Shown here in pieces: positions 1 through 64,000 of a stretch of 64,000 bases of DNA; within the stretch, counting starts at the first letter, position 1, and each line of letters starts with the position of its first letter. Below the pieces are notes generated by a model. That model was not told the origin of the DNA and did not search any database. It was given only the letters and a program-made list of their open reading frames with translations. The position numbers and the translations under genes were made by a program. Source of the stretch: an uncultured Treponema sp. (GTDB lineage: Bacteria; Spirochaetota; Spirochaetia; Treponematales; Treponemataceae); the NCBI RefSeq assembly GCF_946187725.1, contig NZ_CAMHSK010000010.1:1-64000 (forward strand), given 5' to 3'.

Positions 1-97
1 CCTTTTCCGCAGGTTTTATGCCCCGTCCGACAGGATTCTCCCGCGAAGGCTCCCGACCCCTGCAGCATGATATGTACCGCGGGCGGGGCGTGACCGC

Positions 98-203
98 CAG
101 GCCATGGAGTGCCGCCGAAGGCGTTCCGGAGCAGGCCAAAGGCCGCGCAGGAATGAGCGCCAGCGAAGCACGGAACGGCGGCAGTAAGGAAAATTCGCGC
201 CTA
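98..203. repeat. GC-rich dispersed intergenic element, copy 1
   Basis: A GC-rich block lies directly downstream of rlpA in an otherwise AT-rich genome. It reads GCCGAAGGCGTTCCGGAGC and ends AAAATTCGCGCC. The reverse complement of 33021-33125 has the same order of words (ATGGAG, GCCGAAGGCGTTCTGGAGC, GGAATGAG-like, CGGAAC, AAAATTCGCGCC). The two are therefore diverged copies of one element. The preceding bases 1-97 are also GC-rich and resemble the insert in the ABC-F gene near 35350-35400 (CGCAGGTTTT, then GCCCC, GTC and CTCC). No protein is supported here; the short open frame over it looks spurious. Confidence 0.55.
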
Positions 204-206
204 AAA

Positions 207-818
207 TTAAATGGTCTTTTTTACAATATAGCCCGCATATCCGTTTAGACGGAGACGCTCTTCTGTTGCCCGCAAATCCTCGTCCGGGATTCGTTTTAGC
301 ACGACACGGACTACGCGCTCGGTCTTCTGAAAATAAACATTTTTAAAACCGCTTTTCAGAAGATTCTGCGCGAGTCTGGAAGCATTTTCTTGATTTGAAA
401 ACGAGGCAATCTGCACATCCCAGAGTTCATGCGGGTCATCGCTTTTTTTGACAGTTTTATTTGGGGAGAGGATTTCTATTTTGACATTTGCTGTACCGGT
501 CTTTATCATTCCGAGTTTTTGAGCGGCTGCCTTTGACACATCAATTTCACGATCTTTGACAAACGGCCCCCTGTCATTTACGCGCACATCTACATTTTTT
601 CCATTGGCAAGATTTGTTACGCGAAGAACTGTGCCAAAAGGAAGAGTTTTATGCGCGCAAGTCATAGCATTCATGTTGAAGATTTCTCCGTTAGCGGTTT
701 TTCTTCCGTGATATTTTTCTGCATAGTAAGAAGCTTTTGCATTTTCTTTATAGACTGATGAAAATGCAAAAGACGACAATGAGAATAGAAACAGCGTTAA
801 TAAAATTTTTGCTTTCAT
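207..818 (-). CDS. rlpA: RlpA-family septal ring lytic transglycosylase with SPOR domain
   Basis: RlpA proteins cleave or bind denuded peptidoglycan strands at the septum and act in the periplasm or as lipoproteins. Residues 1-21 form a signal peptide without a clear lipobox cysteine. A double-psi beta-barrel domain spans about 28-117 with the family motif RVNDRGPF (79-86) and a conserved histidine near residue 56 ([11 protein letters not shown]). A SPOR peptidoglycan-binding domain follows at about 133-203, starting WDVQIASF. At 203 residues it is short but complete. A GATAAT hexamer lies six bases before the ATG, so the mRNA may be nearly leaderless. It is the last gene before a GC-rich repeat and probably monocistronic. 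Confidence 0.88.
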
Positions 819-862
819 ATTGTGATTATCGGCTGTTTTTGGATGGATTTTTTGACAGGAAA

Positions 863-890
863 TAAAAAAACACCGCCTGAAAAGCGGTGC
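863..890 (-). terminator. Rho-independent terminator after tRNA-Pro
   Basis: On the minus strand a CACCGC/GCGGTG hairpin (871-876 with 884-889) is followed by a run of T bases (complement of 863-870). It lies directly 3' of tRNA-Pro. Confidence 0.8.
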
Positions 891-898
891 CAGAAAAG

Positions 899-971
899 TC
901 GGGTAGACTGGATTCGAACCAGCGACCCCTACGTCCCGAACGTAGTGCGCTACCAGCTGCGCTACTACCCG
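899..971 (-). tRNA. tRNA-Pro (anticodon CGG)
   Basis: The minus strand folds as a cloverleaf with acceptor CGGGTAG/CTACCCG, a D arm containing AGCTGGTAGCGC, anticodon stem CTACG/CGTAG with loop TTCGGGA (anticodon CGG, decoding CCG) and T arm GGTTCGAATCC. The discriminator is A and CCA is not encoded. It follows tRNA-Asp in one short transcription unit. Confidence 0.95.
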
Positions 972-1003
972 AAAAAAAATAAAACCCGCTTAAAAAAGCG
1001 GGC
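972..1003 (-). terminator. Hairpin terminator between tRNA-Asp and tRNA-Pro
   Basis: Minus strand: a CCCGCT/AGCGGG stem (985-990 with 997-1002) is followed by a T-rich tract (complement of 972-984). It lies just 3' of tRNA-Asp. It could act as a terminator or as a processing or attenuation hairpin, since no separate promoter for tRNA-Pro is visible in the short gap. Confidence 0.7.
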
Positions 1004-1009
1004 AATAAA

Positions 1010-1083
1010 CGGGAGCGAAGGGGCTCGAACCCTCGATCTCCGGCGTGACAGGCCAGCGCGATAACCAGCTTCGCTACGCCCCC
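1010..1083 (-). tRNA. tRNA-Asp (anticodon GTC)
   Basis: Minus strand cloverleaf with acceptor GGGGGCG pairing CGCTCCC (one G-T pair), D arm AGCTGGTTATCGC, anticodon stem CTGGC/GCCGG with loop CTGTCAC (anticodon GTC), T arm GGTTCGAGCCC and discriminator G, as expected for tRNA-Asp. CCA is not encoded. Confidence 0.96.
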
Positions 1084-1097
1084 AGTTGATGTTTGAT

Positions 1098-1127
1098 AAT
1101 ATAGCAAAAAGACATAATCTCTGTCAA
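1098..1127 (-). promoter_or_regulatory. Promoter of the tRNA-Asp/tRNA-Pro unit
   Basis: Minus strand TTGACA (1122-1127), 18-base spacer, then TATATT (1098-1103) preceded by TG in the extended -10 position. The predicted start is near 1091, about 8 bases before mature tRNA-Asp. This is the best match to a housekeeping sigma consensus in the window. Confidence 0.75.
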
Positions 1128-1164
1128 TACTATGATTCTCGATTTTCGTTATTTTTTAGGAAAA

Positions 1165-2199
1165 TCAACCACGCGGCGCCTTTGCCGGATCAATCGGCTG
1201 TCCGTTTTGGAAGACCATGAGAGAGATTTGTGACTTGCCTGTATAAGTGTCAATTCCTGCCGTTCCGATTTCAGAACTGTAGTTTATGTAATCACCTTTT
1301 GAGACATCGATTGAACCTAAGCCAGTGTATGCGTAAATATGCCCGGTTTTGCTCTGAATGAAGACGACATTTCCAAAACCTCGGTAAGAACCTGAGAACA
1401 TAACCGTACCTGCACGAATGGCCTTTACTTCTTCATCTTTTTTCGCGGCCATGCTTACGCCGCCGACTTTTCCGTTTATGTAGACGATATTTTCAGTTTT
1501 TACCGGCCAGACAAGCGATGAATCGGCCTTTTTGCTTGAATAATTGTGAGGATCGTTTTTTGCAAGTTCTGGCACTTTGGCTGAAGAACTTGTTTTTGCG
1601 GCTTCCGATGAAGATTTTTCTGCCGAGCCAGATTTTGTGCTTGTAACTTCAGTTGAGGCAGGAATTTTTGCAGACGCGCCAGGAACTTTGATTTTCTGAC
1701 CGACCTTTAACGCGGCTTCGCTTCCAACTCCGTTCAGTTTCTGCAAATCTGCGACCGAAATTCCATATTTTTTTGAAATTCCAAACCAAGTTTCGCCTTT
1801 TTGAACGGTATAAGTTCCGTCTGACAGAGCATTTTCCTTTGTTTGAGGGGTTGAAGCCTTTGCTGTTCCCGCAGATGATGCCGCCGTTTTTGTAGTGTTT
1901 GAACTTGCGGTTGCAGCTTGTGCGGTCTGAGTACCAGCAGCAGGAGCCTGAACGACGTTTTTTGCCGTCTGAGCAGATGTTTTTGACTGGTCAGGGATTT
2001 TTATCTTCTGGCCGATTTTGATACCTGCATCTGAAAGTCCGTTTGCTTCTTGAATCGTGCTTACTGAAACCCCGTAAGTTTTACTGATTGAATACAGAGT
2101 TTCGCCTTTCTGAACTTCATGTGTTGTATCAGAATACAAATGAGAGACGGCCGAACAAATTAAAATAAAAAATGCGACTTTAAAAACCGGAAATTTCAT
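1165..2199 (-). CDS. LysM-LysM-degenerate M23 peptidase-like envelope protein
   Basis: A secreted peptidoglycan-binding protein of the NlpD/EnvC type. From the ATG at 2199 (344 residues) there is a signal peptide (1-22), a LysM at about 26-69 (VQKGETLYSISK), a low-complexity Ala/Ser/Thr linker, a second LysM at about 129-173, another linker, and an M23-like fold at about 230-337. The M23 metal ligands are missing: the HxxxD position reads GGVSM, the YxH position reads YAYTGL, and the C-terminal HxH reads SQISLMVF. It is therefore probably not an active endopeptidase and may activate an amidase, as NlpD and EnvC do. The frame extends 48 codons upstream to 2343, but that part is encoded by intergenic repeats and precedes the signal peptide, so I reject it. 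Confidence 0.82.
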   Translation of the reverse strand: MKFPVFKVAFFILICSAVSHLYSDTTHEVQKGETLYSISKTYGVSVSTIQEANGLSDAGIKIGQKIKIPDQSKTSAQTAKNVVQAPAAGTQTAQAATASSNTTKTAASSAGTAKASTPQTKENALSDGTYTVQKGETWFGISKKYGISVADLQKLNGVGSEAALKVGQKIKVPGASAKIPASTEVTSTKSGSAEKSSSEAAKTSSSAKVPELAKNDPHNYSSKKADSSLVWPVKTENIVYINGKVGGVSMAAKKDEEVKAIRAGTVMFSGSYRGFGNVVFIQSKTGHIYAYTGLGSIDVSKGDYINYSSEIGTAGIDTYTGKSQISLMVFQNGQPIDPAKAPRG

Positions 2200-2279
2200 A
2201 TCTTTGACATTTTCGGCAAGAAAAGAGAAAGATTTAAGTAAATTATGGGGGATTTTAAGGGGTAGTGGAAAAGCTAAGC

Positions 2280-2450
2280 TTTGAAACGAGGGATGTCTAA
2301 GAAGAAGTTTTTGCGGTGGTTGAGCCTGTTGAAACCACCACATATAGTATGAATGGTCATTTCGACAAGCTCAATGACCGTAACCACTGAACTTATCAGT
2401 CATCCCCTTTAATTTCTAACTGCTAATTGCTAATTGCTAATTGCTTAATC
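2280..2450. repeat. Cluster of three small intergenic repeats
   Basis: Two hairpin repeats share a core: GGTGGTTGAGCCTGTTGAAACCACC (2316-2340, read here in words) and GGTCATTTCGACAAGC with TCAATGACC (2355-2379). In each, complementary ends flank a TTCGACAAGCTCA-type centre. They are followed by tandem CTAATTG heptamers (about 2411-2447), whose reverse complement AGCAATT runs into the TAA stop of the HD gene (2445-2447). There is no coding sense in the patch. Confidence 0.6.
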
Positions 2451-3677
2451 TTCCATGATTGACCAGAAAAGCTGCATTGCGTCAATTCCGTTGATTTTAA
2501 CCCCTGAAAGATAGCTTTTGAGAATGTTGTCGCGACCACTTGTAAGCTGCTTGCTTGTGATTCCGTATTTTATCGAACTGTCAGCTTCAATAAATGCACT
2601 CAAATGGTCTGCCAGGCGGACAAGCTTTCCATCGACAGGAGAATAAACATCAGAGTTATAATTTTCGCGAAGTTCTTCCCATGTGACGGTCTGTGCGCTA
2701 TGCCGGCCATCAAGTTCAGGAACAAGGATTCGATTCTGGAATTCATCGTTCGTAAAGTAAAGAATTTCGTCAACATAAAAATCTTCCATTAGCGGAACAA
2801 GCTCGGAATGAACGATGTCATCTTCAATATTTTTTACGATTCCAGGAAGTTCGTTTGTCGCCTGTTTTACAGGAGAAATTATGTCTCTTGTAACCGATTC
2901 AGGCAAATCATGGAAAAGCGCACTGAAAAAATCATTAAAAAGCCGCTTTTTGCATGGAGAATCACCGTTGTCACGGAGCAAAAGCAATGTTGCGACTGCT
3001 ACAAAAAAACAATGTCCGAGAACGCTTGTCTGTGGAACGCGCGGAGTCTGATTCCATCGGGTCTGAAAACGAAGCTGCTCGGTCTTCATTATGAAATGAA
3101 AAGGTTTTTTGCGCTCCAAAAGCATTTTAACGCCTTTTAAATCGGCAAATCGCTTTAAATTTTCGCTCAGTTCCGTGTGAATTTTTTCTGTCCGCTCGAT
3201 TTCATTGACTTTTTCAATCATTTCAAGCTCACGGAGAGAAGAAAATTTGTGCGCGGCTTCCAGAACACGCTCCGTCAGGGTAAATTCAGTGCGCTCAAGA
3301 TTCGAATCCTGTTCCAGATATAAAGAAAAACGCTCCAGCAATTCATCATCGGAAATGATATCGCTGTATTTTGAGAAAACCCACTCATTGAGCTTTTTGT
3401 ATTCTTCGGGGTACTTTGCCCGAATCATCTGCTGGACAGGCGATTTTATGTCACAGAGAGCGATTTTTCGGAGCAAATCAAACAGGGAAGCATAAATCAT
3501 CCATTCCCAGTCAATTTCATGCCCTTCCGACTCTTCGTATTTTCCGATTATGTATGCGACAACCATCTTTTCGGCCGCTTTATCCATCTCAACCAAATCA
3601 AACGGTCTTACAAGGTCATTCCAGCGCTGAATGGAAAAACCTTCGAAAATTTTGAGAATGAGTTTTTTGTTAAGCAT
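2445..3677 (-). CDS. Tandem HD-domain protein, YfbR-like C-terminal half
   Basis: From ATG 3677 the product has 410 residues. The C-terminal half carries an HD phosphohydrolase signature: H222, H256-D257 in ALFHDLPE followed by RDIISPVK, and a late Asp in ADHLSAF. This closely resembles YfbR-type 5'-deoxynucleotidases. The N-terminal half contains a matching segment at 65-83 (LFDLLRKIALCDIKSPVQ), in which the HD pair is replaced by D67-L68. It therefore looks like an inactive duplicate. The start was chosen because it lies one base after the stop of the upstream gene; the frame extends 18 codons further. It is the last gene of the cheW-recN operon. The substrate is unknown; a role in nucleotide pools beside nadK and recN is an inference. 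Confidence 0.75.
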   Translation of the reverse strand: MLNKKLILKIFEGFSIQRWNDLVRPFDLVEMDKAAEKMVVAYIIGKYEESEGHEIDWEWMIYASLFDLLRKIALCDIKSPVQQMIRAKYPEEYKKLNEWVFSKYSDIISDDELLERFSLYLEQDSNLERTEFTLTERVLEAAHKFSSLRELEMIEKVNEIERTEKIHTELSENLKRFADLKGVKMLLERKKPFHFIMKTEQLRFQTRWNQTPRVPQTSVLGHCFFVAVATLLLLRDNGDSPCKKRLFNDFFSALFHDLPESVTRDIISPVKQATNELPGIVKNIEDDIVHSELVPLMEDFYVDEILYFTNDEFQNRILVPELDGRHSAQTVTWEELRENYNSDVYSPVDGKLVRLADHLSAFIEADSSIKYGITSKQLTSGRDNILKSYLSGVKINGIDAMQLFWSIMED

Positions 3678-3678
3678 T

Positions 3679-4482
3679 TTAGTTTGCACGCCCCATTTTA
3701 TGGTCAGCTTCGAGTTTCTGCTTCCAGACACCGGCCTTTTTCTTGATTTCTTCAGCCTCTTCTGATTCGCCCAAGGCTATGGCCACTCTTCTTCCGGCAG
3801 AAAGATAAAGGATGGCAAGACGCATATCATCGATTCGATGGGTTGAAAGTTCGTAACGGTCGCGATAAGCAGTTGCTGACTGATCCAAAAGTTTTCTTAT
3901 GAGACGAATGTAAAGTACACTGTTGTCATAATCAGGAGAATGAGGATCGAAATAATCTTTTGAAGCCTGTTTTAAATCGAGAAGATTTCGTGCAACAGTC
4001 GCGAATCGCCCCTGAACTTCAACAAAAGACCACTTCCATTTTGTATTATCGCCGAATGCATCAATAAGAAGGGAAATAGCAAGGCCAAGCTTACGGATAA
4101 GATAAAATCGTTTTTCGAGAGGTGCTGTACCGATTGCGGCAATTTTATCATCAAGCTCTGTCTGAGGCGCATCAACGATATTAGAGACAATTTCTTCAAG
4201 ATAGATGATTGCCTTGTAAATCATTTTTCGGGCATCATTGAGGGCATCGTTATCCTTTGTGTTCACGAATTTAACGGTAAGGTCGTTGATTGTGATGTAG
4301 TATGTTGCGCATCCAATCATTTCGTCACAAAGATTAAGCTTTTTATATGCGGCACCAGCAGGATTGTGTTCGATGGAGGCAAGAACCTTTTTTTCCCGAT
4401 CAAAAGCCTCTTCTATCATTTTTTTGTAAGGTTCACATTTGATTTCGCAAAGCTCGCGATTTTCTGTAAGAACTTTTGCCAT
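3679..4482 (-). CDS. Conserved hypothetical protein
   Basis: Not recognised. The 267-residue product is soluble and predicted mostly helical, with no signal peptide or membrane segment. It is rich in Lys, Glu, Asp and Leu and has three Cys residues near the N-terminus (12, 16 and 52) without a clear metal motif. Its start shares one base with the recN stop (TAATG) and its stop is one base before the HD gene, so the three are almost certainly translationally coupled. It has no catalytic motif that I can name. Confidence 0.8.
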   Translation of the reverse strand: MAKVLTENRELCEIKCEPYKKMIEEAFDREKKVLASIEHNPAGAAYKKLNLCDEMIGCATYYITINDLTVKFVNTKDNDALNDARKMIYKAIIYLEEIVSNIVDAPQTELDDKIAAIGTAPLEKRFYLIRKLGLAISLLIDAFGDNTKWKWSFVEVQGRFATVARNLLDLKQASKDYFDPHSPDYDNSVLYIRLIRKLLDQSATAYRDRYELSTHRIDDMRLAILYLSAGRRVAIALGESEEAEEIKKKAGVWKQKLEADHKMGRAN

Positions 4483-6242
4483 TAGTTTATCCCCCCAAAC
4501 TTTGACAACATTGAACGGGCATGTTCAAGAGATTGTGAACTTGCCGCATCTCCAGAAAGCATTCTCGCAATCTCGGAGACCCTATCCTCACCTGTGATTT
4601 CATGGACACGAGTCTGTGTCGCCCCATTACTCACGCCTTTTTCTATTTTAATTTGATTATCGGCATAAACCGCGATGCTTGCAAGATGCGTAATGCACAA
4701 AACCTGACGATTTTTTGCCAAATTCTTGAGATGACTGCCTATTGAAACAGCAACTTCACCACCGATTCCAGTATCAATCTCATCAAAAATCATCGTGCCC
4801 ACGGTTGAAGTGCCAGATTCATCTGACTGACACAAAATTGTCTTTAGTGACAACATGACTCGGCTTAATTCACCGCCAGAAGCGATTTTTGCAAGCGGCT
4901 GCAATGGCTGACCTGGGTTCGCGCTGATAAGGAATTCAATGTCATCGATTCCGTAAGGACCGCATTTTTGCGTAACATCATTTCCTGTTTTTTCGGCAAC
5001 ATTTACACAGAAACGGGTGCCCTTCATGCCAAGTGAAGAAAGAACCTGCACAACGCCCTGGGCCATTTTTTCCGCAGCAGCTTTTCGTGCCTGAGAAATT
5101 GATTTTGCCTCAAGGTAGACCTTTTTGCCAAGTTCAGCAATTTCCTTCTCAAGATTCTCTTTTTTGTCTGAAGATGAGTCCAGTTCTTCAAGGCGATTCT
5201 GTGCTTTTTCACAATATGAAATGACTTCAGAAAGAGGTGCCGTTACAGAAGAAGCGTATTTCTTTTTAAGATTATAAATTAAAGTCTGTCGCTCCTGAAC
5301 CTGTGCAAGGCGTTCCGGGTCAAAAACAAGGGATGACGCGTAAGATTTGTACTCTTCGGCAATATCGTTAAGCTCGTAAAATGCGCTGTCAATTCGTTCA
5401 GTGAGCTTTTGAAGTGATTTGTCGGAAGAAGATGCAGAATCTGCAAATACACGGATTTTTTTGAGAACGGAAACAACAGCACCGCCCTCGCCGCCTGAAA
5501 GAGCCGAATTGATTGCTTCAACATCAGAGTAAAGTTTTTCAAATGAGGAAAGTTTGGTTTCTTCATCATCAAGCTCGACATCTTCATTCGGCTTTAATTT
5601 TGCATCGGTGATTTCCTTGACTGCAAAATTGAGAAAATCGATTTTTTGTGCACGATCACGGTCATCAGTGTTAAGTTCGTCCAAAATTTTGCGTTTTGCG
5701 ACAAGCTCAGAATAAAGAGATGTAAAAGCAGAAACTTTTTCGGTCAGACCAGCATAAGAATCTAGGAATTTACGGTGCTCACTCACTTTCATGAGCGACT
5801 GATGTTCATGCTGACCGTGAATATCAATCAAAAATGCGCTGAATTCCGCCAAATCGGCACGAGTTACCGCAGTGCCTCCAATCCAGCTTCCTGATTTTCC
5901 GTTTTCGCGTATGACACGGCGAAGCAAGATTCGGTCATCTTCGGCTTCAATTCCATGTAAATTCAGCCATTCGTAAGCATTTAAAGGCTCTTCATCTTCA
6001 GAAAGCTCGCGCACTGAAGAAGGAGCACGCCCCAGATAAAAAGTGCCTGAAACTACAGATTCATGCGCTCCAGCGCGAATATGCTCAACGCCGCCCTTTC
6101 CACCAAGCAGAAAAGTCAAGGCACCGATTAAAAGGGATTTTCCCGCACCGGTTTCACCAGAAAGAACCGTAAAACCGCCGTTGAATTCAAGAGAAGCACT
6201 GTCGATAAGGGCAAAGTCTTTAATTGAAAGATCTTCAAGCAT
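4482..6242 (-). CDS. recN: DNA repair protein RecN
   Basis: RecN is a cytoplasmic SMC-like ATPase that holds DNA ends together during double-strand break repair. At 586 residues it is close to the usual family length. It has Walker A GETGAGKS (29-36), a long coiled-coil middle (about 160-380), the signature region ASGGELSRVMLSL and the Walker B segment TMIFDEIDTGIGGE near residue 480. It overlaps nadK by 8 bases and its stop overlaps the next start. The nadK-recN pairing is common in bacteria, which supports both calls. Confidence 0.95.
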   Translation of the reverse strand: MLEDLSIKDFALIDSASLEFNGGFTVLSGETGAGKSLLIGALTFLLGGKGGVEHIRAGAHESVVSGTFYLGRAPSSVRELSEDEEPLNAYEWLNLHGIEAEDDRILLRRVIRENGKSGSWIGGTAVTRADLAEFSAFLIDIHGQHEHQSLMKVSEHRKFLDSYAGLTEKVSAFTSLYSELVAKRKILDELNTDDRDRAQKIDFLNFAVKEITDAKLKPNEDVELDDEETKLSSFEKLYSDVEAINSALSGGEGGAVVSVLKKIRVFADSASSSDKSLQKLTERIDSAFYELNDIAEEYKSYASSLVFDPERLAQVQERQTLIYNLKKKYASSVTAPLSEVISYCEKAQNRLEELDSSSDKKENLEKEIAELGKKVYLEAKSISQARKAAAEKMAQGVVQVLSSLGMKGTRFCVNVAEKTGNDVTQKCGPYGIDDIEFLISANPGQPLQPLAKIASGGELSRVMLSLKTILCQSDESGTSTVGTMIFDEIDTGIGGEVAVSIGSHLKNLAKNRQVLCITHLASIAVYADNQIKIEKGVSNGATQTRVHEITGEDRVSEIARMLSGDAASSQSLEHARSMLSKFGGIN

Positions 6243-7086
6243 GTTGAGGGCCTCCTGACCAGTTCAATTTTGAGCGGAGTGCATTGTAAAATTTTTCTTT
6301 TGTGCAGCCAATCAGTTTCGCCTTTGCATCAATTTGTTTGATTTTAATTACATCACCGACATGCAAATCAACTGGAATCTGACCGTCCACACTAATTACG
6401 ACATCAGAAATACGAGAAGGCAAAATTTCGATTTCAAGCTGCCCTTCAGGACTTAAAACAATCGGGCGACTCGAAAGCGAAAAAGCATTCATCAAAGTTA
6501 AAACCATAGCATCAAGCCCAGGATCAATTATTGGACCGCCCGCACTCGCTGAATAGGCGGTTGACCCTGTAGCCGTTGAAACAATCATGCCGTCAGCCTT
6601 TATTTCACCTAGCGGCACATTATCATATAAAACATTGAACGAAATCGTGTGCGCAGCAGTTTTTCCGCAGATTACAATGTCGTTTAATCCTGTTGCACTC
6701 AAACGACGCTTTTCATTGCAATATAAATCTGCCTGAAGCATACTTCGCTCATCAATCACTGATTTGTCGGCAAGAAAATCATCAAGTTCTTTTTTCCACT
6801 CATTTCGCTGAACACTCGCAATAAATCCGAAAGAACCAAAATTTATCGGAAAAATCGGGATTCCCAAAGGAGCACAACCGCGGGCCGCAAAAAGAACTGT
6901 ACCGTCACCACCCATCGTAATAACAAAATCATAGCCGTAAAAAGGATATTGCTCAGAAAAACCGTTAAACAAAAAGATGTCAGTGCAAATTCCAAGCTTT
7001 TCAAGATACTGGAGGATTTCATTTCCGAGAGACTTTGATTCTTCTTTAAAACTGTTTACGACGATTAGTGACTTTTTTACTTTCAT
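6235..7086 (-). CDS. nadK: NAD kinase
   Basis: Phosphorylates NAD to NADP. The 283-residue product carries the family GGDGT motif at 59-63 (TMGGDGTVL), the NxFGSFGF segment after it, and the second conserved block KADGMIVSTATGSTAYS around 165-180. The sequence is complete. It lies 9 bases after the DegT-like gene and overlaps recN, within the cheW-to-HD operon. Confidence 0.95.
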   Translation of the reverse strand: MKVKKSLIVVNSFKEESKSLGNEILQYLEKLGICTDIFLFNGFSEQYPFYGYDFVITMGGDGTVLFAARGCAPLGIPIFPINFGSFGFIASVQRNEWKKELDDFLADKSVIDERSMLQADLYCNEKRRLSATGLNDIVICGKTAAHTISFNVLYDNVPLGEIKADGMIVSTATGSTAYSASAGGPIIDPGLDAMVLTLMNAFSLSSRPIVLSPEGQLEIEILPSRISDVVISVDGQIPVDLHVGDVIKIKQIDAKAKLIGCTKEKFYNALRSKLNWSGGPQHA

Positions 7087-7095
7087 AGATTTTCG

Positions 7096-8169
7096 TTACG
7101 GCAATGTTCCCAGAACCTTGGCTATTTTGGTTGCAGATTCTGAACCAAGACGCGGATACAAAGGAAAAAGCACACAGCGGAGATACAGTGACTTAGCATG
7201 TATGAACTTAGACTGCTCTTCGTCTGCAAGAACGGCAATTACAGAATTTTCGTATGCCGGCCTGATTTCAATTTCCTTTCGTGAAGAATATTGTTTTGCA
7301 TCCTTAAAACTTCCAGAAAGTACAACCGGAAATGACCAAATTGTCGAACCTTCTTCTGCTTCACGCACAAAAGTTTTGTTTTTACCGCTCATGAGCGATT
7401 TTTGGAAAATAGCAAACAAGGCTTTTCGAGCCTGTTCATTGCGGGCAAATTCTTTCATCTGAATGAAGCCCAATGCACTGTTCATATCCGGGAGAATATC
7501 AGTTTCAGGAGCATTATCGGTGAATTTTTTGAGGACAATCCATTCACGGCGTTTGGGAGAAATGAGAACGGCTCCACCGCCAGCCGTGATTGTATCATTT
7601 GCTTCGAGGCCAAGAATTGAATAGAGACCTGCCATCCCCGCCTTTTTGGGAGCATTTTCTTTATTATCTGGAGTTTCGCTGCCTTCTGCAGGAGCCGCTG
7701 GATAAACCGCTCCAACCGAATGAGAAATATCTTCGATTACAGGAATACCAAAAGCCAGGAAATCTTCGATTTTTGGCAGAATTCCCATTGTTTCATGCAA
7801 AAGAAGCAAACGGCCGCCGTTTTTAATTCCTTCTTCAACGGATTCTGGAGAAATAAGCCCGTCTTCTTCACGAACATCAAGAACGAGCGGGTTGAGACCA
7901 AGATTTTTGACTGCGGTATAGTGCCAGCTTGGAGCCAGGGCAGAAATCATTACAGATTCTCCCGGCTGCAAGTCCAATGCCTTGACTACATAAGAAAAAG
8001 CAATTGCGGGACTTCTGAATGCAACCGCGCCGTCACAGCCAGTAAATTCCTTTACCGTCTGGATAAGTTTTGCGTTCAACTCACCGGGACCGAGTTTTTC
8101 ATCGACCATGCAAGTTAAAACCGCATCCATTTCTTTTCTGCGGATAGTAGAACTAAATGTCTGAATCAT
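7096..8169 (-). CDS. DegT/DnrJ/EryC1-fold protein lacking the PLP lysine
   Basis: The 357-residue product has the fold-type I layout of DegT/DnrJ/EryC1 sugar aminotransferases. It contains GCDGAVAFRSPAIA near 44-57, the cofactor Asp148 in VIEDISHSVGA, and a C-terminal substrate region. At the place where the family has a catalytic Lys before TTGEGG, it reads LEANDTITAGGGAV (188-201), with no Lys in either reasonable alignment. It may be a pseudoenzyme, a dehydratase-like variant (some family members replace Lys by His, which is also absent here), or a binding protein. It sits between cheW (9-base gap) and nadK (9-base gap). Older annotations of treponemes call such genes spsC. Confidence 0.72.
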   Translation of the reverse strand: MIQTFSSTIRRKEMDAVLTCMVDEKLGPGELNAKLIQTVKEFTGCDGAVAFRSPAIAFSYVVKALDLQPGESVMISALAPSWHYTAVKNLGLNPLVLDVREEDGLISPESVEEGIKNGGRLLLLHETMGILPKIEDFLAFGIPVIEDISHSVGAVYPAAPAEGSETPDNKENAPKKAGMAGLYSILGLEANDTITAGGGAVLISPKRREWIVLKKFTDNAPETDILPDMNSALGFIQMKEFARNEQARKALFAIFQKSLMSGKNKTFVREAEEGSTIWSFPVVLSGSFKDAKQYSSRKEIEIRPAYENSVIAVLADEEQSKFIHAKSLYLRCVLFPLYPRLGSESATKIAKVLGTLP

Positions 8170-8178
8170 TTGTTATTG

Positions 8179-8676
8179 TTATTCCCCGTCTGAACCGGCA
8201 TCGCCCGGATCAATAATCTTCTGAAGTTCCTTTGCGTTGAACAGTCGTCTCATATCAAGCATGATGAGATATTTATCGTCCTGACGGATAACACCGTGAA
8301 TATATTCAGTACCGATTCCGCTAATCATCTGAGGCGGATCTTTGATGTCGGCAGTATTGATTGCTACGACTCGCGCGATTCGGTCAATGATAATGCCGAT
8401 TCTGTTATTCTCAATGTTGAGAATGATGAATCCGCCTTCAAATTCCTCATCACCTTCAGGAACTGCAAGTTTTTGAATCTGGAAACGCTTGTGCAGATTG
8501 ATTACAGGAATAATCTCGCTTCGGAGATTGAAAATTCCCTCTACATAGAACGGAGCGTTAGGAATCGGACGAACTTTCGTAACTTTTACGATTTCCTTTA
8601 CATCCATGATGTCTACACCGTAGATTTCTCCGCCGAGCTGGAATGTAACCAATTGAATTTGAGTATTTTCTGCCAT
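8179..8676 (-). CDS. cheW: Chemotaxis coupling protein CheW
   Basis: CheW links methyl-accepting receptors to the CheA kinase. The 165-residue product is a single CheW domain: LVTFQLGGEIYGVDIMDVKEI at the N-terminus, then IPNAPFYVEGIFNLR and EIIPVINLHKRF, with VVAINTADIKDPP in the second half. The tail ends in acidic residues. A strong GGGGG ribosome site precedes the ATG. It heads a six-gene minus-strand operon with a DegT-like gene, nadK, recN, an unknown gene and an HD protein. No cheA or receptor is in the window. Confidence 0.93.
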   Translation of the reverse strand: MAENTQIQLVTFQLGGEIYGVDIMDVKEIVKVTKVRPIPNAPFYVEGIFNLRSEIIPVINLHKRFQIQKLAVPEGDEEFEGGFIILNIENNRIGIIIDRIARVVAINTADIKDPPQMISGIGTEYIHGVIRQDDKYLIMLDMRRLFNAKELQKIIDPGDAGSDGE

Positions 8677-8721
8677 ATTTTCCCCCTAGAAGATCCTAGA
8701 TGTTATATATTTCAGTCATGC

Positions 8722-8737
8722 GCCACACGAATGTGGC
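8722..8737. other. Perfect hairpin in the gap before cheW
   Basis: GCCACA/TGTGGC arms (8722-8727, 8732-8737) enclose CGAA. On the minus strand the loop is TTCG, a very stable tetraloop. No T run follows on the minus strand, so it is a weak intrinsic terminator for the gene ending at 8767. It could be an mRNA 3' stabiliser or part of the cheW leader. Confidence 0.4.
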
Positions 8738-8766
8738 ATTTTGCAAGAATGAACTTTCTGTTCCCC

Positions 8767-10056
8767 TTACTCACCAAGCAATTTTTTAGCTTCAAGGAAT
8801 TCTGAAATTCCGACCGCGACCTTTTTTGCCTCACGCATCGCAAGAACGACCGTTGCTGGTTTATGAACAACATCGCCGCCAGCAAAAACTCCGCGCCGGG
8901 TTGTCATGCCATACGGCTTCTGCTTTGTGATGACAAAACCGCCTTCATCAGCATCGATTCCTTCGGTTGTGCTGATGATTCTTGCAGCCGGACGAGAACC
9001 GATTGCAATAAGGATTTTATTTGCCGGCAAAATGACTTCTCCTTCTGGAGTCTGGCATTTGAGACCGGTAACTACACCGTTTTCACCGACAAATTCAAGA
9101 GGTGCGTGTTCCCATTTGAATTCGATTCCGTCACTGATTGCGCCATCATATTCGGCTTTTGCCGCGCGCATGAATTCGGCAGTCTTTCGATATGCGACAG
9201 TTACCTTTTTAGCCTTCATGCGAATTGCAGTGCGGCAGGCATCCATAGCGACATTTCCCGCACCAATTACGATTACTTCATCACCTTCATCGATTGGAAC
9301 TTCTGACTTTTCGACATTGCCATCCTGATAGAGACGAACCATGCGCAAAAGGTAATTTGACTGAATTATGCCTTTGAGATCCTTGCCTGGAATATCAAGA
9401 TCTTTTGAAAGGGCTGTACCGGTTCCGATGAAAACAGCATCAAATCCGTTTTCGAAAAGCTCATCAATTGTGATGTCGATTCCAATCATTGTATTTGTAA
9501 CAAACTGAACGCCCAAATCAGCAATTTTTTTGGTAGTACTACGAACTACATCTTTTGGCAGACGGAATTCAGGAATTCCGTAGAGAAGAACTCCGCCCGG
9601 CTCACTTTCGCCCTCATAAACAACGACTTCGTAACCTTTGCGAGCCAAATCACCTGCAACAGTAAGACCTGCAGGGCCGGAACCGATTACAGCTACTTTT
9701 CCACCGATTTTTTCGATTTTCTTTTCACGGTTGAGGTTCATCTCGGTGTCAAAATCAGCGATAAAACGCTCAATCATGCCGATTTTGATGCCTTTTCCGG
9801 CTTTTGCAAGCACGCAATGACCTTCACATTGATTTTCATGAGGACAAACACGACCACAAATGGCTGGAAGATTGCTTCGCTGTGCGATTATGCTTCTGGC
9901 AGTACCAAAATCCCCCAAAGAAACAGCATGATTAAAAGCAGGGATGTCATTTTCGATTGGACAACCAGTACGACACAACGGCTTAGGACAATTCAAACAA
10001 CGGCGTGCTTCGGAAATCGCTTCCTGAATTGTATAGCCTTTTATTTCTTCTTCCAT
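8767..10056 (-). CDS. NAD(P)-dependent flavoprotein of the GltD/NfnB family
   Basis: The 429-residue product has the full layout of glutamate synthase small subunit-like proteins. The N-terminal cysteine region (RRCLNCPKPLCRTGCP, then ICGRVCPHENQCEGHC) would hold two 4Fe-4S clusters. A FAD Rossmann site GSGPAGL lies near 123 and an NADPH site GAGNVAMD near 268. No gltB, nfnA or hydrogenase subunit is adjacent, so the partner is unknown. It could be NfnB, SudA-like or an orphan GltD. It has its own promoter at 10096-10124 and a GAGG ribosome site. Confidence 0.82.
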   Translation of the reverse strand: MEEEIKGYTIQEAISEARRCLNCPKPLCRTGCPIENDIPAFNHAVSLGDFGTARSIIAQRSNLPAICGRVCPHENQCEGHCVLAKAGKGIKIGMIERFIADFDTEMNLNREKKIEKIGGKVAVIGSGPAGLTVAGDLARKGYEVVVYEGESEPGGVLLYGIPEFRLPKDVVRSTTKKIADLGVQFVTNTMIGIDITIDELFENGFDAVFIGTGTALSKDLDIPGKDLKGIIQSNYLLRMVRLYQDGNVEKSEVPIDEGDEVIVIGAGNVAMDACRTAIRMKAKKVTVAYRKTAEFMRAAKAEYDGAISDGIEFKWEHAPLEFVGENGVVTGLKCQTPEGEVILPANKILIAIGSRPAARIISTTEGIDADEGGFVITKQKPYGMTTRRGVFAGGDVVHKPATVVLAMREAKKVAVGISEFLEAKKLLGE

Positions 10057-10095
10057 AATATTTTGTACCTCATAAAAAAAAATTTTAGCATTTAT

Positions 10096-10124
10096 AGTAT
10101 AACGATAGATTTATTAAAATGCAA
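10096..10124 (-). promoter_or_regulatory. Promoter of the GltD-like gene
   Basis: Minus strand TTGCAT (10119-10124), exact 17-base spacer, TATACT (10096-10101). The predicted start is near 10089, giving a leader of about 32 bases. The same -35 word TTGCAT is used before the DEAD-box gene. Confidence 0.6.
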
Positions 10125-10154
10125 ATCAATTAAATGAAATCTTAATTTTTGCAA

Positions 10155-10973
10155 TCAGTCCACAGAAAATAAAGTTATGGAAAAGACCCGCTTAACGCCG
10201 AATTTCTTCAATTCCCTGGCACAAGCCTCAAGGGTTGAGCCAGTTGTCATGACATCATCGGCAAGCACCAGAGTTTCAGGTACATTACTGATTAATCGCC
10301 GTAATTTCCGCTCGTTTTTCAACCGATACGATGAAGAAATTCCTTCGATTCTCTGCACACGGTCAAGTTTTTTCTGTTGAACACGGCTCAATCGCTCCAA
10401 AAGACGCAGAATTCTCACATTCCAGCCTTTTTCGAGGTAAAAGCACAGTTCTTCAATCTGATCCCAACCTTTTTCCCGGATTTTTCCAGAACGAGGCGGA
10501 ACAGGCACTACGCAAAGAGGTTCGCCGAGTTCTTCTTCAAGGGCCTTCAGTTTTCTAAATAAAAGAGCGGCAAAATACGCCGAAAGATTCCGTTTACCTT
10601 CCATCTTCCAGGCAAAAAGCAAAGCCTTTTTCCATAACTGATAACTGTGAAGGGTAAAAGCACAATCAATACTCTGAAGAGGCTGATTTTCGCGGCAATG
10701 CATGCAGATTCCACTCTCACTGATTAGAGCACGGCCGCAGTGGGAGCAAACTTCTCTTTCTCTGGAGGAAAAAAGTTCAGAAAGACAGTTTCTGCACAAT
10801 GGAATACGGAGCGTGCGCCTTGAACAGCAAAGACATTTTTCACCGCCAAGCACAAGCGAAACCAGATTCTGCACGAATGAAATCGCAGCAAAATACAATG
10901 CGAAAAATCGGTTCTCAAAAACGATAGATGTTCTTTTCCCTTTCATCACTATATTATTTGAAAAGAAAATCAC
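10155..10973 (-). CDS. comF: ComF family phosphoribosyltransferase-like protein
   Basis: ComF proteins combine an N-terminal zinc ribbon with a type I phosphoribosyltransferase domain and are linked to DNA uptake in competent bacteria. Paired cysteines are visible (CLCC, CRNC, CSHCG, CMHC), then CVVPVPPR, and the PRPP loop VLADDVMTTGST near residue 243. The 272-residue frame may start instead at ATG 10946, which removes nine residues; neither start has a convincing ribosome site. No other competence gene is in view. It is downstream of mutS with a 63-base gap. Confidence 0.85.
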   Translation of the reverse strand: MIFFSNNIVMKGKRTSIVFENRFFALYFAAISFVQNLVSLVLGGEKCLCCSRRTLRIPLCRNCLSELFSSREREVCSHCGRALISESGICMHCRENQPLQSIDCAFTLHSYQLWKKALLFAWKMEGKRNLSAYFAALLFRKLKALEEELGEPLCVVPVPPRSGKIREKGWDQIEELCFYLEKGWNVRILRLLERLSRVQQKKLDRVQRIEGISSSYRLKNERKLRRLISNVPETLVLADDVMTTGSTLEACARELKKFGVKRVFSITLFSVD

Positions 10974-11036
10974 ATTTCGGCAATCTGAATCGATAATTTT
11001 TTGTTATATTTGCAAAATTCTACAGATTCTTCGCTT

Positions 11037-13703
11037 TTATCGTCCGCTAAGAGATTTTTTCCATCTTGCGACCAAATCAAGAGCCTGTCTTGGGGTCATA
11101 TCATCTGGATCACAGCTTAAAATCTCATCAAGAACAAGTTCTTCGTCAGTGAATAATCCCGGCAAGGTAGTTGATTTTTCAAGCGGAGTTTCTGTTGCAG
11201 TCTGAACCGTATTCAGATTCTGCACATTCGTTCCACTTTCAAAAGATTCAGAATCCGAATGAAGGGCAGCAAGGATTTCATTTGCACGACGAATTACGCT
11301 GGAAGGAACACCCGCCAGAGAAGCGACATGGATTCCGTATGAATTTTCGCTCGCACCCTCTTTAATCTTTCTGAGGAAGGTAATTTTATCGCTTTCTTCG
11401 CTCACATCCATGCACAAAAGTTTCAGTGCAGGATGATTCAATCGCGTAAGTTCATGATAATGCGTGGCAAAAAGAGTCTTGCACTTCAATGCATTCAAAA
11501 GATACTCGGAAACCGCCCATGCTATTGAAAGACCATCCTCCGTAGAAGTACCGCGTCCAACTTCATCCATAATGACAAGTGATTTTTCGGTCGCAGTACG
11601 CAGGATGTAGGCAGTCTCTGTCATTTCTACAAGAAAAGTTGATTCACCACGAGCAAGATTGTCGCTCGCACCAACACGACAGAAAATGCGGTCAACGATT
11701 CCAATATGAGCTTCGCTAGCGGGCACAAATGAACCAGTCTGCGCAAGAAGTGCAATCAACGCATTCTGGCGCAAATAAGTTGATTTACCAGCCATATTCG
11801 GACCAGTAATCAAGGCAAAATACGATTTCTGACTGTCCTTTTCTGCCGAAATATCAATGTCATTAGGAACGAATTCGCCGCCCGGAAGATGAAGTTCAAC
11901 AACCGGATGACGGCCAGCCTTAACAGAAAAATGCCTTGAATTATCAACGAGAGGCTTTACCCAGCCATGCAAAATAGCCGCAAACGCAAATGCACTCGTG
12001 ACATCAGCATAAGCGATTTCCTTTGCCGTCTGAAGCAGATAATTTGTATATTCAGCGATTTTTGAACGCACTTCAAGAAAAAGCGCCTTTTCGGTTTCGA
12101 CGATTTTTAGTTCAGCGTCATTGATTTGCCTTTCAATCTGCTGGAGCCGCTCTGTAGTGTAACGATCTGCATTTGTAAGGGAACGACGAAGCATAAAATG
12201 ACTCGGAACTGAATCGGCCTTTCCCCTTGTGATTTCAATGTAATAGCCAGTGAGATTATTGCTTCGAATTCTGAGGTTCATGATTCCAGAATTGTTTTTT
12301 TCTTCTTCAGCATAATCTTCAAGGATTTTGTTCACATTGTCATGAATTCTGCGGTACTCATCCAGTTCAGTTGACCAGCCTTCTTTGATAATCCGGCCTT
12401 CTCCCAAAGCCGTTGCAGGATCATCAAGAATGGAATTTCTGATTAAAGATGCGATTTCTTCAGCAATTGATTTTTCTGTCTTTGCAAAAGCAAAGGAATC
12501 AAGCTGTTTTCTTACTTCAAGCCATGCTTCAAGACTCGTACGCAATGCCTGCAAATCCTTGGCATGAGCGCGTTCCATCGCAATTCGTCCGGCAAGGCGT
12601 TCAATATCGAGAATATCAGCAAAAACTTCATGGACATATTCAAGAAGATTCCGATTTTTTACAAAAAGCTCAACATGATTCTGGCGTGAAAGGATTTCAT
12701 CACAATTTGTAAGCGGATACAAAAGCCATGAACGCAAAAGCCTTTTTCCCATCGCGGTCTGTGTATGCGACACACATTCAAGCAGAGAAAACTGACTGGT
12801 CCCATCACGGAGATTCTGTACGATTTCGAGATTTCGGCGGGAAGAATCGTCCATTATGACAAACTGACTGTCACGATAAATTTTTATGCCTGTGACATGA
12901 GGTGCGTCGGTCGTTGCAGTCTTTTTGAGATAATCGAGCAAAAATCCTGCCGGGGCAACTTCCGGTGATTTTTCGTCAAGGGAAAACGACTGGAGATTCG
13001 CTGTCTTAAATTGTACAATAAGTCGCTTATAAGAAAGATTTTGGTCAAAATTCCAGTCAGGATAAAAAGATACGGCGATTCCCTCATATTGAAGGAGTGC
13101 GTTCTGAACGATTTCATTGTTTTCAAGGCTCTGAGGCAAAAGCAATTCCCTCGGATGACAGCGGCCAAGTTCTTTCGTGAAATTTTCGGCCATATCGCTC
13201 TCGTACCAGCTTGTCGCAAAAAAATCAGAAGTCGTTACATCGATATAGGCAAATCCGCATCTTCCCTTTTGAACGCAAACACAGGCAAGAAAGTTGTTCG
13301 CACCGCCGTCAAGATATTCGCTTTCGATTGCAGTTCCAGGAGTGATTACTTCGATTACCTTTCGCTCGGTTAGAGTTTTTCCGTTTGGCTCACCGACCTG
13401 CTCGCAGATGGCAATTCTTTTTCCACATCGTAAAAGCCGTGCAATATAGATTTTTGCCGCATGAAAAGGAATTCCACACATTGGTTCAGAACCACGATGC
13501 GTGAGAGTAAGATTTAAAAGTCTTGAAACCTCAATTGCATCCTGACCGAGCATTTCATAAAAATCTCCCAAACGAAAAAAGAGCACTTCATTCTTGTGCT
13601 GCTCTTTAATTGAGAGATATTGAATCATCATTGGGGTAAGTTCGGTAGATTCCGAACGGCTTTGAACCGAACCGGCAACAATCGCATCTTTTGAGCGGGG
13701 CAT
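11037..13703 (-). CDS. mutS: DNA mismatch repair protein MutS
   Basis: MutS recognises mismatches and recruits MutL. The 888-residue product begins its mismatch domain with TPMMIQYLSIKEQHKNEVLFFRLGDFYEM, which includes the Phe-x-Glu-type contact region. It has the connector and lever domains and the ATPase core with Walker A GPNMAGKST near residue 635, DEVGRGTS near 712, and THYHEL. The C-terminal tail is a normal MutS1 tail. It starts three bases after the skp stop, the arrangement known for TP0327-TP0328 in T. pallidum. Confidence 0.97.
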   Translation of the reverse strand: MPRSKDAIVAGSVQSRSESTELTPMMIQYLSIKEQHKNEVLFFRLGDFYEMLGQDAIEVSRLLNLTLTHRGSEPMCGIPFHAAKIYIARLLRCGKRIAICEQVGEPNGKTLTERKVIEVITPGTAIESEYLDGGANNFLACVCVQKGRCGFAYIDVTTSDFFATSWYESDMAENFTKELGRCHPRELLLPQSLENNEIVQNALLQYEGIAVSFYPDWNFDQNLSYKRLIVQFKTANLQSFSLDEKSPEVAPAGFLLDYLKKTATTDAPHVTGIKIYRDSQFVIMDDSSRRNLEIVQNLRDGTSQFSLLECVSHTQTAMGKRLLRSWLLYPLTNCDEILSRQNHVELFVKNRNLLEYVHEVFADILDIERLAGRIAMERAHAKDLQALRTSLEAWLEVRKQLDSFAFAKTEKSIAEEIASLIRNSILDDPATALGEGRIIKEGWSTELDEYRRIHDNVNKILEDYAEEEKNNSGIMNLRIRSNNLTGYYIEITRGKADSVPSHFMLRRSLTNADRYTTERLQQIERQINDAELKIVETEKALFLEVRSKIAEYTNYLLQTAKEIAYADVTSAFAFAAILHGWVKPLVDNSRHFSVKAGRHPVVELHLPGGEFVPNDIDISAEKDSQKSYFALITGPNMAGKSTYLRQNALIALLAQTGSFVPASEAHIGIVDRIFCRVGASDNLARGESTFLVEMTETAYILRTATEKSLVIMDEVGRGTSTEDGLSIAWAVSEYLLNALKCKTLFATHYHELTRLNHPALKLLCMDVSEESDKITFLRKIKEGASENSYGIHVASLAGVPSSVIRRANEILAALHSDSESFESGTNVQNLNTVQTATETPLEKSTTLPGLFTDEELVLDEILSCDPDDMTPRQALDLVARWKKSLSGR

Positions 13704-13706
13704 AAC

Positions 13707-14228
13707 TTAAAGTCCCAGCTCGGAAATTACTTTTTCAGTGACATCAACTGATGAACTGTACCAAAGAATCGCGTTATCCTGCTGTAGTGAGAGAATCATG
13801 CTGTAGCCTTCGTTTTCCGCAACTCTTTCAAGCACTGAATAGAGTTTTTTATAGAACGAATCAGAGTTCTGAAGATTTCGTTTCATGGATTCAAGTTCGA
13901 CATTTTTTGCATTTGTGTATTCGGTAAGTGCGTCCGTTTTTTTTATGATGTCAGCATCGATTTTTGAAGCAGAACTTTCATTATCGGAAGCCGTAAAATC
14001 AGCCTTCTGCTGTTTGAGCTTTTGAATTTCCTCGGTCTTTTTTGCAATTTCCTTCTGGAATTCGGCTTTTTTTGACTCATAATTACGCACTGGTGCAGAA
14101 TTTCGGAAATAAGCCTGATAAACCTTTGCAGTGTCTACAACACCGAAGCGAGTAATCTGCTGTGCAAACACGCCTGATGTTAAAACAAGCGAAAAAAGAG
14201 CAAAAATCGAAAGTTTTTTGATATTCAT
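13707..14228 (-). CDS. skp: OmpH/Skp-like periplasmic chaperone
   Basis: Skp holds unfolded outer-membrane proteins for the Bam complex. From ATG 14228 the product has 173 residues: signal peptide 1-22 (ends VFAQ), a short beta strand ITRFGVVDTAKVYQ, then a long charged coiled coil (about 40-115), and a C-terminal strand region. The start follows a GAGG site five bases upstream. The frame runs 83 codons further 5' through the intergenic repeat; I reject that extension because it precedes the signal peptide. It lies directly between bamA and mutS. Confidence 0.9.
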   Translation of the reverse strand: MNIKKLSIFALFSLVLTSGVFAQQITRFGVVDTAKVYQAYFRNSAPVRNYESKKAEFQKEIAKKTEEIQKLKQQKADFTASDNESSASKIDADIIKKTDALTEYTNAKNVELESMKRNLQNSDSFYKKLYSVLERVAENEGYSMILSLQQDNAILWYSSSVDVTEKVISELGL

Positions 14229-14248
14229 GATGACCTCGTTTGTAGAGA

Positions 14249-14280
14249 TGCCCGAAAACTGCGGCCGCCCTGCGACTGAC
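14249..14280. repeat. GGCCGCC/TGCGACT dispersed repeat, copy 1
   Basis: The segment CCGAAAACTGCGGCCGCC followed by CTGCGACTGAC lies between bamA and skp. It matches 31515-31546 (GGAAACTGTGGCCGCC, TTGCGACTAAC) in the same orientation with a few substitutions. Both copies lie in gaps just upstream of minus-strand genes for exported proteins. Confidence 0.6.
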
Positions 14281-14295
14281 ATTTTCCGAACAGGT

Positions 14296-16767
14296 CTATT
14301 TATTCGTAATATTGAATGAAAGAACAAATTTCCAGTTTTTATCCCAGTGCCACTTTCCATCACCGACACCGTAATTGTCGGCTGAATCAAGTGAACCGAA
14401 CTTACCTGTATTTGCAAACAGGAGACGCAACGGGAACTGCGGAATCGTGAAGCGAAGTCCTGGTCCGCAGCTAACAAAGAAGTCTTCTTTTGTCAAACTC
14501 TTGAGCATATCCGGCTCTTCCTTGATGACGGCCGCATCACCAAAGAAATCAACCGCAAGAACACCTGGAATGAGCGGAATTCTGAGCTCAAGAATGTTGC
14601 TCCACATGGCTTTTCCACGAACCTTGTTATAAATAGTTGTCCAGCCTCGTGCGTTAAACATACCATCGATGTAAAGACGACTTGAGTCTCCGATACCTGT
14701 TCCAGGTCTTGGGAATTGCATTGAAAGTCCAGAATAACCCATAAGAACAAGCTTGAAATCCCAGTTTTCTCCGACAGGAAGTTTGAAGAGCGTAAAATAC
14801 TTTTCGAGTTTAGTATCTGTTCTCAAGAAATATTCTGTTTCAACAGGAGTAAGTCCGTACCATGTGAGTCTCTGGCTTGCGAACCAGCCCTTTGAAGGAT
14901 CATAATTAATGTCCCGGTCATCAATAGAAACAGCAGTCCAGACAGAGTTCTGCCATCCCCAGCGATTGGCGTATTCGCTGATTGAAGCATCAACTGGGCT
15001 CCAGACATTTTCGTCATAAGTGTTGTTCTTTAAGCTGCCAGTAACGCCGCCAGTCCATGAAATGATTGCAAAATCAGGAGTCCATCTTCGGCCAAGAGAA
15101 AAGCCTGAACTCCATTTAAGCTGCTCATAATTCATGTAATAGGTGTCGTCGTCAATAATACCGTTGCGGTTAATTTTATTTCTGAGGGCAGAAAGACTTG
15201 AATGAGAAAGCTCAGTACTGATTGAAGTGCTGATTGCCATATCTTTGAGCCAGTTTGTGCCGTAACCAAGGCTGATTGACTGAGTATCCGTTGCGATTGT
15301 AGAACTTGCGCTAACAGAACGGCCTGTTCCCTTGATGTTTGAATCCTGCCATTTTACGAAGAGCGCAAAAGGAAGGTCATCCGGGTCAGAAACACCGCTG
15401 AAAGTAACACCAAATTCGATTGAAGTTGTAGACTGCTCTTCAACAGACACAATCAAATCAACAAGATTGTCTTCTGAACCAGGAACAACATCCGGAACAA
15501 CTGCACTAAAATACTGCAGGTTGTAAAGATTTCGCAATCCGGTAGTAACTTTTGCCTTTGAGAAGATGTCGCCGGTTTCAATTGGAATTTCACGGCGGAT
15601 TACATGTTCTTTTGTCTTTGTGTTGCCTTTGATTATGATGTTTTCGACATGAGAGCGGACATTTTCAACAATCATAAACTGATACGAAATCGTCTTTTTC
15701 TCAACATCTTTTTGCGGAACCTGATTGAAACGGTTTGCAGTGTAGCCGTTTTCATAATACAAATCCGCAACAGCCATGAGGCCTTCATTGAACTTTGTCT
15801 GATTGAAAATAGCACCTTTCTTGAGCTTAATCTTTGCCTGAAGCTCTTCATCATCAAAGATACGGTTTCCAACAAAACTGATGCCTTCGTAAGTGTATCT
15901 TGAACCTTCACTGATTACAAAAGTGATTGTAAGCTCATCGCGGTTCTTTTTTTCATTTACTTCGACAGTCTGAGTGATGTCAACAACATCCGCATCGATG
16001 TAGCCTTCATTTGCATAATAAGCAAGAATTGATTGGCGGTCAGCTTCAAGCATAGACTCCTGGAAAGCGCCCTTATTGAGCATTCCGACTTCTTTTAACT
16101 TGAGCTTTTTTTTGAGCGTTTTTGGAGAAATCGCCTTTAATCCAGAAAAATTAATGTGTGCAATTACGGTTGAGCGGCCTTCATCAATTGTGAATGTGAT
16201 TTCGACACCCTTTGAAGTTTCTTTTGTAGAAGAAGTTACCCTTGCATTTGTGAAGCCTTTTTCGAGGTAATGATCACGAATTGACCGTTCATCAACAGAA
16301 AGTTTTGAAGGTATGAAAATATCTTTTTCTTTTGAAGTGATTGCTTCTTTGATTTCTGTAGTACGAATCTGTTTGTTACCATTGATGAAAATTCGGGTAA
16401 CAGCAGGCTTTTCTTTGACCGTGAATGTAATTGTGACAGTGTTGCGCTTCATGTCACCAGGAAGCGCTTCCGGACTGATTTCATCAAACAAATCGAGCGC
16501 GTAAATTCGGTCCATCATGTCAGCAAAAAGCTCATCGGAGAATTTTTTGCCATAGAATCCAGAAACAACGCCCTCAACTTCCTTGCTGCTTACACTTTTG
16601 AGGCCCTTAAAATTTACTGACTTAATGATTGCACCGTAATACCAGTTGTCACCTGATTCAGAAGAAGTGCTTTCGGTGGAAGAAGCCGAACTCTGTGCGA
16701 AAACAGGCACTGCGGCAAAAACACAAAATACAAAGAACAAAGCGGTAAAACGCAGACGGATTGACAT
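14296..16767 (-). CDS. bamA: Outer membrane assembly factor BamA
   Basis: BamA is the Omp85 protein that inserts beta-barrels in the outer membrane. The 823-residue product has a signal peptide (1-24, ending VFAQ), about five POTRA domains between roughly 48 and 425 (GYIDADVVDI and similar repeats), and a C-terminal barrel. The barrel has the family segment KGWFASQRLTW and a YIDGMFNARGW region. It ends FNITNK rather than in Phe. It sits between tamB and skp, the arrangement of TP0325-TP0327 (Tp92) in T. pallidum, and is probably cotranscribed with tamB. Confidence 0.97.
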   Translation of the reverse strand: MSIRLRFTALFFVFCVFAAVPVFAQSSASSTESTSSESGDNWYYGAIIKSVNFKGLKSVSSKEVEGVVSGFYGKKFSDELFADMMDRIYALDLFDEISPEALPGDMKRNTVTITFTVKEKPAVTRIFINGNKQIRTTEIKEAITSKEKDIFIPSKLSVDERSIRDHYLEKGFTNARVTSSTKETSKGVEITFTIDEGRSTVIAHINFSGLKAISPKTLKKKLKLKEVGMLNKGAFQESMLEADRQSILAYYANEGYIDADVVDITQTVEVNEKKNRDELTITFVISEGSRYTYEGISFVGNRIFDDEELQAKIKLKKGAIFNQTKFNEGLMAVADLYYENGYTANRFNQVPQKDVEKKTISYQFMIVENVRSHVENIIIKGNTKTKEHVIRREIPIETGDIFSKAKVTTGLRNLYNLQYFSAVVPDVVPGSEDNLVDLIVSVEEQSTTSIEFGVTFSGVSDPDDLPFALFVKWQDSNIKGTGRSVSASSTIATDTQSISLGYGTNWLKDMAISTSISTELSHSSLSALRNKINRNGIIDDDTYYMNYEQLKWSSGFSLGRRWTPDFAIISWTGGVTGSLKNNTYDENVWSPVDASISEYANRWGWQNSVWTAVSIDDRDINYDPSKGWFASQRLTWYGLTPVETEYFLRTDTKLEKYFTLFKLPVGENWDFKLVLMGYSGLSMQFPRPGTGIGDSSRLYIDGMFNARGWTTIYNKVRGKAMWSNILELRIPLIPGVLAVDFFGDAAVIKEEPDMLKSLTKEDFFVSCGPGLRFTIPQFPLRLLFANTGKFGSLDSADNYGVGDGKWHWDKNWKFVLSFNITNK

Positions 16768-16790
16768 AAAATCCCCTCAAATCCATTTTT

Positions 16791-19700
16791 TTAGAAAGAA
16801 AACTTCCATGACAGAGTCATAGATGTAGACGGAACCCAAGTGTTCAAAAGTCCTTTTTGAAGCGAATCGATATCCGGTGCTACTCCGAGACGAATATTCA
16901 CAAAAGGAGATGACATCTCAAAACCGAATTCTGGCTGAAGAATTACACCATTGACCGATGTGCCGTTGTCGATTCTGTTTTCGTCATAAGACCAATGAAG
17001 CATGGAGTCCACATAAATAGAACTGCCGAAGTACTTTCCCATATAAACAGTTGAATTGTCGATAAAGTTACCGATTGAAGGCTGTTTATTGTTTGTGCTG
17101 TCGTCCATGCTCAGTTTCAAAGAATTTTGCAGAACATTTGTCCGAATCGAAAATATATCAAAATTCAGCAATTCACGCAATGTATTCTCAACACGACGCA
17201 TAACCGTAGACTGAATGAAAAAATCACCGCCGGAACCAAGGATGTCAGAGACGCCGCTGGAATCAGCAGAAATGACCTGTCCCAAAAGCTGCATGATTTC
17301 ACGCTCGGATTTAGCAGGATTTGCTGAGAAGGTCGGGTTGAATGTACTGACCGCCTGATTGGTTGCAGACAATATAATAGAAACCATATTGCCGTTTTCA
17401 TCCCGTTCACGAGTTTCCGCACGAACAGTTACTTTCGGGTCAATTGAATCCTGAGTTTCATTGAATACGATTCTACCCTCTTTCATATAGAAGTTTCTGT
17501 TGAGCCAAACGATTTCACCACCACGAAGGCTGATATCACTCTTGAATTCCAAATCCCCGGTATACGAATCAAAATAGATTGAAAGAGGCGTTCCCGGAGC
17601 AACGATTCCTCGAAGGAAAGGATTGAACAGAAGCTGAACTTTCTGACCAACAATGATGTCAAAATCAACATTCAAATTCAAAGAACTCGGATTCTTATTC
17701 GGAACCGAATCAAGTATATTATCGAGAGAGAACTGATTTTGCAGCGATGTTGCGACAATCTCAACATCCGTGTCGTCCGCAATGACAAAGCCAGAGACAC
17801 TGACATCATTCGGAAGAGTATACGCAAGAGAAAGATTTCCACTCGCAAGGCCCTTCGCATGAATGAACGGGAATGACAAATCAAGCGGAACTTTTCTATT
17901 ATCATCTATATTAATCTTCAATTCCAGAGAATTAGGAACCCATCGGTTAAAATCCATTCTATATTCTACCGTAGCAAGACCTTTTCCGAGCGTTACAAGA
18001 GTCGGAGTTACAACAGCCTCGCCCTGCCCTACAGTCATTATAACTTTATCTGCGTGCAGGTAATTCTGCGAAATGAACGGAATGACAAAATTCGGATGCG
18101 ATACGCTGAACGCTCCCGTGAATTCAGGGTCTGTCGTCGGACCAGAAATTCTCAATGCCCCGGAAAGGAATCCTGAGTTAAAGCTGACAAACGGAATCTC
18201 AATTTCAGAACAGATAAAACGCATATCGGCGGCAATTCCCGTCAAATCGAGATTAAGGTTATTCTGCTCAATGCTTCCAGAAAGATTGAACTGGACCGGG
18301 CTGCCTTTTCCGGCCGAAGCGAAAATTTTTCCTCCATCAGTGTATGATGCCTTGAATCCGTTCGAAACATCGGTCATTACATCCCAACGACCAGGAGTGT
18401 GCATTGCGGTAATATTTAAAGGGAAATCACTCGCAATGAAATCACCTGTAATCTCCTTAGAAGTAAGAGAAACTGAATAATAATCAGGAACAGAGAACTT
18501 TTTCTCAGGAGGCGCGCCCTCAATGCTGATTTCAAATGGAGCGTGCAAAGTCTTACTCATCAGCTCGGCATCAACCGTAAGGGAAGATTTACCCTTGAAT
18601 GTTCCCGGATCAAACGAAGCCTTTGCGTCAGATATTTTGAGGACAGACCAGTCACAATTCAGATTTTCAAAATGAATGCCCGTATCATCCAGGAAGAAAG
18701 AGCCGCTTGCCACCATCGGATAACCATAAAGCAAAAGCGAAGAACGATGCAGCATGATTGAAACGAACGGATTTGAAATAGTACCGCTCGCAGTAAAATC
18801 AGCAGAAACAGTGTTTTCAGGATTTTGGAACGAAAGCAATCGCGATGCAGGGAAAGATTTCAATTCAGCCTCTACCGAAAGATAAAAATCATTCTTCAGG
18901 GCATCAGCCGAAAAAGGAAGCTGATTCGGATTCGTCAAATCAGCGGAAAGCGTAAATTTTTCGGCGGAAATCGGGCTTTCTGCAATCAGAGAAGCATGAA
19001 CCGAATCCAGAATATTTTCATTAAGATTCCATACGACATTTCCCGTACCGTCAAGCGTAGAAACTGTATCAGAATATGCAAGCGTACTGAGCACAAATCC
19101 GTATTTGCTGAGAGAGCCGGAAAGCGCAAGATGCGGGCTGAACTGCAAGTAAGAAGAAGGCTCATCGATTTCAAGACTAACGATATCGGCCTCGAAACCG
19201 CTTTCACTGTCAAGTCGAAGAACAGATGAAGTTGAAGCCGAGAAAACATATTTTCCGATGCTGAAAGGAAGCTGACTAAACTGAACCGTCGCACCAATCT
19301 GATTATCAATCGAAATAATCGCATCAAAATTATAGTCGCCAGAAACAGCAATCCATTCCGGGCTGAAATTTCCGAAGAAGCGGTATGGTACGGAATTGAC
19401 CGTCAAATCACTCGTAAACGAGAATTGTCTGAAACTGTCGGCAAATTCAAGCGCGATTTCAGCATGCGCCGCCTGTCGTCCAAAAAGCAAGTCAAACTGG
19501 CTTACCTGGAAAGTCTGCTTTGAACCGTCAACCGCAAATCTGACAAGTTCAAGGTCTTTCTCGGTGTTAGCCAAAAGATTGTCCGGAGCATTCAGAGAAA
19601 ATTCCTTGAAATCGCTGGAAAGATAAGCCTCTGTTTTGAAAATGTAAGGCCGAACATTTTCAGAAATTGAAGCAAAAGTCGCCTTTTTATCTTCGGGCAT

Positions 19701-21257
19701 GAAGAATGCAAGAGTATCAACGATACTGTCTGCAAACACATCAGATACAAGCACGCTCGCCTGAACAAATTTCTCTTTTCCAGTCAAGAAACTTCCGTCA
19801 ATCCGAACACGGCCAGTTTCTTCATAATCAGGATGAGCGAAATCCAAAAGCTCAAACTGGAAGTCAACGGAATTTTCGCCTGGGAAAAGCGTAAACTGAA
19901 CACCGGTGAAACTTTTTTCATTCATGAAGATTTGAGGTGCAACGCAGGTAAAGCCGTTATGGTACGGATCAACGAAAATTTCTGTCGAAATAATTCCGCC
20001 GTTTTTGAGTGTAAAATAATCGAGCGTAAACAATCCCGAAGGCTGCATTGCCTTTATGTCAAAAGAACCAGAAAAATCAGCATCAATGAACGAACCGTTA
20101 GCCGCAAGTTTTGAAATATTGACGATTTCCTTGTCGCCGTCTGCCTTCAAGGTCAAATCGACGCTTTCACCGAGTATTTTTTTCGGAACCGCAAGCTTAA
20201 TGTCAGTCAGGTAAGTAAAATCATTTTTATCGATTCGAGCCGAAAGAGAACCTGAAATTGTCGTGCCGTCAATTTTATGCAGAGTCGGATTTTTTCTACG
20301 GATTGAAACAAGTTTCAGCGGATTGAACCGGTCAAAATCCCCGGAAACAGTAAGGCTTGAATCCGACATATCGTATCGGGCAAAAAGCGAGAACGGAAGA
20401 ACCGTACGCATTGTTCTGACTTCAAATTTCTCCTCGGAATAATTCAGAAGCATGTCCAGTCGGGAAAGAGTATAATCCGCACCGCTGGCACCAGAAAGAC
20501 TCAGCAAAGCAGAGCTTCCCTCCATGTCAGGGAAAAGCGTTCCAGAAACCGAAAAATTGCACGCGAACGATGTCCATTTTCCGTCCGTCTTGACGACACC
20601 TGTCTTGCAGAAAATTTTTCCGTTAGTGTCGATTCCAACGCCGTCCGAAAAGTTAAAATCCTTGAGTTTCAGCGATTTCAGCGTAACGAGGGCATCATTT
20701 TGTTTATCCGAATAATGCAGCGAAAGATTTTTAACATTTATGTCGAGCGGGAGATCAAATTCTTTTTCAGCAAGAGAAAATTTTGAGTCCTTTTCGGCAG
20801 TGAGCATATCTTTTTGAAGAATGTCATTGCTTTCCTTTCGTTTTTCAAGAAGATTTTTGATTTTGTCGATGAACTGTGAATTCTGCAGTGCATCAAATTC
20901 GACCGTAACACCGCTAAGAGTCAGCTCCTTGAGTGCCACGACAGGATTTTTTGAGAAGAAACCGGCAACATTGTAAGACAGGGAAGCCCGCCTTATTTGC
21001 AGGATTTTATTCTTCGTCGAAACTTCATGAACCGAAATATTCTTAAAATTAACACCGACAAAAACCGACGGCGAAAGAGACTCGTAAGAAAGCGAAAGTC
21101 CAGTCTCATCTTCGAGTTTTTTAATAAGCGTGTTTTCAAGGTCAGACAAAGCCTCATTCAGACGCAGATACACCGGCCTCACAAGGGCAAGTGATGCAAT
21201 CAGCAAGAGAATAAAAATTGAACTTCCAAGGCCAACGCCGTAAACCTTTGATTTCAT
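16791..21257 (-). CDS. tamB: TamB-family translocation and assembly module protein
   Basis: TamB-type proteins span the periplasm as a long beta-rich groove and move lipids or barrel proteins between membranes. The 1,488-residue product has one N-terminal membrane anchor (about 10-28, SSIFILLLIASLALV), an AsmA-like repeating beta region, and the C-terminal DUF490/TamB domain (about 1130-1488), ending in Phe (LSWKFSF). No tamA is present; in spirochaetes the partner is thought to be BamA, whose gene follows 23 bases later. It heads the minus-strand tamB-bamA-skp-mutS operon. Confidence 0.93.
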   Translation of the reverse strand: MKSKVYGVGLGSSIFILLLIASLALVRPVYLRLNEALSDLENTLIKKLEDETGLSLSYESLSPSVFVGVNFKNISVHEVSTKNKILQIRRASLSYNVAGFFSKNPVVALKELTLSGVTVEFDALQNSQFIDKIKNLLEKRKESNDILQKDMLTAEKDSKFSLAEKEFDLPLDINVKNLSLHYSDKQNDALVTLKSLKLKDFNFSDGVGIDTNGKIFCKTGVVKTDGKWTSFACNFSVSGTLFPDMEGSSALLSLSGASGADYTLSRLDMLLNYSEEKFEVRTMRTVLPFSLFARYDMSDSSLTVSGDFDRFNPLKLVSIRRKNPTLHKIDGTTISGSLSARIDKNDFTYLTDIKLAVPKKILGESVDLTLKADGDKEIVNISKLAANGSFIDADFSGSFDIKAMQPSGLFTLDYFTLKNGGIISTEIFVDPYHNGFTCVAPQIFMNEKSFTGVQFTLFPGENSVDFQFELLDFAHPDYEETGRVRIDGSFLTGKEKFVQASVLVSDVFADSIVDTLAFFMPEDKKATFASISENVRPYIFKTEAYLSSDFKEFSLNAPDNLLANTEKDLELVRFAVDGSKQTFQVSQFDLLFGRQAAHAEIALEFADSFRQFSFTSDLTVNSVPYRFFGNFSPEWIAVSGDYNFDAIISIDNQIGATVQFSQLPFSIGKYVFSASTSSVLRLDSESGFEADIVSLEIDEPSSYLQFSPHLALSGSLSKYGFVLSTLAYSDTVSTLDGTGNVVWNLNENILDSVHASLIAESPISAEKFTLSADLTNPNQLPFSADALKNDFYLSVEAELKSFPASRLLSFQNPENTVSADFTASGTISNPFVSIMLHRSSLLLYGYPMVASGSFFLDDTGIHFENLNCDWSVLKISDAKASFDPGTFKGKSSLTVDAELMSKTLHAPFEISIEGAPPEKKFSVPDYYSVSLTSKEITGDFIASDFPLNITAMHTPGRWDVMTDVSNGFKASYTDGGKIFASAGKGSPVQFNLSGSIEQNNLNLDLTGIAADMRFICSEIEIPFVSFNSGFLSGALRISGPTTDPEFTGAFSVSHPNFVIPFISQNYLHADKVIMTVGQGEAVVTPTLVTLGKGLATVEYRMDFNRWVPNSLELKINIDDNRKVPLDLSFPFIHAKGLASGNLSLAYTLPNDVSVSGFVIADDTDVEIVATSLQNQFSLDNILDSVPNKNPSSLNLNVDFDIIVGQKVQLLFNPFLRGIVAPGTPLSIYFDSYTGDLEFKSDISLRGGEIVWLNRNFYMKEGRIVFNETQDSIDPKVTVRAETRERDENGNMVSIILSATNQAVSTFNPTFSANPAKSEREIMQLLGQVISADSSGVSDILGSGGDFFIQSTVMRRVENTLRELLNFDIFSIRTNVLQNSLKLSMDDSTNNKQPSIGNFIDNSTVYMGKYFGSSIYVDSMLHWSYDENRIDNGTSVNGVILQPEFGFEMSSPFVNIRLGVAPDIDSLQKGLLNTWVPSTSMTLSWKFSF

Positions 21258-21428
21258 CTGACAACAAAAAAATTCGACAGTTTTACTCTTCGTATATCGG
21301 CAAAAATAAGATTCTAATATATAAGAAAATAAAAAGAGCGAAAACAGGATACATAAGAGAATTTAAGACCGGAAAATTGAAAACCGTGCCGATTTGTGTT
21401 AATCTTTGGTTCAATCTGGAGTTTTATT

Positions 21429-22049
21429 ATGATTTTGAAAAATTTTATCGTTTTTGAAGGAATTGACGGTGCCGGAACGAGCACGCAAATCAAACTGCTC
21501 AAAGAAAGAGAAGATGCCGACAGGTTCTTTTTTACGACAGAGCCAACCGACTCCGAAACAGGCAAATTCTTACGCAAAATGCTCAAAGGTGATGTAGAAC
21601 TCGATCCACGGACAAGCGCATTTTTATTTGCCGCAGACAGAAACGAACATCTTTACGGAAAAGGCGGCACGAACTGCGGAGTCGTTGAAAAATGCGAAAG
21701 CGGTAAAATCGTTGTAAGCGACAGATATTTGTTTTCAAGCCTCACCTATCAGTGCGTAACTTGTGGCGAAGAGTTGCCGCGCAGACTGAACGAAAGTTTT
21801 CCTCTCCCGGAGATTTTATTTTTCTTCGACATCGACCCCGAAATTTCACTGAAGCGGGTGATTAGCCGAGGCGCAACAGAGATTTACGAAAAGCTCGACT
21901 TCCAGAAAGAAACAGCCGCACGCTACCGAAAAATAATCGACGAATACGAAGCAATGAATACAGGCATGAAAATCATCCGCCTGGACGCAACGCTCCCAAT
22001 TGAGGAAGTCGCAAAAATTATCAACAAGCATTTAGAAGTGAGAAGTTAG
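21429..22049 (+). CDS. tmk: Thymidylate kinase
   Basis: Converts dTMP to dTDP. From ATG 21429 the product has 206 residues with P-loop EGIDGAGTST (12-21), the DR(Y/F) motif in SDRYLFSSLTYQ, and FFDIDPEISLKR. A GGAG site lies eight bases before this ATG. The longer frame from 21396 adds 11 residues before the kinase fold. The C-terminus ends EVRS with the TAG stop formed by the first bases of a 28-base tandem repeat, so repeat insertion may have set the present stop. It is divergent from tamB. Confidence 0.94.
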   Translation: MILKNFIVFEGIDGAGTSTQIKLLKEREDADRFFFTTEPTDSETGKFLRKMLKGDVELDPRTSAFLFAADRNEHLYGKGGTNCGVVEKCESGKIVVSDRYLFSSLTYQCVTCGEELPRRLNESFPLPEILFFFDIDPEISLKRVISRGATEIYEKLDFQKETAARYRKIIDEYEAMNTGMKIIRLDATLPIEEVAKIINKHLEVRS

Positions 22050-22140
22050 CAAGTAGCAGTGAGCAATGAGAAATTAGCAAGTAGCAGTGAGCAATGAGAA
22101 ATTAGCAAGTAGCAGTGAGCAATTAGCAATGAGCAATTAG
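22046..22140. repeat. 28-bp tandem repeat built of heptamers
   Basis: Two perfect 28-base units, starting TTAGCAAGTAGCAGTGAGCA and ending ATGAGAAA, lie at 22046-22073 and 22074-22101. A third copy starts at 22102 and diverges into AATTAGCAATGAGCAATTAG. The pieces are 7-base variants of AGCAATT, AGCAATG and AGCAGTG. There are no unique spacers, so it is not a CRISPR. The same heptamer family occurs near 2411, 32982, 35455 and 46300. Confidence 0.9.
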
Positions 22141-22238
22141 AAACGGAAAATTTTATTGACGCTGTAAACCGAAGTTGAAATTATCAGCTTTCCACTTTCC
22201 ACTTTCAGTTTTCCGTTTTATTTCCGATAATCAAAGAG

Positions 22239-22853
22239 ATGAAAAAGAAATTTCTCACGGCGGTGATTGCCGCTTGTATCGCGATTTTCTCAGTTCAGAA
22301 CGCTTTCTCTTACATGGTCAAATACAAGGAGGACTATTACAAGCTCTTCCATGTGCACTATCAGCAGTATCCTGACGATGTGATTGAAAACATTTACTGG
22401 CTTGAGCAGGCAGTTAAAGCTGATTTTTGCAATCCGCTGTATGCCCCGGTCAAAATCAATGATGAAAAAGATTGGGAAAAATACCGCTATCTCTTTATGA
22501 TGCATATAAATCTTAAACTGATTGAGCAGCACACAAGGCTCGGCCGGACTTATGACAAGCAGGTCGCTCACTTCTACGATGCACCGTGGCGCGACGCTTA
22601 CATCGAAAATCTGAACAAAGCGAAAACCTGTTATGAGGCAGGCCTTTACTATTGGCGAGAAGCAAAACTTTGGGCCGAAAAGGCAAATGTGGGAAAATTC
22701 AAATTCCTTACACTGACAGACATTCAGAACTGGGAAGACGAACGAGAACGGATTGGAACAGGAAAACTCGATTATGAGAAAATTCTGAACCGAGAACTCG
22801 CCCGCGTAAACAAAGTGATTGAAGAATTTGAAAAAATGAACAAGGACTACTAA
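22239..22853 (+). CDS. Exported hypothetical protein
   Basis: Not recognised. The 204-residue product has a signal peptide (1-24, ending QNAFSYM), then a helical, Tyr/Trp/Lys-rich domain with VHYQQYPDDVIENIYWLEQAV and several paired helices that resemble TPR-like packing. It is likely periplasmic. Its stop is followed one base later by the aroB start (TAATATG), so the two are cotranscribed. A GATAAT hexamer seven bases before the ATG suggests a very short leader. Confidence 0.8.
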   Translation: MKKKFLTAVIAACIAIFSVQNAFSYMVKYKEDYYKLFHVHYQQYPDDVIENIYWLEQAVKADFCNPLYAPVKINDEKDWEKYRYLFMMHINLKLIEQHTRLGRTYDKQVAHFYDAPWRDAYIENLNKAKTCYEAGLYYWREAKLWAEKANVGKFKFLTLTDIQNWEDERERIGTGKLDYEKILNRELARVNKVIEEFEKMNKDY

Positions 22854-22854
22854 T

Positions 22855-24027
22855 ATGACATTCGACGAAAAAGATATTATTTACCCGCCGGTACATCCCG
22901 GAACAGACAGGACTTTTATCCGCTTTTATGAAGGCGAACTTGATTTGAACGCAATTTTCTATTCTGCAGAAAAAGAAACGCTCCCGCAGAGAATTTTCGT
23001 GACAGACACGAGCGTAGCAGCACTTCCTGTTATGAAGGGATTCGTTGACTTTTTCCGTGGCGAAGATTTTTCTCATCCTAAGATTGAGGCAGGATTTACG
23101 GGCAAACGCGGCAAAGACATTCTTCTGATTTTGGGAGCAGGCGAACCGTTCAAAACGATTGAAAGCGTACTCGCAATCGTTAAGGCAGCACTCGACAACA
23201 ACGGTCAGCGCTCGGCTGTTTTCGTAGGAATCGGTGGCGGTGTAATCACTGACATGACGGCATTTGCGGCTTCAATTTTTAAGCGCGGCGCACACTGTGA
23301 GCTTGTTCCGACCACGCTCCTTTCAATGGTTGACGCGGCAATCGGCGGCAAAACTGGCTGCGACTTTGATTCATACAAGAACATGATTGGCTCCTTCTTT
23401 CCGGCACAGAAAATCCACATCTGTCCGTCATTCATCGAAAGCCTTCCTCAACACGAATATCGCAGCGGAATGGCCGAAGTCGTAAAGACCGCCCTGCTCT
23501 ATTCGCCGGAACTTTTTGAAAAACTTGAAAAATTCCCGCAAATTCTCGATGACAGAAAAAATCCGCTTGTAAAAGAAGCAATCCGAATCTGCGTGAACGC
23601 AAAAGCAAAAGTTGTAGAACAGGATTTAACCGAAAAAAATATCCGTATGCAGCTGAATCTTGGACACACTTTTGGTCATGCGCTTGAATCAATGTGCGGT
23701 CTCGGTGTAGTGACTCACGGTGACGGCGTTGCATGGGGAATGGCTCGTGCCGCTGATTTGTCACAAAAGCTCGGTCTCTGCACAAAAGAATATGCGAACC
23801 GCGTAAAGGCCTGTCTTGCCTCGTTCGGCTGGGAAACTGAACCGATTCACCCGGAAATGAAGAAAAAGTACGGAAATGATGACGAAATCGCAAAAACACT
23901 TCTTCTGGCGATGAAAAAGGATAAGAAAAACTCTTCGGACAAAGTGAGATTCATTTTGCAGTCAAATGTCGGTGAGACAGTCATAACAGAAGTGCCGGAA
24001 AGCGACATTCTAAGCGTCCTGAAGTAA
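22855..24027 (+). CDS. aroB: 3-dehydroquinate synthase
   Basis: Second step of the shikimate pathway: converts DAHP to 3-dehydroquinate with NAD and a metal ion. The 390-residue product has the glycine-rich NAD loop GIGGGVITDMTAFAASIFKRG, then PTTLLSMVDAAIGGKTG, and the metal ligands in AEVVKTALL, LNLGHTFGHALE and THGDGVAWGM. No other aro gene is in the window. T. pallidum is generally described as lacking aromatic biosynthesis, so this fits a free-living or gut treponeme. Confidence 0.94.
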   Translation: MTFDEKDIIYPPVHPGTDRTFIRFYEGELDLNAIFYSAEKETLPQRIFVTDTSVAALPVMKGFVDFFRGEDFSHPKIEAGFTGKRGKDILLILGAGEPFKTIESVLAIVKAALDNNGQRSAVFVGIGGGVITDMTAFAASIFKRGAHCELVPTTLLSMVDAAIGGKTGCDFDSYKNMIGSFFPAQKIHICPSFIESLPQHEYRSGMAEVVKTALLYSPELFEKLEKFPQILDDRKNPLVKEAIRICVNAKAKVVEQDLTEKNIRMQLNLGHTFGHALESMCGLGVVTHGDGVAWGMARAADLSQKLGLCTKEYANRVKACLASFGWETEPIHPEMKKKYGNDDEIAKTLLLAMKKDKKNSSDKVRFILQSNVGETVITEVPESDILSVLK

Positions 24028-24066
24028 GTAAAAGTCAAACTTCGAGTTTACATTCACGGTCTGCTA

Positions 24067-24173
24067 CAAACCATGCTCTCAGCGAGAACATGACGGACAA
24101 TCCCACGGAGCTTATTTTTTTCAAAAATAACTCAAGTGGGATTGCCGCCATAACCCCGCTTACGCATGGTTTG
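24067..24173. repeat. 107-bp imperfect palindrome, MITE-like
   Basis: The left arm starts CAAACCATGC (24067) and the right arm ends GCATGGTTTG (24173). Inward the arms share CAATCCCAC/GTGGGATTG and TTATTTTT/AAAAATAA, so nearly the whole element folds on itself through about 50 base pairs with mismatches. It lies 40 bases after aroB. It lacks a trailing T run, which argues against a simple terminator. No second copy is visible in the window. Confidence 0.6.
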
Positions 24174-24251
24174 CATAAATCGACACTGAAATTCGAAATT
24201 GTCCATTTTATTTACTGTAAAGTGATTGGTTTCCGCCTTAAAATTACATTT

Positions 24252-24311
24252 TAAATGGGGAAAAATTCTCACTATTCCCATTTTCACTCTGTACCAAATC
24301 GAAAAATTCTC
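24252..24311 (+). promoter_or_regulatory. Candidate operator region of the XRE regulator
   Basis: GAAAAATTCTC occurs at 24260-24270 and 24301-24311 upstream of the XRE gene, and again at 24699-24709 after it, before the M20 peptidase gene. The first copy lies inside an inverted repeat (AAATGGGG with TCCCATTT). Repeated words around a small HTH gene suggest autoregulation; this is inference. Confidence 0.4.
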
Positions 24312-24326
24312 ATCCATAATGAGTTC

Positions 24327-24668
24327 ATGACTGAGTATCAGGAAAACTTTATTATTAAAATGAGGTTTTACAGAAAACAGGCAGGAATCACACAGGCAAA
24401 ACTGGCTGAACTTTGTGGCGTATCAAGTGGGACGATTGGCAATATTGAATGTGGAATTACGAAGCCTTCTTTCGACCTGATTATCAGAATTGCTGAGGCC
24501 ATAAAAATCCCTCCTGCGAATCTTTTCAAGACAGAATTGTATGATTATTATTCTGCCGATGACTCTGACGACAAACAGATTGAAGATGTTCAGGAATCGC
24601 TCAATTCAGCGGTAAATCAGGCTGTTTTTCAGACGCTAAAAGGTCTGAAGTTCAGGATTGTGCACTAA
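24327..24668 (+). CDS. XRE-family helix-turn-helix regulator
   Basis: The 113-residue product from ATG 24327 starts with a Cro/CI-type HTH (about 7-70): MRFYRKQAGITQAKLAELCGV, GTIGNIECGITKPSFDLIIRIAEAI. An acidic tail follows (YYSADDSDDKQIEDVQ) with a short C-terminal helix. The longer frame from 24255 adds 24 residues before the HTH and is less likely. It lies between a palindromic element and an M20 peptidase gene and is flanked by near-identical 30-base direct repeats (24301 and 24699). Its target is probably its own promoter and possibly the peptidase gene. Confidence 0.82.
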   Translation: MTEYQENFIIKMRFYRKQAGITQAKLAELCGVSSGTIGNIECGITKPSFDLIIRIAEAIKIPPANLFKTELYDYYSADDSDDKQIEDVQESLNSAVNQAVFQTLKGLKFRIVH

Positions 24669-24797
24669 GTTTCGCGGGTTTTCATTTCTCCAATTACAGA
24701 AAAATTCTCCACATAATTTCATGATTGTGATAAAATCGACATGAAAAATCGACTGGTGATGGAACTATGTTTCCGCTCGCCTCTTATGGAGAAATAA

Positions 24798-26039
24798 ATG
24801 AATTCTATCGAAACTTTCAAAAAAACGCTTGAAGATGACCGTTCGCGCATGATTGAGCTTGAACGGCTTCTTACATCAATCCCTGCAATCGCCCCGGAAT
24901 CTGGTGGTGACGGCGAATCAAAAAAATGTGCCGCACTCGAAAAATGGCTTTGCGATGCCGGATTTGATGAGTCTCAGTTCAGTCACTATGACGCTCCGGA
25001 CAACCGTGTTTCTTCTGGTGTACGACCGAATCTCGTGCTCACAATTCCTGGAAAATCTGATGATTATGCAATTTGGGTTATGGCACACATGGATGTTGTT
25101 CCGCCTGGAGATTTAAAGCTCTGGAACAGCGACCCGTTCACCGTTCAATATGACGAAAAAACTGACAAGCTGATTGGCCGTGGCGTTGAAGATAACCAGC
25201 AGGGCCTTGTTTCGGGTGTATTTGCCGCACTTGCGCTCTTAAAGAACAAAATTACCCCAGAACACACGGTTAAACTTCTCTTTATGGCAGACGAAGAATT
25301 TGGTTCTGTATATGGAATCAAATACCTGCTGAAGAATCATTCTGAGCTTTTTAATAAAAATGATTTGATTTTGATTCCAGACGGCGGTGATGAAAAAGGC
25401 GAAACAATCGAAGTTGCCGAAAAAAACATTCTCTGGCTCAAAATACACACAATCGGCCAGCAGAGTCACGGTTCAATGCCAAACAAAGGAAAAAATGCAC
25501 ATCTTGCGGCCTGTGATTTGGCACTCCGCCTCAATGATTTGGAAAATTTCTTCAACGAAAAGGACAATTTGTTCTGCCCGAATTATTCGACTTTCCAGCC
25601 GACAAAAAAAGAATCAAATGTTGAGACCGTTAACATCATTCCGGGAGACGATGTATTTTACATGGATTGCCGAATTCTCCCGCGCTACACGCTGGATGCA
25701 GTTCGTGCAGAAGTAAACAAGCGCGCCGCTGAAATTGAAGCAAAATACGGTGTAAAGATTGAAATCAGTGAACCGCAGGCACAGCAGTCTCCTGCAACAC
25801 CTGTTGATGCACCTGTTGTAAAAAAACTTGCTGCAGCCATCAAAAATGCACACGGATTTGAAGCACGCCCGATCGGAATTGGCGGAGGAACAGTTGGTGC
25901 GGAACTTCGCTGCTGCGGCTACAATGCGGCCATCTGGTCAACGATGGACGAAGTATGCCATCAGCCGAACGAATATTGCTATGTACGGAATATAATCGCC
26001 GATGCAGTAACGCTCTGCGCTCTGTTTACAGAAAACTAA
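24798..26039 (+). CDS. M20 family metallopeptidase (ArgE/DapE/dipeptidase type)
   Basis: A cytosolic zinc hydrolase of amide bonds in small peptides or acyl-amino acids. In the 413-residue product the metal and catalytic residues are visible: H97 and D99 in AHMDVVPPGD, D132 in GVEDNQQG, E166-E167 in MADEEFGS, and a late His in DEVCHQPNEY. A dimerisation domain lies between. Family members include dipeptidases and DapE; the substrate cannot be fixed from sequence. A GGAG site lies before the ATG. The gene converges on mraY. Confidence 0.88.
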   Translation: MNSIETFKKTLEDDRSRMIELERLLTSIPAIAPESGGDGESKKCAALEKWLCDAGFDESQFSHYDAPDNRVSSGVRPNLVLTIPGKSDDYAIWVMAHMDVVPPGDLKLWNSDPFTVQYDEKTDKLIGRGVEDNQQGLVSGVFAALALLKNKITPEHTVKLLFMADEEFGSVYGIKYLLKNHSELFNKNDLILIPDGGDEKGETIEVAEKNILWLKIHTIGQQSHGSMPNKGKNAHLAACDLALRLNDLENFFNEKDNLFCPNYSTFQPTKKESNVETVNIIPGDDVFYMDCRILPRYTLDAVRAEVNKRAAEIEAKYGVKIEISEPQAQQSPATPVDAPVVKKLAAAIKNAHGFEARPIGIGGGTVGAELRCCGYNAAIWSTMDEVCHQPNEYCYVRNIIADAVTLCALFTEN

Positions 26040-26045
26040 AAACAA

Positions 26046-26095
26046 AAAATGGAAAGCGGAAAAGTTAAAAATTCAACCTTCCGTTTTCCATTTTC
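26046..26095. terminator. Bidirectional hairpin between convergent genes
   Basis: AAATGGAAAGCGGAAAAG pairs with CTTCCGTTTTCCATTT across a short loop. A-rich and T-rich flanks on the two sides allow termination of both the M20 gene (+) and mraY (-). The TTTCC/GGAAA words also resemble the CTTTCCACTTTCC stretch at 22190-22225. Confidence 0.6.
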
Positions 26096-26109
26096 ATCTT
26101 TCTACTTTT

Positions 26110-27186
26110 TTATCGAACTTTGAAGATAATTCCCAAAACGCCGACTGTAATCAAAATCTGAAGAATCAGGAATTTAATTAAAACCTGTGTCGCGCTCCAG
26201 CCGTGATTTTTTCGCATGTGATCGTGAAGCGGGAAACGAATCGTCGTGAAGATTGAAATGTGCAGGAAGCGTTTCAAGAAAACCTTAACCAGTCCAAGAC
26301 CGCCGTTCAAGAAAATCAATGAAGAAGTCGCGAGGATTATGAACGGATTTCGGGTAACCATTACGCATACACCAATGTAGAATCCAAGTGCACGGCTTCC
26401 AGCATCGCCCATGAGAACCTGGCTCGGAAATGCGTTGTGCCACAGATAGCCCATAAGAACGCCGGCAAGAGCAAATGTCATTACAGCCCATCCTGCACCG
26501 TCAGAAATATGGGGAACAAGAAGATATTCTGCAATGTCCTTATGACCGAGGATGAAATAGAAGACCGCACCAAGCGTAATCAAAGCAACAAGTACAAGCG
26601 TTGAACTCAGACCGTCAACTCCGTCCGTGCAGTTTGTTGTATTGATTGAGGCCCAAATCATGATTGTAGAGATTATTACAAAAAGCCACGGCACGACAGA
26701 AATTTCATGCGTAAATAAAGGAATCCAGAAATAAATCTTTCGGTCAGGTGAAGAATAAATCAAATAAAAACAAAGAATTACTGAAGCAAGAATCGCAATG
26801 AACAAATCAAGAAGAGCCTTGCGGTATTCCCCCCAGCTATTGATACTGTGGTCATCAAGATAACCGGTAAGCATCATAAGCCATGTCAAAATCAGTATGC
26901 TTGATTTTACCCAGTCAAGAGGAACAAAAATCATGCTCAAAATGACAAATGCCGAAATCCATACAACTCCGGCTCCAGTCGGTTTGCCCTTTGCTGCTTC
27001 GGCATTGACAGTGAATTCACGACCACGATCATGTGGAAGCACATCGTAAAATGCCGGCAAAAAATAGCGCACAATCAGAAAGCCTGAATAAAGCGCGAGA
27101 GCAATCAAAATCGTGTAAGACTGCAAAAGTCGAGCAGGACCAAAATACTTAGTTAAAATTCCGCCAAGATAATACAACATATTCAT
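26110..27186 (-). CDS. mraY: MraY-family phospho-MurNAc-pentapeptide transferase
   Basis: An integral membrane enzyme that forms lipid I from UDP-MurNAc-pentapeptide and undecaprenyl phosphate. The 358-residue product has about ten membrane segments and the family motifs KGKPTGAG, LDDHS, NTTNCTDGVDGLS (usual NxTDGLDGLA) and LMGDAGSRALG. The last motif, normally HHHxE, reads PLHDHMRKNHGWS, so the middle His is Asp. It stands alone, away from mur or fts genes. WecA-like activity is less likely given the GRxF and KGKPTGAG block. An in-frame ATG six bases downstream (27180) is an alternative start. Confidence 0.87.
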   Translation of the reverse strand: MNMLYYLGGILTKYFGPARLLQSYTILIALALYSGFLIVRYFLPAFYDVLPHDRGREFTVNAEAAKGKPTGAGVVWISAFVILSMIFVPLDWVKSSILILTWLMMLTGYLDDHSINSWGEYRKALLDLFIAILASVILCFYLIYSSPDRKIYFWIPLFTHEISVVPWLFVIISTIMIWASINTTNCTDGVDGLSSTLVLVALITLGAVFYFILGHKDIAEYLLVPHISDGAGWAVMTFALAGVLMGYLWHNAFPSQVLMGDAGSRALGFYIGVCVMVTRNPFIILATSSLIFLNGGLGLVKVFLKRFLHISIFTTIRFPLHDHMRKNHGWSATQVLIKFLILQILITVGVLGIIFKVR

Positions 27187-27223
27187 ATTATCGGAAAAAT
27201 TTATTTGCAGATTACAAAGATTA

Positions 27224-27718
27224 TTAAATGCTTAAATCAGCATTTTGCGCTGCCTGCCGCAGGGCTTTATCCCAGGTTTTAAGAGCAACATCTTTACGCA
27301 AGGCAAGCTCCAGATATGTGGCATCGTAGTAAGAAAGCCCTTCATCAAGTGCAATTGAAAGAATCCGGGAACGCGTTTCTGAATCAGGCTGAAAATCCGT
27401 GTAAATTGGAAGTGCGGCTATGTCCATAAGAATTTCATTCAACTGGGCTTTTGTGATTCGACCTGCACTCCCGTCCTTTTTGGGCTTTGCGGCATTCAAA
27501 AGTACATTTCCGATTTCAAACCAAAACAGCTGAGGCACGATAATCTGACCGTTCTTTTCGATAAGATTCTGCAAAAAAGCCTGCGCCTCTGAATTTTCAT
27601 CGCTAGTATAAGCTACCAGAATAGTACTCATAAAATACGATGTGTCAATTACCGCAACCGGAAGAGAATCTTCGATGTTTCCGTCTGAATCGATTACTAT
27701 ATGCTCTTTTTTTGCCAT
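27224..27718 (-). CDS. PIN-domain toxin, VapC-like
   Basis: PIN-domain proteins are Mg-dependent RNases. The 164-residue product has a 20-residue N-terminal extension, then the PIN core: Asp in VAVIDTSYF, Glu in FWFEIGNVL, Asp in LSYYDATYLELAL, and a final acidic/Trp segment LKTWDKAL. These match the four acidic positions of VapC. It lies 29 bases after a Phd-like antitoxin gene. A GGAGAG ribosome site is present. It is most likely the toxin of a type II module. Confidence 0.87.
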   Translation of the reverse strand: MAKKEHIVIDSDGNIEDSLPVAVIDTSYFMSTILVAYTSDENSEAQAFLQNLIEKNGQIIVPQLFWFEIGNVLLNAAKPKKDGSAGRITKAQLNEILMDIAALPIYTDFQPDSETRSRILSIALDEGLSYYDATYLELALRKDVALKTWDKALRQAAQNADLSI

Positions 27719-27747
27719 TTTCTCTCCGTTTTAGGCAGCCTTAACAA

Positions 27748-28035
27748 CTACCTCAAACCATCATTGCGCCAGGTTTGAATCTGCTCAACAGAAATGGGAT
27801 TGCTGCTATTTTTGCTGGAAATTGTTTTTGAAACCTTAATGAGACGCTGCCATGCTTTTTGTGCCTCTGTTGATTCCTTCTTTTTTGGGCTTTGCATTAC
27901 GGCGACATCATGACCATTGCGGGTAATCGTAACAATAAAACCTTCTTCTACTTTGCGTAAAAGCTCTGCAAAATATGTTTTTGCCTGAAAAGAACCGATT
28001 GAAAGCCCTTGATTAACTCCAGCCGTTGCAACCAT
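27748..28035 (-). CDS. Phd/YefM-like antitoxin
   Basis: From ATG 28035 the product has 95 residues. The N-terminal part GLSIGSFQAKTYFAELLRKVEEG followed by FIVTITRNGHDVAVM is the Phd/YefM DNA-binding fold (normally about 50 residues). The C-terminal half, with charged residues and TWRNDGLR, would bind the toxin. A GGGGGTG ribosome site precedes this ATG; the frame extends 16 codons upstream. The palindromic promoter region at 28052-28063 suggests autorepression. Confidence 0.85.
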   Translation of the reverse strand: MVATAGVNQGLSIGSFQAKTYFAELLRKVEEGFIVTITRNGHDVAVMQSPKKKESTEAQKAWQRLIKVSKTISSKNSSNPISVEQIQTWRNDGLR

Positions 28036-28051
28036 ACGCACCCCCTTCTTC

Positions 28052-28090
28052 TTATAGATATAAAATAACACATGATTTTTCAAAAGTCAA
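28052..28090 (-). promoter_or_regulatory. Promoter and candidate operator of the toxin-antitoxin pair
   Basis: Minus strand TTGACT (28085-28090) with a 17-base spacer to TATTTT (28062-28067), or TTGAAA (28078-28083) with 17 to TATCTA (28055-28060). The inverted repeat TTATAGATATAA (28052-28063) overlaps both -10 options and could bind the antitoxin. Confidence 0.4.
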
Positions 28091-28163
28091 CCAGTTTTCC
28101 AACCAGTTTTATTTAATAAAAATCCCCCAAATGATTTTCGTTTCAAATTTTCAATTAGTCGAT

Positions 28164-28169
28164 TATAAT
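28164..28169 (+). promoter_or_regulatory. TATAAT six bases before the AMP-ligase start
   Basis: A consensus -10 hexamer ends six bases before ATG 28176, which would place transcription start at or next to the ATG. TTTCAA lies 17 bases upstream as a weak -35. See the short-leader finding. Confidence 0.4.
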
Positions 28170-28175
28170 AGAGAA

Positions 28176-29831
28176 ATGCGCACTTATGACGACACGATGT
28201 TCATCGACACTTTTGAGCACGAATACACCTGGCTCAACGGATTCATGCGGAATGTCGCCCGTTTTTCAAACAGAAATGCTCTTATAGATCCCGAAACATC
28301 ACGCGTCTGGACTTACAAAACACTCAACGAAGAATCCAACCGTCTTGCAAATGCACTCCAAAGCATCGGTGTCCAAAAAAATGATGTCGTAATGGCCGCA
28401 ATCAGAAACTGTCCGGAATTCGCCTTTTCTTACATTGGGCCACGAAAAATCGGTGCAATTTTACTTGCGGCGAATTTCAATCTTGCTGCAGGCGAATTTG
28501 CGCTTTTAATAAATCACAATAAACCGCGTGTCGTTCTGTATTCAGCAAATATTGCTAAAATCATCGATGAAGCCTCTAAAATCTGCCAGTGGAAGCCCGA
28601 AAAATTCATTCTTGTAGACAATATCGAAAAAGTCTGCATACCTGAGAATCATGTTTCTTACGAGGATTTCACAAAAAATGCTTCCTCAGAGAATCCAAAA
28701 ATCAACTTCAGACCGCATATTTACGATGAAGTTTTACGGCTTTGGACCAGAGAAACAACGGCACTTCCAAAATCAGTCCCAATCAACGACATAAATGAAG
28801 TGCTTTCCGCTCACGATGTAATCATGCACTATCCGATGAATCAGAATGATATAACACTTAACATGACTCCTTGGTTCCATCGCGGAGGCTGCCATTCTGG
28901 AGGCTTGTGCCCGACTTTTTATGCAGGAGCAAGTGCCGTAATCATGCGGAAATTCCAGCCGACAGTTTCGCTTGAATGGGTCGAAAAATATCAAATCACC
29001 TTCCTGATGGGAAGTCCGCCGAACCTTGCCTTGCTCGCCCGCTCACAAGAAAAATCACCCAAAAATCTTTCTACTTTGCGGGGATTAGTCACAATGGGCG
29101 CACCCCTTTCAAAATCAGACTGTATACGATATATGCAAGTTCTCACTCCAAACATTTTCAACGGCTACGGCACAACCGAAAGCTTCTGGAATTCATTTCT
29201 CCGCCCTTACAATCTCCCTGACAGCGCAGGTTCCGTTGGTTTAAGTTGTACCGATGATGAAGTGCGTGTCGTCAAAATCTATAGTGACAGAAAAGCCGAG
29301 CCAGAAGATTGCGTTCCATGTGACAATAAAACCGAAGGAGAAATCATAATCCGTGCGCCCGGAAAAACGACTTACTCATATTTCAATAACGATGAAGCAT
29401 GTCGTGATAAATTTTACAAGGGCTGGATGTACACAGGCGACAGCGGAATCTGGAACGAGGATTTATGCGTCACAGTCCGCGGCCGCAAAGACGATATGAT
29501 TGTTGTCAGCGGAGAAAATATCTATCCAAATCAAATCGAAGAAGCAATTAACCGGCATCCAAAAGTCAAAGACTCAATCGCGACAGGAATTCCTGATAAA
29601 ATTCGCGGTCAGGCAGTCGTGGCATACATTGTTCCAAAAGACAAAAGCCTCACCATACAGGAACTGTTTGAATTCTGCACAAAGAGCAAAATTCTTTCTA
29701 TATATAAGCGTCCAAGATATTTCGCTCTTGTTGAGCAAATTCCGATGACGGCCACAGGAAAGAAAAAACGCTCCGAAATGAAAAGCCGTACGCTTGAAGA
29801 CTTGGCAAAGGGCATTCTGCGAAAAGATTAA
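28176..29831 (+). CDS. AMP-dependent acyl-CoA synthetase/ligase with altered P-loop
   Basis: ANL-superfamily enzymes adenylate a carboxylate and usually transfer it to CoA. From ATG 28176 the product has 551 residues with the A5 motif FNGYGTTES, the A7 segment GWMYTGDSG, the A8 hinge GRKDDMIVVSGENIYP and the A10 lysine region PMTATGKKKR. The A3 phosphate-binding loop, usually YTSGTTGxPKG, reads WTRETTALPKSV (190-201), so the SG pair and both flanking Gly are changed. A reduced or altered adenylation step is possible. The upstream 50 in-frame codons overlap the divergent antitoxin gene and are rejected. The substrate is unknown. Confidence 0.85.
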   Translation: MRTYDDTMFIDTFEHEYTWLNGFMRNVARFSNRNALIDPETSRVWTYKTLNEESNRLANALQSIGVQKNDVVMAAIRNCPEFAFSYIGPRKIGAILLAANFNLAAGEFALLINHNKPRVVLYSANIAKIIDEASKICQWKPEKFILVDNIEKVCIPENHVSYEDFTKNASSENPKINFRPHIYDEVLRLWTRETTALPKSVPINDINEVLSAHDVIMHYPMNQNDITLNMTPWFHRGGCHSGGLCPTFYAGASAVIMRKFQPTVSLEWVEKYQITFLMGSPPNLALLARSQEKSPKNLSTLRGLVTMGAPLSKSDCIRYMQVLTPNIFNGYGTTESFWNSFLRPYNLPDSAGSVGLSCTDDEVRVVKIYSDRKAEPEDCVPCDNKTEGEIIIRAPGKTTYSYFNNDEACRDKFYKGWMYTGDSGIWNEDLCVTVRGRKDDMIVVSGENIYPNQIEEAINRHPKVKDSIATGIPDKIRGQAVVAYIVPKDKSLTIQELFEFCTKSKILSIYKRPRYFALVEQIPMTATGKKKRSEMKSRTLEDLAKGILRKD

Positions 29832-29870
29832 AGGGAGAGCGAGGAAGAGCTGATTACCGCTCGTCTCGCT

Positions 29871-31496
29871 TTAGATGACATTCGGGGCAGATTCAACCTT
29901 TACTTCTTTGAAATACAGGTATTTGTAAGGATGAATATCGAGAGCATTCACATACCAGCCGCCAATCTGCTGCAAATTTACCGCATGAAGGCTGATTGAG
30001 TGAGTAATTGGAAGCACTTCCCCTGAATCAAGCAAAAGCTGTTCCGCCTGAGCCAAAAGCTTATAATGCTCGCCATTATCGCTCGTTTCATTAGCCATTT
30101 TAATCAGCTCATCAAATTTCTCGCTATGCCATTTTGACGGATTGAGGGTCGAATTTGAGCGGAAAAGCTCCAGAAAGGCAATCGGATCCGCAAAATCTCC
30201 AATCCATGAATAAGAGAACAAATCTGCGTTCCAGCCGGGAATTGAATCGATGTAACGGTCATCGGGCGTAGTCTGGACTTTAAGTTCAACACCAAGTGGT
30301 TCCCAGGCGTTTTTGAGGATTTCAGCCTGTGATTTCTGTCTCTCCGAAATCGCAGAAATTCCAAATGTAAGCGAAAGTTTTTCATTCTCAGGAATTCCAA
30401 GCTTTTTCCGTGCCTCAATCATCATTTCCTGAGCATCCTCGATTGAAGTGTCAGTGATTCCTGTAACGCCATGATAACCCGCAAGCGGATAAATCAGCGT
30501 ATTTGCCGCAACGAGACCGCTTTTTCTCAACAAATCCCACGGAACCGCTGAAAGAAGGGCATTCCTGAAATCAGCATCGTTCCAGGGCTTGTTTTTGCAT
30601 GAAAAGAAAATGAATTCCGTGCCGAAAATCGCAGAGATTCGGATTGAGCTTTTGTTCAGAAGGGCATTCGTATCCATCATGCCGGAAAGCCAGTCAGCAG
30701 TACCGTCATTGTAAGCCCATGAATTATCTTTGATTTCATTTGACTGTAAAATTGTTATCTGAGGAATGTGAACATTTTTTGCATCCCAATAGCGTGGATT
30801 CTTCGCGAGAATCAGGGATTTTTCTGAATTCTCCTTGATAATAAAAGCACCGCTAAAAACAGAAGTGTCCGTACCGCCATTTTGATTTAACTTACATACG
30901 GCAAAGGCATGGTGACACAAAAGTTTTGCAAAATGAGCAACAGGAGAATTAAGCGTTACGACAAGAGTTTTGTCATTGCGTGCTCTGATTGCGACCTCGC
31001 TTTCCTGTACGGTGCCCTTTCTGAATTCGGCGGCACCCTTGATGCAGTCCAGAAGTGAAGCATAAGGAGCATTCGGTGTTCTCAAAAGTGAAATCCAGGC
31101 ATTTTTTACGCTGTAAGCAGTAATTTTTTCACCGTCAGAAAAGGTCAGGTTGTCGCGCAGGGTAAAAGTCCAGCGCTTTTTATCGCGTGAAATCTTATAG
31201 CTTTCGGCAATTGCCGGCATCGGATCAAGATTTTTTGGATTATATGAAAAAAGCCCTTCGTAAAGGGAATCAAGGATTTGAGCTTCGCTTGAATAAGTGG
31301 CAGTGTGAATGTCGAGATTCCAGGGCTGAACGGCCATAAGAATCGTGAAATTCCTCTGCAACGAATCAATCACTGTTTTGTCTTCAGAAGAATCTTCCGT
31401 TTCTAGCTCATCAATCTGTGCTTCGTCAGAGAATTCCTGAGCATGAAGATGAAAGATAAAAAAAACTGCAAAAAACGCAAAAATAATTCTTTTCAT
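29871..31496 (-). CDS. Peptide/oligopeptide ABC transporter substrate-binding protein
   Basis: An OppA/DppA-type (SBP family 5) periplasmic binding protein. From ATG 31496 the product has 541 residues with a signal peptide (1-20, ending HLHAQ) and no lipobox Cys, then family blocks NFTILMAVQPWNLD, YEGLFSYNP, RDNLTFSDGEKITAYSVKNAW and the C-terminal YSWIGDFADPIAFLELF. A second ATG four codons upstream (31508) is possible. No permease or ATPase genes are adjacent, so the transporter partner is elsewhere. It is convergent with the AMP-ligase gene. Confidence 0.9.
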   Translation of the reverse strand: MKRIIFAFFAVFFIFHLHAQEFSDEAQIDELETEDSSEDKTVIDSLQRNFTILMAVQPWNLDIHTATYSSEAQILDSLYEGLFSYNPKNLDPMPAIAESYKISRDKKRWTFTLRDNLTFSDGEKITAYSVKNAWISLLRTPNAPYASLLDCIKGAAEFRKGTVQESEVAIRARNDKTLVVTLNSPVAHFAKLLCHHAFAVCKLNQNGGTDTSVFSGAFIIKENSEKSLILAKNPRYWDAKNVHIPQITILQSNEIKDNSWAYNDGTADWLSGMMDTNALLNKSSIRISAIFGTEFIFFSCKNKPWNDADFRNALLSAVPWDLLRKSGLVAANTLIYPLAGYHGVTGITDTSIEDAQEMMIEARKKLGIPENEKLSLTFGISAISERQKSQAEILKNAWEPLGVELKVQTTPDDRYIDSIPGWNADLFSYSWIGDFADPIAFLELFRSNSTLNPSKWHSEKFDELIKMANETSDNGEHYKLLAQAEQLLLDSGEVLPITHSISLHAVNLQQIGGWYVNALDIHPYKYLYFKEVKVESAPNVI

Positions 31497-31514
31497 AAAC
31501 TTTATCATATTAGA

Positions 31515-31546
31515 GGTGTCGGAAACTGTGGCCGCCTTGCGACTAA
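31515..31546. repeat. GGCCGCC/TGCGACT dispersed repeat, copy 2
   Basis: GGAAACTGTGGCCGCC followed by TTGCGACTAAC matches 14249-14280. The TAG stop of the next gene (31543-31545) is read from the repeat, so the last residues of that protein may have been reset by the insertion. Confidence 0.6.
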
Positions 31547-32955
31547 CCCTTAATTCCCAGTCGTCTCATCTGAGCTTCTTCTTCAATATATGAAGTGTAC
31601 TCTACTCTCAGCTGATTTGCCTTGACGATTGAGTTTTTGAGGGTCGCAATGTCAATTTTGAGTCCTTTTACTTTTGATTTGTTTGTCGGACTTGCCGCAG
31701 CCTTAAAGAAATCATCAAGAGCATTCAGAAGTACCAGAAGATGATTACATTCAGAAATCTGGTTAGAGACAAATTCTGCGATTTTTTCTTCCGGCATTGC
31801 ACTTATCTTCTTATAGCCCGGTGAATTTGTCTGTGCCACAGAAGCATAACGGCGAGTTTTTGTAGCCAAATCCGTCATGAAAGTCTGATAGTTGATTCGC
31901 TCGCTACGCTTGGTGTCGGTCGTCTGTTCAACAATCGTGACCGTATAAAAGAGAGGTTTTTCCGCGATTCCGAAAGCCTTTCTCAAGGCACGCTTCAATT
32001 TATCGAAGAAAGAATTATGCTCACTCTGAAGCAAATCATGGTTATCCTGAATTTTCTGGGCGATTACGGCAATCTGCTGAGGCATTGCTCCAAGAACCTG
32101 AAGAGCGCCCATAATCAGAGCCTTTGTATCAATTCTCTTTTCTGTCTTTTTGTCACTGTCTTTAGCAACATTCAGCTTATCGAGAAGGCGTTTCTGAAGT
32201 TCTTCCTTTTTTTCGCTCAAATCTTCCTGAACGATTTCTTCAATCAATTCATTATAGAAAGGAACTTTTCCCATTCCAGAAGAAAAATGCTTTTTAATCT
32301 GCTGGACTTCAGCCGCAGGGTCTCCGCCGATTTTGCCAGCCTCAAAAGCCGGACTCAGAAGAACATTGCGTCGAACCTGTCCTTTGTACCATTCTTTCTG
32401 GAAATCACTGTAATCTTTCAAAGCCGAATTTATATCAGAAAGTGCATGAGATGCCTTTGAAAGATTATCGTTTATCATGCTTGCTGTAAGCGGATCGCTG
32501 TTCTGTCTGGCCGAAAAAACCATGGTCGCAAGCACGCGGGTATTTATTTTGTTCGCGTTTGCAGAAAATGCGTTCCATGAAATTGAGTTGTTTACATCCA
32601 TGAGTTTTTTAATATTCACGAGTGTAAGCTGGGAAACAGAAAATTTATAATAATTACAGAGGAAATCGAGAGTACTTTCATAATCAGAAAAACGCTGCCC
32701 CATAATGACGGAACGCTCATTTTCCACAAACTGTTCGCCGTCCGGTGCTTTGATGTCTGAAATCTTCTTGTCGAGTTTGTAAGGGTCCGGGGTAATCATC
32801 GCCTTTTTGACAAGGAATTCAAAGACAACTTTTACGCAAGTGTGCAAAAGTCTGTAATTTTCGAGAACGCGTGGAAGTTCCTCTGTGTCATACCACTGAG
32901 CCTTCGTGTCTAAAGCCTGAAGCAAAGTCTCTGTAAAATTATTTCCATTTTCCAT
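31543..32955 (-). CDS. Hypothetical protein, helical
   Basis: Not recognised. From ATG 32955 the product has 470 residues, is soluble and almost entirely helical, and has no signal peptide. It has a weakly hydrophobic middle (ALIMGALQVLGAMPQQIAVIAQKI) that may amphipathically contact membrane, followed by a basic patch KLKRALRKAFG. The frame continues eight codons to a TTG within a heptamer-repeat region, which I do not accept as the start. It precedes the oppA-like gene by about 45 bases. Confidence 0.75.
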   Translation of the reverse strand: MENGNNFTETLLQALDTKAQWYDTEELPRVLENYRLLHTCVKVVFEFLVKKAMITPDPYKLDKKISDIKAPDGEQFVENERSVIMGQRFSDYESTLDFLCNYYKFSVSQLTLVNIKKLMDVNNSISWNAFSANANKINTRVLATMVFSARQNSDPLTASMINDNLSKASHALSDINSALKDYSDFQKEWYKGQVRRNVLLSPAFEAGKIGGDPAAEVQQIKKHFSSGMGKVPFYNELIEEIVQEDLSEKKEELQKRLLDKLNVAKDSDKKTEKRIDTKALIMGALQVLGAMPQQIAVIAQKIQDNHDLLQSEHNSFFDKLKRALRKAFGIAEKPLFYTVTIVEQTTDTKRSERINYQTFMTDLATKTRRYASVAQTNSPGYKKISAMPEEKIAEFVSNQISECNHLLVLLNALDDFFKAAASPTNKSKVKGLKIDIATLKNSIVKANQLRVEYTSYIEEEAQMRRLGIKG

Positions 32956-32981
32956 ATTATGAGTATCGGCATTTCTCAATT

Positions 32982-33125
32982 AGAAATTAGCAATTAGTAA
33001 TGAGCAGTGAGCAATTTTTTATGGCGCGAATTTTTTCGTCGGACGCTGTTCCGCAGTTCGGTAGCCCTCATTCTTCCGCTGCGCTCCAGAACGCCTTCGG
33101 CGCTGCTCCATAGCTGGGCGGCATT
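32982..33125. repeat. Heptamer repeats plus GC-rich element, copy 2
   Basis: AATTAGAAATTAGCAATTAG with AATGAGCAGTGAGCAA (32982-33014) is the AGCAATT-type heptamer array. It is followed directly by the GC-rich element (33021-33125), whose reverse complement matches 98-203. The pair therefore looks like one composite insertion between two divergent genes. Confidence 0.6.
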
Positions 33126-33136
33126 TATTTTGATTA

Positions 33137-33165
33137 TTGAAACTTATTGCTGAAAACACTATTCT
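33137..33165 (+). promoter_or_regulatory. Candidate thrS promoter
   Basis: TTGAAA (33137-33142), 17-base spacer, TATTCT (33160-33165), about 33 bases before the thrS ATG. A TATATA at 33165-33170 is a second possible -10. No T-box-like leader fits in the short gap. Confidence 0.5.
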
Positions 33166-33197
33166 ATATAAACATTTTAAAAACAGAAGGTACAATT

Positions 33198-34955
33198 ATG
33201 GCAGTTGATGAAAAACTTCAGATTGTGCGTCACTCTTGCGCACATGTTATGGCGGAAGCCGTCAAGCATTTGTTTCCGGGAACCAAAATTGCAATCGGCC
33301 CGGCTATCGAAAACGGATTTTATTACGATTTTGACTTTTCCACCGCCACTACCAAATTGACCGAAGATGATTTTGCTGCAGTTGAAAAAGAAATGCGAAA
33401 AATTCTTGCAAGCGGTGCAGAATTCGTACGCAAAGAAGTTTCAAAAGAAGAAGCTGTCAAGCTTTTCGCAGACGAGCCTTACAAACTTGAGCTGATTAAC
33501 GATTTGCCGGAAGGCGAAACAATCTCAACTTACGAGCAGGACGGCTATCTCGACCTTTGCCGTGGCCCGCATGTTGCAACAACAAAAGAAATCAACGGTC
33601 AGGCTTTCAAGCTCGACAAAATTGCAGGTGCTTACTGGCGCGGTGACTCAAACCGCCCGATGCTCACACGAGTATACGCTCTCTGCTTTGAAAAACCGAA
33701 CGACCTCAAAGAATATCTCGCTATGCTCGCAGAAGCCGAAAAACGCGACCACCGAAAGCTCGGTACCGAAATGGACTTGTTCCATGTTGACCCGGAAAAT
33801 CCAGGTCAGGTTTACTGGCACCCGAACGGATGGACAATCTACACCACAATGCAGGATTACATGCGCAAAATGGTTCGCCGCGACGGCTATCAGGAAGTAA
33901 ACACTCCTGCAATCATGCCACGCACTCTCTGGGAGCGAAGCGGTCACTGGGATCACTACCAGCGCAACATGTTCATCACCGAGTCAGAAAAGCGTTTGTT
34001 CGCAATCAAACCGATGAACTGCCCTGGTGCACTTGAAATCTTCAAGAGCCGACAGCGTTCATACAAAGACCTGCCTTTGCGTTTGGCAGAATTCGGTCAT
34101 GATGTTCGAAACGAAGCAAGCGGCACTTTGCACGGGGTAATGCGCGTTCGAGGATTCGTTCAGGACGACGCTCACATCCTTTGTACAGAAGACCAGGTTG
34201 CATCAGAAGTTGCTAAATTCTGTAAGCTCCTCAAAAATGTTTACCATGACTTCGGTTTCGATGATTTGGTCGTAAAATTCTCAACAATGCCAGAAGACCA
34301 TGTAGGCGATTTGGCAACATGGGAGCGTGCCGAAAAGGCTTTGGCAGACGCTTGTCATGAAGCAGGATTGAATTATGAAATCCAGCCGGGCGAAGGTGCA
34401 TTCTACGGTCCAAAACTGGAATTCAAGCTTTACGACTGTATCGGTCGCGAATGGCAGTGCGGCACAATTCAGGCTGACTTCCAGCTTCCGTCTGCAGAGC
34501 GCCTTGACGCAACATACATCGGTGCCGACAACCAGAAGCATCACCCGGTAATGCTCCACCGTGCAATTTTGGGTTCTTTTGAGCGATTCCTTGGTATCCT
34601 CATTGAGAACTTTGCTGGTGCATTCCCGACATGGCTTGCATTCGAGCAGGCAGCAATCGTTCCAGTCACAAATGATTTCGATGACTACGCAAAAGAAGTC
34701 AACGATATTCTTGTGGCCAACGACATCCGCTCGAACGCATATCTTTCAACAGACAATATGCGCTCAAAAATCAAGACAATCACAAAGGAGCACAAGACTC
34801 CTTACATCTTGATTCTTGGCGAAAACGAAAAGAAAGAGCGAACAGTTACAGTCCGATTCCGCCAGTCAAGCGGCCTCGAGCAGAAAACAATGAAGATTGA
34901 AGAGTTCGTGGGCTATGTACAAGAGAAAGTAAATACACATTTCGTGGGTATCTAA
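33198..34955 (+). CDS. thrS: Threonyl-tRNA synthetase without TGS domain
   Basis: Charges tRNA-Thr. From ATG 33198, with an AGAAGG ribosome site, the product has 585 residues against about 640 for the usual enzyme. The N-terminal TGS domain is absent and the protein starts in the editing domain ([11 protein letters not shown]; later DLCRGPHV). The class II catalytic core is intact: motif 2 [22 protein letters not shown], the zinc Cys in KPMNCPG, and motif 3 [11 protein letters not shown], followed by the anticodon-binding domain. The upstream 17 in-frame codons do not encode a TGS domain. Confidence 0.96.
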
Positions 34956-34992
34956 AGCAGCCCTACGGGCACAGCTCTTCGGGAGACTCGCT

Positions 34993-35041
34993 AAACGCTT
35001 CTCAAGCGTTTTTGCCCCGCATCCGTGCGGGGCTTTTTTTT
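34993..35041 (+). terminator. Double hairpin terminator after thrS
   Basis: AACGCTT/AAGCGTT followed by TTTTT (34994-35013), then GCCCCGCA/TGCGGGGC (35014-35021 with 35026-35033) followed by eight T bases (35034-35041). Two intrinsic terminators lie in tandem. Confidence 0.85.
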
Positions 35042-35045
35042 GCTT

Positions 35046-37109
35046 TTAATTAAATTCTTCAAGCTGCATTGCGGCTTCTTCCCACTGGGCGTTTAGCTCG
35101 TCGAGTTTTGCCGACAACTCAGAAATGCGGGCTTGCACAGCTTTTGCTTTTTCGCCGTTTGAGTAAACTTCGGGATTGGCCATTTTATTTTCTTCGAGAG
35201 ATTTTTCTTCTTCGATTTTGGCGATTTCAGCTTCTATTTGTGAAACACGCTTTTCAGCCTTCCGTTTTTCTGCCTCGTATTTCTTTTTCTCTTCATAAGA
35301 AAGCCGTGCATCCGATTTTTCAGACTGATTCGGGGTGTTGCGGGGTATGGAGCGACCCGACAGGGGCAAAACCTGCGAGGCAGGTTTTGAGCGAGTCTCG
35401 GTGAAGGCTGTGCCTGAACCGCTCCCCGCCAATTGTGGGACTCCCCCCTTCCCATTGCTAATTGCTAATTGCTCACTGCTAACTTCCTCCCCGTTTGCCT
35501 CTCGCTCAATCCGTTCCATGTAATAGCGGTAGTCGCCTGGGAATGTGCGGAATTTGCCCGGTTTGAGTTCGAGCACGCGTGTTGAAAGCTCTTCGATAAA
35601 TCCTCGGTCGTGGCTGACGAAAATTACTGTGCCACCAAAGTCTTTGAGGGCTTCGAGAAGGACATCTTTTGAATGCATGTCCAGGTGGTTGGTCGGTTCG
35701 TCAAGAATGAGAAGGTTGACCGGCTTGAGAAGGAGTTTGAGCAGTGCCACACGCGATTTTTCACCGCCCGAAAGCACATCGAGGCTCTTGAAAACATCAT
35801 CGCCACGGAAAAGGAACGCACCCAGCATATCACGCAATTTCGGAATCAAATCAAGCGGCGCTTCGGCCTCAATCGTTTCAAGAATAGTCGCGCTGCCTTT
35901 GAGGGTTTCGGCGTTATCCTGCGAGAAGTAGCCGATTGAAACGCCTGCACCCAGTTTTACGCTGCCCTCAAAATTTGGGTCAACACCAGCAAGAATTCGC
36001 AAAAGAGTGGATTTTCCGGCACCGTTGTGACCTGCGACCACAAGACGGTCTCCATTTTCAAGAAGCAAATCAAGATTGTCGAGAACCTTTTTTTCTCCAT
36101 CGTAAGATTTTGTTACTTTTTCAAGCGTGGCAACAAGACGCCCCGAATGAGGAGCCTGCGGGAACTTGAAATGAATCTTTTTGAGTGATTCAGGAATGAC
36201 GATTTCGTGCTCAAGGATTTTGTCGAGCATTTTCTGTCGCTCCTGAGCCTGTGCCGCCTTTGTAGCCTTGGCACCAAAGCGGTCGATAAATTCCTGCAAG
36301 TGACGGATTTCTTCCTGCTGCTTTTCGTATTCTTTTATGAGTGTTTCTAGCTCGACTTCACGAACCTTTTCGTAGTGAGTAAAATTGCCGGGGTATCGGT
36401 GAAGCTCGCCGTTAAAAAGCTCGTAGACTTCGTTGATTGTATGGTCAAGGAAATATCGGTCATGACTTACAAGCAAAAATCCGCCTGCATAATTGTTCAG
36501 AAATTTTTCGAGCCATTCACGCGCCTCAATATCGAGGTAGTTGGTCGGTTCATCAAGAAGAAGAATGTCCGGGTTTACCATGAGATTTTTGGCAAGGGCG
36601 ATTCGCATCTGCCATCCGCCGGAAAATTCTTCGCAATTGCGGTCCAAGTCTTCATGAGAGAAACCAAGACCAATCAAAATCTGCTCGGCGGTTACATTCC
36701 TGCGGTTAAAACCGGAACTTTCCATTTCGTTTATGATTTCATCATGGCGTTCAAGAAGGACTTTCTGATTTCCAATGCCTGCTTTCAAATCATCACCGAT
36801 TTTATCAAGTTCTTCCTGCAATTTGTATCCGAATGCAAAGGCTTTGTCGGCCTCTTCACGAAGCGTGCATCCGTGGTGAGTAAGGCCGCTCTGAGGAAGA
36901 TAGGCGATTCTTGCATCTTTGGAAACCGCACGAGAACCGTCATCCGGTGAGACAAGTCCTGCCATTACTTTGATGAGAGTTGATTTACCTGTTCCGTTTG
37001 CGCCAGTAAGCGCTGCCTTGCTGCCAGCAGCTAAATTTACCGATACATTTTTAAGAATATCCCTGTCGCCAAAAGCAAGCGACACCTTGTTGAATTGAAC
37101 AAATGCCAT
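35046..37109 (-). CDS. ABC-F family ATPase with in-frame repeat insertion
   Basis: ABC-F proteins are soluble twin ATPases that act on ribosomes. From ATG 37109 (AGG site upstream) the product has 687 residues. ABC1 has GANGTGKST and EFSGGWQMR; the linker has YEKVREVELETLIKEYEKQ; ABC2 has GHNGAGKST and VLSGGEKSRVALLKL with DEPTNHLD. The C-terminal coiled coil (about 600-687) is Uup/YdiF-like. Between ABC2 and the coiled coil, residues about 541-593 are encoded by intergenic-type repeats: SSEQLAISNG from heptamers, then a GC-rich stretch ending RSIPRNTPNQ. The reading frame is kept. Uup, YheS or EttA subtype is not resolved. Confidence 0.9.
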   Translation of the reverse strand: MAFVQFNKVSLAFGDRDILKNVSVNLAAGSKAALTGANGTGKSTLIKVMAGLVSPDDGSRAVSKDARIAYLPQSGLTHHGCTLREEADKAFAFGYKLQEELDKIGDDLKAGIGNQKVLLERHDEIINEMESSGFNRRNVTAEQILIGLGFSHEDLDRNCEEFSGGWQMRIALAKNLMVNPDILLLDEPTNYLDIEAREWLEKFLNNYAGGFLLVSHDRYFLDHTINEVYELFNGELHRYPGNFTHYEKVREVELETLIKEYEKQQEEIRHLQEFIDRFGAKATKAAQAQERQKMLDKILEHEIVIPESLKKIHFKFPQAPHSGRLVATLEKVTKSYDGEKKVLDNLDLLLENGDRLVVAGHNGAGKSTLLRILAGVDPNFEGSVKLGAGVSIGYFSQDNAETLKGSATILETIEAEAPLDLIPKLRDMLGAFLFRGDDVFKSLDVLSGGEKSRVALLKLLLKPVNLLILDEPTNHLDMHSKDVLLEALKDFGGTVIFVSHDRGFIEELSTRVLELKPGKFRTFPGDYRYYMERIEREANGEEVSSEQLAISNGKGGVPQLAGSGSGTAFTETRSKPASQVLPLSGRSIPRNTPNQSEKSDARLSYEEKKKYEAEKRKAEKRVSQIEAEIAKIEEEKSLEENKMANPEVYSNGEKAKAVQARISELSAKLDELNAQWEEAAMQLEEFN
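35331..35490. repeat. Repeat array inside the ABC-F coding sequence
   Basis: Heptamers (GCTAATTGCTAATTGCTCAC on plus, about 35455-35478) adjoin a GC-rich block containing GTTGCGGGGT (about 35337-35346) and GGGACTCCCCCCTTCCC. The same two words, GTTGCGGGGT and GGGAGACTTCCCCCTTT, bound the GC-rich segment in the TonB-like gene (54136-54215). The block is a multiple of three with no stop in the host frame. Confidence 0.75.
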
Positions 37110-37169
37110 AATTAACCTAAATGATAAATTGATATAGATTCGCACCGATTAAAAGTGCGCTTCCCCAGA

Positions 37170-40100
37170 TTAACCGACGGTCTGGTACCTCGATTTTTCG
37201 TTCATAATCAGCATTTGCAGACGGTTTTCGACATTTGCAAAGCTTGTGTCCGGGTCAAGGTCGAGCGGCAAAATCTGAACGGCAGGAAATTCTTCCTTTA
37301 CCTTTTTCATGATTCCACGGCCACAAATATGATTCGGGAGACAACCAAACGGCTGAAGAATTACAAACGACTGAACTCCTCGAAGCGCGTATTCCTTGAT
37401 TTCACCCGGAATTAACCAGCCTTCACCCGAAAGGAAGGTACGGTTCATGATTTCGTCAGTTTCGGCTGCAAGAACAGGGAGCGGTGTTGCCTTTTCAAAG
37501 AGAGGATGCTGACTAGCTTCCTTTTCACAGACTTTCTGCGCATACCCAAAGAGTTTTTCTGCGACGCGGTCAAAAATCGCATTCATTTTGTCGAATTTGA
37601 CATTCAAATCCTTTGACTCGACTACGCGGGCATAAAAATCTTTTCGGAACACATTCGCCATTCGAGGCAGAATCACTTCCATTCCGTTTTCTTCAAGATA
37701 TCGTTCAACATGGAAGTTTGAACCAGGATGGAATGTAACGAGATATTCACCGGTCACAAAGACACGCGGACGCGGATTTGAGCGGTCGTATTTAATCTGA
37801 CAGAGTTTTTTGATTCCTTTTTTGTATGCTTTGAGTGCCTTTGAAATGCCTTTGTCAATTCCAAGTGCGATATCATCAATCACTTCGTCAAATACGCGGT
37901 TTGTCTCGCCCTTGTTAAGCTCATACGGACGAATCTGACGGCGCAGTTCTTCGAGCATGTCCATCATCGTAACGACCCACAGCGAGCGGATGTTAAAGAG
38001 CGCACCGAGTCTGAACCCAGGATGCATATTTTTTGAATCAACAGGGTCAGTTGAGACAATCGGAACCTGATTGAATCCCGCCGCATCAAGCGCACGACGG
38101 AGCAATGCCGAATAATGCGAAAGACGACAGTCGCCCTGATATTTTGCCATACCGATTGCAACGCGGTCGAGCGGATATTTGCCGCTTTGAAGCGCAGAAA
38201 TTGCCTCACCGATTACCATTTGAGCCGGGAAACAAGTGTCGTTGTGAACATATTTTTTGCCCACCTGAATCTGACTGTTTTCACCAAGCGAAAGCGGCAG
38301 TGCACGCAATCCCTGTTTTCGCAAAACACCAGAAAGCAGCTTACAGAAAGCGACAGAAACATTCGGAATCAGAACTGTGCGCATCTCCAAATCTTCTTTG
38401 CTGAATTTTGAAGAATAAGCGTCGCCCAACTCTTTAAACGGGAGATTGCCTTTTTTGGCCCTTCGCTCAGTAATCGTCTCGATGAAAGACTTTACGCGGA
38501 TATTTAGGGAATTGGCCGCCCCGCCCTCATCAAGCTTGAGAATCAGCGGAGATTTTTCGGAAGTCTCGTTCATGATTCTGATGATTTCGTCTGAAAGAAT
38601 CGCATCATGTCCGCAACCAAAGCTTACAATCTGAACATATTCAAGCACCGGCGATTTTGCCGCCAAAAGCGCGCCCGAAAGCATTCGTGTGTGGAAGTTA
38701 TTTGTGACTTCGGCACGGGTGTAACGAAGATTAACATCGTTCAGTTCCGGCAAAGAATCAACCGTAAGAACAGGAATGTATTGCTTTGTAAAGACTCGCG
38801 AAAGATCGTGGCTTACAAGCGCATCCGTGTGATAAGGACGACCGGCCAGAACCACGGCAAAACTTCCTTCTTCGGTCACTTTGTCGATAATCTTCTGGCC
38901 TTCCTCACGCAATTTTGCACGGAAAGATTTAAGTGCTGTTTCACCCTGCTCAAAAGCGGCCTCAATTTCACTTTTTGGAAGCCCATAAGCCGAGTTAAAG
39001 TAATTGAGAATCTGATTTTTGCGGTCAGTTTCCGAATACCAGTGGAACATCGGGTTGTCAAAAGGAACATTCCAGCGTCGTGCAGGATTTTCGGAATGAG
39101 AAATAATCAGCGGATAGCCTTTTACGACTGCACAAACATAATTTGATGCTCTTGCCTTGTCGGTCGCAGGCATTTCCATGACCATTGGCATAAAGATTCG
39201 GCAATTTTCTTTGATTTTTTCAAACTGTTTGACCAAATCCTGGATGTGGCCGTGGGCTAGTTTGGCTGGGAAGCAGACAGTGTCGCTTGGAACGAATGGG
39301 ATGCCGTTTTCGAACATTTCCCGGCTGCTTTTGTGCGAGAGAATTACGTCGTAACCGAGAGAACGGAAGAAAGTTGACCAGAAAGGCATTGAATCCCAGA
39401 ATTCGAGAGTTCGTGGCAATCCGATTGTGATATTTTTCTTTTGGCTGACTTCTTTATAATCCCATTTTTTGAAAAGAAGCTGCTCGCGGATAAGGAAAAG
39501 GTCTGGAGTGTAGCGTGTCTTTGACTCAGGAATCACGCCCGGCTTTGTTTTCTCAGGCTCGCCAAGTCCAGAAACGGCTTCTTCGTCCCCGTCAGAAAGA
39601 CGGATATTTTTGTCCTCGTCGCTCAATTCTTCCGGCAGAACAACTTCACCGCGCGCACAACGGTTTCCTGTGATGTAAGTCGTGCCGTTCGAGAACTGAA
39701 TCAGGCTGCGTGAACAATGGTTCGCACATTTTGAGCAGATTACATTTTCGCGCTGTGTGTAAGAAAGTGATTCCAGTGCATCAAAGCCGATAAAATGGGA
39801 TTTTTCGCCCAAATTATGCTTTTCTTTTGTGAGCAACGCCGCACCGATACAGCCCATTTCGCCTGGGTATGGAGCGCGCTGAACGTCCACGCCTAGATAC
39901 TGCTCCAGAGAGCGCAAAACAGCATCGTTTTTGAAAGTTCCACCCTGAACTACGATTTTATTTCCGAGAATGCTTGTATTTGAAATTCGGACAACCTTTG
40001 TGAACACGTTTTCGATAATCGAGCGGCAAAGGCCAGCCATAATGTCATCTGGGCCGCAACCATTTTTCTGCTCGGTGATAATCGTTGAGTTCATGAAGAC

Positions 40101-41615
40101 CGTACATCGGCTTCCGAGGTCAGCAGGCTTTTTTGAGCGGAAAGCCGCATCCGCAATTTTGTCAGTCGGGATTTTGAGTGAAGAAGCAAAATTTTCAAGG
40201 AAGGAACCGCATCCGCTCGAACAGGCCTCGTTGAGCGTAATGTTCGTGATGATTCCATCAGAAACCCAGATTCCCTTCATGTCCTGACCGCCAATATCCA
40301 GGATAAAGCTCACGTCGGGAACAAAGCGGCGGGCAGCGGTTGCATGTGCTACTGTTTCAACAGTGTGATAATCAGCTCCGTAAGCCTTTGCAATCAAAAG
40401 TTCTCCGTAACCTGTTGTGCCAAGTCCAAGCACGTTGAGTTTTACGCCCATCGCCTCGTATTTAGCATGAAGTTCCATGAGTCCGCGGCGAACGACATTG
40501 ATTGGGTCGCCCCGGTTATTCGCATAGTAACGATCAAAGACTTTTTCGTCCTCGGTCATCAAGACCATTTTGCTCGTTGTACTTCCCGCATCAATTCCAA
40601 TATAAACATTGAGCGTATCGCCCGATTTTAAATCAATTTTTGCAAGTTCCGGGGATTTATGAGCTTCACGCCAGGCCCTGCATTCTTCTTCGTTTTCAAA
40701 ATATGGCTTTTTGATTTTTGAGCCAACATGCTCCACGCGAACAACTCCGCCATCAAGAGCATGAACGGCATCTTCGATTAAAATTCCGTCCGAACCTTCT
40801 TCGCATGGGAAAAGCTCATCCAGTGCAATCGCCGCACCTCGCGCAACGATTGTCTCCGGGTGCTCCGGGCGGATAATTTCTTCTGGTTTAAGATTTAATT
40901 TTTCGGCAAAAGCTTTTACAAGAGTATGGTCATAAGTGAGCGGGCCGCCCTCAAAAATAATCGGAGGCTTTAACTCCAGCCCCTGTGCCAGACCGCCCAC
41001 AGTCTGCTTTACGATTGCATGAAAGGCCGAAAGGGCAATATCTTCACGTTTAACGCCCTGATTGAGCATGGACTGAATATCTGTCTTTGCAAAAACACCG
41101 CATCGCCCTGAAATCGAATGCACTTCCGTTCCTGCGGCCGCAAGACCTTCAAACTGCTCGGTCGGAACTTTTAAAAGCGAGGCGATTTCATCGATAAAAG
41201 CTCCTGTTCCGCCCGCACAGCTTCCGTTCATTCGCATGTCAGAAGTTACAAGCCGCCCGTCATCATCATAAAAGAAAATAATTTTGGCATCCTGACCGCC
41301 AAGCTCAATCGCCGTTCTGGTCTGAGGATACAAGGCTCGGACAGCCGAAGAATTGGCAACAACTTCCTGAACGAAATGCGCACCGATTTTATCTGAAATC
41401 GGTTTTCCGCCTGAACCACAAATCGCAATTCTGAAACGCTGACCGGGGAATTTCTGTGCTACATCACTCAAAAGCCTTTGAGCTGTGTTCCATTGTTCAG
41501 CATGATGCCGTTCGTAATGATTGTAAACGATTTCGTTTTTTTCAGTATCAAGAATTAAGATTTTAACAGTTGTGGAACCAACATCGATTCCCATTCGCAA
41601 AAGTTTCTGTGCCAA
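37170..41615 (-). CDS. BadF/BadG-HgdB fusion: 2-hydroxyacyl-CoA dehydratase activator-like protein
   Basis: The 1,481-residue product contains two ASKHA ATPase domains of the HgdC/BadF type. The first has MGIDVGSTTVK, cluster Cys133 (NGSCAGGTG) and Cys172 (SGRCGVFAKTD). The second has GIDAGSTTSKMVLM, NEACSSGCGSF and LGSRCTVF. A DUF2229/HgdB-like half follows, ending in a large alpha/beta region with GRPYHTDALVSHDL and FVPSDTVCFPAKLAHGH. Such fusions are widespread in anaerobes but of unknown substrate. I take the TTG at 41615 as start because GAGG lies at 41623-41626 and TATAAT at 41633-41638; the first ATG is seven codons later (41594). No dehydratase subunits are adjacent. Confidence 0.9.
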   Translation of the reverse strand: MAQKLLRMGIDVGSTTVKILILDTEKNEIVYNHYERHHAEQWNTAQRLLSDVAQKFPGQRFRIAICGSGGKPISDKIGAHFVQEVVANSSAVRALYPQTRTAIELGGQDAKIIFFYDDDGRLVTSDMRMNGSCAGGTGAFIDEIASLLKVPTEQFEGLAAAGTEVHSISGRCGVFAKTDIQSMLNQGVKREDIALSAFHAIVKQTVGGLAQGLELKPPIIFEGGPLTYDHTLVKAFAEKLNLKPEEIIRPEHPETIVARGAAIALDELFPCEEGSDGILIEDAVHALDGGVVRVEHVGSKIKKPYFENEEECRAWREAHKSPELAKIDLKSGDTLNVYIGIDAGSTTSKMVLMTEDEKVFDRYYANNRGDPINVVRRGLMELHAKYEAMGVKLNVLGLGTTGYGELLIAKAYGADYHTVETVAHATAARRFVPDVSFILDIGGQDMKGIWVSDGIITNITLNEACSSGCGSFLENFASSLKIPTDKIADAAFRSKKPADLGSRCTVFMNSTIITEQKNGCGPDDIMAGLCRSIIENVFTKVVRISNTSILGNKIVVQGGTFKNDAVLRSLEQYLGVDVQRAPYPGEMGCIGAALLTKEKHNLGEKSHFIGFDALESLSYTQRENVICSKCANHCSRSLIQFSNGTTYITGNRCARGEVVLPEELSDEDKNIRLSDGDEEAVSGLGEPEKTKPGVIPESKTRYTPDLFLIREQLLFKKWDYKEVSQKKNITIGLPRTLEFWDSMPFWSTFFRSLGYDVILSHKSSREMFENGIPFVPSDTVCFPAKLAHGHIQDLVKQFEKIKENCRIFMPMVMEMPATDKARASNYVCAVVKGYPLIISHSENPARRWNVPFDNPMFHWYSETDRKNQILNYFNSAYGLPKSEIEAAFEQGETALKSFRAKLREEGQKIIDKVTEEGSFAVVLAGRPYHTDALVSHDLSRVFTKQYIPVLTVDSLPELNDVNLRYTRAEVTNNFHTRMLSGALLAAKSPVLEYVQIVSFGCGHDAILSDEIIRIMNETSEKSPLILKLDEGGAANSLNIRVKSFIETITERRAKKGNLPFKELGDAYSSKFSKEDLEMRTVLIPNVSVAFCKLLSGVLRKQGLRALPLSLGENSQIQVGKKYVHNDTCFPAQMVIGEAISALQSGKYPLDRVAIGMAKYQGDCRLSHYSALLRRALDAAGFNQVPIVSTDPVDSKNMHPGFRLGALFNIRSLWVVTMMDMLEELRRQIRPYELNKGETNRVFDEVIDDIALGIDKGISKALKAYKKGIKKLCQIKYDRSNPRPRVFVTGEYLVTFHPGSNFHVERYLEENGMEVILPRMANVFRKDFYARVVESKDLNVKFDKMNAIFDRVAEKLFGYAQKVCEKEASQHPLFEKATPLPVLAAETDEIMNRTFLSGEGWLIPGEIKEYALRGVQSFVILQPFGCLPNHICGRGIMKKVKEEFPAVQILPLDLDPDTSFANVENRLQMLIMNEKSRYQTVG

Positions 41616-41646
41616 AATATTGCCTCAACTTGATTATAAAACAAAA

Positions 41647-41706
41647 AAAGGGGGGAAGTCTCCCCCTGATTTCAGATTTTATGCCCCGCATGGATGCGGG
41701 GTAACA
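41647..41706. repeat. GGGGGAAGTCTCCCCC / CCCCGCATGGATGCGGGG repeat
   Basis: Two palindromes lie in tandem (about 41650-41666 and 41684-41701). The first word also occurs inside the TonB-like gene near 54200. The second resembles the thrS terminator and the start of the window (TTTTATGCCCCG at 15-26). The element sits in the gap upstream of the BadF gene. Confidence 0.6.
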
Positions 41707-41721
41707 GAAAAGAGAGAAAAT

Positions 41722-41850
41722 TCAAACGGCAAAGTTAACGATATTTGCCGTGTTTGCCTTTAGGTGAACTCAAGAAAATCTAAAATTGGAAAGATTTTCT
41801 TGTTTGAATTTTCTCGTTGGAATCAAAAAATCCATGGACGGATTTTTTGT
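41722..41850 (-). terminator. Stacked hairpins after the DEAD-box gene
   Basis: AAAAAATCC/GGATTTTTT (about 41825-41849) begins four bases after the helicase stop on the minus strand and is followed by AT-rich sequence. Further hairpins follow: AAGAAAATCT/AGATTTTCTT (41772-41801) and CAAACGGCAAA/TTTGCCGTGTTTG (about 41723-41757). The first is the likely terminator. The gap 41616-41852 has no gene that I can see. Confidence 0.65.
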
Positions 41851-41852
41851 TC

Positions 41853-44084
41853 CTAGAATTCGTCTTTTCGGCTAGATTTTTTGTATGACGATGCTCCATT
41901 GCGCTCGGTCTGTGCGTGAGTTTTTCTGCCAAAACTGCGTTCTCTGTCACGACCGCCAAAGCCATGGTCACGCTCGCGTCCAAATCCGCCGGCAAAACCG
42001 CGACCTCTGCCACCACGGTCTCGTCCGCCAAATCCTCGGTCTTTTGAACCAAAATCATCAAAGTCATCACGGTCGCGTCTTCTTCCACCGCCGTTTCCGC
42101 CCTTCGAATCTACATGGACATGCGGAATTTTTCCGCTCTGCGAAAGGTCAAGAACCTTATTTGCGCTGTCAATTGGCAAACTGACGAGTGAGAAGTTCTG
42201 TGAAACATCAATTCGGTCAACAAGTCGTCCAGGAATATTGAGCAAATCACTGAAATAGTCCGCGATTCCGCGTGCGTTGTAACCATCGCGTCGGCCAAGC
42301 TGAATGAAAAGTCGCTTCTGATCGTTTCGGTCTTCTCCGCCGTCACTGAACCTTCTGCCGCCCATTCCTCGTTCGCCTCTTCTTCCGCTACGGTCACGGT
42401 CGCCAAATCTGTCTCCTCTCGGTCTGATTGGAGTGATGTCGCCATAGTGTGATTCGTCGAGTGATTTTCCGTAAGTTACGCTGAGCATTCCTGCAAGAAC
42501 AGCTTCTGCATCCTGTCCGGCACAAAGTTCTGCAGCCATTTTTGTGTAGATTGCATCAACTGATTTAAGTTCTGGAACAAAATCATCCTGTTTTGCAAGG
42601 TCCTCACCTTCAACCTGTGCTTTTCCGCCACCGATGTAGACAACTCCGTCTTTGACATCAGCAGGGTCACGCATAAGTCCGAGCTGAACTTTGAGTGTGT
42701 CCAACATGCGCTCGCGTTTTACTTCGAGAACTTTCTTTACTGATGGAACTTCTTCTTCGTTCAACTCACCTTTTGCTGCCTTTCGGACTGTGTTTTTGAG
42801 GAATTCAAGTTTTCGGCGCTCTTCTGGTCGAACGAATGTGATTGCAGTTCCGCTTGTTCCAGCTCGGCCTGTACGACCGATTCGGTGAATGTATGTTGCT
42901 CCATCATATGGAAGAGAATAGTTTACAACATGTGAAAGTCCGTTGATATCGATACCACGAGCCGCAACATCAGTAGCTACGAGAACGCGAGTTTTTCGGC
43001 TTCGGAAGCGAGCAAGAATCTTCTCGCGCTGTCCCTGAGGGATGTCTCCGTGCAAAGCCGCAACATCATAGCCCTTTTCATCGAGCATTTTTGTAACATT
43101 GTCAGCGTCGTTCTTTGTCTGTGTGAAAACAAGACCGTAGAAATTCGGGCTCATATCGATGATTCGAACAAGTGCCTCAATTTTGTCACTTTCACGGACA
43201 AACCAGTACTTCTGATCAATCAAAAGTGGCTCTTCAACAAATCCCTCTTCCTCACAGATTTCATAGTCGCCCATGAACTGCTCTGCGATGCGAAGAATTG
43301 GTTTTGGCATTGTCGCACTGAAAAGCAAGATTCGTGCGTCTGGTTTTGCCTGCTCAAAAATATGCTCGATGTCATCGATAAAGCCCATGTCGAGCATTTC
43401 ATCGCCTTCGTCGAGGATAAAGTAATCAATCTGGTCGAGTTTGAGAGTTCCGCGCTCCAAGTGGTCCTGGATTCGGCCTGGTGTACCAACAACGATTTCA
43501 CAACCGCGTTTGAGGTCGCGAATCTGGTCACGGTAACTTGCTCCACCGTACAAAACAGTTGTTCGTGGATATTTTCCGCTTGTGAAAGTCTGAAGCTCAT
43601 TGCAGGTCTGAATTGCAAGCTCGCGGGTTGGCTCCAAAATTACTGCGCGAACATGATCGCTTTCTTCGTGAACCCGCTGAACGATTGGCAAACCGAATGC
43701 GGCTGTTTTACCTGTACCTGTTCGGGCTTTTGCGATGATGTTTGCGTCTCCGTTCAAAAGGCGTGGGATTGCGAGCACCTGAATTGGTGACGGATGCTTG
43801 AATCCTTTCTTTTCGATTGCGGCAAGAACGGTTTCATCAAGACCTAAATCTGCGAATGAAATTTCTCCGTCGTCTTCATCAGCGTCATCCGACTCGTCAT
43901 CGTCAAATTCTTCTGAATCTGTAAAATCACGGTCTAAATTATCGATGTAATTGTCGAGAGCTGATTTTGGCTCTTCGTTTGAAATGTCAGCTGATTCTTT
44001 AGAAACGACATTTTCCCCTGAAACTGCATTAGAGACAGTTTCCCCATTGATGACAGCTGTGCCGTCAAGTTCTTCATTTTCCAT
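41853..44084 (-). CDS. DEAD-box RNA helicase with DbpA-like RNA-binding and RG-rich tail
   Basis: An ATP-dependent RNA helicase of the CsdA/DeaD type. From ATG 44084 (AGGGG site) the product has 743 residues: an acidic N-terminal extension (1-75), motif I ARTGTGKT (120-127), motif II DEGD (near 225, in FILDEGDEMLDMGF) instead of DEAD, SAT, and HRIGRTGRAG. A DbpA-type RRM (about 560-640, RLFIQLGRRDGYNARGIADYF) and an Arg/Gly/Asp-rich tail to the end follow. Cold-shock helicases often have long leaders, and here the leader is about 155 bases. DEGD may be a natural variant; Asp and Glu are kept. Confidence 0.92.
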   Translation of the reverse strand: MENEELDGTAVINGETVSNAVSGENVVSKESADISNEEPKSALDNYIDNLDRDFTDSEEFDDDESDDADEDDGEISFADLGLDETVLAAIEKKGFKHPSPIQVLAIPRLLNGDANIIAKARTGTGKTAAFGLPIVQRVHEESDHVRAVILEPTRELAIQTCNELQTFTSGKYPRTTVLYGGASYRDQIRDLKRGCEIVVGTPGRIQDHLERGTLKLDQIDYFILDEGDEMLDMGFIDDIEHIFEQAKPDARILLFSATMPKPILRIAEQFMGDYEICEEEGFVEEPLLIDQKYWFVRESDKIEALVRIIDMSPNFYGLVFTQTKNDADNVTKMLDEKGYDVAALHGDIPQGQREKILARFRSRKTRVLVATDVAARGIDINGLSHVVNYSLPYDGATYIHRIGRTGRAGTSGTAITFVRPEERRKLEFLKNTVRKAAKGELNEEEVPSVKKVLEVKRERMLDTLKVQLGLMRDPADVKDGVVYIGGGKAQVEGEDLAKQDDFVPELKSVDAIYTKMAAELCAGQDAEAVLAGMLSVTYGKSLDESHYGDITPIRPRGDRFGDRDRSGRRGERGMGGRRFSDGGEDRNDQKRLFIQLGRRDGYNARGIADYFSDLLNIPGRLVDRIDVSQNFSLVSLPIDSANKVLDLSQSGKIPHVHVDSKGGNGGGRRRDRDDFDDFGSKDRGFGGRDRGGRGRGFAGGFGRERDHGFGGRDRERSFGRKTHAQTERNGASSYKKSSRKDEF

Positions 44085-44240
44085 TTGTGTTCCCCTGTGG
44101 CGTGTTCGTTGCCTTTGGGAATCGCAAAATCTGTACAATTAAATTGCGGGATTGTGTTACCGGAGACCACCGGTAATCAGTGCGAAAACAAAAGCGTGAG
44201 CACGCATAGAAATTGGAAGCCCTCTGCTTCCATAAGAATG
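44085..44240 (-). promoter_or_regulatory. Long structured 5' leader of the helicase mRNA
   Basis: The transcript predicted from 44248-44276 would carry about 155 untranslated bases. Two hairpins are visible: TTACCGG/CCGGTAA (44158-44177) and GGAAGC/GCTTCC (44213-44230). Similar long leaders control cold-shock mRNAs in other bacteria; the function here is inference. Confidence 0.45.
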
Positions 44241-44247
44241 TTCGAAT

Positions 44248-44276
44248 AATATATCGGAAATCTTTTGAAAATGCAA
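44248..44276 (-). promoter_or_regulatory. Promoter of the DEAD-box helicase gene
   Basis: Minus strand TTGCAT (44271-44276), exact 17-base spacer, TATATT (44248-44253). The predicted start is near 44241. It is divergent from the carD promoter about 90 bases away. Confidence 0.6.
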
Positions 44277-44338
44277 GCAAAATATTGAAAATCCCGCATT
44301 AAAGAATTTAACTGTGTGTTTTCTTTTTTAAGATACTG

Positions 44339-44347
44339 TGCTATAAT
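44339..44347 (+). promoter_or_regulatory. Extended -10 promoter of carD
   Basis: TGCTATAAT is a consensus extended -10 element, eight bases before ATG 44356. No good -35 is seen. Transcription would start about two bases before the ATG, so the mRNA is nearly leaderless although AGAGG lies in the spacer. Confidence 0.55.
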
Positions 44348-44355
44348 AGAGGAAT

Positions 44356-45039
44356 ATGAGTGAAGAAAACTTTGAATTCGCCATTGATCAGCGGGTTGTT
44401 TACCCAAGTCAGGGCGTCGGTCAGATTAAAGAAATTTTCGACAGGAAGGTTGGTGAAGAAACCGTCAAATATTACAAAATTTATCTTGAAGTTTCAGATA
44501 TGATTGTAATGATTCCAGTCGCAAACGCTGCAATGATTGGAATTCGTCCTATTGTAAGCGCAGAAGATGCTCAAAAAGCACTTGAACTTCTTGGTGAAGA
44601 AATCGAACCTGTCACATCAGACTGGAAGCTCCGCTATCAGATGAACCTTGATTTGCTCAAAAAAGGCAGCATTTTTGATATTGTCAGCATTGTCCGCTGC
44701 CTCTACCATCGCTCAAAGGTAAAGGAACTCCCAATTCTTGAGCGAAAACTTTACGACAATGCTAAAAAGCTTCTTGAAGATGAAATCGCGTTCGCACTCG
44801 ACAAGCCATCAAAAGAAGTTGAGTCTATGCTTCATGCAAAACTCGAACCACTTGGAGCACTGCTTCCTAAAAAATCAATCATTATCGATGATGACGAAGA
44901 TGATGATGATGAATTCTCTGACGAAATCAATGATAATGACTCAGATTCAGAAGATGATGATGATTCAGATGAGGCTGATTCAGCAGATGAAGCTGATGAA
45001 GGCGATGAGATGGATGACGATGGAGATGACGAGGAATAA
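44356..45039 (+). CDS. CarD/CdnL-like RNA polymerase-binding regulator with acidic tail
   Basis: CarD/CdnL proteins bind the RNA polymerase beta subunit and stabilise open promoter complexes. The 227-residue product has the CarD_CdnL_TRCF domain (about 8-65, VVYPSQGVGQIKEIFDRKVG), a helical C-terminal domain (about 75-165, WKLRYQMNLDLLKKGSIFDIV), then a tail of about 55 residues made almost only of Asp, Glu and Ser. The tail is not part of typical CarD proteins. The stop overlaps the ispD start (TAATG), so the three plus-strand genes form one operon. Confidence 0.9.
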   Translation: MSEENFEFAIDQRVVYPSQGVGQIKEIFDRKVGEETVKYYKIYLEVSDMIVMIPVANAAMIGIRPIVSAEDAQKALELLGEEIEPVTSDWKLRYQMNLDLLKKGSIFDIVSIVRCLYHRSKVKELPILERKLYDNAKKLLEDEIAFALDKPSKEVESMLHAKLEPLGALLPKKSIIIDDDEDDDDEFSDEINDNDSDSEDDDDSDEADSADEADEGDEMDDDGDDEE

Positions 45040-45818
45040 TGACAAATAATGATGAACTTGCATTAATTCTTGTTGCGGCTGGCTCTTCAGCAAGAATCGG
45101 TTTTGACAAAACAGGCACAAAAATCAAAAAAGAATATCTTCCCATGAATGGTGGCACAGTTCTTTCAAGTGCTGCAAAAGCGTTCCTTTCTACGCTCAAT
45201 TTCAGCACTGTTGTCGTCACTTTTCCATCAGCAGAAAATTCCGTTGATTTAAAAGAAAACGAGCAAAAGTGCCGGGAAGCAATTTTTGCCGATGATTTTG
45301 TCAAAAGTTTTTCTTCAAAAACCAAGTTCATTTTTATTCCAGGCGGCAAAACTCGCCGTGAATCAGTTCATGACGCCCTCGAAACAATCAGTGAAAATTC
45401 TCCGGAATGTTCACTAGTTTTCATCCACGATGGAGCAAGGCCTTTCTTAAAATCAGAAACGGTCGAACTCACTTACCGTGCTGCAAGTGAATTTGGAGCA
45501 GCAGTTCCAGGCTTGCAGCCAACTGAAACACAGAAAAAAATTGACGAAAACGGCTTTATCGTAAAGCATCTGCTTCGTTCAAGTCTCACGGCTGTGCAGA
45601 CACCTCAGGTTTTCAAATTCAAGCCAATTCTTGAAGCACATCGTTTTGCAGCCGAAAGCAACAAAACTTTCACAGACGATACAGAAATTTGGGATGAATT
45701 TGCCGCAAAACGCAAAGACGAAAATGGAGAATCTTATTCCCGCGTAAAAGTCGTTCTCGGCGACCCAGAAAACAAAAAAATCACTTATCCCGAAGACATC
45801 AAACTGCTCTCAGACTAA
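45039..45818 (+). CDS. ispD: 2-C-methyl-D-erythritol 4-phosphate cytidylyltransferase
   Basis: Third step of the non-mevalonate (MEP) isoprenoid pathway. The 259-residue product has the nucleotide-binding start ALILVAAGSSARIGFDK (the usual GxGxRMG is GSSARIG) with Lys in KIKKEYLP, then VFIHDGARPFL and the C-terminal TDDTEIWDE. It overlaps carD by one base and precedes ispF by 12 bases. Confidence 0.93.
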   Translation: MTNNDELALILVAAGSSARIGFDKTGTKIKKEYLPMNGGTVLSSAAKAFLSTLNFSTVVVTFPSAENSVDLKENEQKCREAIFADDFVKSFSSKTKFIFIPGGKTRRESVHDALETISENSPECSLVFIHDGARPFLKSETVELTYRAASEFGAAVPGLQPTETQKKIDENGFIVKHLLRSSLTAVQTPQVFKFKPILEAHRFAAESNKTFTDDTEIWDEFAAKRKDENGESYSRVKVVLGDPENKKITYPEDIKLLSD

Positions 45819-45830
45819 AGGATTTTCAAA

Positions 45831-46310
45831 ATGATTCGAATCGGCATGGGCTATGACAAACACATTCTCACAGAGGGGCGTAAGCTCATGCTGGGCGGTG
45901 TAGAAATTCCTTCAGAAAAGGGGGAGCTCGGCCATTCTGACGGTGATGTTCTTCTTCATGCCATTACAGATTCACTTCTTGGTGCGAGCGGACTGGGAGA
46001 TATTGGTTCATATTTTCCGCCGAACGAGCCAAAATGGAAGGATGCGGACTCAGCCATGCTGCTCAAAACTTGCTGGGAAGATGTTCTCAAAGCCGGTTGG
46101 CAACTCGGAAATCTTGACTGCGTAATCGCTCTCGAAAAGCCAAAATTTCTTCCTTTCCGCGAAAAAGTTCAAGAATCAATCGCAAACATTCTCGGTGTAA
46201 GCAAATCTCAAATCTTCGTAAAAGCCAAAACAGGTGAAAAGCTTGGTGACATTGGTGAAGGCCGCGCCGTAGAAGTCTGGGCAATCTGCCTGTTAGAAAA
46301 CAGCAATTAA
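45831..46310 (+). CDS. ispF: 2-C-methyl-D-erythritol 2,4-cyclodiphosphate synthase
   Basis: Fifth step of the MEP pathway. The 159-residue product has metal ligands D9, H11 (GMGYDKH) and H43 (GHSDGDVLLHA), GLGDIGSYFPP, and the closing motif KAKTGEKLGDIGEGRAVEVWA. The last residues NSN and the TAA stop are written by AGCAATTAA of the heptamer repeat, so the natural C-terminus may have been altered by one or two residues. Confidence 0.95.
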   Translation: MIRIGMGYDKHILTEGRKLMLGGVEIPSEKGELGHSDGDVLLHAITDSLLGASGLGDIGSYFPPNEPKWKDADSAMLLKTCWEDVLKAGWQLGNLDCVIALEKPKFLPFREKVQESIANILGVSKSQIFVKAKTGEKLGDIGEGRAVEVWAICLLENSN

Positions 46311-46368
46311 TAATTAGTAATTAGAAATTAGCAATTGCACCTTTCTAATTGCTAATTTCTAATTCTTA
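46301..46368. repeat. AATTAGCAATT inverted repeats at the ispF end
   Basis: Heptamer-type repeats (AATTAGTAATTAGAAATTAG, AGCAATTG) face their reverse complement (CTAATTGCTAATTTCTAATT) across GCACC. The whole can fold as one hairpin between two convergent genes and may also terminate both. It includes the ispF stop codon. Confidence 0.7.
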
Positions 46369-46371
46369 CAC

Positions 46372-49300
46372 TTACAATCCCATTTCAATTACCATTTCGA
46401 CTTCGCCAACCGTTCTCTTGTATCGGCGGGCAATTTCTTCTACGGTCCAGCCCATTCGTTTAAGCTGAATAATTGTTTCGCGGTCTTTTGGCGAAAGCCT
46501 TGAGCCTGCGCTGTATGAACCTGATTCAGCCGCACTTTCTTCAACTTCGGCACGAGTGATTTTCTCAAGCATGTCGAACTTATCGTTGATTTCCTGTGAC
46601 AATTTGTTGAGACGGATTTCCGTGTTCACGATGCCTTCTTTTGCCTTCTGAACCTGCTCAGTTCGCTTTTCGGTTTCTTCAAGCAAATTCTGCAAAGAAG
46701 TGATTTGCTCAACGGCATCATTGATTTTGCCCGAATTAGCAGTAATTTCTTCGATTCGAGCCTGAATTTTGGAAATTGTCTGCGGAAGAGTTTCTGCCTG
46801 ATTCTGAACAGTATCAAGACGACTCTCAACATTTTTGAGATTGTCAAAAGTTTTATCGACTTCGCCAGAAATTTGCTCCAGGACAGCCTGTTTCTTTTCG
46901 AGATTGTCATAACGGCCCGAAATTTTATCAAGGGATTCGTGGAAACTTCGCACAGTGAGCTGCAAAGACTGCAAATCAGAATTTGTTGTCTGCAATTCGC
47001 TGATTTTCTGATCCATTGTGTCACTCAAATTTACGAGGCGGTTGAAATCGCGTTCGATTGAATCAATCTGGCTCTTTTCAGCATTAAATTTAGCAAGTTT
47101 CTGGTCGATGTCACTGTTAATTCGCTGAATGTTCGTGAACTGACCTTCAAGCTCGTTGACAACAGACTGATATGTTCCGATTCGAGTAAGCTCTTTTTTG
47201 ATTCCTTCAATCTGCTTTTCGAGGCTTGCCTGAAGTTCATCTGCTTTCTGATAAATCTGCATTCTCGCTTCGAAATTCTTAACCTGACCATCAATTTCGC
47301 TGAAACGGCTCTGCAGGGCATCAACATTGTTGTTCATCTGCATGATTGTTTCGCCCTGTCGTTCTGCAAGCTGATTCTTCATATCCTCAATTTGTTTCTG
47401 GATTTCACGGACAGCTTTTTCTGAATCAGCATTCTGTGCCGAAATGCGCTCTTTTGTTTCGTTGAGAATCTTATTGTATGATTTTTCCTGCTCAGAAACA
47501 ATTTTTTCAGACTCGGTCCGGAAAGTTGAAACAGAAGCCTGAATCATGTCCTTTAATTCGCCAATGTTTGCAGAAATTTCTTCCTGGTCAGAATTTGCAG
47601 AACGCTTGAACTCTTCAAAATCAGCATTGAATTTATTTTTGATTTCTGTGAGGGCCTGTTCTGCCGCCTTATTAATATTCTCAAATTTTGAACTATAAAG
47701 CGATTTTGACTGCTCGAACTGATTGTTGAGCTGGGTACTCCATGCCCTGAAATCACCGACCATTGCATCGATATTCGCTTTGTTTGCCTCTGTTCGGTTG
47801 AGCAATTCAAGTTCCAAATCACTGATTTTTGTAGAACTTGAATCAATTGATTTGTTCAAAAGCTCGTTAAGGCGTTCACCGTAAGTTTTGAGCGTTCCCT
47901 TGATATAAGAATCAGAATTTGTGGTCGCAGCATCCAAGTCTGCACGGTTCTTTTCGCGGAAATCGTGCATTTTCTGCTCAACTTCGATAATCTGAGCCTG
48001 CAAATCTTCATTTGTCTTCTTTATAAGAGAATCATATCGTTCAAGAGTTTCGCGTGTCTTTTCTGTAAGTGAAGCAACATGATTTCTTAAATCTTCGGCG
48101 TACTTCACTTCAAGCTGACGGCGATTTTCTTCTTCATCAGACTGCAAAATCGACATCTTGGAATCAAAATTTTCACGCCAAGAATCGATGTTCGCGTCAA
48201 TTTCTTCGCTTCGGCGGCGCAAATCATCACCGTACTTCTTTTCAAAGGCATTAAGTGCTTCGGTGACATTCGTACTTGCAGATTCTTCGAGCACTTTGAG
48301 TGAACTTTCGAGTTCCGCAAGCCTTCCCTGTGTGACTTCTGAATCTTTTTGAATTGCGTCCTGGAACTGATTGTGCCGAATTGCCTGTTCTTCTGTAAAT
48401 TTGTTGAATTCTGCAAGAACGCGCTCCTGTGTTTTGGCAAGCGACTGTTTAAGTTCCTGCTCAAGAGCATCGACATCATTTCCGGTCTGTTCAAGTTTAT
48501 CGAAACGATACTGCATTTCTTTCTGATAAGCTTCAAGCTGACGGTCAACCGCAGAGAAAAGCTCAGATTTTTTGGTATCGTAAGTGCCGGCAATGTTCTC
48601 AAGCATGTCTTTAAGCATTTCATTGATTGACTTGATTTGCTGATCAGACTGAAGTTTAAATGTATTGAGTTGCTCAGTTGCCGCTGTGACAGTTTTTGTA
48701 ATCGTAGCCGCTGCTTCCGAAGCACCTTCAGTTGATGCTTCAAGATTCTGTTTGACTTCGCTGAGGGTTGCCTCAACCTTTTCATTTGTGCCGTTTACGC
48801 GATTGTCAACACTACTTTCGAGGCTTGAGATTCGGTTTTCGACTTCATTTTCAAGATTTTCGACCTTGTTAATTACATCGTTCTGCAAATTAGTTACTTT
48901 ATCAACAACACTCTCTTGCAATGAAACAATATTGCTCTGGAATGTCGTGACTTTCTCTGAGACATTTTCCTGCAAATCAGCGACTTTTGCATCGACCTGC
49001 TCTTCCAAATCAGAAACAATACGCTGAACACCTTCCTGCATTGAGCTGACTTTTGTATTTACTTCGCCCTGCAAATCAGTGACCTGCTCAACAACATTCT
49101 GCTGGATTTCAGAGACTTTTCCGTTTACAGCCTCAAGAAGCTGCTGCATCTTTTCGCTTACACCGATGTCAAGTTTTGAGACATTTGAATTGACCGCTTC
49201 GTCCAAATCAGCAACTTTTCGTGCAACACCATCAACAATTACAGTGACTTTTGATTCAACGATATTCTGCAAGCCACCGACTTTCTGCTCAACGATTCCC

Positions 49301-52300
49301 TGAAGTTCATCGACCTTGTTTTTTACATCACTTTCAAGGCCGCCAACTCTTCCTTCAACAAAATCCTGCAAAGTATGAACTCGACCGTTTACCTGGTCTT
49401 CAAGGCCTGTAACCCGCGATTCAACAAGATTCTGCAAATCAGTGATTTTTGCGACAACGCCGTCTTCAAGACCAGTTGCTTTTCCATTAACAAGATTCTG
49501 CAAAATTTCAAGTTTTTCTGCTACTGAACCATCAAGGCCTGTAACCTTTGTTTCGACCATGTTCTGCAAATCAGCAACTTTTTCTGTGACGCCGCTTTCA
49601 AGATTTTTGACTTTTGTATTGACCGCATTCTGCAAATCAGTGACTTTCTGAGTGACATCTGTTTCAAGACCGCCGACCGTTGAATCGACCATTCCCTGAA
49701 GATTGTTAACTTTCTGATTGACATCAACTTCAAGACCAGTAACCTTGCCTTCGACCATCTCCTGCATACCGTCAACCTTTTGATTGACTTCGCCTTCAAG
49801 CTCTGAGACTTTACCTTCAACCAGTTCCTGAAGTTCAGATACTTTCTGAGTTACGCCAGCTTCAAGACCGGTGACTTTTGTATCGACCATGCCCTGCAAT
49901 GTATCAACTTTCTGAGTAACCTCTGCTTCAAGGCCGGAAACCTTGCCTTCGACCATCTCCTGCAAGCCGTCAACCTTTTGATTGACTTCGCCTTCGAGTT
50001 CCGAAACCTTACCTTCAACCATTTCCTGAAGACCGGTGACTTTTTGAGTAACATCTGTTTCAAGACCGCCGACTGTTGAATCGACCATGCCCTGCAAAGT
50101 ATCAACTTTCTGAGTAACCTCAGTTTCAAGTCCTGAAACCTTGCCTTCAACCAGTTCCTGCAAATCAAGGACTTTTCTGGTTACGCCATCTTCAAGACCT
50201 GAAACCTTTGAATCTACCATTTCCTGAAGACCGCTGACCTTCTGCGATACACCGTCTTCGAGGCCCGCAACTCTGGAATCAACCATGCCCTGCAAGCCGT
50301 CAACTTTTTTGGAAACAGTTTCATCAATTCCGCTGACCTTATATTCAACAACATCATCCAAATCAGCGACCTTATCACTGACTTTCTGTTCCAAATCATT
50401 GATTTTTGTATCAACCGCACTTTCAAGCGTGTAGACCTTTTCATTGACGCGGTTTTCCATGCCGTCAACTTTTGAGTCAACAATAGCCTGAAGTGAATCA
50501 ACTTTATCATTGATGCCTTTAACGATTTCATCGACCTTGCCGTCTACATCGTAATCGAGGCCGTTAACTCGCTCTTCGACAGTCTGAACAAGGGAATTAA
50601 CCTTACCGTCAACTGTACCATTAAGCTCTTCGATTTTGCCCTGAACAGAATTTTCGATTGTATCAATCTTCTGATTTACATCGCCCTGCAAATCATTGAT
50701 TTTTGTGACAACATCCTGCTGCAAATCATTGACTTTTGATTCAACACCTTCTGTAAGCGTTGCAAATTTCGCAATGACTCCGGTCTGCAATTCATTGAAT
50801 TTATTTTCGATTCCGTCTGAAAGACTGGCAACACGACTTTCAACACTTTCTGCCATGCCCGAAACAGTATTTTCAACTTCCTGCTGGCGTGCAAAAATAT
50901 CATTCGTGAAATTCGTGACCTTAACATCAACATCACCCTGAAGGCTTGAAACCCTTCCATTTACTTCACGCTGAATTTCACTTACGCTCGCTTCAACAGA
51001 ATCATGCAGCTCGACGACTTTTGAATCAACTTCGTTCTGCAAATTGGTGATTTTTGTGAGCATGTCACGCTGCATGTCCGTGACTTTTTCGTCAACGCCC
51101 TGAGTGAGACCGGCAAATTTAGAGACAACGCTTGACTGCAACTCGTTGAATTTGCCTTCGATTCCACCTGAAAGATTTGCAAATCTGCCCTCAACATTTT
51201 CAACAAGACCAGAAACTTTTGCTTCGATTTCAGTCTGTTTTTCTGTGATGTCCGTCGTGAAATTCGTAACGCGTGAATTGACTTCACTCTGCATTCCATT
51301 GATTTTTTCTTCAACACGAGACTTGAACAAATCAAGATGCTCGTCTGAAATTTTCTGATATTTTTCGTAAGCGGCGGTTTCTTTTTCGTCCGCATTCTGA
51401 ATTGCTTTCTGGAACAGTTTTGCGTATCGTTCCTGCAAAGTCTGAATCTGCTTGCCCAAATTTTCGCGCAAAGTTTCGAGAGTTTTTCCGTTGCCGTTGT
51501 TTTCTGCCGCAAGTTCCTTTGAAGTAGCTTTTGCAGAAGAAAGTGCCTCTGTAAGAAGCTGGCGGATTTCTGCATTTCCGGCGTTAAACTGCTGATTGAG
51601 AGCCTTAGTCTTCTCTTTTATAGAAGAATCTATTTCAGCGATATCATTGTCTACATTTGTGGCAATAGCTCCGACTTTTTGATTAAGCGCAGTTTCAAGT
51701 TCAGTGATTTTTGCAATGCTTGCCTTTTGTGAAACAGCAATCTGATTATCAATCTGACCTGAAAGCTGGTTAGTCTGGCTTTCCATTGCCTTGAGGATAT
51801 TTTCTTTGCGACTTTCGGCTGCCTGAGTAAGCTGAGCAAATGCCTGTTCTTCAAGATTTTGTGCCTTGCTTGCAGCCTGTTCGTATGCTTCTTTTATGCC
51901 GTTCTGAAGATGTTTGAGAAGTTCTTCAACGCGTTCAACAGATGCCGTTGTAGAGCCGTCAATTTCCTGGGCGCGTTCTTTATATTGATTAAGAAGCTCG
52001 GTTCCAATGAGCTTGAGACTTTCGTTGTTTCGCTTTGAGAATTCGTTGCTGATTTCGGGGATTTTGCCTTCGATTCTGTTTACTGCCTTTTCCTGTTCGG
52101 CGATTTTGGAATTCAGTTTTTCGATTAATGCAGATTCTTTTTTGATTCGGAGCAGGTTTTCTTCGACATTTTCTGTCATTTCCATAAGTTCAGAAAGGAC
52201 TTTGCCGTACGCGTCGATTTTTTGGCCGATATTGTCAACAGCATCAAACTGCTTGTCAAAATCAGCACTTGCGGAGTCAAATTCAGAGATTTGTGATTCA

Positions 52301-52527
52301 AGTTTTTTTACAGCGGCGGCGGCCTGAGCCTGCTGAGTTTCAAGATCGGCGGAAATAGAATTTAAGCGCTGACCTCGTTCCTCGAACATCCGCTCTATTT
52401 CCTTTTTTTTATTTTCAATGAAAACCCTGAGATTATCGTTGGTCGGAGTTCCACCGCCCAATTTACGCATGACAAAAGAGACTGAAGCCGACGCAACAAT
52501 CGACAATAATACTGCTAGACCTATCAC
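46372..52527 (-). CDS. Giant membrane-anchored hendecad coiled-coil protein with C-terminal HTH
   Basis: The 2,051-residue product begins at GTG 52527 (GGGG site upstream). Residues 1-20 are one membrane segment (MIGLAVLLSIVASASVSFVM), followed by a cytoplasmic charged coil (about 25-400). A region of about 410-1245 is built of 11-residue units such as LQEMVEGKVSG and LEAEVTQKVDT, which alternate to give a 22-residue period; Pro, Cys and aromatics are almost absent. A further coiled coil runs to about 1990, and the last about 40 residues (SPKDRETIIQLKRMGWTVEEIARRYKRTVGEVE) look like a helix-turn-helix. It is probably a cytoskeletal or scaffold protein linking membrane to DNA or to itself. Large coiled-coil proteins are known in other spirochaetes; equivalence is not tested. 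Confidence 0.85.
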   Translation of the reverse strand: MIGLAVLLSIVASASVSFVMRKLGGGTPTNDNLRVFIENKKKEIERMFEERGQRLNSISADLETQQAQAAAAVKKLESQISEFDSASADFDKQFDAVDNIGQKIDAYGKVLSELMEMTENVEENLLRIKKESALIEKLNSKIAEQEKAVNRIEGKIPEISNEFSKRNNESLKLIGTELLNQYKERAQEIDGSTTASVERVEELLKHLQNGIKEAYEQAASKAQNLEEQAFAQLTQAAESRKENILKAMESQTNQLSGQIDNQIAVSQKASIAKITELETALNQKVGAIATNVDNDIAEIDSSIKEKTKALNQQFNAGNAEIRQLLTEALSSAKATSKELAAENNGNGKTLETLRENLGKQIQTLQERYAKLFQKAIQNADEKETAAYEKYQKISDEHLDLFKSRVEEKINGMQSEVNSRVTNFTTDITEKQTEIEAKVSGLVENVEGRFANLSGGIEGKFNELQSSVVSKFAGLTQGVDEKVTDMQRDMLTKITNLQNEVDSKVVELHDSVEASVSEIQREVNGRVSSLQGDVDVKVTNFTNDIFARQQEVENTVSGMAESVESRVASLSDGIENKFNELQTGVIAKFATLTEGVESKVNDLQQDVVTKINDLQGDVNQKIDTIENSVQGKIEELNGTVDGKVNSLVQTVEERVNGLDYDVDGKVDEIVKGINDKVDSLQAIVDSKVDGMENRVNEKVYTLESAVDTKINDLEQKVSDKVADLDDVVEYKVSGIDETVSKKVDGLQGMVDSRVAGLEDGVSQKVSGLQEMVDSKVSGLEDGVTRKVLDLQELVEGKVSGLETEVTQKVDTLQGMVDSTVGGLETDVTQKVTGLQEMVEGKVSELEGEVNQKVDGLQEMVEGKVSGLEAEVTQKVDTLQGMVDTKVTGLEAGVTQKVSELQELVEGKVSELEGEVNQKVDGMQEMVEGKVTGLEVDVNQKVNNLQGMVDSTVGGLETDVTQKVTDLQNAVNTKVKNLESGVTEKVADLQNMVETKVTGLDGSVAEKLEILQNLVNGKATGLEDGVVAKITDLQNLVESRVTGLEDQVNGRVHTLQDFVEGRVGGLESDVKNKVDELQGIVEQKVGGLQNIVESKVTVIVDGVARKVADLDEAVNSNVSKLDIGVSEKMQQLLEAVNGKVSEIQQNVVEQVTDLQGEVNTKVSSMQEGVQRIVSDLEEQVDAKVADLQENVSEKVTTFQSNIVSLQESVVDKVTNLQNDVINKVENLENEVENRISSLESSVDNRVNGTNEKVEATLSEVKQNLEASTEGASEAAATITKTVTAATEQLNTFKLQSDQQIKSINEMLKDMLENIAGTYDTKKSELFSAVDRQLEAYQKEMQYRFDKLEQTGNDVDALEQELKQSLAKTQERVLAEFNKFTEEQAIRHNQFQDAIQKDSEVTQGRLAELESSLKVLEESASTNVTEALNAFEKKYGDDLRRRSEEIDANIDSWRENFDSKMSILQSDEEENRRQLEVKYAEDLRNHVASLTEKTRETLERYDSLIKKTNEDLQAQIIEVEQKMHDFREKNRADLDAATTNSDSYIKGTLKTYGERLNELLNKSIDSSSTKISDLELELLNRTEANKANIDAMVGDFRAWSTQLNNQFEQSKSLYSSKFENINKAAEQALTEIKNKFNADFEEFKRSANSDQEEISANIGELKDMIQASVSTFRTESEKIVSEQEKSYNKILNETKERISAQNADSEKAVREIQKQIEDMKNQLAERQGETIMQMNNNVDALQSRFSEIDGQVKNFEARMQIYQKADELQASLEKQIEGIKKELTRIGTYQSVVNELEGQFTNIQRINSDIDQKLAKFNAEKSQIDSIERDFNRLVNLSDTMDQKISELQTTNSDLQSLQLTVRSFHESLDKISGRYDNLEKKQAVLEQISGEVDKTFDNLKNVESRLDTVQNQAETLPQTISKIQARIEEITANSGKINDAVEQITSLQNLLEETEKRTEQVQKAKEGIVNTEIRLNKLSQEINDKFDMLEKITRAEVEESAAESGSYSAGSRLSPKDRETIIQLKRMGWTVEEIARRYKRTVGEVEMVIEMGL
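49060..50300. repeat. 66-bp coding repeats within the coiled-coil gene
   Basis: The 22-residue unit is visible at the DNA level. For example GTCAACCTTTTGATTGACTT recurs near 49770 and 49970, with the flanking CTTCGACCATCTCCTGCA also conserved. High identity between distant units points to recent unequal crossing-over, so copy number may differ between strains. Confidence 0.8.
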
Positions 52528-52567
52528 TTTTTTATCCCCACCCTAACTTTAAAAGTTAAGCCACTTA

Positions 52568-53236
52568 TTATAACACAATATTGAGAAATTGACGATAGTT
52601 TGAGAATGAAATATCAGCTTCTTTGATTTTTTTGCTGAAAAATTTTTTAAGCGGAGAAGCGATTACTGCACTTTTCATGCCGGCATTATTTGCCCCACGG
52701 ACATCAAATTTGAAACTATTGCCGACATAAAGGATTTGATTTGGTTCAAGCGCAAGAGCCTTTGCCATAACACCAAACGGATATTTTGAAGGTTTGAGTG
52801 CTCCAAGTTCTTCTGAACCGAGAACAAAATCGCAGTAAGGAATTAAGCCCCAGATTTCACCTTTTTGACTTGGAGGAAAATCGGAAAGGAGAGCGATTTT
52901 GTAGCCCTTTTCGCGGAGAGCTTTGAAGGTTTCGTGTACTGCCGTGAATGGCTTGATTCGTTCAAAGTACGGCCTGAGACCGTCATAAGCAATTCTTTTG
53001 ATTTGGGCTTTTGCTTCGGCGACTGTACAACCGTAATGCTCGGCAAAAACCCGCCCCTGATACTCGTAAAAATCCGGCAGGGGAGCCGTTCTGTGCATGA
53101 TTTTTCGGACTTTATTGTAGTGCAGATAGAATCGAAAATGCCTGATGATATATGGAATAATCCTCCAGTATAGAGAGAAAGAAGGGTAAAGAGTGCCGTC
53201 AATGTCAAACGCAACAGCCTTTATATCATCGAGCAT
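52568..53236 (-). CDS. HAD-superfamily hydrolase
   Basis: A cytosolic phosphatase of the haloacid dehalogenase superfamily. The 222-residue product has motif I DIDGTLYPS (about 11-19), motif II LLSDFPP, motif III Lys in ALKPSKYPFG and motif IV YVGNSFKFD. The cap is a small helical insert. The substrate cannot be told from sequence. TATAAT lies eight bases before the ATG (53245-53250), suggesting its own short-leader transcript between the TonB-like gene and the coiled-coil gene. Confidence 0.88.
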   Translation of the reverse strand: MLDDIKAVAFDIDGTLYPSFSLYWRIIPYIIRHFRFYLHYNKVRKIMHRTAPLPDFYEYQGRVFAEHYGCTVAEAKAQIKRIAYDGLRPYFERIKPFTAVHETFKALREKGYKIALLSDFPPSQKGEIWGLIPYCDFVLGSEELGALKPSKYPFGVMAKALALEPNQILYVGNSFKFDVRGANNAGMKSAVIASPLKKFFSKKIKEADISFSNYRQFLNIVL

Positions 53237-53244
53237 AACGACTA

Positions 53245-53250
53245 ATTATA
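53245..53250 (-). promoter_or_regulatory. TATAAT eight bases before the HAD gene
   Basis: A consensus -10 hexamer on the minus strand lies eight bases from ATG 53236, the same spacing as for carD and the TPR gene. Confidence 0.4.
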
Positions 53251-53286
53251 GATTAAAAACAGGAAATTTTCAATAAAATTGCCAGT

Positions 53287-54480
53287 CTAATTCTTTTTAA
53301 TCGTGTAGTCGAAACGAGCCGTACCGTCATAAGAAACAGCCTGGAATCGCCAGCGCGAAATTTGCTCACGGATTTCCATTGTAACGAGTGACGGAAGAAT
53401 ATCCGGAGAAATTTTTACGCTTGTGACCGGAACATTTCCGCTTGCAGTAACTGTGAATGAAACGGTGAGGCGTTTTGTGCTGTCAATCAGGGCAGCCGCT
53501 TCTGGAGAAAGAATGATTTTAGGCTCGGCCGGTTCCAGAAGAACTCGCGGCGTGCCGTCAGTCATTTGAAGTGAAACCTTGCCGTCTGATGATTTTCCAG
53601 TGTTTGCCGTAACAGAAGAAGAAACATCACCAGACGATGAAGAATATGCCTTTGCGGAAACAGCCTGAGCAAGCGCGCTTGATGTGGCCGCACTAGCCGT
53701 CTGATTTGCAGAAGAGCGTGCCGTGCTTGAAGCCACAGTCGTAGCAGTTGATGTGTTTGAAGAAGATGATGCCGCACTGCCAGAAAATGCGTTCTGACTT
53801 GCCGCAGTGCTTGGATTTACCTTTGCGACCGCTGATGATGAAGAATTTGAAGAAGTCGTGCCTTCGATTTCATCAAACTGAGACCAGTCAAATTCTTTTT
53901 TGGGTGCCTTTTTCTGCTGCTGTTCAGCCATAAGTTCTTCCATGCTTTTTTGCAGCTTTTGCTCGACAGGTTTAGGCTGTTCAACGGTCTTCGTTTCAGT
54001 TTTTTTTGTAGCCTGCGTTGTTTTTGCAGGCTCAGTTTTTTTAGGCTCCGAAGGCTTAGAAGCAGATTTTGCAGGTTCTGCCTTTTTAGGCTCCGTTTTT
54101 TTTGGCTCAGATTTTTTTGCCTCTGATTTAGCAGGGGCGTTGCGGGGTGTCCCCGCAGAAGGGGTAGCGAAAGACGGCGCAGCCGGCTGAAGTGAGGGGG
54201 AGACTTCCCCCTTTGTATTATTTTCTGTCTTTTGAGCAGAAGTTTCAGCTTTTTGAGGTTCGGATTTTTTTTGCTCGGTCTTTTGAGATTCAGATTTTTT
54301 GCTTTCGGCATTCTTCGGACTTTCAGTTTTTGTGGGTGCGTCAAGCCGAATTTTTATAGTTTTATACTGCTTTGGTGCAAGCAGAATCGCCCCAAAATAA
54401 AAGAAGAGAAAAATCAAAATCCAGACCAGAACCGTGCCTACAGCTCCCACGATTGCGGGTTTCTGCTCAACCTGCCTCAT
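53287..54480 (-). CDS. TonB/TolA-like energy transducer with repeat-derived linker segment
   Basis: Links inner-membrane ExbB/ExbD to outer-membrane partners. The 397-residue product has a membrane anchor (about 12-35), a Lys/Glu/Pro/Ser-rich linker (about 50-180, many KKSEPKK units), a Ser/Ala-rich stretch, and a C-terminal domain (about 310-397, LTVSFTVTASGNVPVTSVKI, REQISRWRF) of the TonB fold. Residues about 90-117 (GEVSPSLQPAAPSF and following) come from a GC-rich repeat in frame (54136-54215). The start overlaps the exbD stop (ATGA). The acceptor is likely the barrel gene upstream, by context only. Confidence 0.85.
   Translation of the reverse strand: MRQVEQKPAIVGAVGTVLVWILIFLFFYFGAILLAPKQYKTIKIRLDAPTKTESPKNAESKKSESQKTEQKKSEPQKAETSAQKTENNTKGEVSPSLQPAAPSFATPSAGTPRNAPAKSEAKKSEPKKTEPKKAEPAKSASKPSEPKKTEPAKTTQATKKTETKTVEQPKPVEQKLQKSMEELMAEQQQKKAPKKEFDWSQFDEIEGTTSSNSSSSAVAKVNPSTAASQNAFSGSAASSSSNTSTATTVASSTARSSANQTASAATSSALAQAVSAKAYSSSSGDVSSSVTANTGKSSDGKVSLQMTDGTPRVLLEPAEPKIILSPEAAALIDSTKRLTVSFTVTASGNVPVTSVKISPDILPSLVTMEIREQISRWRFQAVSYDGTARFDYTIKKN
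54136..54215. repeat. GC-rich repeat inside the TonB-like gene
   Basis: The block is bounded by GTTGCGGGGT and GGGAGACTTCCCCCTTT, the same words that bound the GC-rich part of the insertion in the ABC-F gene. It interrupts a Lys/Pro-rich linker with Pro/Ala/Ser/Thr residues and keeps the frame. Confidence 0.65.
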
Positions 54481-54884
54481 TTTTCGCTCGTCCTAAGATT
54501 TACGCTCACAAATCCTTCGCCACGAAGAACATCAAAGATTTTAACGATTGAACCGTTCGTTACATTTTCATCAGCTTCAAGAGTGACCGGATATTCTTCT
54601 TTTTTGCGGCCTTCAGTGTCATAATTTGCCAGTTTTTCACCCAGCGTCCTGAACGAAACCTGCTCATCATTGAACCACATTTTGCCATTTGACTGAACGG
54701 TAATTGTGATTCCTGCGATGTCGGCTCCCTGTGCCGTTGAACTTTCGGGCAAATTTACATTGATTGCCGGTAAAATTGCAAAAGTCGTTGAAACGAGAAA
54801 AAACAGAATCAGCTGAAAAACGACATCAATCATCGGCGTAAGATCGACATTTACGCCCCGTCTTTTTCGATTGGAAACTTTCAT
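54477..54884 (-). CDS. exbD: ExbD/TolR family biopolymer transport protein
   Basis: Forms the proton channel stator with ExbB. The 135-residue product has a short basic N-terminus (KRRGVNVDLTPMIDVVFQLILFFLV) with the key Asp in the single membrane segment (DVVFQLILFF, about 17-37), then a periplasmic ExbD domain. It overlaps exbB and the TonB-like gene by ATGA on both sides, so the three are translationally coupled. Confidence 0.93.
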   Translation of the reverse strand: MKVSNRKRRGVNVDLTPMIDVVFQLILFFLVSTTFAILPAINVNLPESSTAQGADIAGITITVQSNGKMWFNDEQVSFRTLGEKLANYDTEGRKKEEYPVTLEADENVTNGSIVKIFDVLRGEGFVSVNLRTSEK

Positions 54885-55492
54885 AGAACTCGCCCGGTGA
54901 GTCTGAGAATCAATTTTGTGACCGTGCCTTCCATTTCAGTAACAAGCTTGTCTGCCTTGCGTGAAAGAGCATTGCTGAAAATAAGAGAAGGAATTGCAAC
55001 AAAAAGACCAGCCGCAGTTGTCATCAAGGCCTCGGAAATTGAACTTGCGAGAACAGCCGGATTACCCATGGTACCCCCGGAACCCAAAACACCGAATGCC
55101 TTAATGTTGCCGGTTACAGTTCCAAAAAGACCGAGAAGTGTTGAAATATTTGCGATTGTGCTCAAAAGAGTGAGCCAGTGATCAAACTGTGGTGCAACAG
55201 AATCAATCTCGCACTGAACGATTTCACGCATGTCATCTTCGGTGAGCTTACGACAGCCGATTGCCTTTTTGGCCACATGAGAGAGCGGCGTGCCAGCCTG
55301 ATTGCAGAAAGCCTCTGCTGCAGAAAATTCTCCGCGTCCAAGCAGTTCCTCAAGATTTTTGCGTAATTCTCTGTCGCGCTTCTGAACTGAAGCAAAGTAA
55401 ACGCAACGCTCAATGATAATGTAAGTCGCAAAAAGACCACAAAGCAAAATCGGAATCATCAAGATTCCGCCACTTTTTAATAAACCAATCAT
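54881..55492 (-). CDS. exbB: ExbB/MotA/TolQ family proton channel protein
   Basis: Inner-membrane motor subunit. The 203-residue product has three membrane segments: near 8-30, then about 105-130 (LTLLSTIANISTLLGLFGTVTGNIKAF), and about 150-172 (ALMTTAAGLFVAIPSLIFSN). The conserved Thr and Gly residues of the pore are present. It has a GAGGGG site and lies 13 bases after the barrel gene. Confidence 0.93.
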   Translation of the reverse strand: MIGLLKSGGILMIPILLCGLFATYIIIERCVYFASVQKRDRELRKNLEELLGRGEFSAAEAFCNQAGTPLSHVAKKAIGCRKLTEDDMREIVQCEIDSVAPQFDHWLTLLSTIANISTLLGLFGTVTGNIKAFGVLGSGGTMGNPAVLASSISEALMTTAAGLFVAIPSLIFSNALSRKADKLVTEMEGTVTKLILRLTGRVL

Positions 55493-55505
55493 ATTTTCCC
55501 CTCAA

Positions 55506-57218
55506 TTAGAACTGGAATTTAGCCAGCAAAACCGCATTTCCAGAAGTTGTTATGTACTGAGAATGTGCGAAATCGCGGCTTGTTCCATGAAGTAATTTTA
55601 TTACATCATTGACTTCAAAAGCAATACTAAGCGCGCCAGCTACCCGGATTTCTGCCCATCCAGAAAGATTCGGACATTTGTCGGCATTTTCGCCAAGAGC
55701 AAAAAGCGTTGAAGTTCCGGCATTCCACTTTGCATCAAGACTCTGATATTCGAGCGAAAGGCGGACTTTATGTTCATCTTCAAGAGTCGGACAATCTTTC
55801 CAGAATGATTTCCATTCCAATCCGGCTTTAACAGGTGAAAAATCAGCAAAGAAACCAAGATTTGTGTTGAATTCCGTGCGCTCTTCAGGTGCAATCAGAT
55901 AAAGGCCAAAATTATGAACTGCTTCCGCTGCATCGATAGCAGAGAGAAGATTTGAATTCTCGTACTTTGCCATCCAGATTCCGTTTTCAAAGGCAGTTTT
56001 TCGGAATTCAAAGCCAGATTTTACTTCAAATGAACTCAAAACAGGCAGTGTCAAATCAAGGCTTGCAAACCAGTCCGAAGTTTCACATGGAAGGGCCGGT
56101 GCTACAGCAAAGCGGTATTTATTCTCAAGATTGCGTATTTTTTCCTGATAAGAATCGAGGCCGCCCCGGAATGAAAGCGTGATGTCCCTGTCTTCAGTAA
56201 AGCTTTCGGTCTTGAGGTCAAAAATGCCTGTAAATGCCGGGAGAACTTTTTTTGAACCAGTTGCAGTTCCGACGATTACAGAACCATCTGCACCAGCAGT
56301 AATTGATTCATTTTCTACTGAAAGAGCCAGCTTAAACTGTCCGCGATGCGAATAGTCAGCACTTGAAGAATCTTCGAGTTTCAAAAGATTTTCACCCTTT
56401 TCAAGATTTGCCTGAAATCCGTAAAAACCAGTGAAGATGAGCTTAAAAACATCGTCCGTCCAGCCGATTCCTGCAAAGGGATTCAAGTCCATGATTTTCG
56501 TACTATCGATATAATTTCCGCTCGTAAAATTGTCCTTCATGACTTCGCCGTAACGGTTAAACCATGCAGCGTCCACTCCATAAGAAATAAGCAGCCCTTT
56601 GTCAGTACGCCAGTTTGATTCAGCATTTCCTGAAATTGTATGCTTTACCGTGTCAGAAAATGCGTCAGATTTGAGCTGAAGGCCGTCATCACTCATCTTG
56701 TACTCGCCCTCAATTTCATGCTTTCCGTAAGTTCCGAACAGCGATTTTTTTCCGTGAACAGAAGTTCCCCGCTCAAAATAGCCTTCCTTTGACTTTTTGC
56801 CGGCAAAACCTTCTGAACTTTCATGATTAAAATCAATTTCAAATGGTGAATTTCCCGAAGCCCTGTAAATCGAAAAATCGCCTTTAAAATAGAAAGGATA
56901 ACCGGCACCGAGCTCGCCCTGTGCGTAAATGTCCTTTTCTTTTTGACTTGCACGCTCCCGGCTTTCAGGAATTTCCCTGGCGGCCTTTACGCCTTCCATC
57001 TGAGGAAGCTGAACCTTTGGTGCAGAAGACTCAGGCAAAATCTTTGTATAATCAGGAACCGAGTCTTTGCCTGCGGTGAAAGTTTTTCCGTTTACAACAG
57101 TCGTGACATCGGGCAACTCAATTTCTTCTTCGACTACCTCGTTCTGCTTTGCCTGATTCTGTGCGAAAATTGAAACAGTGGCTGAAAGTAAAATCATTTT
57201 CAATAAAAATTTCTTCAT
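55506..57218 (-). CDS. Outer-membrane beta-barrel protein with N-terminal plug-less extension
   Basis: Not recognised as a named family. The 570-residue product from ATG 57218 (AAGGAG site) has a signal peptide (1-20, ending IFAQ), an acidic segment with EEEIELPDVTTVVNG (about 30-45) that might act as a TonB box, and then alternating strands rich in aromatic and Gly residues through to a C-terminal Phe (LLAKFQF), typical of barrels folded by BamA. It lacks an obvious plug domain of a classical TonB receptor. It sits between the TPR gene and exbB in one operon. Confidence 0.72.
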   Translation of the reverse strand: MKKFLLKMILLSATVSIFAQNQAKQNEVVEEEIELPDVTTVVNGKTFTAGKDSVPDYTKILPESSAPKVQLPQMEGVKAAREIPESRERASQKEKDIYAQGELGAGYPFYFKGDFSIYRASGNSPFEIDFNHESSEGFAGKKSKEGYFERGTSVHGKKSLFGTYGKHEIEGEYKMSDDGLQLKSDAFSDTVKHTISGNAESNWRTDKGLLISYGVDAAWFNRYGEVMKDNFTSGNYIDSTKIMDLNPFAGIGWTDDVFKLIFTGFYGFQANLEKGENLLKLEDSSSADYSHRGQFKLALSVENESITAGADGSVIVGTATGSKKVLPAFTGIFDLKTESFTEDRDITLSFRGGLDSYQEKIRNLENKYRFAVAPALPCETSDWFASLDLTLPVLSSFEVKSGFEFRKTAFENGIWMAKYENSNLLSAIDAAEAVHNFGLYLIAPEERTEFNTNLGFFADFSPVKAGLEWKSFWKDCPTLEDEHKVRLSLEYQSLDAKWNAGTSTLFALGENADKCPNLSGWAEIRVAGALSIAFEVNDVIKLLHGTSRDFAHSQYITTSGNAVLLAKFQF

Positions 57219-57264
57219 CACTAAACTCCTTATAAACTCCGCGTTAACGGCGTTGCCTCCTTGA

Positions 57265-60156
57265 CTACAAGTGATTCACGATTTTTTCTGCATCTTTTGT
57301 ATATTTATTTTCTGGATAAAGCTTCTTCATCTCTGTGAAAGTCGCCTTTGCATCTGCGTATAAACCTGCCGCATCAAATGATTCAACTGCCCCGTACAAA
57401 CTTCTGGCAGCATTATCATCTTTTCCTGCCTGTCGCGAATATTTTACGGCATCAAGATACATTTCTGCCGATTTTTTGTTTTCGCCACGGTTTCGGTATG
57501 CACCAGCAAGGAAAATCGCATTCTTCATGGCAGCCGCACTCTGCGAAGGATCTTTCTTCTGTTTGGCAAGTGCTGTTTCCGCAGATTTTATTCTGTCTTC
57601 TTCAGAATTTGCGTTCCAGACAGTCGAATTTTTCAGTTCTTTGATTTTTTTGTCGATTCCGTCTCGTAAAGCCTGCTCGCCATAATCATCAATCATTTTA
57701 TTCGCCATGGCAATCGCTTCCTTGAGTTCACCAGTTTTCTGATACAAGTCCACGAGATTTTTTTCTGAACCATAGCGATATGAAGTTTCTGCTTTCGAAT
57801 CAACAATCTGTAGATAGCGGAGAATTGCCTTTGTTTCGTCGCCGCTTTTTGCCATTGAATCCGCAGAAAAATAAATTGCCGCGAAATTAAATCTTCCGCC
57901 TGCAAAACGACGGCTGTATTCGCTGAAAAGTTCCGCCGCTTTTCCAAAATCTCCCTGCGAATATGCAATTTCTGCACGCCTGTAGCAGGATTCTTCTGCA
58001 ATCAGAGCAAAATTACTGTCAGTTAATGCTGCAAGTTCAGCAAAATACTTGTCCGCTCCGGCAAAATTTCCTTTCTGAACAAGGATTTCCGCACTTCGAT
58101 ATTTACAGTCATAGCCGAATGCAGAGCGCTGGTTTGTGTATGGAGAAAGGACTGCAAGCGCCTCATCGAATTTCTGAGAATCTGAAAGAATTCCGGCATT
58201 CAGAAGAATCGCCTCATTTTTTTCGCTTTCATTCTTTGCAATTCTGACAGCTTTTTGTGCCGAACTAAGCGCAACCGATTCATTTTTAGCAAAAGTTGCC
58301 GCACGGGCCGCAGTCATGTTTGCAGACCATGAAAAAAGATGCAGAGGATTTTCTTCTATAAAATGAATCAATGAAGTGACAGCCTTTGAATATTCCCCAA
58401 GCTGATATTGAGCATATCCCATGTAAAACTGAGCGTAAGCCACATAATCTTTTTGAAGGGTCTTTGATGAAATCACCTTTGAGAAAGCAGATTCTGCCTC
58501 GCCCCACCTGTGCTGATTAAAAGAAGCCAGTGCCGCAAGATAAATCGCCTCATCGCCTTTAGCCTTTGAAGCCTGCTCTTTCGTTGAAATGTAGTGCCCC
58601 GCAATCAGGAGTGTGCGCGAATAGTCCAGACGACCGTCATTATCAAGCTGATTCTTTTCGCCCAGAGAATAGAAAATCACATCGGCATCGTGGTATTTTC
58701 CCTGTTTTGCAAGAGATTTTGCATAAAGATTCAGAATCGATTTTTCGGTAATTTTTAGCGGAGAAGGTGGCGCTTTTGCAGTAGACGGAACCGGCGGAAG
58801 TCCGTTCAGTTCACGATTGTAGTTTTCGATTGAATTTATCGCCTGAACGATGTCTCCTGATTCATATTTGGCAAGTGCGAACCAGTAGACCGCATTTTTT
58901 TGAATCTCATCATTTTCTGATTTAAGGCATTTTGCCGCGTAAGTTTCGCAATCTTTCCAGTTTTTCAGATAAGCGTTATATCTTGCGATTGAAAGCAGAA
59001 TCGTCTCGTTTTTTGAACCTGATTTTGTAAGAACGGCTTCGCCCAAAATAGAGACTGCCTTTTTGCATCCGGCAGATTTTTCATTCGCCGTCAGATAAGC
59101 GATTTCCGCACGATAAACAGCCGAAATTTCTTTCTGTGAGTCAGACGCACTGTGTTCGGCTTCGGTGAAATATGAGAGTGATTTTTTGTAATCCTTTTCG
59201 TTGAAGGCATCAACTGCAAGTCTTGTCCAGAATTCTGAAAGCAAATCAGGATATTCGGAAAGACGATTTTCTGCATTCAAAAGAACGCTTCCCGGTTCAC
59301 TGCCAACTTCAGCTTTGTGCTCAGAAGAGACGGCATAAGCCTTCTGCATTGCAGTTGCCGCCAGATGTGACGGTGCCTTTTCGATTACAGTGCAATAAGT
59401 TTCGTAGGCCGCTTTGTATTTTTTTTGATTTTCCTGAGCTTCACCTTTTAAAATCAGAAGGGAATAAGCGGTTTCATCATCAAAATCCACATTCTCAAGC
59501 TGGGAAAGCAGATTTTCACATTTTCGGGCATTCTCGAAATCCCCAAGCTGATTATAGGTCTGTGCCAGCGAAAGAACGGCATCATCAAAATCAAATCGGC
59601 TGAATTTTGCACCGTTCGAAACGACATATTCAAAAAGCGGAACGACCTTCTTGAAATCTTTTGACTGAAAATAACACTTTCCACCGTAAAGCATAGAAAG
59701 TGCATAATAATCGAAAGAATTTTCCGCGTCTTTCGGACTGATTTCCTGCAAATCCTTAAAAATCGCCGCACTGGCAAAAAAAGAGCTCTGAGCAAGCGCA
59801 AGCTCGCCCTGTGAAAAATAAGCCCGTCCAAGCCAGAAAAATCTGGCCGCATTAAGCAAAACTGTCTCAGGATTAAGCGAATCACCGTTCATCTGGTGTT
59901 TTTTTAGAATCGCAATGGAATCCTCGATGCGCCCCATCCTAAAGAGACTTTCGCCTTCATAAACGGCCGCCCTGAATGTTGCGAGCGAATTTTTCTCTGT
60001 GCGAAGAATTTCTTCGGCATAACGAACGACACCAGGATAAAACCCTGACTTGTAGCTTGATTTTAAATCTGCGGCAAGCTTTTTGTTCTCAGAGAAAAGC
60101 GGTGGTAAAATCAGAAAAACAAATGGAACTATAAAAAATTTCTTCATGTTCTGCAT
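57265..60156 (-). CDS. Periplasmic TPR-repeat protein
   Basis: The 963-residue product has a signal peptide (1-22) and then helical tandem repeats through most of its length. TPR-type signatures include ARFFWLGRAYFSQGELALAQ, YAQFYMGYAQYQLGEYSKAV, CYRRAEIAYSQGDFGKAAELF and SLYGAVESFDAAGLYADA. It resembles YbgF/CpoB-type or BamD-like scaffold proteins but is much longer. It is probably a periplasmic or outer-membrane-associated scaffold for the barrel and TonB proteins. TATAAT (60165-60170) lies eight bases before the ATG. An in-frame ATG three codons later (60147) is an alternative start. Confidence 0.82.
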   Translation of the reverse strand: MQNMKKFFIVPFVFLILPPLFSENKKLAADLKSSYKSGFYPGVVRYAEEILRTEKNSLATFRAAVYEGESLFRMGRIEDSIAILKKHQMNGDSLNPETVLLNAARFFWLGRAYFSQGELALAQSSFFASAAIFKDLQEISPKDAENSFDYYALSMLYGGKCYFQSKDFKKVVPLFEYVVSNGAKFSRFDFDDAVLSLAQTYNQLGDFENARKCENLLSQLENVDFDDETAYSLLILKGEAQENQKKYKAAYETYCTVIEKAPSHLAATAMQKAYAVSSEHKAEVGSEPGSVLLNAENRLSEYPDLLSEFWTRLAVDAFNEKDYKKSLSYFTEAEHSASDSQKEISAVYRAEIAYLTANEKSAGCKKAVSILGEAVLTKSGSKNETILLSIARYNAYLKNWKDCETYAAKCLKSENDEIQKNAVYWFALAKYESGDIVQAINSIENYNRELNGLPPVPSTAKAPPSPLKITEKSILNLYAKSLAKQGKYHDADVIFYSLGEKNQLDNDGRLDYSRTLLIAGHYISTKEQASKAKGDEAIYLAALASFNQHRWGEAESAFSKVISSKTLQKDYVAYAQFYMGYAQYQLGEYSKAVTSLIHFIEENPLHLFSWSANMTAARAATFAKNESVALSSAQKAVRIAKNESEKNEAILLNAGILSDSQKFDEALAVLSPYTNQRSAFGYDCKYRSAEILVQKGNFAGADKYFAELAALTDSNFALIAEESCYRRAEIAYSQGDFGKAAELFSEYSRRFAGGRFNFAAIYFSADSMAKSGDETKAILRYLQIVDSKAETSYRYGSEKNLVDLYQKTGELKEAIAMANKMIDDYGEQALRDGIDKKIKELKNSTVWNANSEEDRIKSAETALAKQKKDPSQSAAAMKNAIFLAGAYRNRGENKKSAEMYLDAVKYSRQAGKDDNAARSLYGAVESFDAAGLYADAKATFTEMKKLYPENKYTKDAEKIVNHL

Positions 60157-60164
60157 TTCGGTCT

Positions 60165-60170
60165 ATTATA
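60165..60170 (-). promoter_or_regulatory. TATAAT eight bases before the TPR gene
   Basis: The minus-strand hexamer overlaps the stop codon region of the upstream gene. An internal promoter of the envelope cluster is possible. Confidence 0.4.
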
Positions 60171-61548
60171 GCGGATTAAACCTGTCAGAAGAAAGCACTC
60201 TAGTAAGATGAACAAAGCAATCCGGATACTTTTTCATAAACTGCTGAAGAGAAAGCTCTTTTCCGTTCTCAAATACAGTGCAACCGAACTGGCCGTTCTT
60301 GTCAAAATACGGGAAAATCGCCGCTGAAGAATCAAAAACCTTGAATTCAGGCGATCCGTCTGCCGGATGAACAGTCCTTCGCACCGCTGCAAGATAATAA
60401 TATGTCGGATCAGTAACGGCAAGCACATACAAAAGAGATTTCAGATATTTGATTTCATAACCACTGTTCTTTATGTAACCGGCAACAGCCGTAATCCCTT
60501 TTGAAGAAAGTTCCGCACTGAACGGCTCAATGTTCACATCTACGCCGCTTTCTTCATACAGATAATTTCTTCGGGCCTGAACAGACATTCGCGCCGTTGC
60601 AAGATTGCGTGTCCAATCCAAAGAATGGAAAAGGCTTTCTGTACGAGATTTATTTCCTGCAAGTCCGAGCGGATTAAGCTGAGTTGTCTCGCGCAAAAGA
60701 GGTGCGACATAAGTAGAGCTTCCTGTCAACGGCACAATCTCTCCATCGACAATCCATTTTAAGAACCCAGAATGATTCATCGTAAGAATATTGTTTTTCA
60801 CATCGTCCTGATCAACTTCGCGCGGTTTGCCAGAAAGTTTGCCGCCAATATAAACCGGATTGCCAAATTCATTATAACAACCGTCTTTGACCTGCTTGAT
60901 TCTGGAAAGATTTTTTCGGATTACATTTACCATCACGAGATTTCCATGATACTGCTCAGGATGAATGTCCGCGTAATGCCATGGAAGAGTCTTTTCGGTC
61001 AGACAGAGAACAGCATAAAATGAAGCCGTGTAGAAATACTCAAAAGGAACCCCGACAGGAACGCCGCGAGCAGCAATGCAGTCACCAATCACATAATCAG
61101 CAAGAGACTTGTTTGCACTTGGAGAGAACTGAATGTAAACCTCACTGTCTCCAGCAAAATAGTAACGGATTTTCAACGGCTTTCCTGAAACCGCATCACG
61201 AATCAAAACCCATGAACCAGCCGCATCAGCAGGATATTCATTAACGACCTTTCTCTCGATTCCATTCTGAGTGTACACATCAACAGAAAGCTGTGTTTCC
61301 GGCGCGATTATAATAGAAAAAATATCATGGGTTTCTTCCATCCGCACCTCAAAAACCTGCCCGATTTCATTAGTGCGAAGCTCCGTTCTGTTATGCCTGA
61401 CGACATCAAGCGGCTCTTCAAACCAATTTTCTGCAACAGAAGCCCTGATAACCGAAGAATCAGGAATACGGAATTTATTATTCTGAGCCGAAAGAGGAAA
61501 AATCAAAAGAAAAACTGCAAAAAACAAAAAAACACGAAAAGATTTCAT
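60166..61548 (-). CDS. Exported hypothetical protein
   Basis: Not recognised. From ATG 61548 (GGAG site) the product has 460 residues with a signal peptide (1-21, ending PLSAQ). The N-terminal third is beta-rich (VRMEETHDIFSIIIAPETQ). The middle is mixed with GVPVGVPFEYFYTASFY. The C-terminal half is alpha/beta with DPTYYYLAAVRRTVH. A transglycosylase or peptidase motif is not evident. The longer frame from 61638 would overlap the next gene and precedes the signal peptide, so I reject it. It is the first gene of the TonB cluster. Confidence 0.78.
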   Translation of the reverse strand: MKSFRVFLFFAVFLLIFPLSAQNNKFRIPDSSVIRASVAENWFEEPLDVVRHNRTELRTNEIGQVFEVRMEETHDIFSIIIAPETQLSVDVYTQNGIERKVVNEYPADAAGSWVLIRDAVSGKPLKIRYYFAGDSEVYIQFSPSANKSLADYVIGDCIAARGVPVGVPFEYFYTASFYAVLCLTEKTLPWHYADIHPEQYHGNLVMVNVIRKNLSRIKQVKDGCYNEFGNPVYIGGKLSGKPREVDQDDVKNNILTMNHSGFLKWIVDGEIVPLTGSSTYVAPLLRETTQLNPLGLAGNKSRTESLFHSLDWTRNLATARMSVQARRNYLYEESGVDVNIEPFSAELSSKGITAVAGYIKNSGYEIKYLKSLLYVLAVTDPTYYYLAAVRRTVHPADGSPEFKVFDSSAAIFPYFDKNGQFGCTVFENGKELSLQQFMKKYPDCFVHLTRVLSSDRFNPL

Positions 61549-61627
61549 GCAAATCTCCAAAAAAAGAAGTTCTCCCTTAGATTTTCGGAAAAAACCGACC
61601 GGCATTTCACTTTTTTTTGGGGCAGGC

Positions 61628-63211
61628 TTATTTAACAAATTCTTCTATTTTACAGTCGTGAGTCTTGCTTTCTTCGTCGTAGTTGATGCCCACAAAAAGC
61701 AGGTTACCGCTGTAATTTGAAAGCGAATCAAAATATTTTTTCTCGCGGATTTGAGTGAGGGCGGTTTCCGCAGAACCATTACGCTTCAGCTCGATTATCA
61801 TGGCAGGATAATTCGGAACAAACGGAATAAAGACTACATCAGCAAAGCCCTTACCAGTCGTCATCTCTTTTATTACAGTGTATCGGTTCAAGGCATAGAT
61901 AAAAGCAAGGTAAATCGCACTCTGCAAGGCATCTTCGTTATTGTAGCTTCGGTTTGATGTAACATGAATATGGCTCACATCAAGAGCTTTTGCCACAGCG
62001 TCAGAATTTCTACGAATCGTCTGAGCAAGAAGTTCTTTTGAAGACTGAATAATCTGATTCGTTACGGCGTAATCATTGTTTGCTTCAATAGCATTGAACC
62101 ACTCGCCTCGCACTTCCTTGTTTGGGATTCGGCAAGTTCCCTCGTCATACATCACATGGTCGTAGGCAAGATAGCCAAGGTGAATCAGATAAGTGAACAG
62201 ATCGCCACGGGTTGTAAAGGAATTCATAGTGTTCATGTAGCGGGTCACATTTACATCAACACTCTCGCCCGAAAGCATTTTTATGACATCTTCTTTTGTA
62301 CCCGCAAAATTCTGCCTGATTCGTTCCGCAATCGCCTCATAAGTAGAAGTTTTTCCCCAGTAACTTGAGAAATTCTTTTCCTGAATGCTCATAATCACCG
62401 ATTCTGGGTTGTAAATCTCAAATCCATTCTGATGATAGCCGTCGTACCAGCGCTTACATTCCTCAAAATCAATTTTATATTTTTCGCATAAAGATTTCAC
62501 TTCATCTGATGTGAAACCAATGTATTCCGCAAGTTCATTTGCGTTCAGAATCGTATATTCACGGAAATTATTCAACTTGGATTGAATTTTATCGCGGACA
62601 ACTGGCAGGATTCCCGTAAGGTAAGCAAGAACGATTGCCGGTCGAAGCGTGTCACTCTTAAAAAGACCGTTCAAAAAAGAAAGATATTCGTTAAACAGTT
62701 TTTCCGAAACTTGTTCGCGTACCAGAACATCATATTCATCCAGAATGATGATGAACTTTGCCTTTGTTGCAGCGTAGATTTTTAAGATGCAGCGTGGAAG
62801 AGTGTCAGTTTCTTCAAGTTCTACAGAGGGAAATTCCGCCGTCAATTCAGAACGAACCATTTTAGTAATGTCGCTCAGAAGATTTTCCTTGTTGTCGGCC
62901 GCCTGATACTCACTGTTCACATCAATTTTTATGACATTGTATTTATTCAGTTTGGTCTCAAAGTCGGGAGATTTGGCGATTTTGTACGGCGTAAAAAGCT
63001 CACGCGAATCGCAGCCTTTGGAATAGTAGGCGCACAGCATGTTTCCAGCAATCGTTTTTCCAAAACGGCGTGGGCGTGAAACACAGACATATTTGTTGTC
63101 TGTGTCGATAAAATGATTGATGACCGAAATCATCTCAGTTTTATCGACATAGATTTCTCTGCGAAGAATATCCTTGAAATTTTCGTTGTCTGGATTCAGA
63201 TAAATGCCCAT
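61628..63211 (-). CDS. AAA-ATPase-like protein with PD-(D/E)XK nuclease domain
   Basis: The family pairs an N-terminal AAA-ATPase_like domain with a C-terminal PDDEXK_9 nuclease domain and is often present in many copies in gut bacteria. In the 527-residue product the Walker A-like loop is SRPRRFGKT (about 44-52), Walker B IIILDEYDVL (near 155), and the nuclease core GFADVVFIPF with AMIIELKRNG near 470-490. It has no partner gene. Role is unknown; mobile or defence-linked functions have been proposed for the family. Confidence 0.9.
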   Translation of the reverse strand: MGIYLNPDNENFKDILRREIYVDKTEMISVINHFIDTDNKYVCVSRPRRFGKTIAGNMLCAYYSKGCDSRELFTPYKIAKSPDFETKLNKYNVIKIDVNSEYQAADNKENLLSDITKMVRSELTAEFPSVELEETDTLPRCILKIYAATKAKFIIILDEYDVLVREQVSEKLFNEYLSFLNGLFKSDTLRPAIVLAYLTGILPVVRDKIQSKLNNFREYTILNANELAEYIGFTSDEVKSLCEKYKIDFEECKRWYDGYHQNGFEIYNPESVIMSIQEKNFSSYWGKTSTYEAIAERIRQNFAGTKEDVIKMLSGESVDVNVTRYMNTMNSFTTRGDLFTYLIHLGYLAYDHVMYDEGTCRIPNKEVRGEWFNAIEANNDYAVTNQIIQSSKELLAQTIRRNSDAVAKALDVSHIHVTSNRSYNNEDALQSAIYLAFIYALNRYTVIKEMTTGKGFADVVFIPFVPNYPAMIIELKRNGSAETALTQIREKKYFDSLSNYSGNLLFVGINYDEESKTHDCKIEEFVK

Positions 63212-63263
63212 GCGATTACCTCATTTCAACGGATTGAAAACCTTATAAAGAGTATAGCACATA

Positions 63264-63294
63264 AAGGGATTTCCGCAATACACGGAAATCCCTT
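63264..63294 (-). terminator. Terminator of the LamG-type gene
   Basis: A perfect 12-base stem AAGGGATTTCCG/CGGAAATCCCTT (63264-63275 with 63283-63294) has a 7-base loop. It lies 23 bases after the stop of the gene that ends at 63317, on the minus strand. Confidence 0.75.
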
Positions 63295-63316
63295 AATTAG
63301 AGGAAGAACAACCCTA

Positions 63317-64000
63317 TTACTGAATCAAGTCTTTTGCCACGGTGTAGTATGCGGCGATTTCGTCTGCACTGCGGGCGGTGCGGGAAATGCGAAGCTCGTC
63401 GATGTTACGGCAGTCAACATACAGTTTGTTGTCGTTTGAAGCAGTTGTTTGTGAAATAGCAGGTTTAAACCAAACCAGAATACTATCACAATAAACTGCT
63501 GTATAAGATGATTCAAACACATAAGACCAGAAATGCCAGTTGTCGTCAGAAGGCAGAGGCCAATCGAAGTATTCAGAAGTTACACTACCACTTGCAGAGG
63601 CATATTGGTAATATCCATAGGTAGAATAGATTTCAAATACGCTCGATTTTTCAATTCTAAAATCATTGCTGCCTTTTCTCCAAAATTCTACAGTATAAGA
63701 ATTCTCCAACGGTAAGGAAACAGAACCGCTTGTATACGCATATCTTGCATATCCACTCAATCCACCTGTATCATCATTTTCAGTGCTCACAAATGCCGAG
63801 CCATCTCCGCTCGCTTCGCTTCCATTGCTGTCTAAATGCCACAGGTACACAGTATTGGTGTCTTTAAGCAGTTGTCCGCTTGTTGTGTCAAATGAGGTTC
63901 CTGCATAAACGCTTGTATCTACAGTGCGGTTAATCGTAAAATAAATTTCCTTTGTCGTAGAATTGCGAGCAGAATCCCAAAATGTCAGTTTTAGTGAATG
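63317..64000 (-). CDS. C-terminal part of a LamG/concanavalin A-like surface protein (partial)
   Basis: The frame stays open from the end of the window at 64000 to the stop at 63317, so the 5' part lies outside. About 228 residues are visible. The first part reads LKLTFWDSARNSTTKEIYF. A LamG-like jelly-roll follows: YLWHLDSNGSEASGDGS, YTVEFWRKGSNDFRIE, NWHFWSYVFESSYTAVYCD, and the typical end NIDELRISRTARSADEIAAYY. Such domains bind carbohydrates or mediate adhesion in large exported proteins. An internal GTG at 63850 is not a real start. Confidence 0.8.
   Translation of the reverse strand, partial: HSLKLTFWDSARNSTTKEIYFTINRTVDTSVYAGTSFDTTSGQLLKDTNTVYLWHLDSNGSEASGDGSAFVSTENDDTGGLSGYARYAYTSGSVSLPLENSYTVEFWRKGSNDFRIEKSSVFEIYSTYGYYQYASASGSVTSEYFDWPLPSDDNWHFWSYVFESSYTAVYCDSILVWFKPAISQTTASNDNKLYVDCRNIDELRISRTARSADEIAAYYTVAKDLIQ

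Follow-up and report, generated by a model that had tools for sequence, protein, structure and literature searches.

What would a spirochaete do with a single 2,051-residue protein that joins a membrane, a very long coiled coil and a helix-turn-helix (HTH)? The gene lies in the window, a 64,000-nucleotide stretch of DNA from an uncultured Treponema sp. (contig NZ_CAMHSK010000010.1). The original prediction placed an N-terminal anchor, 11-residue (hendecad) repeats, a further coiled coil and a C-terminal HTH in this one gene, and took the product for a cytoplasmic filament or ruler that connects the membrane to DNA or the nucleoid in a helical cell. We confirmed all of these parts; the proposed link to DNA was not supported.

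Anatomy of the 2051-aa protein

The open reading frame (46372..52527, minus strand) starts with GTG, with a purine-rich stretch upstream. Its 2051-aa product passed the curated NCBIfam cut-offs at both ends: SpiroCoCo_N (cut-off 75 bits) matched residues 7-233 with 210.7 bits (1.9e-62), and SpiroCoCo_C (cut-off 125 bits) matched residues 1730-2047 with 346 bits (1.8e-103). Judged by these two end models, which it has in common with the family, the protein is a member of SpiroCoCo, already named by NCBI (NF047514, NF047515; NF047516 for LA_3659). Compared with other members, its hendecad array is unusually long and regular. A literature search on SpiroCoCo, BB0512, LA_3659 and DUF6115 found no relevant paper, and no characterised member was found in the literature searched.

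The anchor is a single hydrophobic segment, residues 1-20 (52468..52527, minus strand), with a Kyte-Doolittle value of 2.42 compared to ≤0.92 in the remaining protein. Since basic residues (MRKLGGG) follow, the positive-inside rule predicts an N-out/C-in topology, and the rod would thus probably lie in the cytoplasm. Coiled coils flank the array on both sides (residues 56-165 and 1706-1980) with a period of 3.46, which is left-handed and heptad-like; the protein is therefore not hendecad throughout. The first (residues 56-165) is encoded at 52033..52362 and the second, the further coil that had been foreseen, at 46549..47340 (residues 1730-1993), both on the minus strand. AlphaFold2 modelled the second as one continuous helix, with a single 266-residue helix in the last 325 aa.

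The array itself consists of near-perfect 11-residue repeats over 858 residues (412-1269; 48721..51294, minus strand), so the earlier estimate of about 835 residues and 75 units was right, if slightly low. Periodicity power in this region was 191.9 at 11/3 compared to 0.65 at 7/2, and 200 shuffles gave at most 10.5 at any period. This is the 11/3 rather than 7/2 hydrophobic periodicity of hendecad coiled coils. Core positions 0, 4 and 8 of the 11 were hydrophobic in 84, 99 and 91% of units, respectively, and the array contains neither Pro nor Cys. The register is unbroken between about residues 544 and 1203; it shifts near 544 and at 1171-1203. Part of the array was recently duplicated (49640..50295, minus strand) in tandem units of 66 bp (two hendecads) and 198 bp (six hendecads), which match at 66-78%. 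A 7-residue periodicity in the repeat region and the lack of a folded HTH in a structure model had been named beforehand as findings that would speak against the original prediction, and neither was found.

Distribution of the long form

Of 392 spirochaete genomes, 284 had a SpiroCoCo_C match above the cut-off. Every full-length relative that we examined, whether from a Treponema-, Borrelia-, Leptospira- or Brachyspira-like genome, kept the order anchor, hendecads, coil and HTH, which was to be searched for across the spirochaetes. Length is far less constant: within the phylum the protein has between 480 and 7832 aa, and the hendecad part varies threefold inside one genus, which argues against a fixed ruler. 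We accordingly rejected a strict ruler matched to cell diameter, given this variation and the 7832 aa reached in one genome; of the predicted ‘filament or ruler’, the long membrane-anchored hendecad rod stands and the fixed length does not.

We compared the presence of the long form with that of flagellar genes. FliG exceeded its cut-off in 79 of 80 sampled SpiroCoCo_C-positive genomes and in 14 of 14 further ones. A set of 54 genomes without SpiroCoCo_C (49 from one family, five from three others) had no FliG above its cut-off. FlhA was missing as well in those of these genomes that were re-tested. FlhF was rejected as a presence/absence marker because its model also picks up other SRP GTPases, and does so in all genomes. 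The notion that SpiroCoCo is absent from aflagellate spirochaetes proved wrong: the N-terminal model and synteny revealed that the four lineages without FliG and FlhA retain a shortened ortholog (275-709 aa), most often in the order HAD-X-GrpE-DnaK-DnaJ. These short proteins keep the anchor and have lost the long hendecad array and the SpiroCoCo_C coil; two of the lineages have also lost the HTH, and the other two (G334 and G364) keep it. Neither the anchor nor the HTH can therefore be purely flagellar. Eight fragmented genomes had FliG with no SpiroCoCo_C found, and in one FlhA-bearing genus all forms are 436-496 aa long. The best reading of this distribution is that the long form, some 800 to 7,800 residues almost throughout the flagellated spirochaetes, is used only by them.

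The neighbourhood of the gene is mostly not flagellar. Directly upstream in the window lies a conserved neighbour, a HAD-type hydrolase (52568..53236, minus strand; Pfam Hydrolase 1.4e-18, HAD_2 1.2e-17). The HAD cluster occurred at 52 of 95 loci, upstream and on the same strand in 50, with a median gap of 41 bp. Usual neighbours are HAD, TolQ/TolR and GrpE-DnaK-DnaJ rather than flagellar genes. One T. pallidum-sized genome has fliF-fliG-fliH-fliI-fliJ followed by the SpiroCoCo gene on the same strand.

Aflagellate spirochaetes are mostly non-helical as well, and since lineages lose helical shape and flagella jointly, the correlation cannot separate them. The predicted role in a helical cell is thus favoured indirectly, through the confinement of the long form to flagellated lineages, with shape and flagella inseparable here. 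The same pattern bears on a filament that stiffens the cell body, in which the HTH would serve for assembly or docking and the link with flagella would be a correlation only. A long continuous coiled coil, a long form confined to flagellated and hence mostly helical lineages, and an anchor retained in all lineages would suit such a cytoskeletal role, but threefold length variation in one genus is unusual for a fixed-lattice subunit, and we regard this explanation as rather improbable. CfpA, of the Treponema cytoplasmic filaments, is by description likewise a long filamentous spirochaete protein; unlike CfpA and hendecad coils, the SpiroCoCo rod is membrane-anchored and carries an HTH at its end.

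The C-terminal helix-turn-helix

The last 44 residues (2008-2051; 46375..46506, minus strand) form a trihelical HTH in the AlphaFold model called for by the original prediction, with helices at 2013-2024, 2029-2035 and 2040-2050 and pLDDT of 85-94 (about 90). The predicted fold is of the Pax5/Tc3 type and superposes on Pax5 at 1.0 Å over 44 residues; structure comparison also returned the Tc3 and IstA transposases and resolvases. A sequence search for solved relatives gave only generic HTHs and designed repeats, and a viral structure library gave generic phage HTHs.

By sequence comparison the domain resembles DUF6115 (PF19610) and, more weakly, the FlhF-binding DUF2802 of FipA. DUF6115, a model of 134 positions compared to the 2051 aa of the protein, scored 27.3 bits with the last 72 aa and 31.7 bits with the last 110 aa, above its gathering score of 27, but 23.6 bits with the entire protein, which is below it; the likeness over the gathering score covers the C-terminal coil and HTH. 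DUF2802 reached 16.9 bits with the domain, under the Pfam gathering score of 33.5, and 1.7e-7 in the best relative. Among 35 relatives, DUF6115 matched 33 and DUF2802 matched 26. We rejected the DUF2802 match as proof of kinship with FipA, as the genome also encodes generic Rpn-like C-terminal motifs with higher scores. Through DUF6115 there may be a further link to SwrB. SwrB of Bacillus subtilis, like SpiroCoCo by description a single-pass membrane protein, activates flagellar export (PMC4526659).

FipA of gamma-proteobacteria is an 18-kDa protein with a single N-terminal transmembrane segment, a cytoplasmic coil and a C-terminal DUF2802, and two of its three residues G110, E126 and L129 are needed to bind FlhF (PMC11620751). 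SpiroCoCo has the same order of parts as predicted from sequence and model, and the same G-x15-E-x2-L spacing: the three FipA residues align gap-free to 2026, 2042 and 2045 (0, +16, +19), which are G, E and M here and G in 32, E in 30 and L or M in 32 of the 35 relatives. By analogy, the tip might recruit the SRP-type GTPase FlhF and, like FipA, help to determine the number and position of flagella. The source genome has the gene order flhB-flhA-flhF-flhG, and in Borrelia FlhF controls flagellar number (Zhang 2020, cited in PMC11607428). Against this stand the DUF2802 score below cut-off and the higher-scoring Rpn-like motifs, the HTH of two lineages that lack both FliG and FlhA, and FipA itself, which works without a giant rod, whereas SpiroCoCo is giant and present also without FliG and FlhA; we consider such recruitment unlikely.

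The tether from membrane to nucleoid that was originally proposed fares worse. The fold superposes on DNA-binding HTHs and helix 1 is basic, and the predicted Arg/Lys are there, in helices 1-2; helix 3, the recognition helix, has a net charge of -3. In 35 relatives picked without motif bias, helix 3 averages -2.2 (range -4 to 0) and is positive in none; loci found with the pattern GEVELILE were left out of this count because that pattern had selected them. E/E/L occupies the positions of Pax5 Cys64, Ser66 and Lys67, which we take to contact DNA, and the f12 and f4 lineages have either lost the HTH or carry acidic tails in its place. An acidic or neutral recognition helix in all 35 relatives makes DNA binding unlikely, and the tether as a whole quite improbable. 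The tip would bind protein rather than DNA.

Possible function of the rod

That the array is a surface-seeking amphipathic helix spread along the membrane is highly implausible: apolipoproteins and synucleins are also 11/3 periodic and the Pfam Apolipoprotein model matched (6.8e-91), but the hydrophobic stripe is only ~65 degrees wide, bordered by Lys on one side and by Glu/Gln on the opposite one, and together with the net charge of -79 over 835 residues this is easier to reconcile with a salt-bridged coiled coil than with a helix that lies on an anionic membrane.

We tentatively favour, at somewhat less than even confidence, a length-variable, membrane-anchored cytoplasmic coiled-coil rod with a protein-docking tip, the long form of which holds a client for flagellated spirochaetes. 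It would be a giant single-pass inner-membrane rod of ~0.29 µm if fully extended, kept at the membrane by the N-terminal anchor. The right-handed or straight hendecad stretch may act as a tunable spacer, lengthened through tandem duplication of two- and six-hendecad units, and the C-terminal left-handed coil would display the small HTH as a docking tip and not as a DNA reader. In flagellated, therefore mostly helical, spirochaetes the long form might hold a cytoplasmic client along the membrane or at a distance from it; the most plausible client is a factor of flagellum placement or of the cytoskeleton, and FlhF is a candidate. Within this scheme, the oligomer, the client and a possible influence on motility or shape are inferred.

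In weighing the rod with a docking tip, we counted for it both family cut-offs, the conserved part order, the long form tracking FliG, the shortened orthologs where FliG and FlhA are missing, the acidic tip, the relatives' matches to DUF6115 and DUF2802, the FipA-like G/E/L spacing and the fliF-to-fliJ run preceding the gene in the T. pallidum-sized genome. Counted against it were the anchor and HTH in aflagellate lineages, the non-flagellar neighbours, the eight fragmented FliG-positive genomes, the genus with 436-496 aa forms, DUF2802 under cut-off and outscored by Rpn-like motifs, and the joint loss of shape and flagella.

A bolder version, which we consider doubtful, is an anchored accordion rod throughout the phylum, 0.1 to over 1 µm long and lengthened by hendecad duplication, with an HTH-derived tip that has given up reading DNA for docking proteins and that positions flagella or further motility machinery; where flagella were lost, the rod would have collapsed to its anchor.

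The array is a striking example from nature of how a presumably right-handed coiled coil can grow through duplicated repeats while its two ends stay fixed. It is largely an open question how periplasmic flagella are placed in spirochaetes and how a flagellated helical body is maintained, and SpiroCoCo is a concrete candidate there, as a nearly universal giant rod that is long where flagella occur and shrunken in four lineages without them. Long almost throughout the flagellated spirochaetes and shrunken in those that lack flagella, SpiroCoCo therefore probably helps to organise corkscrew, flagellated cells.

Anatomy of the SpiroCoCo protein

The SpiroCoCo ORF (46372..52527, (-)) encodes 2051 residues from a GTG start codon with GGGTGGGGATAAAAAA just before it. 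Matches to the NCBIfam models of both ends, SpiroCoCo_N (1.9e-62) and SpiroCoCo_C (1.8e-103), exceeded the curated cut-offs, which places it in a family that is named but uncharacterised; a literature search on the name SpiroCoCo found no paper. The protein contains four Pro and no Cys and is acidic (380 D+E vs 247 K+R).

The original prediction of an 11- rather than 7-residue periodicity held, as hydrophobic power across residues 412-1269 was 191.9 at 11/3 vs 0.65 at 7/2, and the maximum at all periods in 200 shuffles was 10.5. The hendecad core lies at positions 0, 4 and 8 of 11, where L, V and V predominate (hydrophobic in 84/99/91% of units). Its register is unbroken between ~544 and 1203 and shifts near residues 544 and 1171-1203. 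Residues 56-165 and 1706-1980 have a left-handed period of 3.46; with the 11/3 middle, handedness along the protein is therefore left, right, left. Position 7, on one core flank, is Lys/Arg in 70%, and position 1, on the opposite flank, is mostly Glu/Asp/Gln, a charge pattern that suits interhelical salt bridges. The same pattern disfavours the array as a lipid-surface helix, despite a match of the protein to a Pfam apolipoprotein model. Tandem DNA units of 66 bp (2 hendecads) and 198 bp (6 hendecads) show recent expansion of the array.

The C-terminal tip

An AlphaFold2 model of the C-terminal region, built from an alignment of 35 relatives, predicted that a long helix leads through a floppy linker to three short ones (2013-2024, 2029-2035 and 2040-2050; pLDDT 85-94), supporting the proposal that a C-terminal HTH would fold. 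A separate model of the last 325 residues placed a continuous 266-residue helix ahead of the linker, with no bundle. Pax5 superposed on the predicted trihelical unit (1.0 A over 44 residues, Z 7.3), as did Tc3 and IstA transposases and resolvases; for such a modelled unit, a Z near 7 is a common arrangement that says nothing of function.

The HTH had been proposed to link the protein to DNA. The net charge of helix 3 argues against DNA binding by the tip and makes that link unlikely: the mean was -2.2, with a range of -4 to 0, in 35 relatives picked by the SpiroCoCo_C model, independent of the tip motif. Protein docking is our preferred reading. DUF6115 (Pfam PF19610) was matched by 33/35 relatives, the window protein exceeding the gathering score, and DUF2802 by 26/35, the window protein falling under it. 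DUF2802 is the FlhF-binding domain of the gamma-proteobacterial protein FipA, in which G110 and L129 are needed to bind FlhF and E126 is invariant (PMC11620751). The Pfam match is free of gaps and aligns residues 78-107 within the final 110 to profile positions 36-65; on it, FipA G110/E126/L129 correspond to G2026, E2042 and M2045, and relatives carry G in 32/35, E in 30/35 and L or M in 32/35. Kinship with FipA is not proven, because the genome also encodes Rpn-like proteins whose generic GLPVEQIAQGVGLS motif outscores the SpiroCoCo tip on DUF2802. Several Rpn-like proteins on contigs C14 (46348-49470), C53 and C6 of genome G000 (loci L043-L045) have in common a DUF2802-matching LQMGLPVEQIAQGVGLSAEEI motif at the C-terminus, read in one protein in L043 and seen as short matches in the others.

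Distribution and gene neighbourhood

Among 392 Spirochaetota genomes that are at least 90% complete, 284 have a SpiroCoCo_C match above cut-off, a tally that rises if sub-threshold but near-full-length matches are included. Relatives with a genus name include Brucepastera, Breznakiella, Gracilinema and Marispirochaeta. In full-length relatives the TM is followed by a short left-handed coil, a middle with 11/3 to 18/5 periodicity, a second left-handed coil towards the C-terminus and finally the HTH, in agreement with the anchor-hendecad-HTH order that was to be sought across spirochaetes. Their lengths start at 808 aa and include 1102 aa in a T. pallidum-sized, 2162 aa in a Borrelia-like and 7832 aa in a Brachyspira-like genome (L052/L053, G058:C1), labels that are inferred, partly from kinship. 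Within the window's own genus, lengths run from 1123 to 3417 aa, the hendecad middle being the varying part.

Tandem pairs of SpiroCoCo genes occur at G001:C28:21315-26207 and G014:C8:90117-95200. The one-contig genome G100 has its SpiroCoCo_C match (C1:748335-749267) within an open frame of just 327 aa, and the gene may be broken. In a Brucepastera locus (L079, 6091-10300), a 652-aa ORF immediately precedes a 752-aa SpiroCoCo ORF; the gene may be naturally split there or frameshifted.

A HAD hydrolase lies immediately upstream of SpiroCoCo; the HAD cluster was found in 52 of 95 loci, and in 50 cases it precedes SpiroCoCo in the same orientation, with a median gap of 41 bp. Farther upstream, 21-31 of the 95 loci carry TolQ/TolR/porin-like/TPR genes; about 20 have GrpE-DnaK-DnaJ on the downstream side. 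The window's upstream set (53287-60156, (-)), comprising TPR, outer-membrane-like, TolQ/ExbB, TolR/ExbD and TonB/TolA-like proteins, looks like an energised envelope system. The T. pallidum-sized genome carries fliF-fliG-fliH-fliI-fliJ-racemase-HAD-SpiroCoCo-X-secD on a single strand. Elsewhere in the window, a 1481-aa ORF (37170-41615, (-)) resembles by eye a fusion between an activator and a dehydratase of the 2-hydroxyacyl-CoA dehydratase type.

Flagella and short orthologs

FliG was above cut-off in 79/80 sampled SpiroCoCo_C-positive genomes, the sole exception being a 230-contig assembly, and in 14/14 further ones; 54 genomes have neither SpiroCoCo_C nor any FliG above cut-off (49 of family f12, probably Sphaerochaetaceae, three f4, one f22 and one f23). 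Fisher's p was 5e-32, for genomes that are not independent and a signal from about four lineages. FlhA was absent from every FliG-less genome checked (13 f12, G301, G310, G372, G334 and G364). Eight genomes with FliG and missing SpiroCoCo_C likely reflect broken assemblies, because each is in 90 to 360 contigs (seven in 160-360, one in 90).

FliG-less lineages retain SpiroCoCo as short ORFs of 275-709 aa with the N-terminal anchor (n=15), SpiroCoCo_N being above cut-off in 9/15 and weaker in the rest. HAD lies on the upstream side of 13/15 and GrpE-DnaK-DnaJ opposite in most; two f4 genes adjoin neither. The long hendecad array and SpiroCoCo_C coil were found in 0/15, and the HTH was absent from 11/11 f12 and 2/2 f4 genes. 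In its place, acidic and frequently repetitive stretches terminate the f12 proteins, whose tails resemble one another (WVEYIPEGEEEEITLDEEE-like). Acidic ends, several with tandem repeats (DEPSDE..., PETEEL..., PELDE...), were seen at f12 loci L166, L169-L172, L175-L178, L181 and L182; their terminal peptide, close to EYVPEGEEEEITLDEEE and similar among the short orthologs, is perhaps a different docking peptide. The HTH is retained in the f22 (275 aa) and f23 (509 aa) proteins, and also in the forms of 436-496 aa of genus g49, which possesses FlhA and a FliG that is divergent. Of the three parts, the long rod thus goes with flagella, the tip only partly and the anchor not. We found no description that brings together a phylum-wide order of parts, a hendecad accordion, an acidic HTH tip and a collapse in lineages without flagella.

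Established here are the anatomy, predicted HTH fold, conservation, length plasticity and, in aflagellate lineages, shortening of the protein. We propose that SpiroCoCo would lie N-out/C-in, because basic residues come after the hydrophobic segment across the family, and would form a parallel oligomer. Its tip may dock a protein, for which FlhF would be the most specific candidate, and SpiroCoCo would act in flagellated, helical cells. The shrinkage of SpiroCoCo in aflagellate lineages constitutes a natural experiment.
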